A stretch of DNA of 64,000 nucleotides from assembly GCA_950295325.1 (NCBI GenBank), contig OX485804.1, positions 59,272,001-59,336,000 of the forward strand, given 5' to 3'. Both the position numbers and the translations under genes were made by a program. A model generated the notes under the pieces. It did no database searches, was not told the origin of the DNA, and worked only from the letters and a program-made list of their open reading frames with translations. Shown in pieces: positions 1-64,000 of this stretch. The stretch's first letter is position 1. Each line of letters starts with the position of its first letter. This DNA is from Polytrichum commune (lineage: Eukaryota; Streptophyta; Polytrichopsida; Polytrichales; Polytrichaceae).

Positions 1-302
1 CCGTGTACATAGTGATTTAATCTTTTGAATATAATGCTACCCTACCTTACCATTAATTTACAATATATAGTTGACTACAAACATTGAAACAATGATGGAT
101 GTGTATGGACATTTACCAGAGTCTCAAAATGATTGTGAACCCAAAACATTATGAGTTGTCATTGATGAGAAGGGAGGAATGTTTTGGACCTACAAGAACA
201 TGTGTGGTCCATTTGGTTGCCCAAATCACTATATTCGGTAATTGGAGACTTTTTCATGATTTTGAGACTACTTAAGGACATGGTTTTCAAATAAAAAACA
301 AG

Positions 303-360
<58 letters not shown>

Positions 361-1010
361 TCAATGTAACTTATTATATTGATTCACGTGGACAACACTA
401 ACCAATTTGGCACAAATACATGTCATCACAATGAGAAATTGGACCAGATATTAAACCATTTGCATTTATTTTGAGATTCTCCAAAGTCTCCGATTAACGA
501 ATATAGTGATCCAACATAGAACTCACCTTTAAAGAATGCAGTAGTCTATGGGCAGAGAGGCTCTTCATTCATACTTGCTTTGGAGCCTTCATATCTATCC
601 ATCTATCTATCTATGTGTTCCATGTTGACGATAACATATTAAATATTTACAACACTACTATATCATGACCCAGAAGTTGAATGAGCTGCCATATCATACT
701 CATGGAAGTCATAAACAAGTTTACAAATATCAACATCCATTTTGATTGTCTTCAAATATTACATGCACCAAGGGGGCTCTCAATTGAATACACAGCATAA
801 GAGAGGGTTCAAATCACCTCTACTGTAGCCATTGTTGCTAGACTCATGGTCCAGTTTACAGGAGGTAGGCCAAATATGTATACATAATTTGTTTGAAGCT
901 CAAAATACACAAGGCAGCTTGGTGCCATCAACACGAGGGTGAATTGTAATTTCATCATCACTCTAAGTTACCCAAACTCGCCAAAGTGTCGGGGAATAGG
1001 TGCACCCACC
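1..1010. other. intergenic flank with CA microsatellite
   Basis: No gene is supported here. A (CA)n tract occupies roughly 306-352 and runs into a short AT tract ending near 360; a (TATC)n-like run lies near 596-612. The ORF over the CA tract is only the repeat read as alternating Cys/Val. The right part is downstream of the NDB stop codon and probably includes its 3' untranslated region and polyadenylation site. Confidence 0.6.
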
Positions 1011-4000
1011 TTACATTCGTGACGAGTCGCGCCCAAAAAAAGTCCTCTTGGTCCAGTCAAAAACTACCAATGTCCGGGTGCGCCAACTAACCTGTTTGCT
1101 AGCATATACAGAGTACCATAACCACTGGGTGCTACGGCCGATTGAGACCCAATCCCCGGGAAGCTCGTAGGCCGCCTTCTCTCCCCCCAAGGGCGCGAAT
1201 TGGCCAAAATGGCGGTATTGGAAGGGTTGGAAACGGTGGCGGCCTTTGCCCCGGATGCGCATGGGCCCCTCAGGCGCGACGTTGTCACGGACTTCCGCCG
1301 CCATGTGGTTGAAGCAATGCGCTAAGTACTCGCCTTGCTGCGCTGCAACTTGAGCCGTTGCAGGCATGGATTTCATTTGGCTATCGACCTGTCACATAAG
1401 CACCATGCTTTGTTATAATTAAGGAGAGTCTACAATCATAGGAGCCATAAATTGTCTTCCACGATCCACTTTTAAAGAGAAAGAAGTGATGGCACTCTAG
1501 TTTGGTCATGTAGGTAACATGATCCAATGTATGCATGTCAATCTAGAAGATAAAAAAAAGGGGGGCCGGAGGAGGAGGGGTTCTAGGAGGGATGTTTGGA
1601 AGGTATTAATCCCGGTGAGGAAAAAAATGAACATATGCTTGCCAAGTCCATGTCAACTTTCGACCGAGAAATAGATTGACCTATTCATCATGGCTTTTAA
1701 TGAATGACATGTAAATATCACTAGATCTACATTTGTTGACCGTGTGCCAACCAATATATATGACCTATTCTTCCTCAACGACTGGGTGTCGTCCAGTTGA
1801 CTACATGAATACGGTCGACACCCAATTGCTAAACAAATTTGGACGACAGGTCACCGTCATTGAGGACGTTTGTCATGTCACCGTCACGATTGACGGGATA
1901 ATCAACAGCCCAATCGACCGTCACGTCTATTATGACAACCTTGATAGTGAGTGCCGAGATTGGAAAAAACTAGCCGGGGCAGCATAATGCTCTCCCGAGA
2001 AGTTCTCTACATATTAGCCTAAGAAAACTTGACGAGCCGGCAACCACCGTGCACATGTATACCTTGCTTATTGCTTGCTTGAAGAGCTCTATATCGAGTG
2101 CCATTGAGGATGACTGATGCCCACTTAATGCATCGGCAAGGAGGCCGAGCACCCCTTTCATTTGTTGGCGGTCCATGTAAATATCGATTTGTGGGTACCG
2201 TTGCCTCACTTGCTCCATCGTTTCCACAAACTCCTCGGCCGTCAAGGTCCCCGAATTGTCCTTGTCCGCGAGCTTGAAGAGGTAAGTCACGTCCTCCACT
2301 ATCCGCCTTTGCTCTATGGATGCACAATCCCCAACCCCAAATGCTCCCTCACAGTTTTTAACTCGCAGCCATTCATCGCACGCTAAAACCCTTCGATCGC
2401 TCTGCCCGATTTGGTTCATGAAGTCCGCAATTACAGGCCGCGTGCCAATTCCTGCCACATCAGTAATTTACACACAATGTGTTGCTTAGTTACGACATTC
2501 AAAAAACATTAAGAAAAATGACTTATACTGATATGTGCAATGAGGTCGCCCATGCTAATTTATGAACATTCCACACTACTATTCTGAATGTCTATGACTG
2601 CATCCACAGAATTACAGGGAGCTAGTTTTCTGGCTGTGGTTGCTACACAGATGAATAAACAAAGTTGTATTGGTTTTTGTAATCTGATTTTGACCTAAAG
2701 CTTCTCACATCCAGGTAAAGAGGCCACCGATTCGTGAAGGCAACCAAAATGCACATATTAGTGTAGGTAGAAAGTTCTGATGCTCAGTGAGCGCTCTTGA
2801 TGCAAATGTGAGAAGACGAGTCATCGCGATTTTGGATGTGATACCAATTGAAGTCCCATTGAAGTGATGAATAATCAAAGTTATATTGGTTTTTGTAATC
2901 TGATTTTGACCTAAAGCATCTCACATCCAGGTAAAGAGGCCACCGATTCGTGAAGGCAACCAAAATGCACATATTAGTGTAGGTAGAAAGTTCTGATGCT
3001 CAGTGAGCTCTCTTGATGCAATTGTGAGAAGATGAGTCATCGCGATTTTGGATGTGATACCAATTGAAGTCGCATTGAAGTGATGACGACTGCGAGGTTC
3101 AGAGAGTAAGAAGAAAGACAGACAAGTAGCAGCGGCTGGCTCCCTTGGGAAGAAAGCCTAAATGGAAAGTCTCTTCACCTATTATGCACTACTGCCACCT
3201 TTCAGTGGGGTTCTAGGTTGACTAATTAACTAGACAGTATCAATCGATATGGACTTGGTTTCTAAAATAGATGTAAGGGAGATACGCTCATGTGCAACAA
3301 ATCTCTCTTGTTGGAAAGCAACACAACTACAAAGGCACTTTGGCCAATGTTTATGTCATGTTTCTCTCGTGCAATAAATTGTCTGAGAAGAAATGTCAGT
3401 ATTCATGCATTGACATGAATGTGAGCCCTATACCGATCTTGGGATTCCATGATGTAAGATAAAATGTGGTGCTTTCCTTTCGGAAGGTGGACTGAGTTCC
3501 GAATGAACAAATAAGGTAGATGAACCCAATTCCAACATAATTCCATTTCGACACCGAAAATTGCTAGAAATACGCAACAATTTTGTTTTTTTGTCTTTTT
3601 TAATCATTTAGCTCTCTCCGACCACACTTTGACAGTCAGAAAAACCTTGGCAATGGCAATGACTTTTGTATGACAAGCAAAATGCTCCAATAAAAATAAG
3701 TAAGCCTCTATCGACTCAATTCCCGGCCTTATGTCTCAAGCAAAATAACAAGGCATAGGCGTGGATAGTAAGCTTGCAAAATAGCTGAAACAAGAATACG
3801 GACACCTCTATTTGAGCAGTATGCAGTTAGGCGTGGATCTAAGAACGGACACCAAACAAACACGTATTTAAAACAAATTGAACAAAGTGCTCAAAATATG
3901 CTAACCATTCTCTGGTCAATGGTCGACGTGAAGGGGGTATATGACCACTTAATGAGCATGAGATTTTTCAATTTGACAATGAGTAAGATCTTCATGTGCA

Positions 4001-6900
4001 TTCCAAAAATCATGAGGCAAATGGCTACAGGCACGATTTGAATTCGCTAACCATCTCGCACTCATTGCAGAATTCATATCCTTCGAGAAGCGGCGCAGAG
4101 AAAAAAACTTGCCCGAATAGCACACCTCTACCTTAAACTGATCATGGGAATCCATGATGCAGGATAAAGTTTGGTGCGTTCCTTTCGGAAGGTGGTAGAC
4201 TCCGTTCCATGTGATCAAATGTGATCAAATGTTGGTGCAGAAAGTACCTGTGGACCAAACGATCATGCCGTAGGGCAAATTGACGAGCTGGCCGGTGGAC
4301 TTGATCTTGAAGTCGATGGCATGCTCTTGCACTCCGAGGACGCGGCACCCGGTCTTCACCTCGATGCCTTCGCGGATGAACTTTTGCTCCGCATATTTAC
4401 TGATTCGCTCATCGTATGTGTTGAGGATATGGTCGCCCGATTGCACGAGTGTAATCTTGACGTCATTGTGTAAATGAGGGTAAAGGTTCAGCAGGTCTTC
4501 ATGAATGAGATCATGAAGCTCGGCGGCGAATTCCACCCCTGTTGGGCCGCCACCCACTACCACAAAGCTAAGTAGCTTCCGCCTGACATACCAAACAAGA
4601 GAGGATGTAATGTATAAGGTCGATGGTGCTAAAACAACCGACACTTCAAGCGCCGAGCATAGATACATTGATTATACTTTAAAATTTGAAAAAACCAAAT
4701 GGTGTTTGTTAGCAATTGACAGGGGAGTCCAATGCACCAGAGTGTGTCTTCTTTGACTTTTTGTTTGCAAAGTTTACAAGGGTTCAAAGTTTTATTGGTA
4801 GATCATGGCCCAAAACTAGACATAACATATCAAATCAAAACCATCGTATGAAAAACTCTATATGACAAAGGGGTAAAACCTGTCCTCCTGTGAGAGGTGA
4901 GGAAGACTTGCGCTTTCGAAGCAATTCACGATGCTTTCTCGAATCTTTTCGGCATCTGAAACTTCTTTCAGGAAATGGCAATACTCCTTCACCCCTTTCG
5001 TGCCGAACGTGTTGGACGTGGCGCCCACGGCGACCACAAGGTAGTCGTATTCGAGGGAGAACTCGTCCTTGCCCTTCAAGTTCACCTCCGAGACGTCTTT
5101 GCACACCACCACCTTGTTCTTCGCGTCGATTTTGATGCACTCGGCCTCGTGAAACTGGACGTGTTTTCCGTTGCTTCGTACGATCCTCCGTATGGGCTCA
5201 ATAATGCTCCGGGCTTCGACGCTACCCGAAGTCACGCTCGGGAGCAACGGTGTGAACACGAAATAGTTTCGAGGCGCAACCACGCGAACATCGTATAGGG
5301 TGGAATCCAAGTTCTTGAGGAAACTCATGCCTCCCCATCCCGTCCCGAGCACGATCACCCTCTTCTTCCCCGATTTACCTGTTTTGAAGCACATGTGATA
5401 CCATGCAATTGGTCAAAAGTAGCAGCACCGTTTTGCGGGGCACTTCCAACATGTCCACGTACATTTCTAGTTGTTGAATCGGCTTGGCAATCGTATCATC
5501 CAGTTAGCAATTGCGACAAAGGATGACGGACGAAGATTATCAATTTCAAGTTTCATAATCAGAGTTGAGATGCCAAGGTGATAAAGAAGTCTAAAGTGAA
5601 CAATCTCTTTCTCGTTACATGATCACAAAGGTTCTCCCAATTCTGTTCACTATGAAATCTAGATGAGTATGTTATATGTTTCGAGCACATAGTCGAACCC
5701 ATCGTGTCTTTTTGATGTCCATTCTTAACTCCACAAAGACCCACAAAGACCCACATACTTTATGCACTCCATGATCAGACGATTCTATTATCGGTTGTCC
5801 CGATTCAGTCATTGCATTTTAGTTACGTGTCATTCAGGGTGTAATATCTCTAGAGAGTAAACTCAACATCTAGCTAATACATCATTCCACAATGATTCAA
5901 CTTGGATTTCATCCTTTCAGATCTTCTAACTCCAGAATATAGAAACAAATCGAATGTCAAAGTTGAAGTCCTGGGTTTGATTTGGTATGCATCGATTGAA
6001 TGTTACAGTTTGATGTGATTGTATCGATGTGAATCACTACCTCGTGCTGATGTGTGGATCTAAAGGTTTCACCACAAACCTCTAGATCCAGATACCAACA
6101 TTGACTTCACATGGTTTCAATCACATCAAAGCACAACATTGAACCAACACCTACCAAACGTTGGGTTGCAATTTTTGATGCTTAGGTATATCTATACATT
6201 GGAGTTTCAAGATCTAAATGGATGTAGTGCGAGTTGAACCAATGTGGGATGAATCTTTAGCTAAAAGTTAAATCAACGTTGTAAAGAAACCATGCAATTA
6301 GGCATCTGTTTTCTTAGCATGTTGCAATTGTACGTATGGATTAATGTTTTGGACCATCTCCATGTCATCCACTTTGCATGCAGCCGTCAACGATCGATTG
6401 TGTTGGAACTTATGATCGGTGACAGTCTCAACATCCATGTTACATTATAAATTTGATTAAATCCTCAAGAAGTCTATGTATCTGAGACCTGACTTAAAAT
6501 TAAATGTTGGCCACTTGTGTTTGGAGATATGTGTTGCAATGATGTGGCATGTGCATGAACAAGATGTTGGGTGATTAATTATACCTGATGTAGCATTGGC
6601 CGGACTTGGTGCGTTTGATCCTCCCTCCCCTGGATCGGCAAATACAACCAAAAGGCCAGCCCCCAAACACCCCGTGGCTGCAAACCCTAGAACGACAGGG
6701 AAATATGGGATGTTGTCTCCCACCTTCCCTTTCTTTGAGGACCCTTTGAAAGCTCGGGACCACCATTGGAATAAGTGCTTTAGTGGCAACTCGGATGACC
6801 CCCCTACTTGGGAACTAGAGTTGCGCAAAAATTGTTGGCGAATCAATAATGTCGGGGGTTTCCTTTGTTGTTGCTGCAATGATGCATTAAGGTATGTCAA
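1011..6900 (-). CDS. external alternative NAD(P)H dehydrogenase (type II, NDB-type) with EF hand; 5' end unresolved
   Basis: Single-polypeptide, rotenone-insensitive type II NAD(P)H dehydrogenase. In plants NDB proteins sit on the outer face of the inner mitochondrial membrane, pass electrons from cytosolic NAD(P)H to ubiquinone without proton pumping, and are calcium-regulated. Exons on the minus strand are 6900(or 6873)-6585, 5378-4880, 4582-4248, 2451-2063 and 1388-1011; every junction is GT-AG and the phases (1, 2, 1, 0) match, giving about 638 codons. Visible: a presequence-like Arg/Ser/Gln-rich start and a hydrophobic segment in exon 1; first dinucleotide fold VLGTGWGGMSFLKNL in exon 2; second fold VVVGGGPTGVEFAAEL in exon 3; EF-hand loop DKDNSGTLTAEE in exon 4, which marks the NDB subgroup; conserved C-terminus ending FGRDSSRM in exon 5. 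Odd: the exon 1 frame has no ATG, so a short upstream coding exon is likely; an acceptor TTGCAG just before 6873 would suit. Otherwise no lesion is seen. NDB assignment is firm; paralogue number is not. Confidence 0.92.
2651..3082. repeat. 216-bp direct tandem duplication in the NDB intron
   Basis: Two copies of about 216 bp, 2651-2866 and 2867-3082, differ by few substitutions (for example CAAAGTTGTATTGG versus CAAAGTTATATTGG, and AAGTCCCATTG versus AAGTCGCATTG). The duplication lies wholly inside the intron between exons 3 and 4 of the NDB gene, so it does not touch coding sequence. The high identity suggests a recent event. Confidence 0.85.
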
Positions 6901-7363
6901 CTTACTACATGCACCATAGCATTATAAAAATATGCACACCTCCTCTTTTTGTCAAAATATAAACTAGGATTGGTCATGGGATCAAACGAACTATACAGTT
7001 GACAACCAATGCATTTTTCGGGTTGAATGTGAATCATTCTATTTTGTGTTTTCAAAAATCTCCGTCACTCAAAGACAAATCATATGGTGATTAAAACTAT
7101 TCTATCATAGCATTTACAATGTTCACGGAGGCACTATTAAAGTCGGAAAAAGAGGTTGCATGCTCTCTATGTAATATTATGACTGATAGTAAAGTGGTCA
7201 TAATTTATAAAGATGTAGCAAGTCTTTCATTTTGGAATGCAAATCCAAGGTCATAGTACGTTGGTGATTGTTTAACCCTTAAAGGACCAAGGGGTTCAAT
7301 GCATGGCCTATATACACAAACTCTACAAGCATCGCCAAGTCTTAAAATCATATATATATATGT

Positions 7364-7394
<31 letters not shown>

Positions 7395-10334
7395 TCATAT
7401 GTGACTTTAATGATCAAAACACTAAGCATGTATTGGCATCCAAGGACACCCAAGTTGTGCACTTGAATCCAAATCTTCAATAACATTAAGGTACTCAATC
7501 AATTTGAGAAATGCACTTAAAGGAGTTGATTTTATATAGGTTTTTTTTTAATACAAGTAGCTAAAATGGAAGTATGTAGCTCAAATACACATATTGTGTA
7601 AGAAAAGGCCCAAATTGGGGGTGGACATATAAGTGGCCATTCTAGGCTCACATACCTTAATGTATGCGGTAAGGGTGTGCCTCGAAAGGCACTCCCTTGC
7701 CCTAGCCCAATGCAAGAGCTTATGGGCCATAGAAATGGTGGTTGCCACTTAATGCTCGCATCGCGTACACCCACACTTGCTCACATCAATGTATCGATTC
7801 TCGAGTTGGTGTAGGAACTAAGATATGTGCACCAATTATTGGCACATCCAACTCCACATACCAATCCGTCCGTTTGATCAACTGGATGAGGAAGATTGTT
7901 AGTGAAAAATTTGCAATTGGAGGTTCCTTCTTCAATGGGAAGTGGTCCTTTTGTTCCTTCTTCGACCACCAACATCAAGTTTCATGAATGAAAGTGTACA
8001 TATGCTCCAAATGTTTGCAACTATGCATAGAATGGGTTCATCATCTTTGACATAAACAAGATCTTAATTTAACCATTTTTTGTGTTTTTAAAGTCCAATC
8101 AAAACCCCAAACTAGCTAACAACATAAGGCATGTGACTGCTTAAAGCACGCATACCTTCAAAATTAGGAGTGTTCCAATCATTGCGTGGGTCCTCAAATT
8201 AAAAAACTATAGTGCCATGTCCACAACGTGAGATTTGACATACCTGCGTCTCAAGATGCAAGTTTAAAATGTTTAATATTAAGACAATATTGATGCACAC
8301 CATTCTTTAGGGTTTCATAGATTTCTTTTCAATTTTCAACTTAACATTTAGCTAATGATCCATTTAGTATTGATTCAACTCACGATTTTAACTCATGATT
8401 CTACTTTTTAGGTCTTACAACTATAAAATGGAGAATCAGAAATTGCAACCATGTGTTTTACATGCTTTGATTCAAAGTGAGGTCAGTGTTGATAGGCATA
8501 TGATTATATGGAGGTGTATGGTGCACTATGTTACTTGGATTGTGAGAAGTTTGACCTTTTGATCACTAGGATGGAGGCAACCGATTATTTCCTTGATTGA
8601 TGCAACATACAATATAAATCAACCTCAACAATCCAAAGCATTGTGTTGTGTAGCATCTAAGGAGTCATACCAATTCATTGACTGCATGATGACACCAATT
8701 TGTGTTGTGGTCATGGTTTTGTAATGTAAAATAAGCATGTGTGAGTGATGGCCTTCAAACAAATAATTAACGGCCCTACAAACCCCGATATGGCACAATC
8801 CGCATGGTGGCACAAGATATATTGCCCATGTTGGAGGCATGAGTGTGCTTTAATTTGCACAAGAGAAGTGCGCACTCCTCTCTCTCATGCCTTTTGCATC
8901 GAACCCAAATTTATATCCGTACATGGTCGATTCAATTAAGCACACACCAGATATTGGTGTGGTAACATGTGAGCATGATGAGGTGATATGGAATTAGATT
9001 GGTGGTGAGAAGCGTGTGCGAGTGAGTGGGTGGTGATGGTCGTGACCAAAGGAGATGAGTTGAGGAAGAGGCAAAGGAAGGGAGATCTCCAAAGACAAGT
9101 TCATATGGGTAAAGGTTCCGTAATATTTAAAAACATTATGTGTGAAATGCCAAGAATCTAGTTTTGTTTAGTTGATTTTGTAGGTTTTGTGGTTTACTGC
9201 ATCTATGTGAAAGTATGTGTACATATATGAGTTCAAAATCTTTTTTTTTTCTGCTAGTCAATGAAGAAAGGGTTGTGGATTTTTGCTAAATAACTTCTTG
9301 CACTTCACTACTCACCACCAAAAATCATCTTCTCATTGACTTTTACTTTGTCCATCGTTCAAAACACGTTTGTACATAGCCTTCACAAATTTCAACAAAT
9401 ATTCACAACATCTCTCATTGTTGGGGAGACAAAACGTAGGGCATCAAAGTCAACCAATGTGAGCTATGTAGCATTCATCTAAGATTTGCATTTGTTGAAT
9501 TTTTATTTTGCTAAAAATCTTGACTACTCTACTTTATATGGTTAGCAAATGTGAATGAACAATGCGAGAGCCTTGGCTATGGCTATGATGGATTGTTGTG
9601 CTTCTAAGCAAGTTGAACTTTATTGTCCAACTTATCCTCAACTTGCAAGCTTCACAATACCAAAACACCAAGATACTATTATTGAACAAAACACAATAGG
9701 TTTCACCATCTATTTACCGAAGCCACCTGCACCACCGGCACCTTAACTACAACAAATCATCAAGGGAAGTACAACACATCCTCTCATAGTAGCTTCCCAA
9801 CACAACCTTCACACTCGACAACACACCATACATACAAGAGCATTTGTGGGAGATAAACCAACAACATATAATGCAGGCATAACAACTCTTCACCAACTTG
9901 CAAACCTATGGAACAATCTACCTTCAAAGACGCGCAAATTGCTACAAGTTTGCTCGAACACCAACCTCCCTCTTGGGAACGTCTCCACTAGAGAGCCCGC
10001 ATGGTAGGATGACTCCTCATGTCACAATCTCCAATTAACATGGCCACTCTTTGCTTCCTCACATAATCCACCAAGCAGCCACCCAAGCATGCGAGGTACC
10101 ACCACAAGGAGAATGTCAACTTCATGCATAAGTGAACGATGGTAAACGATTTCAGTGTCAAATTATTGGCCAAACTATGTGGTCCACCTCAATTTAATAT
10201 GTGAAATCACCGATGTACCGAAGCAAGGGTGGTGACGCTAAACTATCTAAAAGAAACTTGAACAAATCACTGTGAAAAAATAAAAAATAATTTTAAGCAA
10301 AGGAAGTTTCACCCCATAGAAGGTGCGGGAAACA
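6901..10334. other. intergenic region upstream of the NDB gene, no supported gene
   Basis: AT-rich DNA with only short shadow ORFs. A (GA)n microsatellite lies at about 7365-7391 after a short TA run. The missing first coding exon, the 5' untranslated region and the promoter of the minus-strand NDB gene should lie in the left part of this stretch, but I cannot identify them. Confidence 0.5.
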
Positions 10335-11059
10335 TAAGGTAGAGGGTGCTAAAACCAACACCCCATCCAAAACCAACACCTATAAACGCCTCCCAATTGC
10401 CAACACTCTACAACCTTGAACCGTACCCGGCGGTGTAGGAGTGTCTGGGCCCACGAAGTGATGGTTTTAGGTGCCATTAGTGGTGCCACCTCATAGCGGC
10501 CTCCATGACCTTCATGTAGGGTATGTAACGGGCTCCACTCTATCTCGGGTTGGTTCAAGGTGGGATTAGGGTGGCTTGTCAATGCCTATTCTAGTCATTC
10601 TATTCACAACGCCAAGGAGGTAGGCCCACAAAGCACAAAAGGGTCATTTCTCGGGAAGCAAATGGGGTCGGTTCCCGGGATGCAAGGTGATGGTTTTGCA
10701 AGTGAACCGGTAGGGATCATGGAGGTAGCCGTGTGGCTTTGCATCCCATTACTACTTGGGCTTTGATGTAGTTTGGGTCTAGTACCCAGCTATGTTGTGT
10801 TGGTTCTAGGCAATGAAGGTGGGGGTCCTCATCATATGCGAGGTTGCCATACACGGGGGCCTATGGATTGGTATAAGGAAGCTAGTAGTTTTGACTTTGA
10901 ATATTCATCAGATATTCAATTGAGACTAAAAATATTTTTTCTTTCTTGATACCTATGTTTAGCCCAAAGGCTAATATGAATATATATTTTATATATCAAC
11001 CACATAGCCATATGTATGTGCAATAGCTTAAAGTGTTGGTTTAAGCACCCTCTACCTTA
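10335..11059. mobile_element. non-autonomous TIR element, copy 1 (Harbinger-like?)
   Basis: A 725-bp unit with inverted ends. The left end reads TAAGGTAGAGGGTGCTAAAA and the right end is its reverse complement with one change (TAAGGTAGAGGGTGCTTAAA on the opposite strand). There is no coding capacity. The same sequence recurs in inverse orientation at 58447-59686. The TAA at the ends and the 3-bp target pattern seen at copy 2 suggest a PIF/Harbinger-type element; that class assignment is tentative. Confidence 0.7.
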
Positions 11060-11742
11060 TGTCCCTCCCAAGTTTGTAGTTAAAGGGATCGAGTTCTATT
11101 AGACTATATCAAGGTCCTTGACCCCCCCCCCCCAAAATGTAAGAGTCGATTTGACTAAAAACACCCGGCCCATACAACATTTCTCTACATTCTCACCCTC
11201 CCTTGTAGCAAGGGTCTCAAAAGTTTACCCCCCCCCCCCAAATTTGGAGAAAGGGGATCATCATACACAAGCAATTCTCTTACTCATTCAACCTAAAATC
11301 CTTGAAATAGCATGCAACCCGGAGGTTACCTTTTTTTCAAAATGATTTGACACCATAATTAGCTTTAAGAGCTCCAAAGTAGTCTGCACGAGATCATTTG
11401 AGATGGAATCGGCAACAAACCTATAGGAGGTCAAAGTTTGTATTGATGTTGGATGAATGATAGGTATGCTCGTATATAATAATGCCCTCTTTCTCCCGGA
11501 ATCTTGCTTGCCGAGTTATTATTGCCGTGAAGTCGTAAGTATGGGTTGTGTCAAATGTGTCATGTGGTTCCCAATTTCAAGGAGTTTTGTGCACCAAGAA
11601 TTCAAGGCTATCAAATAGCACATTTGGTGTGCAGACTTTAAGGGCTTCTCATCATGATTAGGATGGGCCGGCACGGCATTATGGGATGAAACAAGGGTTT
11701 CTCCTTTTAGGGGGGGGGGGGCATGTGTAGTCATAAGTTATA
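11060..11742. other. intergenic stretch with homopolymer C and G runs
   Basis: No gene is supported. There are poly-C runs at about 11121-11133 and 11230-11240 and a poly-G run at about 11710-11721. The sequence between is AT-rich and not otherwise structured. Confidence 0.5.
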
Positions 11743-12456
11743 AGGGCCGGTTCACATGAGGTTTGAGGTCCCAAGTCCCAAGTCCCACTTATGTTAGCAA
11801 GTCCCAACTTTTGAGCCTCATGAAATCACTAAAATATGGTTAAATATCATAAAAGTCGGATCTTGATTATTTTATGCAAAAATATTCGCAGGACTCGTGT
11901 TGAGAGTTGGGTCTAGCTTTTTGCTTGACCCAACTCGCAACACAAGTTCCAAACTTCACCCTCCAAAAAGTACTGCCATGTAAGCATCCATGTCATAGTT
12001 GGGACTTAGGACTTGGGACCCCATGTAAAGTGGTAAGTCCCAATTTTTTTTGTCTTTTTTTTTTTGGGCACAAATTGAATCCAATTTTCATGCTCTCAAC
12101 AATTGAGATTACATGAAGTGACCTCATGTGACTTGGGACTTGGGACTTGGGACCCCGTGTGAACGAGAGCCCTAAGTCTCAAGTATGACATGGATGCCTA
12201 CATGGCAACACTTGTTGGAGGTGGGGTTTGGGATGTGTGTTGAGAGTTGGGTCAAGCAAAAGCGAGTACCCAACTCTCAACACAAGTCCCGAGAGTATTT
12301 TTGTAGAATATAATCAAGATCTCACTTTAATGATAATTAACCATATTTTATTGATTTCTTGAGGCTCAAAAATTGGGACTTTGCCCCCATATCGAAACTT
12401 GCTAACATGAGTGGGACTTGGGACTTGGGACTTGGGGCCCCATGTGAACATGCCCT
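11743..12456. mobile_element. fold-back element with ~300-bp inverted arms
   Basis: The left half (about 11743-12040) and the right half (about 12120-12456) are inverted copies of each other around a short centre. Both carry runs of the word GGGACTTGGGACTT or its complement, plus a shared AAGTTGGGTC/GACCCAACTC block. The outer ends are AGGGCCGGTTCACATGAGG and, on the other strand, AGGGCATGTTCACATGGGG. There is no ORF. Related sequence is found at 60645-61990. No clear target-site duplication was seen. Confidence 0.7.
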
Positions 12457-13461
12457 AAATCATGACTTGTGACTAGGATCATAACAACTCCAATTGCAAT
12501 TCAAGGCGTGTGGGCCCTATTTATAACATTACTAAGCAACTACATGATGGTCTCTTTCCCCAATAAATGAGGTTGTGATTAAAATATTATGGTGATTTTA
12601 TGGTTGCTTGTTGAGACATTCACAATACACAACATGAGTGTTCCCCATAAACATGGCATCCCAAGGTTAAAGGAGAATTAAGCTTATGTGATACTTGGTC
12701 CCATAGAATGTAGCCAAGGAGTTGTGTAATATTATGTTGTGGGCACTACCAACTCCATTGACAATTTCAACTGGCAAGGTAGATGGGTCCCAAATGCTTA
12801 TTTTTTCTAACTAGCCTACTTCTTCTCCTAGGAGATGAAACAAACTATTGGTACAAGATAGTTACCAAATCTTAATCAAGGTCGTAGCATCTTATGTGAT
12901 CAATTGTAAAGCTCCTATGAAGTTATGGTGCATCATCAAAGTGAAATTTCTCATGCTCATTAAATGATCACATATGTTCCCCAAATCATGTAGACAATTG
13001 AATGGGTGGCTTAAACCCAATGCTTTAAACATGAATTCCCATGGGATCTCCAAGGTTAAGCCACCTAAGGCCAAAATAGTACTCGGGTGGTTGACCTTCC
13101 TAGGACTTGATTTATGATGCACCTTACCACCTATGATATACCCAATCGTATTGAGGGTATCTAGGTAAACCACATATTTTCAACCAACCATGTGAGAACC
13201 TCAGGGCAGCTTGCCTTTGGGGGAGATTGGTGTCAGCCAACTTGTCTACACCTATTAAAGGTGTTCACCTTCAACTAGGATATAAGTATATTTGGATTTA
13301 TGGATGTATTTTGGACAGTTCCAACCGCCAGTATGATGTACACTAGATCGCAAAACTACACAAATATAGTGGTTGGTGAACATGGAATACAAACACTCAA
13401 AGTTGTGGTTGTTGTGTTGTTGCTTTTTGTTTGTTTGATGTTTTTATCCCCGCAAGTGCAC
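12457..13461. other. intergenic stretch left of the giant element
   Basis: Only short shadow ORFs are present; I see no gene, RNA or clear repeat here. Its last bases abut the 9-bp target duplication of the large Mutator-like element. Confidence 0.5.
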
Positions 13462-13470
13462 ATCCTTATT
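13462..13470. repeat. left 9-bp target-site duplication of the giant element
   Basis: The sequence ATCCTTATT occurs here and again at 33798-33806, each copy directly outside an inverted end carrying GCATGAGCGTAGA. A 9-bp target duplication is the hallmark of Mutator-like transposition. Confidence 0.8.
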
Positions 13471-13926
13471 GGGCGTTGCTAGGGCATGAGCGTAGATTTT
13501 CTGAATTTCGAGCGGAGAGTTTTTATTTTTAGTAATAAAATTTCCAAAAATAATAATAAAATATTATTATAAATGATATATTCCTCATAATATTCGAATA
13601 TTTGAGGCTTATGGCCGTGGAATTTAGTACCCATAACCGTGCAAAATGGGCTTGACATATGGAAAAAATTTATATGTGACCGAGTTTTGGAGGAAATAGA
13701 TGACTTCATTGAAGAGAACTACAAGGACACATGTTCACGGAAGAGCACAAGTGAAGGACAAGTACAAGTGATTCATAAATTTAACATAGCGAAAAAATAA
13801 TATATATATAAATATATTTTTATATATACGTATTCACTAAATTGTGAAATTACATAGAGTGACGTGTGTCATATACGTTTATGAAAAAGAACATATATAT
13901 GAGACTAATAAATAAATCTGATTACT

Positions 13927-16900
13927 CTAAACTATAGCATGGGCTAAGATCCCCCTTTCAAGAATTGTTTTCACCTCCAAGAAACTGAGGGTAGGCGCAT
14001 GCATGAAGATGTCATGGTCGGCCTCTAGTTTGCAGACTTGTACGTAGAGATAGTAAAGATGCTTACAAGGTCGAAATGGACACCCGCGTCTACCCAGCTT
14101 AGCCATTGTCTCTTTGAACGCCGGGCAATTGCAGTCTGGGTAGGCACTGATTGAGAGATGGTAAACTGACTCCGTGGGAGCTGGTTTAGATTGCAAAGTT
14201 ACAACGCATCCAAAACCTGGTTGAGGTATCATTACTACCTTCAAAATACTTGCCTTCATTGCTCTAGCGGAATCAATGTTTTGCATGTGCTTCGAACTGG
14301 CACAAGTGATTGAGCGGCGCATGTTCTTTGACTTTCGTGTTTTAGGATAAACGTCTGCATTATCTGGCATTGGAACCTGTGACAGATCCGGTGGCGGTGC
14401 TGAACTGTTGAACGTGCGGCTCACAGGAATGCTTTGCTTTTGGGGAAGTTGAAATCCCGCATTCTCCAACGCCTCAATCTCGGAACGTGTGAGATTGGTC
14501 CCTATCTTCACAGGCCAAACCGACGGGATGGGAGGTCGTTCCTCGTAATCCGAAAATGGCTCTATCCATCGTCGACGATACCCCTTCACACACCTCTCAA
14601 TATCGTCAGCACAGAAAAAAAACTGCTCCACCACCTTCTGGTTGCCTTTTTGAGGGTGGGTCCAAAGGCCAGTGTATGTGGGAGCTGGTGTGCTCTTCCC
14701 GTTTTGGACGATATGGGATGTACACTTTTTTCGAGTGACAGCCATCTGCGCCCAACAAGCCTTCGCAGAAACCTTATTAAGTCGGGCAATGTGCCATAGC
14801 TTCTCATTCACACGAGTCTCCTCCACGGCCGTCACCTGTCCAATATCTATGCCAGTTGAGGCAGGGGGCTGTGCTGGGCGTTCCACTTCCACTTGAACTT
14901 CCTCCTGGATGGTACTCAGATTTTGAGCACGAGCACGTGTCACCCTCCGACCCACTCGAGGACGTGAAAAATTAACAATGTCTGGCCTATGAGTTTCTTC
15001 TTCGGCGCCAAGAAGAAGATCCGGCTTTCGTTTCCTCGACCCAAAAACCTCAGCTCCTTCGAGGTGTGCGTCTCGAGTATAGAAATCTTCGGCTCCGGGC
15101 ATGTTCAAGACGGCTGCGTTCAGGGTAGTCGGATCCCCGGTTCGGTGAGCTCTGCGTTGGGCTGTCCGAAGTCGAAGTTCTTCTCTCGAGGGTCCAGAGC
15201 CTCCCGCTCCACCTTTGAGGTATTGATAGTACCCCACCACTTGCAGGAATGCTCTAACGTAATCGTCGACGGCTGCTATGTAGAGATCGCCACCCCTATT
15301 GCCGGACGCTTGCAATCATTTGTTGTGAACGGTCTCAGCAAGGTTGCAAGAGGGCATTTCAGCTAGTTCATCTGGAGAATATTTCTTCTCCTGTACGAAG
15401 GCAACTGGTTAGAAAATGTTCGGAAACTCAATTCAGCAAGGAGAAGTCGTGGTGGGCCATGCCTGCTGCAACGCATGGATCCTCTAAAAATAGACATATT
15501 TTTCAGAAGAAGTTGTTGAGACACTGAAATAAATCTCAATGATGAAAACATAAAATTTAAAAGCTAAAGATTTGATATTGTTTAGATACTACATTAGACG
15601 CAGAGATAAGAGTGCAAACTTAAATCATTAAAAAATTTGAATGAAAGAGTGCATACTTACCAGTTCCATGAATCCACCCCACTGCCTGTATCGGAAATGC
15701 CAAAACGCAAGCCAGTGGTTCAAATGGTGGAGGCCAGCGTCAGAGGTGGCACCCGAAGATGTCCACCAGGCTTTGATTGCCAAGTAACGTGTTTCAGCCT
15801 CTCCCACAGACCGTGCATCTTTGTACTGCATACATAATTTCTTGTGTTGATCTTGCAATTCGTGCACGATGTATTGTTTGGTGTGTTTTTCTAGGGATTG
15901 CGCCCAATGGAAATAACACGTTCGCTCGCAGCCTTCCATGGGTATCTTTGGGTCTCCGGATCCGTAGATGATGCACACAACGTTCCAATTGGCTTGCGCA
16001 CTATCAGCCATGAAACCTTTGAACTGCGGCTTGTGTATTCCATGCCTACCCATGACATGGTTAAGGTTCTTCTAGAAAACGAGTTGAGCATCTTTGTCTT
16101 CAGACTGGAAATCACAGCAAGCAATGGTGAGTACACGTTGGTAAGAGGAGTCGTACACGTGGCAGGCCATGGTGGTCCAGTTGGCAACTCGTTTGACGTG
16201 GTCGAACATCATCCAGGAGTGCTCTAAATCGCCGCTAGGTTGCATTCGGCGGACAAGGTCAACACCGCTGCCAGGTCCCACCTCGGACATCTTGAATATG
16301 AAGACCTTGTCGGAGTCGTCCCCTTGGCCTGGAAACATGTTTCGTTGCACGTAGGCCCAGTTACTAAGCCCTCTGAGCTTAGTGATGCCATCAAGAACGC
16401 CATATCTGCGCAAATACTTGAAACTGTAGACACGGGTTTTTAAGTTAGGGGAATTGAGCTCCTTGCAACATTGGAAGATAGGCTCTAGCTGTTCCAGAGA
16501 AAGTAAGGTGGGAGGGTCGTCTTCTTCGCGGAGCAAGACGTTACCTAAAACATCCTTGCTAGTTTCCAAGACTATTTTGGAAATGGTAGCCTGCGGGTTG
16601 CGGTCAACATGTTGTTCGATAAAATCGTCGATTATCTTCCGCGTGCCCCTATAGTCTCCTACCTTGACAGGATGTTTGTGGTTGCCTACATGGATGCAAG
16701 CACGCTCTTGCGTATCATCTCCAAAAACGTAAAAGATTTTTGCATCACAAGAGGCTACACAAACAGGAGGTAATTCTTTACAGATCTTACAGACTAATGT
16801 TGAAGTTGGAGGTGGAGCGTCTGCAACAGGGAAGGCATCTTTGGAAGAACCTTCGAACTCGACCTCGTTCACTCCATATGCGCGTTCAGGCCGATGCAGA

Positions 16901-17853
16901 AACCCACATTTGGGATTGTGACATTGAAGATGACCTACACAGTTAGACGACCGGAATGACAGCCCCAGCGTGTTACTGATGTTAGTAGTCATAGTTTTTG
17001 TCCATATATGACCATCGTAACGTTTGTCCATACCTTCCATAGATTTAGCATTCTTATGGACGGCAGATGGAAGGGTGGGAGGAAGAATGAAGATTACATC
17101 CCCATTGAACGACGGTGGCAAGAAATCTACGTTCTCAGTACGGATGGAATCATAATTCAGTTTTTTTAGGACTGACTTGCTTCCAGGCATACTACCTAGG
17201 GAACGAAGGGAGGGAAGAATGTTTATGAGTTTAGTAGTTTGCGAAGGTATAAGGAAAGGAGTAGTCCTACGTGAATCTTGAGAAGAGGAGGGAGATGGAC
17301 GCTTAGCACTAGACCGGATTGATGGATGGGAAGGCCTCCCCTCTTCATCAGAAGAATCAGACAAATCGATGCTAACGCGGAGACCTGGTTCGATCTTGAC
17401 ACGAGACAGTAAGGGGGCTTCAGTGCACAGTGTGGAGGAACTGCGAGGAGTAAGTAGGACTGTAGTCGCGTTCATGGACTCCGACAAGCCAAAGACGCGA
17501 TACCTTCCGGGCTTGATTTTCCAAACGCGAGCATTATTGTCTAACGTTACGGGCTGGACGTATAAGGAATAAAGGACATTTTGAGTTTCCGGAGAGACAA
17601 CATTTGTCTCTAACCACAAACTATCAGCATCGAAACCAAGACGAATGGATAGCCATTGGGGAGTGAGATCAGCGGTTCCATCAGGGCCAGTAGGTATGCA
17701 TGTAGGGATAAGAGATCCAGGAGAAACAAGTTCGATGGCATCGAAGAGTGGAGCTTGGACAGCAGCGGAAGACATTGAGAAACAATTTGACAATGCTATG
17801 GGAGAGGGAATTTGCAAAAGAGGGATCGAAAAGAAACAATGAGATATATACAT
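13927..17853 (-). pseudogene. Mutator-like (MULE) transposase with SWIM zinc finger, decayed
   Basis: Nuclear DDE transposase relic. The first reading frame starts at ATG 17853 (or 17778) and runs to 16072. It contains Cys/His pairs (CHNPKCGFLH near residue 312; CKICKELPPVC near 365) and the start of the catalytic domain around residue 567 (ACHVYDSSYQR, ACCDFQSEDKDAQ). After a TAG at 16072-16074 the same frame continues as FKGFMADSAQANW and an RTCYFHW block, ending at a GT-AG donor after 15661. The next exon opens at 15483 in phase. It then shows a frame disturbance near 15400-15460 and a TGA at 15316-15318 inside the phrase AETVHNK-stop-LQASGNR. The last 462 codons (15315-13927) are open and hold the SWIM motif (CNCPAFKE ... 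CKHLYYL). Both stops sit where Trp would fit, so TGG-to-stop changes are likely. The order DDE core then SWIM is typical of plant MULEs. Confidence 0.85.
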
Positions 17854-17968
17854 GAGAGGTTGATGAAGACGTTGGACATCCCAGTCATGTACAGAATGTA
17901 GTCAGAAAATGTTTGGTTAAATATGAGAAATATTAATAATTTGTATGAACAGTAGTGTGAACAATACA

Positions 17969-18406
17969 TCATGGAGTGCCAGATGAAAATGGGGCCTTTG
18001 CCATATGGGGCCCTTTGCCATATTTGTCATTGTCATGTTTATGACAATGGTCAATCCCTAAACTACGAACTGCAGTGCATCCTGCGCAATCGAGTTTCTG
18101 ACCTTTGGCACTCCTCAATATGGATCTAGAGTAAGTGCCGGGTTTAATAACCCCTGCTCTAGAATAGGGATGAATCTTGAAAGTAGACTTCTTCTGTAAC
18201 AGTGATGCATCAACTGCCCGCAAAGATGGAGTCTGTGGTTGAGGAGTGGGGACGACGACCGCCGGAGTAACTGAGCAGTCAGGTGGGTTGGCAGTCTTCA
18301 TGTTGTTGACGTCTGCAGAACCATCGATTGACAACGTGGTGTCAATTTGAGATGAACTAGGAGCACCTACTGGAGCAAGGCTTGGGAGACGTGAGTCAGT
18401 ACCCAT
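17969..18406 (-). CDS. small ORF upstream of the MULE transposase, unknown
   Basis: A complete ATG-to-stop frame of 145 residues, 115 bp upstream of the transposase frame and on the same strand. The N-terminal half is rich in Ser, Pro and Thr. The C-terminal half is basic with a Cys/His cluster, DCAGCTAVRSLGIDHCHKH, that could bind zinc. I do not recognise the family. It may be a 5' exon of the transposase gene, an accessory protein of the element, or a chance frame. Its position inside the giant element makes an accessory role plausible but unproven. Confidence 0.4.
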   Translation of the reverse strand: MGTDSRLPSLAPVGAPSSSQIDTTLSIDGSADVNNMKTANPPDCSVTPAVVVPTPQPQTPSLRAVDASLLQKKSTFKIHPYSRAGVIKPGTYSRSILRSAKGQKLDCAGCTAVRSLGIDHCHKHDNDKYGKGPHMAKAPFSSGTP

Positions 18407-19073
18407 TGGAGAAGATATTGATGAGATGACATGAAGGGAAATGGTAGCAATAATCGGGCATTATATACAATTTGGGTAGACATGAATACCCAAATATTTG
18501 ACAACCTATTAGATCAAATAATAGTCAATATTTATTCAAGTAAATTATGGACAACCTGTTTCATATAGGATTAGAATGTACTCCATTAATAGTCATTACT
18601 TTATGACCACCAAATATGATACATGTCAGTATAGACTAATTTTCCTACGCACCAAATAAAAACACATTCTTGATTATCCAATATATGCTATGCCGAAATG
18701 CTGAAGTTAAACCTTAAAGCTGTCTGTACCTTTTATGGGAAAATATTTATGGAGGCCGTCATTGTCAGGGGAGATGCGCAAATATATTGACAAATTTGAA
18801 ATAGATTAATAACTGATGTCAGTGTTGTCAGTGATCTAATCTCGATTCCAACGTTTTAGGGTTTAGGCGCGGAATTATAATTAGAGGACATAGCGTGCTA
18901 GAAATTAAATACAAAGGAAAGGAATTCGGAGTGTTTGCAATGGCCTTTCGGAGTGTTTGCAATGGTCTTTTGGAGTGTTCGGAGTGTTTGGTTTTGTTTC
19001 TTTGTGTTGTAGTTGGGTCTCCATTTTAATCGTTGTTGTACAAATTTGTGTTCATTTATCGAAGTACCTAGCT

Positions 19074-19780
19074 ATGGAGGCTGCGAGCAGTAAAACAAAC
19101 AAAGTGAATGAGGTAGGTCGGGGGAGGAAGAAGAAGAGAGGTGGTATGAAATTCAGTGGGTCCAAGGTTTTGCGGCAGAACGCGTTGCGGAAGAGGGATG
19201 CGTCGGGTTCTTGCGAAGACGATAGAATAGTAGATGAAACTGATAAGAACGATGAGGACGAGGCAGGAGGGTTTGGACAGACTATAAAGATGCGGGTGTT
19301 GAACCTGGATGCAGTTGAAGAAAATGTTGAGGGTGAAGATGGAGGGGACAACAATAATGCGATTGAAGAGCAAGAATGTAGAAGGGACTCAAAATCGAGG
19401 AGTGATTCTTTGGGATTCGAACAAGACAGTGACGAAGAAGGGATCGATGGAGTTGTAAGTTTGAAGACCCTAAAACCTTGAAAGATGAGTGTTAAACTTC
19501 AGTCAATCTTACTTGCCTAGATGTGTTTGTACACTGCGATGAGATTGAGACATTGTTTGGTGAGATTTTTGGGCAGCAAGAAGTGCAGAGAGGTGCTGCA
19601 ATCGAAGGAGCAACCAGCGAAGACGTGGTGGATGGCCAGAAACAAGGAGAGGAAGAAGAATTAGGAGATGGATTACCGGTACTTATCCCAAACCCTAGAG
19701 AGAATGTAAATGAGGAAAATCGTCCGATGTTTATGATACTCCGACATCCAAATGGTTACATACAAAACAAGTTGATATAA
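19074..19780 (+). CDS. acidic low-complexity nuclear-type protein, two possible exons, unknown
   Basis: An ATG at 19074 opens a 135-codon frame that starts basic (GRGRKKKRGGMKF, NLS-like) and becomes very acidic (DETDKNDEDEAGG). A good donor (GTT|GTAAGT) lies at 19454/19455. A second acidic frame, 19523-19780, follows an acceptor TTGCCTAG and reads HCDEIETLFGEIFGQQ and GEEEELGDG. Composition and spacing suggest one spliced gene, but the phases of that donor and acceptor do not agree, so either another junction is used or the copy is broken. It lies within the giant element, divergent from the transposase. No known domain is recognised. Confidence 0.35.
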
Positions 19781-20059
19781 AGTTGTGAAATCCCGTGGGG
19801 TGAACCCGACGAGGAGAATGTGCTTGAAATCAAGAATGAACCTGACGTCGGATTAGGATCACATAAGGATATATAACGATTGCTTATAACGATTGTTTGT
19901 CACGTGATAGCTTCCAGTTGTCTGTACGTGTTGAGAACTTCTGATTATTTATTCTGTAGATGTCTTTCTTATTGACTAAGTAGCAATTGACGATGAAACG
20001 AGATAAATCAATAAATTCATTCTATGTGACTTTTAAATTGCACTTAGATAGTTCATTAC

Positions 20060-20230
20060 ATTATTGGGACCCGTGAAAGGCCGTGGAAGAGCGGGGCCCT
20101 TGAAGGGCCGGGTTAAACTAGCCGGGTTCTAGTAGCCCTTGCCGGCCCGGGACACTATGACGGGCCGGGACCATGTGAAGGCCCGGGACCCTTTGTGTGG
20201 CCGGGTCCATTTGTCGGGCCGGGATCCTTT
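20060..20230. repeat. GC-rich imperfect repeat of the word GGCCGGG
   Basis: About eight imperfect ~20-bp units built on GGGCCGGG/CCCGGGAC words, in an otherwise AT-rich context. The DNA is self-complementary in many places. It ends just before a frame whose ATG at about 20308 is followed by a GTAAGT donor (GAGAAC|GTAAGTCC), which could be a first exon of the ParB-methyltransferase-like gene; that link is speculative. Confidence 0.5.
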
Positions 20231-20529
20231 GTTTGGGAGGGTTTAGGGATGTATTCATAGTTGATCGTCCTACGAAGGAGTCCAAGAGAGCTCAAGGAGT
20301 TACAAGGATGGAGGGCACCACCGGAGACTTGGAGAACGTAAGTCCATCTTCATCGACATATTTTCATGAGTCCATTGTTCCGAAGGAGTAAAGAAGTTTC
20401 TAGTGGCCTCAAAGTATGAGGTATGTGTGATTTTGGAAACCCTAATCTATTGTATGCTTAAGTTGTATACATGTTAGATGCTTGATCAGATTGGCTTCAT
20501 CGAATGCGAAACCCTTGAGATCTCAAGCC

Positions 20530-22245
20530 TATGATGAGGCAACCCAGCCTCGGAGGCTGGGTTTGTTATTTTTGTGATTTCAAGCTTTTGATTTTAGACC
20601 TGGTGCCAGAGATGTCGCAGGCACCCCTCTCTTGCACTCTCGAGTTGGATTCTGGCAGCCTATGATGAGGCAACCCAACCTCGGAGGCTGGGTTTGTTTT
20701 TTTGTGATTTCAAGCTTTTGATTTTAGACCTGGTGCCTGCGATAGCGCAGGCACCCCTCTTTCGCACTCTCGAGTTGGTTTCTGGTAGCCTATGATGAGG
20801 CAACCCAGCCAGCCTCGGAGGCTGGATTCTTTTTTGTGATGTTAAGTTTTTGATTTTGGACCTGGTGCCTACGATAGCGCAGGCACCCCTCTCTCGCACT
20901 CTCAAGTTGGAATTATGGCAGCCTATGATGAGGGAACCCAGCCTCGGAGGCTGGGTTATTGTTTTTTGATTTTAAGCTTGTGAATTTAGACCTTTGATTC
21001 TGGATTCTGGCAGCCTATGATGAGGGAACCCAGCCTCGGAGGCTGGGTTTTTTTTTTTTGATTTTAAGCTTTTGATGTTAGACCTTTGAATTTGGATTCT
21101 GGTAGCCTATGATGAGGCAACCCAGCCAGCCTCGGAGGCTGGGTTAATTTTTGTGATGTTAAGTTTTTGATTTTGGACCTGGTGCCTGCGATAGCACAGG
21201 CACCCCTCTCTCGCACTCTCAAGTTGGATTCTGGCAGCCTATGATGAGGGAACCCAGCCTCAGAGGTTGGGTTATTTTTTTTGATGTTAAGTTTTTGATT
21301 TTGGACCTGGTGCCTGCGTTAGCGCAGGCACCCCTCTCTCGCACTCTCAAGTTGGATTCTGGCAACCTATGATAAGGGAACCCAACCTCGGAGGCTGGGT
21401 TTTTTTTGTGATTTTAAGCTTTTGATTTTAGACCTTTGAATTTGGATTTTGGCAGCCTATGATGAGGGAACCCAGCCTCGGAGGCTGGGTTAATTTTTGT
21501 GATGTTAAGTTTTTGATTTTGGACCTGGTGCCTACGATAGTGCAGGCACCCCTCTCTCGCACTCTCAAGTTGGATTATGGCAGCCTATGATGAGGGAACC
21601 CAGCCTCGGAGGCTGGGTTTTTTTTGTGATTTTAAGCTTTTGATTTTAGACCTTTGAATTTGGATTCTGGCAGCCTATGATGAGGGAACCCAGCCTCGGA
21701 GGCTGGGTTAATTTTTGTGATGTTAAGTTTTTGATTTTGGACCTGGTGCCTGCGTTAGCGCAGGCACCCCTCTCTCGCACTCTCAAGTTGGATTCTGGCA
21801 GCCTATGATGAGGGAACCCAGCCTCCGAGGCTGGGTTTTTTTTTTGATTTTAAGCTTTTGATTTTAGACATTTGAATTTGGATTCTGGCAGCCTATGATG
21901 AGGGAACCCAGCCTCGGAGGCTGGGTTATTTTTTTTGATGTTAAGTTTTTGATTTTGGACCTGCTGCCTGCGATAGCGCAGGCACCCCTCTCTCGTACTC
22001 TCAAGTTGGATTCTGGTAGCCTATGATGAGGCAACCCAGCCAGCCTCGGAGGCTGGGTTAATTTTTGTGATGTTAAGTTTTGATTTTGGACCTGGTGCCT
22101 GCGATAGCGCAGGCACCCCTCTTTCGAACTCTCAAGTTGGATTCTGGCAGCCTATGATGAGGGAACCCAACCTCGGAGGCTGGGTTCGTTTTTTTTGATT
22201 TTAAGCATTTGATGTTAGACCTTTGAATTTGGATTCTGGTAGCCT
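20530..22245. repeat. palindrome array AB, first block
   Basis: Tandem units of roughly 90-130 bp contain two hairpin-forming words. Word A has arms AACCCAGCCTC / GAGGCTGGGTT around one base. Word B has arms GGTGCCTGCG / CGCAGGCACC around four bases. They are linked by conserved spacers such as GGATTCTGGCAGCCTATGAT and TTTGATTTTAGACC. About 15 A words and nine B words lie in this block. Some units lack B, giving an irregular A-B / A pattern. Arm changes are often kept on one side only, so pairing is not strictly maintained. There is no coding function; the ORFs are read-through of the repeats. Confidence 0.9.
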
Positions 22246-23365
22246 CAATGTGGCAAATGAGTAGTCCATTCGCATCTACAAGCAGCGTAGATGAAGATGG
22301 AGGGGTCATTTGTCAAAATCGAAAAATGTATGAAAAAGTTACGATGGTCTGAAGTTTGTAGGGGCTTCTTGGTAGGGACCCTCTCGGATCCGAGAGGGTG
22401 GTGGAGGGGTGGGATCCCCACATCATATTTACTTTGGGACCTAGGTTTGAATGATGTGTGAGGTATTTCTTTGGGTATATGATATGTGAGAGTATATGTT
22501 TGTGTACATGATATGTCACATACACACCTTCTTGGATCCGAGAGGGTGGTGGAAGGGTGGGATCCCCACACCATGTTTTGCTTTGGAATCTAGGTTTGAA
22601 GGATGTGTGAAGTATTTCTTTGGGTATATGATATGTGAGAGTATATGTGTGTGTACATGATATGTCACATAGACACCCTCTCGGATCCGAGAGGGTGGTG
22701 GAGGGGTGGGATCCCCACATCATATTTTGCTTTGGGACCTAGATTTGAAGGATGTGTGAGGTATTTCTTTGGGTATATGATATGTGAGAGTATATGTTTG
22801 TGTACATGATATATCACATAGACACCCTCTCGGATCTGAGAGGGTGGTGGAGGGGTGGGATCCCCACATCATATTTTGATTTGGAATCTAGGTTTGAAGG
22901 ATGTGTGAGGTATTCCTTTGGATATATGATATGTGAGAGTATATGTTTCTGTACATGATATGTCACATAGACACCCTCTCGGATCCGAGAGGGTGGTGGA
23001 GGGGTGGGATCCCCACACCATATTATGCTTTGGGATCTAGGTTTGAAGGATGTGTGAGGTATTTCTTTGGGTATATGATATGGGAGAGTATATGTTTGTG
23101 CTCATGATATGTCACATAGACACCCTCTCGGATCCGAGAGGGTGGCGGAGGTGTAGGATCCCCACATCAGATTTTGCTTTGGGACCTAGCTTTGAATAGG
23201 CATAACTTCCTCAATACTTGCCCGAACGTGGCAAATGAGTAGTCCATTCGCATCTACATAAAGCGTAGATGAAGATGCAGGGGTCATTTGTCAAAATTGG
23301 AGAATGTATGAGAAAGTTATGATGCTCTGAAGTTTCTAGGGGCTTCTTGGTAGGGACCCTCTCGG
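22246..23365. repeat. palindrome array C with ~148-bp units
   Basis: About six units of ~148-150 bp, each with a perfect or near-perfect 24-bp palindrome (arm GACCCTCTCGGA, centred on GGATCC), followed by GGTGGTGGAGGGGTGGGATC and a spacer rich in GTATATG and ATGATATG words. Copies lie near 22378, 22528, 22675, 22823, 22975 and 23123. The block is flanked by two copies of a ~140-bp segment beginning GTGGCAAATGAGTAGTCCAT (about 22250 and 23228), the second ending at another palindrome near 23357. Confidence 0.9.
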
Positions 23366-23861
23366 ATCCGAGAGGGTGGTGGAGGTGATGGTGAAATAAT
23401 TGGGTATGGACTAGAGAAGGACCCTCTCGGATCCGAGAGGGTCTTCACTTGAGGGCTTGAGGACCACATTTTGATTTCAAGGCTAGGCACTTAGTACGTG
23501 TAGTTGGGTCAACTTGTTTGGATTGATTCGGTTTTGATGGTGAATTAGTTGGGTATGGAGTAGAGAAGGACCCTCTCGGATCCGAGAGGGTCTTCACTTG
23601 AGGGCTTGAGGACCACATTTTGATTTCAAGGCTAGGCACTTAGTACGTTTAGTTGGGTCAACTTGTTTGGACTGCTTCGATTCTCATGGTCAATTAGTTG
23701 GGTATGGAGTAAAGAAGGACCCTCTCGGATCCGAGAGGGTCTTCACTTGAGGGCTTGAGGACCACATTTTGATTTCAAGGCCAGGCACTTAGTATGTGTA
23801 GTTGGGTTGAACTTGTTTTGACTGCTTCGGTTTTGATGGTGAATTACTTGGGTATGGACTA
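23366..23861. repeat. palindrome array C, second type of ~148-bp unit
   Basis: Three units share the same 24-bp palindrome (near 23421, 23570 and 23717) but have a different spacer: TCTTCACTTGAGGGCTTGAG, a block containing CACATTTTGATTTCAAGG, then TTGGGTATGGA. The spacing is again 147-149 bp. Keeping the palindrome while the spacer differs suggests the palindrome is the conserved element. Confidence 0.9.
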
Positions 23862-24690
23862 GATGATGAGGGAACCCAGCCTCGGAGGCTGGGTTATTTT
23901 TTTTGATGTTAAGTTTTTGATTTTGGACCTGGTGCCTACGTTAGCGCAGGCACCCCTCTCTCGCACTCTCAAGTTGGATTCTGGCAGCCTATGATGAGGG
24001 GACCCAACCTCGGAGGCTGGTTTTTTTTTTTTGATTTTAAGCTTTTGATTTTAGACCTTTGAATTTGGATTCTGGCAGCCTATGATGATGGAACCCAGCC
24101 TCGGAGGCTGGGTTCGTTTTTTTTGATTTAAAGCTTGTGAATTTAGACCTTTGAATTTGGATTCTGGCAGCCTATGATGAGGGAACCCAACCTCGGAGGC
24201 TAGGTTAATTTTTGTGATGTTAAGTTTTTGATTTTGGACCTGGTGCCTGCGCTATCGCAGGCACCCCTCTCTCGCACTCTCAAGTTGGAATTCTGGCAGC
24301 CTATGATGAGGGAACCCAGCCTCGGAGGCTGGGTTAATTTTTGTGATGTTAAGTTTTTGATTTTGGACCTGGTGCCTACGATAGCGCAGGCACCCCTCTC
24401 TCGCACTCTCAAGTTGGAATTCTGGCAGCCTATGATGAGGGAACCCAACCTCGAAGGCTGGGTTAATTTTTGTGATGTTAAGTTTTTGATTTTGGACCTG
24501 GTGCATGCGATAGCGCAGGCACCCCTCTCTCGCACTCTCAAGTTGGAATTCTGGCAGCCTATGATGAGGGAACCCAGCCTCGGAGGCTGGGTTTGTTTTT
24601 TTGATTTTAAGCTTTTGATTTTAGACCTTTCAAGTTGGAAATTGGCAGCCTATGATGAGGCAACCCAGCCTCAGAGGCTGGGTTTTTTTT
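23862..24690. repeat. palindrome array AB, second block
   Basis: The A and B hairpin units of the first block resume here, with eight A words and four B words. The C-type arrays therefore look like an insertion into, or expansion within, one original AB array. The last unit ends about 75 bp before a possible acceptor (TATGCAG at 24765) and 250 bp before the first clear coding exon of the ParB-methyltransferase-like gene. Confidence 0.9.
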
Positions 24691-26218
24691 TTGTGTGTTT
24701 AAGGTTGTTCATCTTAATGTGATTCGTTTTTTCTAAACCATATTCATTTAATTTCCATATGCAGGTTTCTCCACGTATGATGACTCCGACTACAACAGTT
24801 TAGTCATTGGTTTATATGCTATGACAACTATGTCTAATTATCTTGTCCAATTGACTCCTCCAAGACTTGTTATTCATGGGATTATTGATTTATAGTCCTT
24901 TCCTAATGGTATTGTGTTTCGTTTACCTATCTTGTAGATGACTTTAGGCGATGTGCTTGTACCTGAGCAAGTCCCACCTCCATCTATAGATTCCTTTGAG
25001 GAGTTTAGCATTCCTTCGGAGAATCAACATTCTCCTACCTCATATGTTGCCGACATGGAAGAGGATATTCCTCCGAATGCCCCATCCTCCGGTCAACACG
25101 CTGCCGATACTAGCCATCATGTTGAGGAAGCCGATACCATACAGGAGGCCACCCAAGAAGTGATTGAGTCGAGCAACATACGCTCGCCAAAGCCCTTCCG
25201 TCCTCCTAGTGGTGTTGAACTTGGCATTGTTCACATGCCCCCTCATCTGGAGGACAAGGACCCCATGTGGAGCGCAAATGAGATGAGGTTGCTGCAGAAG
25301 AGTGACTATAACACAATCATCTCCAAGCTTCGCACCAAACCCATTAAGAAGTCTCGATTCCTTATTCCTCTTTGCCGTCTCAAGACCTACCCGAAGGTGC
25401 GTCCAATTGTCGATTCGGACGTCGAGATGTTGGCTAATGAGTTCATCAAAGGGTATTGAGAAGGTGATCGAGTATTGTACGTGTCTCCTTTCGACATCAC
25501 GGACAAGGACCTAGCGGTTCGAGAGGACAACGCCATCTGGTCTAACCCGCTATGGAAAGCCACTAATGATGAGTTCGAGGAGTACTTGTCCTCTGATCCT
25601 GATCTCCATCATTTTCGGAACAAATACTTTTACGTCTACGAAGGCAATCACCGCGTGATGGCTTGGATGGATTACATCCACAAGTACCATTCCAATAATC
25701 ATGACTGGTACATTTCGGTTGACTGTATTATTCTCGACGCACGTGGGCAATGCTCAATGCTTCTCAACGTGATGAACGACATCAACTGGTAACTATACTT
25801 GCAAATCCATTTCCATTCATTTCATATTCAATTCAATCAGTGAAAGCTTGTTTTAATTTTGATATTGTAACTCACAGGTCCACGGAACATGATCATGTTC
25901 AAGACAGTACTATTGCCAAGTTGCAAAGAATTCGAACCTTCGGCGCATTCAAAATTTCTGATTTCAAAGGTCTTATTAGCAAAGAGGACTTGGTTATTTG
26001 CGAAGTTTATAAATCCCGTGTACCGTCATGGTATCCACTCACAATGGACATTTTCGTTAAATTCCTCCACGCGGTGAGTTTTCTTGAATTATGTACTTAT
26101 CATTTTCATATTATGAAGTGCATCATGCGTTTCTTGCATCTTAATTATTGTCGTACAAAGACAATGCGCTGCTGCATCCGACGCTGCTTGCTCGAACTAC
26201 TACGAGACCGTTGTCGTG

Positions 26219-27469
26219 ATGTAGGCGGTCTATTAGTTAGAATTTAGATATTTTATTTGTTTTCGTTATTTTTAAGTTGATCTTAGTTAGGCAAAAACCG
26301 GTTTTAAGTTGAAGACCGGATGAATTGGTAGATGGATGTGGTAGGTAGGATTGGATTTACCGGCGGGCCAATAGCTAACCACCTAGAAGTTCTAGAAGAT
26401 TTTTACTTTAAATTCCTATTGGCTTGCCGGATTAGCCTTTAGCCCAAACTTCCTATTTCTAGCGGGATTAAGGTTCTAGAAACCTTTAACCCCATATATT
26501 TCTTATTTCTAGTAGGATAAGGGTTCTAGAAACCTTTAACCCCAAAGGTCACCCATTAGCAAGCCACTTGGAGGGGTTCTAGAGGACCTTACCTCGATGG
26601 TTTCCTATTGGCCGAAAGGGGGCAAAGTGGAAGACTATTTAAGGGATGTTAGAAATGTGTTTAGGGGGACCATTAGTATTTTGAAATTGATATTTGTGTA
26701 GGATCGAGGAAGCTTAGAGCATTTTGAGAGGAATAAGTGCTTAGGAGGCTCATCTACACAAAATGATGTGGAGGTGTGGCATTTAGAGTGACTAGATTGC
26801 ACTAGGTGCACTACTTCTTGAGTTTTATTGGTTATGAACTTGAGCAGAACTTTATAGGGAAAGATTTGTCAATTATGGATGATCAGAGTGTTCAATGGAT
26901 ATGAAAATTTGAGGGATTGTTTATTATGAGTTATGGAAGTTGTGGTAAAAATTTGAGAGCTTCAATTATTGGCATGAAAAAGTTATTAAGAGTTGAAGGG
27001 AAGGGTGTCTAGGAACAAAGCCAACTAAACTAGCAAGGTTTGAAAATATGTATCTTTTAGAGGATTATAGATATGGATACCAAAATTTGACACCACCTTT
27101 TGAACTTACACATCTATCTTGTGTTAAAATCTAAAATTTTTTGGACATAAGAGTAGGAAGTTATTAAGGTTTTAGTGACCGGGTGTTTTATCACAGCATT
27201 CATGCTAGGTAGTTAGAGTTAGAATATAATGCATAACTTTTGCATATGAACTCTGATTGTGCTAAAATTTGGTGGGAATGTTTTTGATAAGGTACTTAAT
27301 AAGTGTACTAAATTTTACTTGAAGAAGATGAGTTGGTTTTGAGTTATATTATTCTGAAGTTTAGAAGGACCACATTGAGAGAGATTTACATCAAGAGTGT
27401 AGGAGAAGGAAAGCTACTATATATTTTTTTAAACACTACCATAAAATAAAAGCCCGGCGCTTACTGGAT
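26219..27469. other. long intron or insertion within the ParB-methyltransferase-like gene
   Basis: This AT-rich stretch separates two coding exons. It includes a ~46-bp duplication of the phrase GGTTCTAGAAACCTTTAACC (about 26465-26550) and a TATTTAAG box near 26637. The size and promoter-like box recall a solo LTR, but I find neither clear TG...CA ends nor a flanking duplication. It may simply be intron. Confidence 0.4.
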
Positions 27470-27719
27470 AGTGCATATTTTCCATGACACCGTGCCCGAG
27501 AATGAGAGGACTGGGCCTAGAATCTGGAGCACGATAGACAAGGCGATCACGAAGTGTGTCAAGTATTGGCGCAGCCAAAGGTTTGACAAGATGGTTGCAA
27601 TCGCCAACCCAGCCAATGGAGAGTTATTTGAACAAGAGGTATTCAATTCTTTGGTCACATTATCAGTTTCCAAGTCATCTGATATTTTTGCTTTGTCACT
27701 TTCTTTTTGTTCCTATCAA

Positions 27720-28161
27720 CTCAAATCTCAACTCTCAAATCTCAACTCTCAACTCTCAAATCTCAAATCTCAACTCTCAAATCTCAACTCTCAAATCTCA
27801 ACTCTCAAATCTCAACTCTCAACTCTCAAATCTCAACTCTCAACTCTCAAATCTCAACTCTCAACTCTCAACTCTCAAATCTCAACTCTCAAATCTCAAC
27901 TCTCAAATCTCAACTCTCAAATCTCAAAATCTCAACTCTCAAATCTCAACTCTCAAATCTCAACTCTCAACTCTCAAATCTCAACTCTCAAATCTCAACT
28001 CTCAAATCTCAAAATCTCAACTCTCAAATCTCAAATCTCAACTCTCAACTCTCAACTCTCAAATCTCAACTCTCAAATCTCAACTCTCAAATCTCAAATC
28101 TCAAATCTCAAATCTCAAATCTCAAATCTCAACTCTCAAATCTCAAATCTCAAATCTCAAA

Positions 28162-28258
<97 letters not shown>

Positions 28259-28483
28259 ATCTCAACTCTCAACTCTCAACTCTCAAATCTCAAATCTCAA
28301 ATCTCAAATCTCAAATCTCAAATCTCAAATCTCAACTCTCAAATCTCAACTCTCAAATCTCAACTCTCAAATCTCAACTCTCAAATCTCAACTCTCAAAT
28401 CTCAACTCTCAAATCTCAACTCTCAACTCTCAACTCTCAAATCTCAACTCTCAAATCTCAACTCTCAACTCTCAACTCTCAAA

Positions 28484-28545
<62 letters not shown>

Positions 28546-28602
28546 ATCTCAACTCTCAACTCTCAACTCTCAAATCTCAACTCTCAACTCTCAACTCTCA
28601 AA

Positions 28603-28671
<69 letters not shown>

Positions 28672-28742
28672 ATCTCAACTCTCAACTCTCAACTCTCAAA
28701 TCTCAACTCTCAACTCTCAACTCTCAAATCTCAACTCTCAAA

Positions 28743-28776
<34 letters not shown>

Positions 28777-28833
28777 ATCTCAACTCTCAAATCTCAACTC
28801 TCAACTCTCAACTCTCAAATCTCAACTCTCAAA

Positions 28834-28867
<34 letters not shown>

Positions 28868-29075
28868 ATCTCAACTCTCAAATCTCAACTCTCAAATCTC
28901 AACTCTCAAATCTCAACTCTCAAATCTCAACTCTCAAATCTCAACTCTCAACTCTCAAATCTCAAATCTCAAATCTCAAATCTCAAATCTCAACTCTCAA
29001 CTCAACTCTCAACTCAACTCTCAACTCAACTCTCAACTCAACTCTCAACTCAACTCTCAACTCTCAACTCTCCAT
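27720..29075. repeat. heptamer array of ATCTCAA / CTCTCAA
   Basis: About 190 head-to-tail 7-bp units that differ almost only at one position (A or C), with two units one base longer (AAATCTCAA phrases) near 27925 and 28010. The last ~70 bp change to a 12-bp unit CAACTCAACTCT. It sits in an intron between the exons ending at 27638 and starting at 29087; the acceptor CCACGCAG follows directly. All three forward frames are open because the unit has no stop codon, so the >500-residue ORFs here are artefacts. Confidence 0.95.
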
Positions 29076-31685
29076 TTTCCACGCAGCTCAATAAACACTA
29101 TACTAGCGGGAAATCATTGGACTTGACCGTTGAGCGACTTCATAAAATTGCAACCACCAAATCCAATGAAGGACAAATTCCTCGACGCCTGGTTGCCAAG
29201 GGCTTCTAACTGGGCTCAAGTATGACGATATTTACTTCCTCTAGGCTCTTCATTTTTAATCTGTTTTAATCAATGTTACTTCTAACACCCATCGTTTCAT
29301 AATGTATGTCAGTTGTCTACTTTCCTTAATGACCACATCGACAACTATGTCACTAAACTTAAGATCAACATTGAGTGGAGCTCCGTTGTTCTCAAGCCGG
29401 CGGAATACGTGGAGAAATGGAGATCGCTATTGTGGAAGAAGGTTTTCCCCTTCTACCTCTCGGAAAATGCAAGCCCAAGGTTTCTGAAAGGTTCAGAGCT
29501 CCTAAAGATTAAAGGTGGAATTTTAGCGGGCCGCTTGTTTTACAGGTTTGTATGATTTGACTTCTTGTTTGATTCAGTGTTCTCTTTGTCTCTATCACCC
29601 TTACTAAATGTAACGCATATATACAGGTACATGAAGCAAGAGCTCATCGCCAAACGTGCTCTTCCGGCTTGGGAAGTTCCGACTCATGTCGAGCTCAAAC
29701 CGTCTACACAAACGCCTATTGAGGAACTTTGGACCGAAGACCAACGCAATCGATTTCCCAATGAGATGTTGCTCACAGGTGGTTGGTTCCTCGAGTGCCC
29801 ACCAAACTTCGTTCCTGAGGAGGAGAAACACCTCGTCCCTGTCCCGGAACCATCTGCAGGAGGAGCGGCTCCTATGGTCACTGACTTAAACGACGAGGAA
29901 ATTCAACCTGAACATGCTCCGAAGCCAAAAGTTCAACGTCGAGGGAAGGTTCGTTCTCGCGACGGTTCCGTTGTTACAGCCTCACCTGCAGGAGTTCAAA
30001 TTCCGGCAGGACCTCCTTTGGCTTCGACTCAAACTTCGCAACGCACGGTTTCTAATCCGCCATCACCTCCACGTTCCAACTTGGATGTTCAATCTAGCCA
30101 AACTCATCATGTCACACACTCTGGCCGTGGTGTACCACCCCCGAAGGTGTAGGTGCCATTTCGTCTTCGCCGTTTAAGACGACCCTACCGATGTTTCTTG
30201 AGCATGGAAACTTCTGTGCCTTGCTTAACCAGTCTGAACACCAGAAATTCATGGATCGACAACTTGTCCGTATCGTAGACCACATTATCAAGGTCACACA
30301 ATCCCATATCTCACTAACACTATCAATTTGACAATTTTCTTGGACTAGTGAGGTTTTTTATTATCGGTAACTCATGCTTTCCACTACTCTTATTCATACA
30401 GATCGGGGTCGGCCGTACTTATCCTTGTGAATCGATGCAAATGCGGCCTAGGCATCCTGGAATTGATCTCGTGATTGTTGACGCTCCCGAAGACTTGGTC
30501 GTGCCTGTCATCTCCCCCATGTCCGTACCATCGTGGAACAAGCGAGAGATAGACTACTTTGACCAACTCTTCGCCTTCGCAGATTGTCACTTGACCGATG
30601 ACGGAGTTGTTCTACTCTTCCATCCCAAGGACCGTCGAATCGAGAAGAAGTTAGATAGTAAAATCAAAATCTATGATTTTACGATTGTCCGGGATTGGTG
30701 GGGCTATAATCCCATTCCCATGGCCTCCTCCCTTCCACACCAGAAAGAGGTATTATCTTTTATGTTCATAATTTGAATTTCTCAATCCGACAATCAGTTT
30801 CAATATCTACTTATCCTTGAGGTTGTTTTACAGACCCATAACTTCAACATTAAGGTCTTTGCACGCCTTAGTTCCAAGTTCCACACTTGCCGATTGCGAC
30901 CACAGTTCGTACAAATGGAGATCCTTCCCGAAGAGCGCGACGACTTGACGAACTTCACGACAACCGAGTCCCAACTTCTACGCCCTAGCGGACTTCCTTG
31001 GCGTGGCTCGCGTGAGAAGGACCCATCCTTTGTTCAGTGCTTCATCGAGTGTCTTACAGACGAGTGTGATATTGTCTGCGACTGGAGCCCTAGTACAGGT
31101 TTTCAATCTCTCCCTTCATCGTTTACAACAGCTGAAACTGAATTCCACTTTCTAAATTCCGTTTTCCAAACTGCAGGTGCTTCTGTCATTGCTTGCCAAC
31201 GTTCGAACCGACACCTCATCGCGTTAGAGCCGGATTCAGAAATCTTTGAGGCGCTTCTCAAGCCTTACGTGGATGCGATCCCGCAACCAGAAGAGCGTGC
31301 GGATTCAACCACAGACTATAATTCTGAGGAAGACATTGCGCCAAAGAAGAAGAAGGGTCGCAAGTATTGCGGTGCGTCTTAACTCCATGTCTTAAGTCTC
31401 TCAAACATTTAATGTATTCATAGAATTTGTCATGCTGACTTTGTTTTATTGTTTAGTGACGCAGGTCTCGCACGACGTTTGATCCGCCACGTTGATGTCT
31501 ATATGAGTCCTCCTACTTCGTTCGCCTTACCTTCATATGCCGAACGTATAGCACAGGATTTCATACGCGCCCCATCTCCAATCCTTTCAGATTCTCCACG
31601 TCAACTTTTCAACCCTACAGTGCTTAGATACATGGATGTCGAGGCTGATCAATGTGACCAAAGTTTCGATTTTGGTTCACCTTGA

Positions 31686-33797
31686 TCATGACTATCCATA
31701 TGTTTGTTTCTTTTCTCTCGCCACGTGCATAATGTAGTCATTTCAAATGGCCATTTCTTTTTAAAATAAAACATCTACAAGTTTCTTTGTGTCATAGCTA
31801 TTGTAGACTTGTCAAAGAAGTTCAAAGAAGTTGAAGTTTGAAAGTTTGAGTTAAGCCATTTGCACTGAAATGCATGTGCACACTTCAAACTTGAACATTG
31901 AATTGATTCTATCTAACAAAACCTAGTAAGGACATGTCTTCGGTTTTTATGTCAATTGTATATAAATTGTTGAAGTGCATTTTGTTTATTTTAAAGCTTA
32001 GAAATATATACATATATATTGTATTCTTCCATAAATGCTACCGTTGTTGAACCCTAGTTTCAACTCATTTCTTTAATTGGATAATCTCACTAGAAGGACA
32101 ATGCATTTCCTTCAATGGTTATTTTGCATTTTTAAAAATATGAATAGCATTTTAACACAAAAAAATAATTTTTATTGCCTCCAAACACCCGTGGGGCGTT
32201 TGGTTATGTTTATGGGCACATGCTGCCAATTATAATTGCAGCATTGTACTAACTGAAAAAGCTGAATGATTGCCAACCCTTAAAAGTTGCCTAAGTTCAG
32301 AGGGGGCCTTGGCGAGAATAATAATGAAAATTCTTGTTTATACTCCATCTTTAGTCGTTTCTTAAAGAAGCAACCTGTCATAGAATATTTTAATCTCCTT
32401 AACAAGGTAAATTCTTCATTTAAGTACTAAGTTGAAGACCATATTTATGGTGTAAATATGGTCAAGTGCATCATATAATAACATATAGTTCTAGCATCAA
32501 TGTCAAAATTTGTGATGTATGGGAGGGAATTATGAAAATAAGGAGTGAGAATTAAAACTCAAAACATCCATTCTTTAGGGTTTTGAGATATAAGAAGCAA
32601 TGTCAATAAGGAGGTTAATACAAGAGAATTTATAGTATATTGCATGGGAGAGTCAACAATTTAAATAAGTTACATTGGAGTTTGTTATTTGAATACATTT
32701 TTTCGAGGGAGCACCTATTCATAATTAGTATGTGATTAGTTGAAGATCAAAGAACAAAATCATGGGGGGGGGGAAGAGGGGGACATGGGCAATAATGATC
32801 TTTTCTTCCACATAACATTTTGGTTGGAGGGTAACATTCAAGGGCTTTTACATAATGAGCAAATTCAGCTTTACCGTGATTCGGTAACTTAAATGAATGG
32901 CATTCACTTTTCACGTTCACTCTAGATTTGCACCCATAGCATTGCATATCTAGAACTCATCCACCGTGAAAACCCTAGAATAGTATGTAACTTTGAGTAC
33001 TATTGTATCTTAGTAATTTGACATCAAAATTTGAGGCCAATCAACAATTAACCTAAAGGGGTCAAGTCTAGATAATGTATGGATGAAAGTTATGCTCGTA
33101 CGTGATAATCACCCTTTTCTAGCCACTTCAAAAGAGCCATGTGTCAAGAGGTTTTGGGCTTAAAGTAGACGTGCTTAATTCAGTTACTTATGTTAATGAA
33201 CACCTATCTTTGAGTGGTATGTGGTTAGATGTAGCTACAAAAATGGAAACCCAAACAAATAAAAAAGATCGGACTATATACTCTATAGTATAATGACCAT
33301 CCTAGACACAATACCTAATGAACATATTTGAGGGGACCTACCTACATGACCGATTAACGAGCACAAGAATATTCACTTGTTGGATTGTATAAATTTCGCC
33401 ATTTACATTATTGTTTCGAAGATGCCCGCATCTAAATGATGAAGGCAACCCTAATTACGTTTACGCCCTTAGCCTTAAACACTAAAACAAATTTGTGAAT
33501 TAATTAAAACACAATTTCATTTCAACCTTGAACGGTCCTCATTTAAATCACCCTTTCATTTAAATGATGACGTCAGCCCTAATTTAACTATATATATAAT
33601 AACAAAAATTTGCTGTAGGACCCCCTTCCACGGATTTGGGGTACTCTTTTCCCTAAAAATATACATTTACAATTTTGTCCGGACCAAATTCAGTGGTAAT
33701 AGGATCCTTATGTTTCAATAAATTTTTGAAAAGCGAGCGGAGAAATTCACGAAAACATGACGCTCACCGCTCTACGCTCATGCTGTAACTTTCCCCC
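31686..33797. other. right subterminal region of the giant element, no gene seen
   Basis: Over 2 kb of AT-rich non-coding DNA between the last exon of the ParB-methyltransferase-like gene and the right inverted end. A short poly-G run lies at about 32764-32772. The terminal ~70 bp hold GCGAGCGGAG and CCGCTCTACGCTCATGC words, related to the left end at 13485-13525 in inverse orientation. Confidence 0.55.
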
Positions 33798-33806
33798 ATC
33801 CTTATT
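33798..33806. repeat. right 9-bp target-site duplication of the giant element
   Basis: ATCCTTATT is identical to the left copy at 13462-13470 and lies directly after the terminal CCCCC of the right inverted end. Confidence 0.8.
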
Positions 33807-36800
33807 ATGTTTAGACAAGTGGTTTGTCCAAATAGACCTAAATGTCAATTCTTGGAAAGGACTCAACATCAATTGTTGAGGCCCCTCTAATTCCCGCAAT
33901 GCCTAATTCATGATTACATTTAGACTTAGACCAACTCAAAAAATGAAGCAACACCATAAATCACATTGGTGGCAACACCGGGTTCGTTTTTTTCAAGATA
34001 TATAATCAAACCTAGAATGTTTACTCGTATTTTGAGCACTTAGTCCAATCAATCTCATATAAACACATGGAATTTTTTATGTCCATCTTTGGATGCACAA
34101 CTAATCACACAACACCCAAAATATAGGTGTCTAATTAAGATGAGTAAACAAATTAAGCTCGTCTACCTTAAATCAAATCGGGAATGGTTTCATCCTAATA
34201 GCAAATATAATGACAAAGATTGTTATTTTCAGGTTTCAGAATTGAAATTGATGAAATACAAAAGGCCCCAGGCTAGATCACATCTTCATTTGGTTGGGCC
34301 TCCTTCATTGCCCGGTCATCCTGCCCGCACCTGCGTGGGAAGTCTTCCCCACGCAGACAAAGTACATGACTACGAGTTTTAATGTGTGTATTATATGTAT
34401 ACATAGTACGGAAAAGTCCAGATTCATATCCGTTTTGTGCACTCACATATACTCATACGTGTTATGAAAGGTGCACCCCTAGGGCATGAAGACTTCCGTC
34501 CAACACAATGAAGTTGAGTTATAGGACAAAAGTAGCACAAATTTAAATTATCAGCCACATTTTTTTTGAGAAACAAATTATGTGGCCCACATTACATTTC
34601 TATTGATAATTTAGTGTGGCCCGCATAGATTCTCATTGCGAGAATTAGTGTGGACTCTAGAAAAATATTGTGGCCCACATTGTTAGGACTACTTAGTGTA
34701 GTTTGAGTGGTTACTAACTCTAACCAAAGCCTTAATTGGGAAGTTCGGGTGGATTCATAGTGTAGGTATTGTTGAGATTCATGGTGTGACAAGGTACAAA
34801 GCCATGATGATGATGAAAATGGTTGGGTTATACTATCACCTTGGCAAGTGTAATTTGAATGAGGAGATGGTGCACTTGATTGAGATAGTGTAAAGTATGA
34901 AATACCGTGGTTGATCTGGCATCAAGTGATACCAAAGATTCTAAAAGGAAGAAAATATCATAATTAGTAGTTCAATTGACCCGACTTACATCATATAACT
35001 TATATTTATGTTTAAGTGCCCAAGCTCATAATTATACAACAAAAAATCATGGCAAAAAATATTTGCAAGCTTATGTACTATGACAATCATCAAACCCTTT
35101 CGATGATGCAACAAATTGAGCAACATGAACTCCATCCAAAAGAAAAGTTACAAATCCTAGTCTTCAATGAGGTGTGTGATGATTTCATGTAAAGCCTAGG
35201 CACACAACATGACTGACATCTAGTGGGATAGAATAAACTTGGCAAGAAAACATTCTAAACACAATTATAATATACGTCTCGAATTCTCACACAAAACAAA
35301 TGATATTACATCCAAAACATTCTATACATCGTAAACATTCTACACATTCTACACATTTTTCATAGCATTGCTCAATGCTGTGGGCCCTCATAATATAAGA
35401 ATCGGATGATGCAACTTTTCAAGCATCCCACTATTATATTATGAGGAGCCATGAAACAAGAGCTGCACATTGAGTAATGTTATGTCACCTTCAACTTACT
35501 TGACAACCATAAATATATGGCCCAAAATATCTTCAAATACAACATACCGCTCGAGTATCAATCATATGCAAAATCCTCATTCCATATACCCTAGTGGTAT
35601 GGTGGATCTAATTCGTTATAAATGGCTGCTAATGCCTTTGGGAAGCTCAAAACATCCGATAATATCTAACCTACTACACCCATGGCCCAACACACCTGTA
35701 ATCTACACTAAATATACCAATTAGTGCGTGTTACTAGGTATTCAATGTTACGCAATGCTATAACTATTTAACGAGAATGTAATATTTTACCAACCAAAGT
35801 CATTTATGTTCTATGATGTCCAAACAACCTGTTGAACTTTCGTTAGTGAATATTGAACTCATGAGCATGACGTAATTGCATTGCGTAACTCTGAATAGTA
35901 ACACACACTAATTGGGATCATTAGTGTAACACCTCTTATGACACTTAACAACCTCTCACTAATTACCACCACTCACGTACTCAATGATCACTCGCTTACA
36001 ATAGCTCCTTTTTAGGTGGCCTACCTACTAATGTAGACACTAAACCTTCACATGCCCTTTGATTAACCCTAGGGTCATGTAAAGGTGAACATGCTTTTTT
36101 TACTTGTTGAATGAAGCGATGTTTCCTTTCCTTTGCCTTTTCTTTCTACCCAAGTGGTATTGAATATAACATAAAATGACACCAAGCCAACATTGGATTT
36201 CACCTTGTGGAGGGTTCCGAATTTGGGTGGGTTTACATTAGGGTCCGGATCTCTCAATTTCATAGTTTTCTTGATCTTTGGACCCTCATGTAAACCCACA
36301 AGAAACTCAGCCTTATAGCAGTTGAGTTTTATGTATTTATATAATAAAATTAAAAGCTAGGGTGAAGAAGAGAGAAAATGAAAAGAGGTGGAACCCCATC
36401 AATGTTACTCAAGGTCTCATTGTAGTCATTTACAGTACAATCATTTTAGGCAATTTCACCCTGGAATTAACATTAGCAGCCCCATAATAGTTGAAGGGGG
36501 TTCACTTAGAATGAAGTTACCACAAACACATGGGGTAAACATTCACAACACCCATGCACCATCGATCGAGGAGAGTGAATATATTGATTATTATGTAGAA
36601 CCTTAAGGTTAATATGAAAAACCAAATTAACACCTAATCAAGGCCAAAGGTCCCGACACAGTCTATTGAAGGTAATTTAAGATGAATCAACAATGAACAC
36701 TTAGGGAAACATGTTTTTACTGCACCCAATGGTAAATCCAGCTGAGATTTTTTACTAGACCTCTTTTACCTCGGTAAGATTGGTGGGGTCCACCCAAAGG
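33807..36800. other. intergenic stretch, no supported gene
   Basis: AT-rich with short shadow ORFs only. I see no RNA gene or clear mobile element. Phrases such as ACATTCTACACATTCTACAC near 35330-35350 are small local duplications. Confidence 0.45.
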
Positions 36801-39155
36801 AGCTGAGTGGGCTATCATAGTACTACGGAAGAATGAAGGGGAGACCGATTCTTCCAGTTACGAAACCTTTATTACCTCGTACAGCCGGTTACCACTGGTC
36901 CGTTGTCCTCCCGTTGATGCGTGCCTGCTGGCTTGGACTTTGGTTATGGGAGCAAGAGAGCAGACCCCCGCTCTTCTTCGACTCCGACACCGGGACGCAA
37001 TCGGCTCACGTTCTTCCCCCAGACGTTTCTGAACCGCCGTCGCTGCATTTCTTAAGCTTCTGTGGAACTATCGCTTTATTTTGAGCTCCTGGGTGCGGCA
37101 TTTGGAGCAGAATCGCCCCAGTTGGCATCCGAATTTCACACATCACAATTTGCAAAGAAAAAGGTGTCGAAGCTACTGAGCTCTCGGGATCCTGTTTCGA
37201 AGTTGTGGATGTGCTCCGGACGCTTGCGGAGTGGATTAAACAGGACGAATAATAATTATTTCTGGGTTTTTTGCTCATTTGGTTCTGGTTGTAGTGCGCA
37301 CTTTGGGGCTGCGTAGGGGGAGGAGGAGGAGGAGGAGGAGGTTTCGAGTGGAGGTTGAGTCACGGCGGGGTGTGGCAGCCGTGGGAGATGTTCGTGAGCG
37401 TGATTTTGTGAAGAATTCCGCTGTTATCTTGCAGGGCGGGATGTGGTTGTATGCGGTGTCACACATTCATACATGCCGTTTTCTGTCTTACCTGATAGTA
37501 TAAGGTTCTGATGGACAGATACGTGTGGAAATGCGTGACATTTTTTTAGTCGTACGAGCTCTCTCATCAGTGGTCAAACGAAGGTGTGTTTGAGTAGTCT
37601 CTTCTTGCCATGATTGCAAACTTGTTGGCGTGCAATTTGGTGCCAAATTAAATTAATTGTAGTTGCTTCGGGTTCTTTTTGAGTCTTGGTGGAAATTACT
37701 GCTAGCTTGATTTTCAAGAAATTATTTTCCAGCATAATATAGAATCTGTTTACAATGGAAGACGCGGTGGTGGTGATGCCATCGCCCCTCCCTTCCTCAC
37801 CATGTCCGAGACCAGTCGGTCAGTCGGTCGGCCATCGATGGGGACATGTTGAGCGGACAGTGTGGGATGGCCCGAGACATTAATTGATGTGCACAGTTGC
37901 AACAGGCCGGGACGGCCTGGGCCATACTAGTCTGTAGACAGTAGTGAAGTGGGTTGCTGCATTTTTGCACGCCTTTACAGTAGCTATCAGAGCAAATTTA
38001 GTGGAAAGTTGTGCGCAATCCGACCATGCAATCAATGCACGTAGAATCCGCAAACCTTCGTTTGTTTTTCCATCCGTCCGTTTGTGTGTTCCTGTCACCA
38101 ATATACGAGACCTTGCATCCAATGTTTACTCTACTGGGTGGTGTTTCATGCTTGGCGTTGTTGCTCGTGATGCTTTGGTATTGCCAATCTTAGAGTCACG
38201 TCTGGAGTCAGCTCTCTATATTCAACTCTAAAGTTCGGCTAAAGATTCAGATTAGGTTACGGATATTCGTGCTTTGATAGTTGACATCCCGCTTGTCAAC
38301 AACCTTGTGCTCAGGGCTTTCGTTTTTCTCAGTGAATGGAACCCTGTTGACACTGTTATAATTGCCATTTCACAATGCAAGTGACCAGCTTTTAATGCCG
38401 AGTCACACGCGTGTTAAGACATACTGGGAAGGGTTTAAACTCTTTCCAGTACTAACTCATCAAGATTTAGCTGAAGATTCATTCAACAGTGATCAAACTC
38501 ATAACTCAACCTTTTAGGTCTTGCAACTATAAAACATAGAAAGAAAAGTTTAAAATCGCAACCCTCTATCTTGTAGGCATTGATTCCATGCTGTAGTTTG
38601 ATATGACCGAATCAATGTGGATTCAGTGTTGATGATGTATGAATTTAGAGTGTTGTGGTTGGTGCATCATTTGGCAGTGCATCACACACTCTCCTGTAGC
38701 AGCTGACACATAATTCACATGGTTCTTGCAGCTGTGGACCTTCAGGAACTATTTGAGGGTTGAGCCTGCTGGATTGTGCACGTGTGGAGATGTATGCTAC
38801 AAATGTCTTTCAAGGAGAAGTCCTGTATACGGTCTTCACATACTTAGAATGTGAAGACTGCTCAATCAGCTTCTCTGGGGTGCTCTAACCTCTGTACGTC
38901 ACACTTTCAACCATTGTCTTTCCCAGCTTATGTGACAGCTATTTTCCACTATTACTGTGTACACTAAGGAACCAGAGCAATTGAGGAGGCTCGTTTGTAG
39001 AGGTGCAATGGGTTAGACCTCTGCATAAAATTTCTAATCGGATGGGTATTTGTATTTCAACGATTTTGATGTTCTGGCCTTTGTAAGACTTTACTCAGTC
39101 CTAGAATTCACGGCTTTGTGTCCAATTCTGAACAGCTCCCACGCAGAAGACCACC
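36801..39155 (+). promoter_or_regulatory. probable promoter and 5' leader (with leader intron) of the 376-residue protein gene
   Basis: The stretch 36840-37450 is GC-richer than its surroundings and holds a (GGA)n run at about 37318-37342. Its ORFs are not convincing as protein. Just upstream of the ATG at 39156 an acceptor-like CCCACGCAG|AAGACCACC is seen, which suggests a leader intron joining a 5' exon in the GC-rich zone. No donor could be fixed. This is inference from composition and position. Confidence 0.3.
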
Positions 39156-41003
39156 ATGGGTCGGGATTCAGGTTCTTTGATTGGTGGAAAACGGTCTCGG
39201 CCAGAGAATGATGAAGCATACCTTGACAATTTCCACACACACAAACGATATCTGACAGAGGTGTGTTTTTTCTTGCCATTCTCATATTCGCATTTAAGTA
39301 GTTGCTGAAAGTGGTAAGGTATGCGGTCCTAGTGTGGGCATTTCCACATCCAATTTTGGCCGTTGGACCTCATTGGGAATTGTCTCATTCTGTTAGCAAT
39401 TGCTATGATTCATGTTTGACGTTTCAGAATTGGAGGTGAGATGCAAAAGTTATGATGTCTATATATTGAGCACATACTCCAATCTCATAGTAACATGTTT
39501 TGGTTTCCTGTCCATTCTTAACTACAAGCCTTGCCTTTTATCACTCAGATTTAGGTGTCCAAATAAGACGAGTGACCACAGAAGGCCAACATAGCTAATG
39601 CTGTGGGTGGGGAAAGGTGATTCTTATTTCTGGTGTTCCTCATGGTAAGAACATTGTGTGCTGTGGAATATTGCACGTGCAGTTAGTTGACTGTAGGTGT
39701 GTGGCTTGCAGGTGATGGCATCAAGTTTAAATGGACTTCGAGTGGGTGAATCAACATCTCAGTCTCAAAGATCCTCACCACCCTTGGTGGACAGTACAGT
39801 TTCACCTGCTCATACAGAAACTGCGGCACTTTCTCGATCAGCGTCATCTTTTCCAACCAGCCATGGGTATGTCCAATCCAAAATATGGTGTTGGGCAAAG
39901 GTCCCCAAGTATTAATATACAGGAATATATTCGAGTTATATTTCAACTTGAGGGGACTATTGGTTAGGAGTTGTTTGTTTTGCATACAACACCTTCCTAT
40001 GTTCGGTATGTTTCTATTGCATGCTTGGAGGTACTGTGGAGGTTTGGATGGAGAACATTCAATTTTGGTGTATTGAAGGTCAAACGTTATTTCTGTCAAC
40101 CAATGGATTAACCTCTCTCATGTGGTCTGCAGAGATGATTTATCGACTCTGGACTCACCTATGTCGGATGACAGTGATGAGAGTGTGGGTTTTCGCATGG
40201 GCCGGGCATCTGAGGCTCCATCCTCTTTTATACCGGTCTCGACTCCCGAATCAGTTTCTGTGACGCCCACCAGCCCTGTCTCGCCTCGCCGGAAAGATCA
40301 TTTCCCACCGATTCCGAGCTACTCCAGCACTTTGTCCTCTCGGCAGCAGCAAACACCCCCAAGGAGCAGCCCCTCCCTTCCTCTCCCCTGCTCACAACCA
40401 CGGGCAAAAGGCTCAGACCCTGAGGGCCGGCTACCCCCGTCCCCAAGCGACCCTTGCCAATCAGCCGACCTGCGGAGGGCAGCTTTACTGCGATCTCTTC
40501 AGATGCGGTCCCAGTCACCTATCCGGCCTGCATCTTCAGCTGTCGCACCGGAAAAAGGCACAGAGAAGGGCTTTGTTGCGGAGGGGTTGGAAGAAGGTGG
40601 TGACCAGTCGTCTCCCGGCCCTTCAGTTTACTCTTCTTCAGAGCAAACAGGCTGCAACTGTGAGGACCTAGGGCACACAAGCACCACGATTTTTCCACCC
40701 ATTAGTACACGAGCCGCGACGCGAGTGCGTAGCCTTCTTCTTGACGAGCCGGTTGTGGCAGCGACTGTTGCGTTGTCGAGCTCATTGCCCCAGAGTGTCG
40801 TGGAAGTGGTGGACACCGAAAGTGGTGCCCAAGAATCGCGATTTGATCATAAACCTACCCTGCCAACAAAGAACCTAAGAAGCTGTTCAAAGCTTGCGAG
40901 GGCAATCGTCAGTGATGGCATTGTTTCGGATGCAGAGTCCAAACCTCTGCGTCGGCCTTCAGCTGCAATCGAGAAGTCTTGCAAAAGGGCCAAACCACTA
41001 TGA
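39156..41003 (+). CDS. plant-conserved protein of unknown function, 376 residues, three exons
   Basis: Exons are 39156-39260, 39712-39866 and 40133-41003. All junctions are GT-AG and the phases (0, 2) join perfectly to give 376 codons plus stop. The start is in good context (CCACCATGGG). Visible: KRSRPENDEAYLDNFHTHKR at residues ~12-31, VMASSLNGLRVGES at the exon 1/2 junction, the acidic SPMSDDSDESV, a Ser/Pro-rich middle (SPVSPRR, PPRSSPSLPLP), then GSDPEGRLPPSPSDPCQSADLRRAALLRSLQMR in two parts, and a basic tail (EKSCKRAKPL). I recall the short blocks AYLDN.HSHKRYL, MASSLNGL and SADLRRAALLRS from uncharacterised angiosperm proteins, so this is a conserved land-plant family; no enzyme motif is seen. 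It looks largely disordered and nuclear. The gene is intact. Confidence 0.85.
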
Positions 41004-41036
41004 ACTAGGTAACGGTTGCGAGGAGCCCCTGCCACG

Positions 41037-41106
41037 GGCTGTAGTAGGCGCCCAATCAACTGAGCCACGTAGCAGTGAGGTGGGTTATTGGGTGCCTACT
41101 ACAGCC
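41037..41106 (+). ncRNA. stem-loop in the 3' untranslated region
   Basis: The arms GGCTGTAGTAGGCGCCCAAT (41037-41056) and ATTGGGTGCCTACTACAGCC (41087-41106) pair over 20 positions with one G-U, around a 30-nt loop that can pair further (CCAC/GTGAG). It begins 34 bp after the stop codon of the 376-residue protein gene. It could be a miRNA-like precursor, an RNA stability element or a remnant of a small inverted element. Nothing in the sequence decides between these. Confidence 0.4.
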
Positions 41107-42119
41107 GATGGTAGGGCAACACATGTGCATTACCGAATGTAGTGGTCTGGCCATGGCAGAATTATTAATTATGGATGGCAATGTGTCTTCTTGTATCCAT
41201 TTAGGAACAGAAACGTCAGCAAAATCGCTCATCTTGACCACTACGAGGACAAGAAGATCAATTGGGCTTGACGGTTTTTTAATCTATAAGTGGCCGCTGG
41301 GAGCAGCCGCCCAACCTATGTATACCAAAATTTAATCTCTGAGGGTCCAGATTCGATCTGGAAAGACTTCAGAGGAAGACTATATAGCCATATGAAGCTT
41401 TAGCACATCATCCAGACTCGGAGAAACAAATCCTTTTGGATGCAGGGTCACCAAAGGAGGCTGTTTGCCTTGGAAGACATCCGGAGCATCACCTTTTTTG
41501 TCCCTGTTTTTTTTTTTTGGTGACAAGGTCCACCTTGACCTCACGGTGAGGAGTTGAGTAATTTGATACTTAGAAGGTCGTGACTGTTAGGATTAGTAAT
41601 GTGCTTCAGTGGCTATGAATTTTGTGGGAAAGTTCTGCCACATGAAAGTCACTTCTACTGTTTCTTGAATAGAGTCTCATATTGTCATAGTATACAATTG
41701 CTCTTAGTAATGAGGTAGCTATTCATCTTAGTACATCGTTGTACAGTGATTGATATTTTGACTATTCTATTTATAACTTCGCCGTGATGGTTCACGTCTG
41801 AGTCCCAACACTTCTTTTCATTGAATTGTACTTCTTTTCAAGGCACTGTGCATTGGCTGGTGATGCAGATTACACCATTATTGTAAAGATTGTGCTGTTG
41901 CCCTGAGGACTCGAGAGCGTATTTATGCATTACCTAGCTTTCATTTACAGCTTCATAGTTGTGATATTTATTGGTTCCTTCTGAGATATTTAGTGTCATT
42001 GACATTGGCATCCGTTTGTTGCAAAAAGGAAGTAACGAGCCCGAAAGTCATTGTAGTCTTTTACTCTAATTGGGAGCTTGAATTCATATTTCGGGATTGA
42101 TTAAGCTCTACTTTGCAAG
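41107..42119. other. 3' flank of the 376-residue protein gene
   Basis: No further gene is supported. This is probably the rest of the 3' untranslated region followed by intergenic DNA. A poly-T tract lies at about 41509-41518. Confidence 0.4.
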
Positions 42120-42680
42120 CTCTCAAGAGCTTGAGCAAGTGTCGTGGTCATGCTCAAAGTGAGTTATCAACGGGGAGTGATAGTAAAGAAAGGAACATTC
42201 ATGACTAGCCAAAGGAGCATTCATAGTAGGCCAAAGAATGCTTAAAAGCCCATTGGCTTGCGGCCCACAAATGAGAGCTCTTGAAATGATCAAGAGTGTG
42301 TTGTAGTCATTCCACATGGGATCCATCAAGGTGCCATCTAAGCGTTTTTAAGCCCAACATAAAGTTCAAGCTCACATTGAAAGCTAAAGTATTAAGTCCA
42401 TTTGAGAAATAAAAAAAATGCACGTAAGAAAGTGCTTGCCAATGAGAAGCCTCCTTTCTTTGAGCTCTTAACCTCTCTAGTGTATCAAGACCCCCTTTAC
42501 ACTTCTTATTACTTGAGTTGAGAGCTTGAACTTGCATTTTCTTGGAGTTGACAAGTATTCGTCCATAGCTCAAACTATTGAGAGCTTGATATGTCTTCAA
42601 ACTCTCAATAGTTTGAGCAACGGTAAAGTGCTCATGCTCAAAGTGAGACATGAAGGGGGGGGGGGGGGGGGGGGGAGGGG
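42120..42680. repeat. dispersed repeat, copy 1, with poly-G tract
   Basis: This shares phrases in order with 57945-58446 plus 59690-59770: CACATGGGATCCATCAAGGT, GGTGCCATCTAAG, then GAAGCCTCCT and a CTCAATAGTTTGAGCAACG-type block. The poly-G tract of about 21 bases (42655-42675) ends it. It serves as the empty-site comparison for the TIR element at 58447. No coding function is evident. Confidence 0.6.
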
Positions 42681-44550
42681 ATGATGCTTATAAAGGAGGA
42701 TTCACGAGCAACCAAAGAATATTGAAAAGATCATTGGCTCGGGGTCTTTAGGGCGAGAGGGAATTATCGCATAAATGCGTACCTCTCATCCATCAAGCAT
42801 TTAAACTTGACCCTTACATGTTTGTGGCTGATTCATCTTACATGACTTGGAATAGAGTAACTTGGGGTCTTTGAAGCTAATTTTGGTGTCAAATCAACCA
42901 AAAAAGTAACCTCCAGGATGCACACTATTTCAACGCTTTTATGTGGGATGAATGTGAAGTATGTTTGTATGCAATAATTCCCTCTTGCCAAGGTTCATTG
43001 CCTCTAGATAAACTTATCCATCGTGGTTAATGTGGTTATTGTGGAAACAAGCTCCCTATAGCTTGAGGGCCAAGTCATTCCAATCAAACCCCACTAGAAT
43101 CTAGGCTAATATGAGGTTTTTGATGCCATATTTGGAGTCACACCATTTGAATTTAGAAAATTGAAGATGTCTTGCATGAATTAAAGTTGAAGAAAAAAAT
43201 TATAGCTTATTAGGCTTTCAAAAGATTCACACAAAAACATTCGTTGCAACGTCTATCAATTGTGATGTTATACATTATATGGTTACATGCTAACTATGTT
43301 GCCTAACTGGACAATCTAGGCAAACTAGCATATTTAGTGTAAGAACTCAAAAGTTAGGTGAGCTAAAATCAATATTATTGTGTTGGAATAGGTCCATTAT
43401 TCTTGTTACAATGACTTTGATTCCGCATCAAGGGGTGGCCCCTCATGTGGGCTATAAGAGGATTTAGGTTTGTACAATGCTAAGAATGTTTACCTATCCA
43501 ATGCTCATGATAAGATGATCTCAACAATCATAGTTAGATGTTCAAAATTATGCATGATTGTGAAATGTATGACATTAAAATTTGAAATGAGTGGATTTGA
43601 AATGAACTTGGTCATAAAACATGAAAGATGAACATCTACGTTTTAAAATCATTAGAAAAGAACTTCATAAATTTTTATTGCATATGAAAAAACCAAACGC
43701 ATTCGTCTTTAAACAATGTTCCAACCTCCACCACCTCATGTACATTATAAAACCATGTGCAAAATTTTGTGAATGAACTTTGATGTTTCATTCATGTCAA
43801 AATACCTCCTTTGCTCTCGATCGAATACACAAATGCTCCCTTTCTACATATTCATTGTCAAGATAATCAATCAAAAACATCAACATTTATCTTACGATGT
43901 ACGTATGTCGATTGCATGAAAATTACAAATAAAAAGTTTCAATTGATTTTGACAATGACAACTACCATGATATGTGTAAAATTTAGACGTGGGAGCTAAA
44001 TATCTCACTTTACACATGTATTTTGCATGCGTGACCAAATGGCTCAAAGACGTACCTAACAAAGTGATTTGATGCAACATTTTATTACACGTTAGATAGA
44101 AAATATAACGAAGTCGGTGCCAAAATTAAAATCGAACTTCGTATCTCATAAAGTTCCAGTGAGTAGCCATTTGAATTTGGCACTTCAATGTGAACGGCCT
44201 CAAAAGTACACTTTTTATTTAGAATCGTATGAAAGAATAGTTACGGATACTACCACTTATGCTTCCTGCGCAGTACATAATGCACAATAGTTCTCAATAA
44301 CTCCCAGCTATAGATAGATGCCATAGTCCCATGGTTGTTTTTGTAGTTTTATTAGATTAAGTTGGGATTTTCTAGAATATTTGCTCAAATTGGAAAATAT
44401 TTTAAAAATATGTTTACAAAGAAAACATGAGAATTTGGTAAAATATTCCATTTCTTGAAGATAAATCTTGATAATAAATAACTTATTTGACAAAGATCTA
44501 TATGAACCACCTTGACACTATGGTAAATAGATAGAGGGTGCCCAACTGCA
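42681..44550. other. intergenic stretch, no supported gene
   Basis: AT-rich, with only short ORFs in both strands. No RNA, inverted repeat or tandem array was noticed. The right end may hold the 3' untranslated region of the Pmp3-like gene, which reads leftwards. Confidence 0.45.
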
Positions 44551-45457
44551 TCACAAAATTGATGTCTTGAATTTTTTATGCTTATAATATTGAGAGTTTT
44601 GAGAGCAAAACGTATTTGATAGTGGATTTTGAGTGTTTAAGTTACCTCTGTATGGGGAATTAAGTTGGTCAGGATGTGCAAACATCAATTCGATAGGTAA
44701 ATGATCATGATCTTTCAAAATGTCCGATGGCCGTCGCATGGGTCTTTTCTGTTCAGTAGTCCTATATGGAGAGTTGATTTGATCCTTGTGTGCTTCTGGT
44801 AAATAAGTAGGCATATGTTTTTCCGCCCTATGTATAATCCAAAACGCATAGACGCATCCAGGAATGATAAATAAACACCATAGTATGACACAAATCATAT
44901 ATTCAGGCTGCACAAGTTCAAGGAAAAAGGGGTTCACATAAAAGAACCACATTACAAACCTCCAAGTCCACATATCATCATTGATTTCACATCGATTCTA
45001 TCACATCAAACTACGAACATTGAATTAATGACTACCAAATGTAGGGTTGCAATTCAAATCATTTGTTTATATGTTTATTATGTGGAAAACCTAGAAAGTT
45101 GGAATAATATGAGTTGAATCAATATGGAACAAATAAATTTGCTAATCATTGAGTTAGCATTGAATTTTTTTTAAATTAGAAGGTGTATTTATCAACATTA
45201 CATGTTAGACACTTAAATTTGGAGATGCAATTAGATTCAAACGCATCAATTAATATTATATACTATAATTATGATATTAAAATGAAAAATCACAAAAAAT
45301 TGAATGTACCAAATTCAAAGGATTCGGTGAATCGTACCGGTTCACTACGGCCCCGACCGATTCTGTAGTAGATGGCTACGGGAGGGATGAGACAACACAT
45401 AATAACTTCACAACATCGTTCTCTCTTTGAGGATGCAATTGACGTGGGCTCCTCCAT
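44551..45457 (-). CDS. Pmp3/LTI6-like small membrane proteolipid with extended C-terminal tail
   Basis: Pmp3 (RCI2/LTI6) proteins are tiny two-helix membrane proteins linked to membrane potential and salt or cold tolerance. Exon 1 is 45457-45338 (40 codons from ATG, phase 0) and exon 2 starts at 44907 after a TTGTGCAG acceptor. If read to its stop at 44551 the protein has 158 residues. Helix 1 is CCEVIMCCLIPPVAIYY; helix 2 is YMICVILWCLFIIPGCVYAFW, with the IPG-x-hydrophobic-YA pattern of the family. The tail after helix 2 is unusual for the family (normally 50-60 residues in all) and holds two related pieces, DQINSPYR and DQLNSPYR. A donor (AGAG|GTAACT) at 44646 could splice the tail to a further exon, so the last ~30 residues are uncertain. 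Family call rests on pattern, not a search. Confidence 0.6.
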
Positions 45458-46200
45458 CTTGATCCCCCTTTGGAATTTTCCAACTTGAGCATCTTGAGAA
45501 TTAATTATCAAATTTCATTTCACAAGTTACTTTGACTCATTCATGTCGCTTTTTATACAAACGACCTTCATAGGTGTTCTTAAGTGATGTGAGTGAGTGT
45601 TCATGGAGATTATTTTTGACATGTACAATGAGGTGTCAACTAATGAGAGCTTGCCACTTGACAATACTTAGCATGGTTACATGTAATCATGGACCTTGAT
45701 TCTTGGATCAAATCTTGACGCTAGAGTAAAAATGAACGTCCTACACATGCTTAAGAATTATGAATGCTATGTTGTTTAGGGTTTTGGGTCAAAATTCTCC
45801 CCAACCAAGGCCCGTTTTCCATGTTCCACATGACACTAAGAGAACATCTTGTCATCCATGACAACTCCGACATCCTTTCTTCTTCTTTTTGTTCCCTCCT
45901 CTTTGATTCCATTATGTACAAGTTCTATTTCAACACCTTAGCGCCGCATCATTGTGAATGATGAACCTATAGGATTGATTCGAGGGTCAAGTTTGGGAAA
46001 GCATACTAGAGGTCAAAAGAAAGGTGAGATATCAAAAGGTACCTACTACCTATTTAGATTTGTCCCTAAGGTTTTTGTTGTTGCTCTTGTGTCCTTTCAT
46101 ACACTAATAAGTAAGTTAGAGGTGAAATGAGTACTTAGATGAGATGATTAGGGTGTTGTCTATTGATGCAATGTTGCTTGGCGAGGGCTTGGGTGTCTTG
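45458..46200. other. upstream flank of the Pmp3-like gene
   Basis: AT-rich with no supported gene. It should contain the promoter of the leftward-reading Pmp3-like gene, but no specific element is recognised. Confidence 0.4.
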
Positions 46201-49200
46201 CTCTTTAAGTTGGATCCCCACCAATCTTATCTAAGGTGACAATGTAGTGTAATCTATATACAATGGACAATGTGGTGGTGGTGAGGTGTTGCCCCGTTGC
46301 CCTCCACTGTTCTGCATCGTTCTGGAGAGGTGGGGGAGTTATGTGTACAGGTGCAAAAGGCTGGGACATATGGAATACAAAATGAATAGTCCAATTCAAC
46401 ATACTTAATGTTGCTATTCCAAGGGCGACACCCACCATATCCAAGGTATTGCCCACCATATCCTAGGCCATAACTATCACGTCCATGGTAACACCCTCCA
46501 CTCTCAGAATAATATTGGTGGTGTCCACAACCACACTTAGCACGTCCATGAGTAGGCAACAATATAGCACTTCAAAACACACCAAATGCATTGCTATAGC
46601 ATTTGTGGCCATAAATGCTACGCCTTGGTTGTTCCAGAACACAACAGTCCACACATTGCACGATAAGTAGATCATTGCAAATCCAACAAATCATTGTGTA
46701 TTGAACTATCCAATCATTTTATATCCCAAGTGCTATGGTTAAGCTCTTGGCCTTGATCTACTCATTGGAGGGCCTTCTTGGAATATTGGCACTGCAATAT
46801 ATGGAGTTGGACCTATAGACCATGTAAAGAGCATGATAATGCAATTATTGTTAATGAACAAGATATGCATACGAGCTTCAATAACCTACATGCCCAAGTG
46901 AAGGAGTTGGATTTGGTAATCATCTTGCATGTATGGCAACTAGCAATTGCATCACTACAAGAAACTATGGCTAATTTAATATGATATGAAGGCAAAAACA
47001 TGTGCCTTCTTGAACATGACCTTGTAGGAAAATATACTTATTTGACCTCATTTATGTCATTGTTTTGTGAACATCATGGTAAGAGAGCTATGGATGTCTT
47101 TCAACTAGTTCCACATGTCATAAAATCTAGTGAATGTGACGTTACGATGATTTGAAATTTATTTTAGATTTTGGTTATAAAAGATTTAAAAGATTTATTG
47201 GCAATTACTAGTACCACTACGGCAACCATGAGATACTTATCTTGTTGGTTTGAGGGTTTGAGCCAAAGCTTTCTCAAACGCAATCACCTTATCTCCATAG
47301 AGCCAAGACTAACCTCACACATGCACATGATCATATGTACGATTTTAATTTTTATATTTACCTATATGTTTTAAATGATTTTTTTGGGCATAGTAAAGTA
47401 CCATAACTCTTTTTTCTAATTAAAGAATAAAATGTTCTATTTCAATGTTTACAACAAACATGGAATGTCTTATAAATGTAGTCATTGCCTATGGCAACTA
47501 GCCATTGCATATTGAACATAATGCATTATTACAACATGTGTTTAACTAACAACTGCTTATTAATCATACTAATGCATATTTAACTAATTGAGCATTGCAT
47601 CATACATCTGAAATGCTTTGATGAAGTTATCGACCCTAATCCACCTCATTGAGGGCCTTTTTGGGTGGTTCGCATTGCAATATTTGGAGGAGAACCTATA
47701 TGGACATGTAATGAGCGCGGCAATGAAATGGTCAATGATGAATAAGATATGCATATGAGCTTTGATAGCCTAGATGACCAATGGCACAAGGTGGGTTTGG
47801 CTTACACTATCCATATGATAACTAGCAATTGCCTATGGTGATTGGCCATTGAATGTCGACCTAGATCCACCCAATTGAGGGACTCCTAAAATTACTGGCA
47901 TTGCAATATTTGGAATCAGACCTACATCACCATGCAATAACCACAACAACCACAAATGCAAATTCAAGTGAGGGTGTCCCTCCCTTCCAACATGTGGCAA
48001 TTGTGGCCATGGTGAATGTGGGTGTGGACATTGCAGCGGTGGCAATTGCCATGTAAGGTAGCAGTGCCTTATAGTAACACCTTCCTTTTGGTGACACTTA
48101 TTTTTCCTCGGTAAATTGTCTACAAGTGAGTGCAATGGTGCCATCGAGTAAGTGTTTGCTGAAAGCGATTAATCATATGCGGCATCAAATACAAACCAAC
48201 ACCACTTTGGCCATTCATAGTAGCAATGTAAGAAGGATGCAAGAACGCTTTAAGAAGAGCACCAACTTTGACCATTCATAATGCCTAATCGAGGATCTAT
48301 CCATGATCTATCCACTCAACACGGTAGTGTAAGAAGTGATCCACAAAAGGGGGAAAATACCTTCATTTAATAGAAGACTTTCACCCACAATAAGAGTAAT
48401 TTTGTTGCGATTCTCACTTAGCAATCCAACATCAACGGGACCCCCCCCCCTAGTGGATAGTAAATAGTTCATTTCTTAAAACAACTTTTCAAAAAATTTA
48501 GGTTGCATATGGATTTATTTTTTATTGATGAAAAGATTTGTAGACTCTTTTTAGTTTGCAAGATCCATAGATTTTTTTTTTGAAAAATTTCCAAGGTATT
48601 TAACCTACTTGGAAAAGCAAAGTTTCTAGAAATGTCTCTTTTACGCTCAACTAGGTGGTGGTGGACATGATGACAATGTCCATGTCCATGGAGATTGTGG
48701 CCTTGGACCCGACCGTGGTAGACATCAATGTCAATGGTGGAGGTTATGGAGGTAGTATGAGACTTGCCAATGAGTACCGTAGCACCATGGCTTGTTCGTG
48801 CAAAAATAATTCCCAAATAATAAACCGAAAAGAAATAAAAAATTATGAGTCCAATCAAACGAATAAGTGAAAAATTATATTAGAAAAAACTAATTAATGG
48901 AAAATTTGGACTCTTCTAAGCTCCAACCACGTCAATGCACCATAAGAGGTTGCATGCTAACGCGTTAATGGCTTGGCGCCTTGTTCACGAGCTCCACGAG
49001 GGATAAGAGGGATAAAAGCAAAATCAACCCATCGTTGTTTTGGTGCAATTTCTAACACTCTTCTCACACATGTCAAAGTGCAAATACATACAAAAGACAT
49101 TACACATACACTATGCAAAGACAAACAAGAGCCATACTAAGTAAGGTTAAGGTGGATACTTAGGTTTAAGGCCAAGAAGCCGCCACAAATGAATGATAAA

Positions 49201-49620
49201 AATAATAACCTACTTGCAGTATTGTTGGACCTTACCAAAAAAACGAATGAATCCTTTTTAAATCATAAGACTAACGAAATTTCATAAATTATATTTTTAG
49301 TTGACGAACCTTATTTTTCAAAAAAAATAAAATTGTTTCGAGGTGCACGAACTAGCTATGGTGCTACGGTGTTGTAGGGACCGTATAATATGACTATAGT
49401 GTACTTTGGAAGATTGCATACATGAGCCAACCTCCATGCATCGGAAATGGATGCAATTTGTAAGCATGCTAAGTTGCTCAAGTGTCCACAACCATGGAAT
49501 GGGACCATTGTGAATACTATTTGAATTTGGCAATATGCTCACAACAATGATGGTATAGTTATGGTTGTAACAATTGTGCTCAAGGACATGGTGGGTGTGG
49601 GTGTGGATTCAAATTTCCCA
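46200..49620. repeat. degenerate repeats with Gly/His/Cys-rich coding-like fragments
   Basis: At least three diverged copies of one segment are recognisable by order of phrases: a CTCATTGGAGGGCC-type start followed by TGCAATAT.TGGA and a later AACTAGCAATTGC (about 46735-46975, 47620-47850, and a partial copy from 47855). Several places read as Cys/Gly/His-rich peptide in one frame: minus strand ~46530-46440 (KCGCGHHQYY, GGQYLGYGGC), plus strand ~47990-48050 (TCGNCGHGECGCGHCSGG), plus ~48655-48750, and plus ~49560-49610 (NCAQGHGGCGCGF). None forms an intact gene. They may be remnants of a Cys/Gly-rich protein family or just repeat sequence with biased codons. Confidence 0.35.
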
Positions 49621-51100
49621 ATTGACTTTGACATGCATATTGTATTCCATATCTATGGCAGTACATTTAACTTTGTGGGCCATGAGAACATAACACCATT
49701 TGCAGGTGAACCTAAATTGACATGAGGATAGTTCCCTGCAACGAGCAAAGAAAATGATTCCCTAGTAGGTAGGTCAGCACACCACCTAGATGCTTGAGAA
49801 ATGGATGGTGGTTGTGTGCAAACATATAAGAGAGCAACATTCTTCAAAGATGATCCAGCCTTTGCACTAATGCAATCACAAGTTTAAGTTAAGCCATAGA
49901 ATACTAACATAGTATTTGTGAAAACGTCATATTCACATGCAACGTTTTTTTTCAAGGCCGACTCAATTTCTAGTCTTTACTTGGTAGACAAAAATACATC
50001 AATAGTAAAAAGATATAGCATTGTGTAACTTCAAATAGTAATTGACATTAAAAATTATGTTGAATGTAGTGCTAATGAAACAAGTTTTGATAGGGAACCC
50101 AATATGGATAAGGCAAATGCACCTAAAATGTATTTACGTAAATTTCATCGCAAAGAGATTATGCCCTCTACCCAAAATGACTATGGTGGATCAAACATTC
50201 AAAAGACATCGACTTCAATCAAGGAATGTCAAATTATAGAGTGCTTACAAAGAAATAACATATTTTTTTACAAAGTTCTTTACTAACTAGTATGCATACA
50301 TTTTCCATGACAATTACATAAATTAAAGGGCATTGAGTGGACCCAGCTCACAAGCACCCACTCAGCCAGTCCACTAAATGAGCTTTAATCTATACTATAT
50401 AATTTAGAACTTTGGAACAACAAGGACGCATGGATATTGACGCATGTATCAATTGTTCTAATTTTTTGAAGTCAACCAACTGTGGGCAGTGGCATTTTGG
50501 ACAAATGGTGCGAGGATGGCTAAGGACATTTGCAATAGGTTGGGTCAACACATGCCTAGACGAGTTTGATACAAATTTGTTGAAATTCCCCCCCAATTTT
50601 TTAATTTTTTAATTTTTTCATAATTCAAGTAGTTTGGTTCTCAATAAATATAAGCATACCCTTCAAAAGACATTCTCACAAGGCACCTTCTGACCATTCA
50701 AGAGCAACCATATGGTGTTTGATGGGACATCTTGTTTTTGGTGTGTTAATTGAAAATTCTTATGTTCCAACAAATGCTCTTGATATAGACCCAATATATA
50801 CATGTTGGTCCACCAACCTCTTGACTCCCAAGAGATTCCCAAGCTCAATTCATGTGTTCCCTAAAAAGAACGATCAAGTTTGGGACTAAACTCTAATGAG
50901 ACTGAGAATAAGAGGAAAAACTCTTTGACCTTGTGTTTATTATAGGTAATATTATGCGAGCGACAAGCTATACTAGATATACATCGAAATCGGGGACTCT
51001 TTTCTTGTATTTCACTCTCATTCCCAACATTTTAGGTTAACCTTTGGTGTAACTTTGTGTATTGTAGCATTGAGTATTTTCACATTGTGAAGACGAATGT
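49621..51100. other. intergenic stretch upstream of the flavin oxidoreductase gene
   Basis: AT-rich with only short ORFs; no RNA or mobile element was recognised. The promoter of the gene at 51863 is expected in its right part or in 51100-51800. Confidence 0.4.
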
Positions 51101-51803
51101 GAACAGTAATTTCATCCATCCATCACTATGGGTGCGTTCATTCGTTGTTTGCAACGGAGAAGTTCGCAGGAGCTTTGTTGCAAGAAACGCTTGGCTATGG
51201 TTATGGCTATGGCGCTCGCTTCCAAATTTCGATGCATTCTTCTTGTGCGTTGTATCCGACGCTCCAAACCACTTGAAATCCTATCCATCCCTCTCTTATC
51301 TCCATGCATAAGTATATTTGTCCCTTCCTCCTCTCCTTTTTGCTTGATAGGCAATTGAAAGAGAGCCGGGAGAGTACCTAGCAGCTGCATTCTAGTGCAC
51401 AGATTGAGTCCGAGACTAGTTCGCATTGAAGTAGAACATGTCTATCTAAAATATTTCGAAGACTCTTTGGAGCGTTGGAATCCAGTGGTTTCGTTTTCAT
51501 ATTGGAAGGGCGTGAATTCAAGTCTTGGTTTCTCGCAGCTGAGGTTGCAGCCTATCGGAATGGGAGTTACTCTGTTGCTGCCACCAATGAGTAAGAAGAT
51601 GAGGCATGAGACGAATTTTTCCCGATATTTTTGTAACAAAAAGGATTCTATATTCCATGAAGCTCCTCGAAAGCTTAAAGAGCACAAATGGCGAGGACGG
51701 GCTGTCGTTCTCCTTAATACCGTGTAGTTAGAGCTCCTCAAAGCCAGTTCGCCTTACCTACACCAAAGAGACGAGAGAGAGAGAGAGAAGAAGAGAGCGA
51801 GAC

Positions 51804-51866
51804 ATGGATTTCAATGTGTACCTGACGACGTTCATTCTTCATTCCTTTGTTATGTGTCAGACATGA
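51804..51866 (+). promoter_or_regulatory. upstream ORF of 20 codons overlapping the main start
   Basis: After a GA-rich leader (about 51768-51800) an ATG at 51804 opens a 20-residue frame, MDFNVYLTTFILHSFVMCQT, ending at TGA 51864-51866. That stop overlaps the predicted main start as ATGA (51863-51866). Such a termination-overlap layout can permit reinitiation and translational control; that role is inferred. Confidence 0.5.
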
Positions 51867-54800
51867 GCGTGGTAGAGAAGGAGCTTGCCTGCAGCAGAGG
51901 ATGGAACGGTTCGCAGAGAAGATCGGCTTGCAGAACTTATCATCGGCATTATTGCCAAGAATTTATGACCGGGGAGCACAGAATTGAACTCGTTTCTGGA
52001 CTATCGGAGCCTCAATCTCTTCCGATGAAAAGATTTAAGCTCAATGCGTCTGCAAACAGGTAATATATTGTGTTGAAGAAATCTATGAATATACGAAGTA
52101 GTGAAATGAATTGCACTGAAATTTACTAGAGCCTTCCAGGCCACATAGAGTTTTTCTAATGGACTCCCGTACGTACGGAAGATTTCTTGAATGATTATCC
52201 GCCATACTGGAACTCGGCTTCATCAAATTTCCAGTTTGGAGATCCACTCTTAATCCATCTCGAGCTGCATACCCTGGAGTAGAAGCTCCCTCCCTAATAA
52301 TTCGCACATCGAATGCTCAAGCAGGTTAGAAATGAGAAACTAGAGGAGTATATCACCTTCTATATTATCGAAGTGCTCGCTAATATAGAAGTTAGATGAA
52401 TTGCACTGAGAGATAGAGCATTCCGGGCCACAGGTACATTAAATGGACTCCCTTATGTACGGGAGATGTCTTGGATGAAGATCCTCCATACTGGAAACTC
52501 AACTTTATCGAATTTCCAGTGTGAAGATTTGAATAGCTCAGTCCTATTTCCATGTCGAGGTGTTTGACCTGGGATAGAGCCTCCCTCCTGAAAACTATGT
52601 TTTAAAGTAAATATGGACGAAAGACTTGTCCAATACTAATAATACATATGAGAGTATCACTAGTACTGTAAACACATGCACATTGCGAAACACATTATTT
52701 GGGGGGAAATTAGTAGTTTGGATGAAAATAAGTAGATAGGATGATTGACACCCAAACTATACATACTTTTGAGGATGAATGTGGTTGAATTATAGCTCTA
52801 GATGTGGATTTCTTTATAAACAACACAGTTCACATGCAACTAAAATGTGTAAACAAGTGATGTAGTCCATATCTAATGCTAGAATTTCGTGTATACAATT
52901 TCATTATGTCCAGTTAAGATTTACTTAATACCCAGTTCGGGGTAGAACCTCCCTCCCTCCCTGGATATTCTGCACATTGAATGCTCAAGCAGATGAGAAA
53001 ACTAGAGTATATCGCGTTCTATACTATGGAAGTGCTTCTTGATCATGCCTTTGTGCTGACTTTTAGCCATCTCAATGTGGATGTTGTGGCATGCATAAAG
53101 TAAATCCTCGAGAAAGAATGGAAATTTGGAGACAGCGGTTGTGGTCGGCGGCGGTTGGGCGGGTTTCGGAGCTGCGCATGCCCTGGCCAAGTTAGGCTTT
53201 GTTGTCACTCTTTTGGATGCGTCTCCTTCACCTGGAGGCCTCAGCACGGGATTTCGCACCTCTCAGGGTAGATCTGTGGAGGCTGGCATCAAGGGCTTCT
53301 GGTGAGCTGCTCTGCTCATGCAGAGTCAATATTATAGCTCAAGAGTTCCTTCAATTCTTCCATTCTTTGAAGGAGTGCCTAGTTGTCGTATGTCCCCCTT
53401 CCTCTTTGATGAACCGAGTGACAAGTTTTCACTTTTATTTACAAATATTGTTCACATTTTATACAAATATCATATTTGATTAGACATTGTAAAATGTGCC
53501 ATAAGTCTTCATAAGATGAACATATCTATAAAATATCCACGCAAGCTAATGTCGTCTCCATTTTATAAAGTATTTTTAAATGTAGATTTTTAATCGTGGG
53601 ATTTGCTGTAGGTGGCAGTATCACAATATATACAACCTTCTGAACGAGCTCAATGTTGTGAGTATCATTTTGACAACCATGTCTTTAATGCTCCCTTCCA
53701 ATCTGTATATATGTTCTTCCATCGTTCTGAGAGAGGGTAGTCTGAATTTATCAGGAGAGGGTGAAAAGGAGAATTGCAACACCCGAATGAGAGGAAGACT
53801 AAACCCAAATAAGAATTAAGATGTTTTTCCAGCTCAGTGCGAGCTCAGTGCGATGGCAATGGGATGACACTCCTGTGAGTCAAGCCAGGATACACCTGAC
53901 AAACTAGCACATAGGTAGACACAGGCACAATCAATAATGTAAATGAGTTTCCATGTTTACATGAAAGTCTGACTATCTTTGGACGCCAGAACTCGAGATA
54001 AAAGTCAAGTTTCTGAACCCTGACATATTTCTACACCTCTCTAGGATCCAAGGATGACTAATAACTGCTTGAAATGAAGGATTATGTTCGACTTTTCTCT
54101 GCAATCAATTGTATTGAGCTTCTAATCCTATTCAATAACTGCAACAGCCATGGCCATTCACAAATTGGACAATGAGTTCATTCTACTCGCCAGAAGGAAT
54201 TCAAGTGGAGGCCCCTGTTTTCAATGCCCTTCCACGACTTCCCACTCCTATCGGGTCCTTCCTGTACACGTCACCTTACTTCAGGTTTGTACTTATTCCC
54301 CATCTCCTGTGTTCATTGTATCCCTGAGTACTTGGGACCCTTGTGACCTTTCTTTACTCTGCTACTACATCTGAGATAGTGTGGCCGTGATCAATGCTAC
54401 TCTCTTTGTCTTTGAATTTTAATAATGTCCATGGCCTCAGGAATCTGCCTGTTGCAGACCGCCTGACTGCACTTCCCCTTCTTCAAGCTCTTCTTGAATT
54501 TGACACTGTACGATCTTCATAAACTGGTGCCTTTTCATTTGATCAATTATTCAGGATACGCAACCTTTGATACAATCAGATTTGTAATGTATCGATTGTG
54601 AGAAGGGATGCAATTGTTGGTGGCAAGACAAGGATTCAAAAATATATCGTTCTTGGGATGAGTCTCTATGAATTGTAACTCTCTGATTATACCATGAGGT
54701 TGAATATGTGCTTTAAATCACCTCACAACCTACAAAACATTTTTAAGGAAGGGCTTCATCTTATATGCATGTTGAGATCTTTAATTTACACGCAGCAGTG

Positions 54801-57668
54801 GACTGGCATTGAATCATTAAGTGTGCTTAACTGAGGGAAAAAAAAGTAGCATTTGCTATGAGGCGGCACCTGTAGTTGAAGAACACGATATTGTGTCCAA
54901 ACATGCGAACCCGTTGCTGCAGGAGAAGAAAGCTCAAATTGAGTACCCACGTGAAGTGAGATGGATTCCAGGATGAAAAGGCATACGCAACGTATGATGC
55001 AATGACGGCAAGAGAACTTTTTCGAAAGGCGGGTGTATCAGCAAAATTGTACCGGGATTTTTTGCAGCCTATACTCCTCGTCACCCTCTTTGCTCCAGGA
55101 GAGCAGCTCTCAGGTACTTAATGTCAAAGAGTGCATGCCAGCAGAAAAGCTTTATCCAGAGTCTTCTACCTCATGTGTATCTATAATCAAATGAGCTTCG
55201 CATGTTATAAAAAGCAAATCAAGTAAGGGAATGTTTTATACCAGCAAAGGGCGTGCTGATAATGCCACAATCCCTGCTTCACGAGGTTGCAGTATCGTAA
55301 CAATCAGTGATGTATGACCTCTGATGAAAAGTGGATGACAATTTACTTCTACCTTGATATTTTCCCTTGCTTTTCTACATCCTATTGAGGTTCCTTGAAA
55401 GATACAGTGAAGTAACAGCTGATTTTGACACTATCTAAGCATCCATGTATTCCAGATAATAGGCCACCCGTTAGTCAAAGAGAAGTCAAGTCCGAATAAG
55501 ATACCACTACTTCCTCCAGATTTTGAAATTGCATGAGACCATGGATGCATGAATGGTATTGTACTCCCTATTAAGGCTGTACAAACATCTTGGATAAATT
55601 TCTCAAGACCCTACATAACATATTTGTGCAGTCACATGACATACATTTTGGGTCAGTCATCATGAGAAGTCCACTAATTTCTCGGTGGTGATTGTTGTGC
55701 AAATACCAGCGGCAGCTGCACTTGGAGCTTTATACTACTACGTGTTGGCTCACCAGGCAGACTTTGATGTCTGTTGGTGCAGAGGTTCAGTGGCAGAGGT
55801 CATCTTCAAGCCTTGGCTTAAAGACATTGAAGCCCGAGGGGGTTCTGTCCTGGGCAGTAACCGTGTCACTGATGTGATCTATGACGAGGAAAGAAATAGG
55901 ATATCTGGAATAGTAGCCGGTAAGGTCAATCAACATGTCGGAATTTTCTCTAGTTGGTCTATATGGTCTAAATGAATTACACTGCAGGATAAAGCCTAGA
56001 ATATTTGAGGACAAGGTGATTTGATTTCCACTTTCTCCTTTACGACATCCCTACAGTTTTAGACTCCTTTCTACATATTACCAATCTTTTGGTAGATGTG
56101 CTGCAGTCAATCGTGATGGAGAGCAAACAGTCCACAAGGCTGATGTGGTTGTCTTCGCAGTTGGAGTCCAAGCAATGCAGGTATGTACGCTGAGGCCCTT
56201 AATTACTGAAAATAAACTAGCTTGGCTTGATAATTTTAATACCGTTGTATCCCAAGCATCTTATATTTTTATGAGTATCCAAAACATGCATATATTTCTC
56301 AGCGATAAGGGCTAGTGATTATTTTTCTTCAACGAACCCGTGCACACAGCAGATATGGGGGCTACCAGCTGCAAGAACTGACATGAATTGACACAGGAGA
56401 TCCATGTAAATTAATTTTATCGATCATTTGATGAGTTCGTATGATGTCAGATATAGTCTTGAATCACACCAGGACCCTCAAATACCTGCCTTGTCATTTT
56501 ACAGAGGATTGTAGCTTCATCACCAGTTTTGGCAGAGCGGTCTGAATTTGCAGCTGCTTCTAATCTTGGCACCATTGATGTTCTTGCTACTAGACTTTGG
56601 CTTGATCGTCGTATAGTATTGAAGAATCCATCAAATGTGCTTGCTGGTTTTGAACCAACCACAGGGGCGACTCTCTTTGACCTGAATTCTTTACAGGTAC
56701 TAAATCACCACATCTCCAATAGGGTCACTGGGTCCAATCAGATCATTCTAGATCCTTAGAGCTTCTGTAGACACAATTCAAATAATTCCTACTTATACTG
56801 CGGTCTTTGTGCCCTATGTACAAAAGTCAGTCTTTGGTAACAAACCCATTCATGTTTTTGACCACAGTGAATTACTTACATTGCCTTGTGTTGCAGACGG
56901 AATTTGCAGAGGAGCCTGGGACTGTCTTAGAAGTTGATTTTTTCCACGCTAACCAGCTCCTCCCGCTCACGGATGAAGCGGTTATCCAGAAGGTATCTCA
57001 TCGTTGTATAGACGTCCATGAAAACGAGCAAATGACAAAGCAATATACAGATTGCAGCTACATACAAAGCGACCAATAAAGCTTATTCTTTCTTATTTCC
57101 AGTCCATAGTTTCACTTGCAACTGCTGAGAAAATTGAGTGAAGAACTTCCATGCAACCTCTATACTTTGCCCTTAACATTCACCTGCTTGGATTGTCAGG
57201 ATCTGTGATGAAGTCAGTTTCTCTATTGGAAGTTGACCTTTCTCATCGTTTCCATGATTTTTGTAGGTGATGGATCAATATCTTATACGTTGTGAGCCGG
57301 GGTTCAGAGGAGCTAAAGTGATTGACAGCAGTGTGTTACGGTTCAAAGGAGCAGTCACACTTTTTGGTCCAGGGTCTCACCAACACATGCCGTCCACTCA
57401 AACGAGCTTCAAGAATGTCTTCATCTCCGGTGACTGGCTACAACAGGGACCCGGAGCACATGGGGCCAGGGGACTTTCCCAAGAGAAAGCATTGGTGACC
57501 GGTTTGCTAGCTGCCAATGCAGCAGCTTTGAGTGCAGGAGTCTCTTCCCAGGTGGAGGTGCTTCCAGTGGAAGAGGATGAAACCCACATTGCAGCTGGGA
57601 AGTCGGTCGTGCGCAAGCTTCGTCATGTGGCTCGCACTGTTGGGCTCCAATCTCCTTTCCTGTCATGA
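51863..57668 (+). CDS. FAD-dependent amine-oxidase / desaturase-like oxidoreductase, 587 residues, 11 exons
   Basis: Exons: 51863-52059, 53101-53301, 53612-53657, 54148-54284, 54441-54507, 54972-55113, 55710-55919, 56107-56180, 56505-56696, 56897-56992 and 57267-57668. All have GT-AG borders and every phase agrees, giving 588 codons with the stop. The first ~65 residues are Arg/Ser-rich and could be an organelle transit peptide. Then comes the dinucleotide-binding start TAVVVGGGWAGFGAAHALA with LLDASPSPGGLSTGF (residues ~75-115), the family phrase GIKGFWWQYHNIYNLL, SSFYSPEGIQVEAPVF, LPRLPTPIGSFLYTSPYF, YDAMTARELF, LFAPGEQLSAAAALGALYYY, WCRGSVAEVIFKPW, and the C-terminal FAD contact region FISGDW with GLSQEKALVTGLLAANAA. 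This is the flavin amine-oxidase/phytoene-desaturase-like superfamily, in a plant subgroup whose substrate I do not know. Exon 2 could start 12 bp later (second AG, same phase). No lesion is seen. Confidence 0.9.
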
Positions 57669-58446
57669 AAATGTCGTGCAGTGATCATGTGTGCAAATTT
57701 CCATGAAGAAAATGTTCCATGGTGAGTAAAGTGGCTGAAAGTGCACAAATCTTGAAAGAACAGTACCTCAAAATGCGTCTCTCCTGGTTGCCCAGCTCAA
57801 CAGGTGGAGCATTCCTCCTACTCTCCACTAAAGCACGCTGCATCATTCAATTAAGGGTACCATTTCTTTCCTAACCTATTATCAATTTGGTACATCGAGG
57901 CAATCCGATCACTTGATTTGTAAGAATGTCAGGGCCCTTTACATCAGAGCTCGAACTTGTATTTCTTGGGAGTTTGATACTTGGATTTGACTGGAAGCTT
58001 TCATTCAATTCTCAAACTACTGAGAGCTTGACCAACGTTTAAAGTCTCAATACGGTAGTTTTGAACAAGTGTAAAGTGGCCATGCACAAAGTGAGCTACT
58101 GATGGAAAATAGTACTAAACAACACAGAGTTCATATGCTTAAAGCCCATTGACTTGAGATCCACAAAATGAGAGCTCAAACTCTCCATAACATCATTAAG
58201 CCTTTCCATTCTAATAATATCAATGACAATGCTTCACCAAGTTTATCAAGCTGAATCTCTTGGTAAGAGAGAATAAGCATGGTATAGTTCTGACTAGTAT
58301 TTGACTTATTCTCGGACCCACCGAGCCTATAGTCTTAATCGGATAATGTTGAGTCAACATTCATAGGTGACCTCCACGAGGTAGCTTAGGATTTTGACTA
58401 AGAACTTGTCATAAACATTTCACATGGGATCCATCAGGGTGCCATC
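57669..58446. repeat. 3' flank of the flavin oxidoreductase gene and dispersed repeat copy 2 (left part)
   Basis: The first ~250 bp are probably 3' untranslated region. From about 57945 the sequence matches the dispersed repeat at 42120-42650 (AGAGCTTGACCAACG, AAAGCCCATTGACTTG, CACATGGGATCCATCAGGGT). It is interrupted at 58447 by a TIR element and resumes at about 59690. Confidence 0.6.
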
Positions 58447-59686
58447 TAAGGTAGAGGGTGCTTAAACCAACACTTTCAACTATTGCACATACATATGGTT
58501 ATGTGATTAACATAAACAACATTCATATTAACCTTTGGGCTAAACATAGGTATAAAGAAAACAATAGCCTCAAGTGAATATTTGATGAATATTCAAAGTC
58601 AAAACCACTACACCATACATGGTATTTAGTGTCACCTACCCTATTTTGATGCGTATGCTAGGTTACACTAATAATCAACAACTTCCCTATTAGTGTCACC
58701 TTGTGACACATGGTGTTCAAGTGCAGTTACTAATATCTTGGCATGAGTATGCTCAAATAGTGTTATGAGGTGTATGCTTATGTTACACAATGGTCTACAA
58801 GTTGACTAAAGTGTATACAAATGACACTTCGCATTAGAATTTTTGAGACTATCTTCCTCTTGCATACTAAAACGTAAACACATGCGACTTGTCATTAGTA
58901 TGCTCAATAACATCTTCTTGCATACTAAAATACAAAACTATCATGTCAAGTATCTCAATGCGTTGCGCTAAATGTCATAATGTAAATATATTTTCACTTG
59001 AAAAAGTTGCTTATGTTGACGAATAATATCACATTGACAATTAGCGGACATGACATTTTGAGACTCCTAGGCATCTAGTTTAGGCCCTTCACAAATAGTG
59101 TACCTGACACTAAATATCATATATAGTATAGCTTCCTTAAACCAATCCCTAGGTCCCATGTATGTCAACCTTGCATATGATGAGGACCCCACCTTCCATT
59201 ACCTAGAATAAACACAGCATAGTCAGGTACTAGAACCAACACATCATAGTTGGGTACTAGACCCAAAGCTAGATCAAAGCCCAACCAGTAACAGTACGCA
59301 AAGCCACATGGCCACCTCCATGATCCCACCAGGTTCGGTTGCAAAACAGTCACTTTGCATCCCGGGTATTGACCTCCCTTGTGCTTTGTGGACATACCTC
59401 CTAGGCTTTGTGAATAGAATAACTAGAACAGGCACCAACAAGCCACCTTAAACCCATGTTAAACCAACCCAAGATGGAGTGGAGCCCATTATCTAACCTA
59501 CATGCACCTACATAGTGGAGGCCAGTATGAGGTGGTGCCACTAGTGACACCTAAAACAATCACTCCGCGGACCCAGACACTCCTACAACCTGGGGAATGG
59601 TTAAGGATAATAGATTGTTGACGATTGGGAAACATTTATAAGTGTTGCTTTTGAGTGGGGAATTGGTTTCAGCACCCTCTACCTTA
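58447..59686. mobile_element. non-autonomous TIR element, copy 2, inverted, carrying a nested insertion
   Basis: Ends are TAAGGTAGAGGGTGCTTAAA and, on the other strand, TAAGGTAGAGGGTGCTGAAA. The body is the inverse of 10335-11059. It has landed in the dispersed repeat: at 42342 the uninterrupted phrase is CATCTAAGCGTTTTTAAG, while here CATCTAA precedes the element and TTAAGTGTTGTAAA follows it. This fits a 3-bp TAA target duplication as in PIF/Harbinger elements. It is longer than copy 1 because of a nested insertion at ~58606-59128. Confidence 0.75.
58606..59128. mobile_element. nested ~520-bp insertion, CACTA-like ends
   Basis: Absent from the sister copy, where GTCAAAACTACTAGCTTCC (complement of about 10880-10900) is continuous. 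The left end reads CACTACACCATACATGG followed by TATTTAGTGTCA; the right end, on the other strand, reads CTATACTATATATGA followed by TATTTAGTGTCA. The CACTA start suggests a CACTA-type miniature element, but the ends are imperfect and exact borders and target duplication are not fixed. No coding capacity. Confidence 0.55.
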
Positions 59687-59968
59687 AGTGTTGTAAACCC
59701 GGTAAAAAAAAATAATGCAAGTGTAAAGTGGACTTGAGTGAACAAGCGTTAGCAAGGAGCCTCCTCTTTGCTAAAATTAAGGGGGTTTTCGCACATTGTT
59801 GGGGGCCCACAACCTGCCCTGCAATATGGGCCGGTCTTTCAAAATAAGGTGAGGCTAAAGGAGGGAATTGAAGCCCGGCAGAGGATCAAACTCTTTGTGA
59901 TCTTGTTGTCATTGTTATTATTTTCTAGCTTATGTGTCATTATCCATGTGCAAGTGGCTTGACTTCTT

Positions 59969-60471
59969 AGGGCCATTTCACACATGAGCCAAGAGCCGTG
60001 ACCATGAAATTGTGAGAGCCCAAAAGAAAGTCTCCAAAGGTTGTCTCAAGAAACCTCCAAAATCATGTGGTGTGGTCATGGACCCTCAAGTGTAGTGTGA
60101 AGTCATATGTGATAGGGTTGTTAATCAAATGCTATTTCAATGAATTTCTATTCATGCGGTCCTTACACATGATAAAATTAAATAAACCAACGGTTGTGAG
60201 CGTTTGGAGTGCCATGGTCTCCTAGTTTCGTGCTAGGCCTATCTCCAAGAGGTGGTTTTGGAAAATAGTCCAAGTGACCATGAAACATAATCCATTCGAT
60301 GCCACGTAGGAATCCATGTAGACTTTACATCCATCTTGCAATCACATACTCCGTTGGTCCCGCAAGCGTAGTGTGAAGTAGCGAACTTGGACCGGCTCCG
60401 CCTTTTCCACCAATGAGAGTGCTCGAAGTGTAATGGTCACGGGCTCTCAGTCTTGTGTGTGAAGTGGCCCT
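59969..60471. mobile_element. 503-bp TIR element with AGGGCC ends, copy 1
   Basis: The left end is AGGGCCATTTCACACATGAG; the right end, on the other strand, is AGGGCCACTTCACACACAAG. A highly similar copy in the same orientation lies at 63320-63824. No ORF is present. No target duplication was recognised, so the superfamily is open. Confidence 0.65.
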
Positions 60472-60644
60472 TAGGCTGGGTCGATGATGTACATCTTATT
60501 ACACATGATGTTCACCGTGGAAAGTTCTTATCCTGTACTAATTTAAATATGTGCATATGAGAATCTAGATGTGGTCGAAGATCCATGGAAACCATGTAAT
60601 TTGAAGGTGGCGAAGACATTGGGGACGCCATAGCGCTAGTTTGC

Positions 60645-61990
60645 ATGGGGTCTCGAGTCCCAAGTCTCACTCATGTCAACAAGTCATCCCAGTGTGGAGG
60701 CAAAGTCCCTATTTTTGAGCTTCAAGAAGTCCATTAAAGTATGATTTTTATGGGATCTTGGTTATTTTATGCAATAAATCTTGGGACTTGGGGTGCAAGT
60801 TGGGTCTAGCTTTTCACTCAACCCAATTCTAACACAAGTGCCAAGAATCACCTCCAAATAGTGTCGTCGTGTAGATATCGATGTCATACTTGGGACTTAA
60901 GACTCGGACCCCCTATGAAGTGCTAAGTCCTAATCTCCATGCTCTCAACGGCTGAGATTGCACGAATTGACCCATTAAAGTATGATTTTTATGGGATCTT
61001 GGTTATTTTATGCAATAAATCTTGGGACTTGGGGTGTGAGTTGGGTCTAGCTTTTCATTCAACCCAATTCTAACACAAGTGCCAAGAATCACCTCCAAAT
61101 AGTGTCGTCGTGTAGATATCGATGTCATACTTGGGACTTAAGACTCGGACCCCCTCTCAGGGAGTGCACTATTCATTAAAACCAAGCATCACGTGCGTGC
61201 ATGCCCCTTATTAAAATACCCCTGTATACATTTTATTTTTGTTGAAATCAAGAAATATACTTACAAATCTCATTGCTTCAAAATACATTTCCATACGTAC
61301 ACAAGGGTCCAAAAACAAATACAAAAATTGTATATAACATGTGTACAAATGTTTGGAAATACAAAAATATGGCCCTATTATATGTATAATATCAAATCAT
61401 GGATTTTTAGTTATAAAGTCGTTACTTAGTGGATGAAAAAACACATGATTCTTGGTCCAGGTCTGACTTGAACGCGTAAACGCGTAAATGCGTACTTTAC
61501 ATATATTTTTCTATAGCCTCATGTATATCTACTTCTTGCTTAATAGCAATATGTCTCTTGTACGTACATTTTGTACATGCTTGTTTTAAATAATACCCGT
61601 TTGGTGCACCCACGTGTATAAATACAATACTTGAACAGTGCACTCCCTGGGGACCCCCTGTGAAGTGCTAAGTCCCAATCTCCATGCTCTCAACGGCTGA
61701 GATTGCACGAATTGACCCATTAAAGTATGATTTTTATGGGATCTTGGTTATTTTATGCAATAAATCTTGGGACTTGGGGTGTGAGTTGGGTCTAGCTTTT
61801 CACTCAACCCAATTCTAACACAAGTGCCAAGAATCACCTCCAAATAGTGTCGTCGTGTAGATATCGATGTCATACTTGGGACTTAAGACTCGGACCCCCT
61901 GTGAAGTGCTAAGTCCCAACCTCCATGCTCTCAACGGCTGAGATTGCACGAATTGACCTCAAGTGAATTGGGACCCCATGTGAATTGGCA
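60645..61990. repeat. fold-back-related repeat with 241-bp tandem triplication
   Basis: The sequence is related to the arms of the fold-back element at 11743-12456 (GGGACTTGGG words, TTGGGTCTAGCTTTT, TAAGTCC). A 241-bp unit starting CCATTAAAGTATGATTTTTA begins at 60731, 60972 and 61717. The third start is displaced by exactly 504 bp, the length of a 495-bp insertion plus its 9-bp duplication at 61156-61659. Unit identity is high, so the triplication is recent. Confidence 0.8.
61156..61650. mobile_element. 495-bp miniature element with 9-bp target duplication (Mutator-like)
   Basis: Flanked by the direct repeat GGACCCCCT at 61147-61155 and 61651-61659. The inverted ends are CTCAGGGAGTGCACTATTCA on the left and CCAGGGAGTGCACTGTTCAA on the right (other strand). 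It sits inside the second unit of a 241-bp tandem repeat, and removing it together with one target copy restores the exact period. The 9-bp duplication fits a Mutator-type source. It has no transposase; its short ORF is not convincing. Confidence 0.8.
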
Positions 61991-63319
61991 CTTAGAGTTG
62001 AGCCGGAATTAGCATCAAAATCCCCCAACCCACCTCCTAACATCCAACATGATTATCACGAACTAGTGTCCGGAGAGATTGTTGGGCATGATCGATCGAT
62101 ATTCTAGTGTTTCCAAGTCCAATTGGGTACAAGTTGACACCTTTCGGTTTTTCTTTATTATTTTGGGGTATATTCTCTAAATTCCTCTAAAACGATGGGT
62201 AATTTTCCTAAAGTCTTGAACTTCAATCAGTTATTTCTCAAAGTCAATCAATTCATCTGTAACTAGCAGCCAGTTCTCCCAATTTATTGTCACGGACCCT
62301 AATTTAAGCTTTCTATGTCATCCTGTACACATGATCAATTTCATATTATTGTAGGTGATAAGCATGTTCGCAACAAATCAATTCAAATTTTGATCAAAGG
62401 TTTGTACAATGTGTGCCCTTTTTACTTGTTGGAACCTATGGAAAAAAATACAAGTGTCAATTCAAAGAGTTAGCATTTTGATACCAAAGTGTTGAACTTG
62501 CTTATCACCTATGGTGTGTAGTGATGGTTTCTTTGGCATGGGCTTGAGTTTCATGGTGTCTAGGTAATTTCATCCACCGGGATAGTAAAAATGAGATGTA
62601 TTTGTATGAAGTATTCATATTTTGATCTATTCGACTATGAGAAAGGCATTGAAGTCCCCAAATTGATGTAGTATCCCTTTAGGGGTCAATTAGGCTATTT
62701 GGCCCTCAACCTATAATGGCTTATTTCCACAACAACCCTTTCATCCAAAATAGAAGAGTTTACCTATTCCCATGTGGGAGTGTACATGTTGGCTAAGATG
62801 ACGGTTGCATGAGGCAAGAAAATCACAAAATCAAATGAGCCTATTTGCAAGAGACATGCACCTTAGGATAGGGTTTCAAAGAGAAGGAGTGACATTAAGG
62901 AGGTTGATATTACAAAGTTTAGATTGTATTTGAGTGTTCTATAACAAGGCAAATTGTTAAGAATGGACTCCAAAAACACTTGTTATGTAATGAGATTAGA
63001 TTGTATCGTCAAAATGTATGTTAATCATTCAGGGCTCAATAATCAACCACATAATTGGAAAGGCATGTACAATAATCTATAGAAAAGAAGATTCTTCACT
63101 TTCATCACCTTTTCTAACTTTTGCAACTTGATGTGCATTTCAATTATAGTCTTACACTCAAAATACCAATCTACGTGATTCGTGATTGCTAACAAAATGA
63201 CACAACTCCCAATCTGATGCAATGGTGGAAATTGTTTGTGAAGGCTGAAGTGCCCTAATAGGGCCTCATATCATACCTCAATAGAGGATATCACTGAGAA
63301 TTTAAGGCCATCATTTTTA
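61991..63319. other. intergenic stretch, no supported gene
   Basis: AT-rich DNA between two repeat blocks. I see no coding region, RNA or tandem array in it. Confidence 0.45.
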
Positions 63320-63824
63320 AGGGCCACTTCACACATGAGCCAAGAGCGTGACCATGAAATTGTGAGAGCCCAAAAGAAAGTGTCCAAAGGTTGTCCCAAG
63401 AAACCTCCAAAATCATGTAGTGTGGTCATGGACCCTCAAGTGTAGTGTGAAGTACTATGTGATAGGGCCTTCAACCAAATGCTATTTCAATGAAATTCTA
63501 TTCATGCAGGTCCTTACACATGATAAAGTAAAATAAACCAACAGTTGTGAGCGTTCGGAGTGCCATGGTCTCCTAGTTTCGTGCTAGGCCTACCTCCAAG
63601 AGGTGGTATTTTGAAAGTAGTCCAAATGACCATGAAACATGATCCATTCGATGTCATGTAGGAATCCATGTAGACTTTACATCCATCTTGCATTCACATA
63701 CTCCGTTGGTCCCTCAAGCGTAGTGTGAAGCAGAGAACTTGGACCGGCTCCGCCTTTTCCACCAATGAGAGTGCTCGAAGTGCTAATGGTCACGGGCTCT
63801 CAGTCTTGTGTGTGAAGTGGCCCT
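63320..63824. mobile_element. 505-bp TIR element with AGGGCC ends, copy 2
   Basis: This is a near-identical sister of 59969-60471 in the same orientation, with ends AGGGCCACTTCACACATGAG and, on the other strand, AGGGCCACTTCACACACAAG. Differences are scattered substitutions and small indels. The remaining window to 64000 holds a short (AT)n run near 63881-63902 and no gene. Confidence 0.65.
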
Positions 63825-64000
63825 GAGGGACGGTCCAGATAAGAGCTGGTCTAACTTAGTATATGGCAGCCTTACAATACACCCATATATATATATATAT
63901 ATACTTCTAGTTTGTTGGCACCAGGTAAAAGGAGCACTTGTGGTGGTTGTTCATGTGGAAAACCTACCTCATCACTTTTCTTGTTTTGGGTCACATGTTT

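Follow-up and report, generated by a model that had tools for sequence, protein, structure and literature searches.

The 64,000-nucleotide stretch of Polytrichum commune DNA analysed here (the window) holds a 20.3-kb Mutator-like element (MULE) that carries, beside its transposase gene, a spliced gene in which a ParB-like domain is joined to a permuted amino-methyltransferase-like (MTase-like) domain. The gene is best explained as a broken copy of an accessory gene of this large transposon. Its ParB and MTase-like parts both recur in all seven of the other close copies that we compared from the same 408-Mb genome, and in each of three distant members (about 36% identity) that were inspected a ParB exon lies upstream of the MTase-like part.

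Gene structure and the ParB-like domain

The gene occupies 24938-31685 on the forward strand in about 11 exons (Table 1). The preliminary description had placed a gene with spliced exons at this position; the exons are real, our list of them numbers 11, and the end at 31685 stands. The motifs it had picked out, IPLCRLKTYPKVRP, EGNHRVMAW, DLVIVDAPED and CDWSPSTG...ACQRSNRHLIALEPD, are all there. They are not chance resemblances, since the ParB part matches 37 proteins, one of them from a fern (E from 8.5e-123 to 3.8e-10), and the whole frame matches three proteins of Ceratodon purpureus (E 5.9e-167 or better); relatives are found in this moss and, for the ParB part, in a fern. Exons 3 and 4 are delimited with less certainty because no GT follows 26226 and no AG precedes 27449. 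An insertion within the gene at 26230-27445 was considered and dropped, and the segment is read as an intron.

The window copy is broken: exon 1 carries an in-frame stop, a deletion puts exon 5 out of frame, exon 7 shifts frame towards its end, and the transposase frame is interrupted by a stop. Among the seven close copies, exon 1 likewise contains a stop in two and small indels in several, and exons 8-10 contain a stop in two. The preliminary description had made no mention of damage to the window gene.

Table 1. Features of the transposon and of the ParB-methyltransferase-like gene, in window coordinates
Feature	Position	Strand	Remarks
Left target-site duplication CATCCTTATT	13461..13470	.	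Aligned termini of copies
Whole transposon	13471..33796	.	20,326 bp; homology to other copies stops here
Transposase gene, spliced	13927..17901	-	ORFs 17901-16072, 16071-15628 and 15315-13927; one in-frame stop
ORF, 163 aa	17969..18460	-	Transposase upstream exon or small gene; 83-91% identity in 6/7 copies
ORF, 190 aa	18909..19481	+	Possible extra accessory gene, divergent from transposase; 65-80% identity in 6/7 copies
Tandem-repeat array, three palindrome kinds	20541..24684	.	23 A, 10 B and 13 C copies, mismatches allowed
Exon 1	24938..25788	+	ParB/sulfiredoxin fold at about residues 138-283; interrupted by one in-frame stop in window copy
Exon 2	25878..26073	+	
Exon 3	26161..26226	+	Boundaries uncertain
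Exon 4	27449..27638	+	Middle region begins; 5' boundary uncertain
Exon 5	29087..29219	+	Deletion and frameshift in window copy
Exon 6	29313..29545	+	Middle region
Exon 7	29627..30292	+	End of middle region and low-complexity linker; frameshift near 30146 in window copy
Exon 8	30402..30749	+	MTase-like domain; DAPE at motif IV position
Exon 9	30834..31098	+	MTase-like domain; helix preceding motif I, start of motif I
Exon 10	31177..31371	+	End of motif I and next strand
Exon 11	31465..31685	+	Conserved C-terminal tail, stop
Right target-site duplication CATCCTTATT	33797..33806	.	Aligned termini of copies

An AlphaFold model of exon 1 (pLDDT block means of 71-97 from residue 101 onward) matches ParB and sulfiredoxin structures, that is, the ParB/Srx alpha+beta fold, in a structure search. 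The 479-aa "DNA methylase" of Mycobacterium phage Vincenzo ranks ninth among viral structural matches to this domain (E 4.7e-3). The arginine of EGNHR is kept in 32 of 33 aligned rows and, by analogy, would be the nucleotide-pocket residue (P motif) of ParB/sulfiredoxin domains. None of the ParB-type Pfam cut-offs was passed, DUF6551 alone appearing below its cut-off in 3 of 33 members (best E 0.048), a score that marks a detection limit and is no test of the fold; a sequence search of PDB chains with the ParB part gave no match. The ParB/sulfiredoxin-fold N-terminus proposed earlier is accordingly supported by the modelled structure and the motif, and by no sequence profile.

The transposon and its copies

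We assign the element to the Mutator-like group because its perfect 10-bp target-site duplication is as expected of such elements. Duplications of 9-11 bp flank five of the six copies for which both ends are known, the window copy counted, and the termini aligned across copies read GGGCGTTGC... at one end and ...TTTCCCC at the other. Terminal inverted repeats sought in the window sequence alone were not found, there being no long TIR, and short ones were detected only after comparison with other copies of the element: a short imperfect inverted repeat containing GCATGAGCGTAGA lies at about the same distance from both transposon ends. At nearly equal offsets in each case, the inverted repeats amount to 13 identical bases at the window ends (E 0.01), 16 identical bases in copy C3 (E 2.3e-4) and 83% identity over 42 in copy C1 (E 1.5e-6).

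As read by eye, the transposase frame contains D-49-D-29-CxxH and, at its C-terminal end, a SWIM-like CxC...CxH motif, which would fit the DDE, CxxH and zinc-finger arrangement of a MULE transposase. Its 609-aa ORF is 92-96% identical in six of the seven other close copies, one of which (C5) is without the last ORF, and in these six, as in the window, the transposase gene is divergent from the ParB-methyltransferase-like gene. No Pfam model matched the transposase; a profile search of the genome with PF10551 gave at least 142 places, with 150 of 271 candidates scored, and none inside the window. Within the 10 kb fetched around each of the three distant members, a transposase match was found for one. 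The duplication, the sharp ends shared by copies and the divergent transposase of the other copies uphold the earlier placement of the gene within a MULE, beside its transposase.

These comparisons also bear on the origin of the gene. A captured or domesticated host gene, carried as a passenger, could be imagined from the annotation of the three Ceratodon proteins as ordinary hypothetical genes and from the common assumption that extra ORFs of MULEs are host-derived (PMC6446971), but the presence of the gene in every close copy, the pairing of ParB and MTase parts in all three distant members and a dN/dS below 1 make this most improbable.

The methyltransferase-like domain

The preliminary description had read the C-terminal exons as amino-MTase-like, with motif IV before motif I, and both points hold. 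Profile-profile comparison with phage and plasmid amino-MTases gave a probability of 95.8% over 82 columns on the motif I side (0.5% and 0.3% for the controls), and the permuted order, motif IV preceding motif I, is present in one domain. A place found by phage tblastn (H1) covers both the motif IV and the motif I sides (E 0.03). The Pfam model PF01555 reached 18.3 bits against a cut-off of 26.7 (P0001), and an AlphaFold model of the MTase-like part was unusable (mean pLDDT 33.7). It had been suggested beforehand that profile searches without any match would tell against the reading. For Pfam this outcome did arise, both domains scoring below cut-off; the MTase-like part is recovered by the profile-profile comparison.

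A working methylase, in contrast, was not borne out, the catalytic motif [DNS]PP[YFW] being absent. Its aromatic residue occurs at none of 20 distant loci and in none of the seven close copies, and no relative that was read in frame has it, D-x-P-E usually standing where DPPY is expected. The window, P0001-3, P0041-43 and P0046 have DAPE, DAPS or DVPE at motif IV. The acidic replacement is conserved, with E at 17 of the 20 distant loci and DAPE in 7/7 close copies. In motif I, GxG is clear at 11 of the 20 distant loci (two with a stop beside it), its first G being lost in the clade of the window copy. Over exons 8-10 dN/dS is about 0.33, calculated from non-independent pairs that include some broken copies. 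The lack of the aromatic residue in relatives, set against this dN/dS, indicates that the domain has probably been repurposed to bind DNA or a cofactor and does not work as a base methylase. Conserved loss of the residue together with purifying selection on the rest makes a non-methylating binder most likely, and we think it rather probable that the domain binds to DNA, perhaps also to S-adenosylmethionine, and leaves bases unmethylated.

The same observations could be claimed for an active modifying enzyme of unusual chemistry, in which D-x-P-E would be a working variant active site setting methyl marks on element DNA (or on RNA or protein). Conservation of the acidic residue itself, retention of GxG and the dN/dS value all fit such an enzyme, and there is a precedent for a captured bacterial amino-MTase acting at eukaryotic transposons in bdelloid N4CMT (PMC8885841). 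We nevertheless regard it as unlikely, in that the amino-MTase motifs named in the available part of that source (DPPY, SPPY, NPPY, DPPY/F and DPPW) are all aromatic-ended, and in N4CMT 4mC disappeared when the Ser and Tyr of SPPY were changed to Ala (PMC8885841). N4CMT resembles the moss protein as a permuted bacterial-type amino-MTase domain in a eukaryote with a link to transposons. Unlike the moss gene, it is a host gene with a chromodomain and an active SPPY, it silences transposons, and no ParB domain is mentioned in the portion of the paper available.

Possible roles of the protein

The ParB-methylase module, a ParB-CTPase fold fused to N6_N4_Mtase (PF01555), is described from phages, prophages and bacteria (PMC12704722, PMC5512222, as far as these are available); here it is spliced, under selection and inside a plant DNA transposon. 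The moss gene shares with those fusions the combination of ParB and amino-MTase domains in one protein and the association with mobile DNA. It differs in being plant nuclear and transposase-linked, in having roughly 1,100 residues, among them an additional middle region and a tail, and in the loss of the catalytic motif. A phage search gave matches in 240 records at a best E of 1e-2, with a methylase name on 11 of the 15 listed, and a plasmid search gave a best E of 0.2. No relative was confirmed among viral contigs searched with the ParB and MTase profiles, or among bacterial and archaeal genomes searched with the ParB profile. A spliced ParB-methylase-like gene with a replaced methylating motif suggests a putative bacterial or viral DNA-handling protein turned transposon helper.

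An intact protein has first the ParB/sulfiredoxin-fold nucleotide-pocket domain, next a middle region, and then a low-complexity linker that leads to the permuted amino-MTase-like domain. By analogy with ParB, the first domain may bind nucleotide and serve to load the protein onto element DNA or clamp it there; the protein's targets in trans would be members of its own transposon family. The statement that it is a constitutive, mainly non-methylating DNA-binding accessory protein of the MULE seems to us, taken whole, evenly balanced. Our best guess at its role is VANC-like anti-silencing or help in transposition.

VANDAL/Hiun MULEs carry vanA, vanB and vanC (PMC5735166, PMC6446971) and, like the moss element, are plant MULEs in which the transposase is accompanied by other genes; according to the parts of these papers available, one of the VANDAL genes encodes a DNA-binding anti-silencing protein. 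That protein in VANDAL elements is VANC; for the moss protein the same role is a guess by analogy, and that it shields the element from host silencing in the manner of VANC is the likelier of the two roles, if a tentative one. To our knowledge VANC is neither ParB-like nor MTase-like.

Assistance in transposition instead, by a cofactor with no silencing role that might bind ends, nick or direct targeting, appears somewhat unlikely to us: it leaves the MTase-like half unaccounted for and no motif suggestive of a nuclease centre was noticed, but the gene is divergent from the transposase in six of seven copies, the ParB domain of the bacterial ParB-methylase Bce_0392 has nicking activity (PMC5512222), and a second gene of MuDR is apparently required for integration (PMC6446971).

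All 21 perfect palindromes of the window (arm of 10 or more, loop of 3 or less) lie at 20541-24684, right before the gene, as do 26 of 28 when loops up to 6 are allowed; 50 Markov-chain control sequences contained none of the former. Palindrome A exceeds every other stretch of its unit in conservation (rank 1 of 68), which favours a protein target, and changes in its arms are one-sided, 16 to 1, which tells against one. Palindrome B tops the conservation ranking only in the two-unit array (rank 27 of 128 in the other array), and the flanks of palindrome C are at least as well conserved as C itself. VANC-type target motifs lie in non-coding tandem repeats; the window copy has such an array, but exact A, B and C palindromes occur in none of the seven other copies, so that the array is specific to the window copy among the eight compared and was rejected as a general parS- or VANC-like target of the protein. 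For palindrome B the genome search counted 442 places, many sites appearing once for each strand among the 100 matches listed, and one of the three distant members has two B sites some 2 kb upstream from its ParB exon.

DNA transposons with genes for epigenetic modifiers are described elsewhere, with TET/JBP in fungi and SET in oomycetes (PMC12730594, in the part available), and resemble the moss element in this respect while differing in enzyme family and host. Among the records listed in a literature search, judged by titles and the beginnings of abstracts and with subscription papers mostly outside it, none deals with a ParB-methylase gene carried by a transposon of plants or other eukaryotes; an earlier report is possible. 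In its fullest form our reading is that a phage-type ParB-methylase was taken over by a plant transposon family, in which selection preserved the fold while a conserved D-x-P-E replaced the methylating active site. The product would be a DNA clamp or reader, gated by nucleotide and non-methylating, through which the element is protected or desilenced, and it would join VANC and TET/JBP as a third kind of transposon-encoded counter-silencing factor; we put this whole reading forward as doubtful. The conserved loss of the catalytic residue gives, for a repurposed methyltransferase fold, a clear prediction that can be tested. If the protein counters silencing, it would offer a direct test of how transposons in early land-plant lineages escape host methylation.

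A spliced gene within a Mutator-like element

The gene with more than ten spliced exons proposed in the preliminary description is real, comprising about 11 exons and ending in a stop codon. Exons 8-11 keep an uninterrupted reading frame in the window copy, and its breaks are one in-frame stop in exon 1, a deletion with frameshift in exon 5 and a late frameshift in exon 7. One intron position is backed by relatives, in that Ceratodon purpureus proteins continue across it; in the metagenome frames P0041 and P0043 the intron between PHQK and THNFN is read through.

Searching the 407.8-Mb genome (64 contigs; the window is C2:59272001-59336000) with the methyltransferase-like part gave at least 134 matches. 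Twelve, counting the window copy, are full-length at 94-98%; the remainder of those listed are mostly at 29-41% identity. Of the eleven close copies besides that of the window we compared seven, each with 20 kb upstream and six with 6 kb downstream. All seven have the ParB exon (86-87% DNA identity). The window's 609-aa transposase ORF recurs, divergently oriented, in six of the seven (92-96% identity; in C5, one of these six, the last transposase ORF is missing). Two further ORFs are also found in six of the seven (65-91% identity) and, since they are conserved with the element, it may carry three or four genes, a possible count that resembles the three or four of VANDAL elements. In the seventh copy (L032, L033; C2:69424655-69444654) the ParB exon and methyltransferase part lie about 12 kb apart; the stretch between them contains a related transposase (33-40% identity) and probably represents an inserted element from the same superfamily.

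At the ends of the element in the window there is a perfect 10-bp duplication, CATCCTTATT; among the six copies with both ends known, the duplication measures 10 bp in the window, 10-11 bp in three and 9-10 bp in one, and one copy has none. The two ends have short inverted-orientation stretches in common, at nearly equal distances. By eye the transposase contains D-49-D-29-CxxH and a SWIM-like motif, read against what we take to be the expected signature; it gave no match to Pfam, and none of the 142 places listed for PF10551 in the genome falls within the window. The duplication and inverted end stretches are Mutator-like features; the element, sharply bounded, is therefore a MULE, as had been claimed; the assignment is by insertion signature, and its transposase is diverged.

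Features of the window
Feature	Position	Strand	Observation
Host gene	1970-5412	-	Pyr_redox_2 and EF-hand matches; resembles external NADH dehydrogenase of plants
Dispersed repeat pair	10332-11059 and 58447-59689		Copies point in opposite directions (79-91%) and are separated by about 47-49 kb
Inverted repeat	11743-12456		Arms 54-162 nt, 84-87% complementary; resembles miniature element
MULE	13471-33796		Sharp loss of similarity between copies at both positions
Further ORFs	17969-18460 and 18909-19481
Tandem array	20541-24684		Contains three kinds of long palindrome; of eight copies compared, only this one has the array; palindrome B at 442 places in genome
ParB-methylase-like gene	24938-31685	+	Stop at 31685
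Intron filled by repeats	27720-29072		About 194 copies of 7-base unit CTCAACT/CTCAAAT
331-base segment	32734-33064		Within element; lacking in the six further copies for which this end was compared

Relatives and identity of the methyltransferase-like domain

With conceptual residues 100-1046 as the whole-protein query, three proteins were found at E <=1e-3, all from Ceratodon purpureus (E 1.3e-183 to 5.9e-167), and the ParB exon is absent from their annotated models. Together with the EF-hand NADH dehydrogenase-like gene of the window, these moss relatives point to a probable host among mosses or other non-seed land plants. The ParB part matched 37 proteins at E <=10 (8.5e-123 to 3.8e-10). 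Of these, 36 come almost entirely from short contigs, and the remaining one is P0040, a protein of the fern Adiantum capillus-veneris annotated as hypothetical, with the same ParB part at 30% identity. The methyltransferase-like part gave 18 matches. P0052 (methyltransferase side) is nearly identical to Ceratodon P0003, and it and P0015 (ParB) are each listed with a contig of 5405 bases; this common figure, our one basis here, suggests that the two parts belong to one gene in Ceratodon too.

The N6_N4_Mtase assignment was upheld in part: the Pfam match on P0001 (E 0.0024) fell below the cut-off, and profile-profile comparison did match methylases. The family profile matched eight phage and plasmid methylases with 95.8% probability (E 6.9e-9, 82 columns, motif I side), a value biased upwards in that most of the eight had been picked for matching P0001; as controls, the same set scored 0.5% against the ParB profile, and the two halves of the protein 0.3% against each other. 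The DNA methyltransferase profile phrog_3008 was matched by the window at E 1.9e-4 and by P0001 at 2.5e-5. Weak tblastn matches (best E 1e-2) occurred in 240 phage records, with a methylase name on 11 of the 15 listed. Among PDB sequences the top matches were DpnA adenine methyltransferases, at E values (0.57 and 0.14) that carry no significance alone, and an NCBIfam search gave nothing close to cut-offs.

Motif loss, age and selection

Motif IV to motif I is covered by one pairwise and one joint alignment, with GIDLIIADAPEG placed above SIDMILCDLPYG; glutamate therefore stands in place of the catalytic tyrosine. In-frame rows read DAPED in the window, P0041 and P0042, DAPEG in P0001-3, DAPSN in P0043 and DVPEH in P0046 (P0045 has NASK at this place, but different upstream sequence; the remaining rows do not reach the motif or are out of frame, and P0054-P0056 were left out). 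DAPED is present in all seven close copies. Across 20 distant loci the fourth place is E in 17, K in three and aromatic in none, and the third is other than P in four. GxG ends motif I in 11 of the 20, with a stop immediately before it in two of these; in three further loci the match stops after the first G, and the window clade has lost that G. The absence of the aromatic residue from close copies and distant loci alike means that it was lost long ago and the loss retained. An enzyme with altered chemistry could also be read from these motifs, which we consider unlikely.

All three distant members examined (about 36% identity) carry a ParB exon, oriented alike and lying 2-5 kb upstream. Within the 10 kb fetched for each, one has a related divergent transposase (37%) and the other two have none. 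Comparison of close copies, with 21 non-independent pairs for each region, gave dN/dS values of 0.33 in exons 8-10 and 0.46 in exon 1. Two of the seven copies have a stop in exon 1, where several also show small indels, and two have a stop in exons 8-10. Ceratodon paralogues are 90-92% identical without gaps in the methyltransferase-like part, against 59-72% in the linker, where two of the three pairs show numerous gaps. These ratios and this contrast indicate that the protein is under selection despite loss of the methylating motif.

Possible role of the protein

ParB-methylase fusions are known from phages, prophages and bacteria (PMC12704722, PMC5512222). Among the entries listed from an incompletely covered literature, there was no paper on a ParB-methylase-like gene in a eukaryotic transposon, and the main text of PMC12704722 has no occurrence of plant, moss or transpos. 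Nicking activity is described for Bce_0392, a studied ParB-methylase (PMC5512222).

Domains, linkage, spread, selection and motif loss are direct results of the analysis; the mechanism is proposed. The ParB-like part would load on DNA under nucleotide gating. The methyltransferase-like part would, on balance, bind DNA, and perhaps S-adenosylmethionine as cofactor, without methylating bases, and the protein may act in trans on the element family. The closest plant precedent known to us is anti-silencing by VANC (PMC5735166). By analogy, a similar anti-silencing role is a tentative suggestion for this family; a transposition-helper role, itself doubtful, would be nearly as likely.
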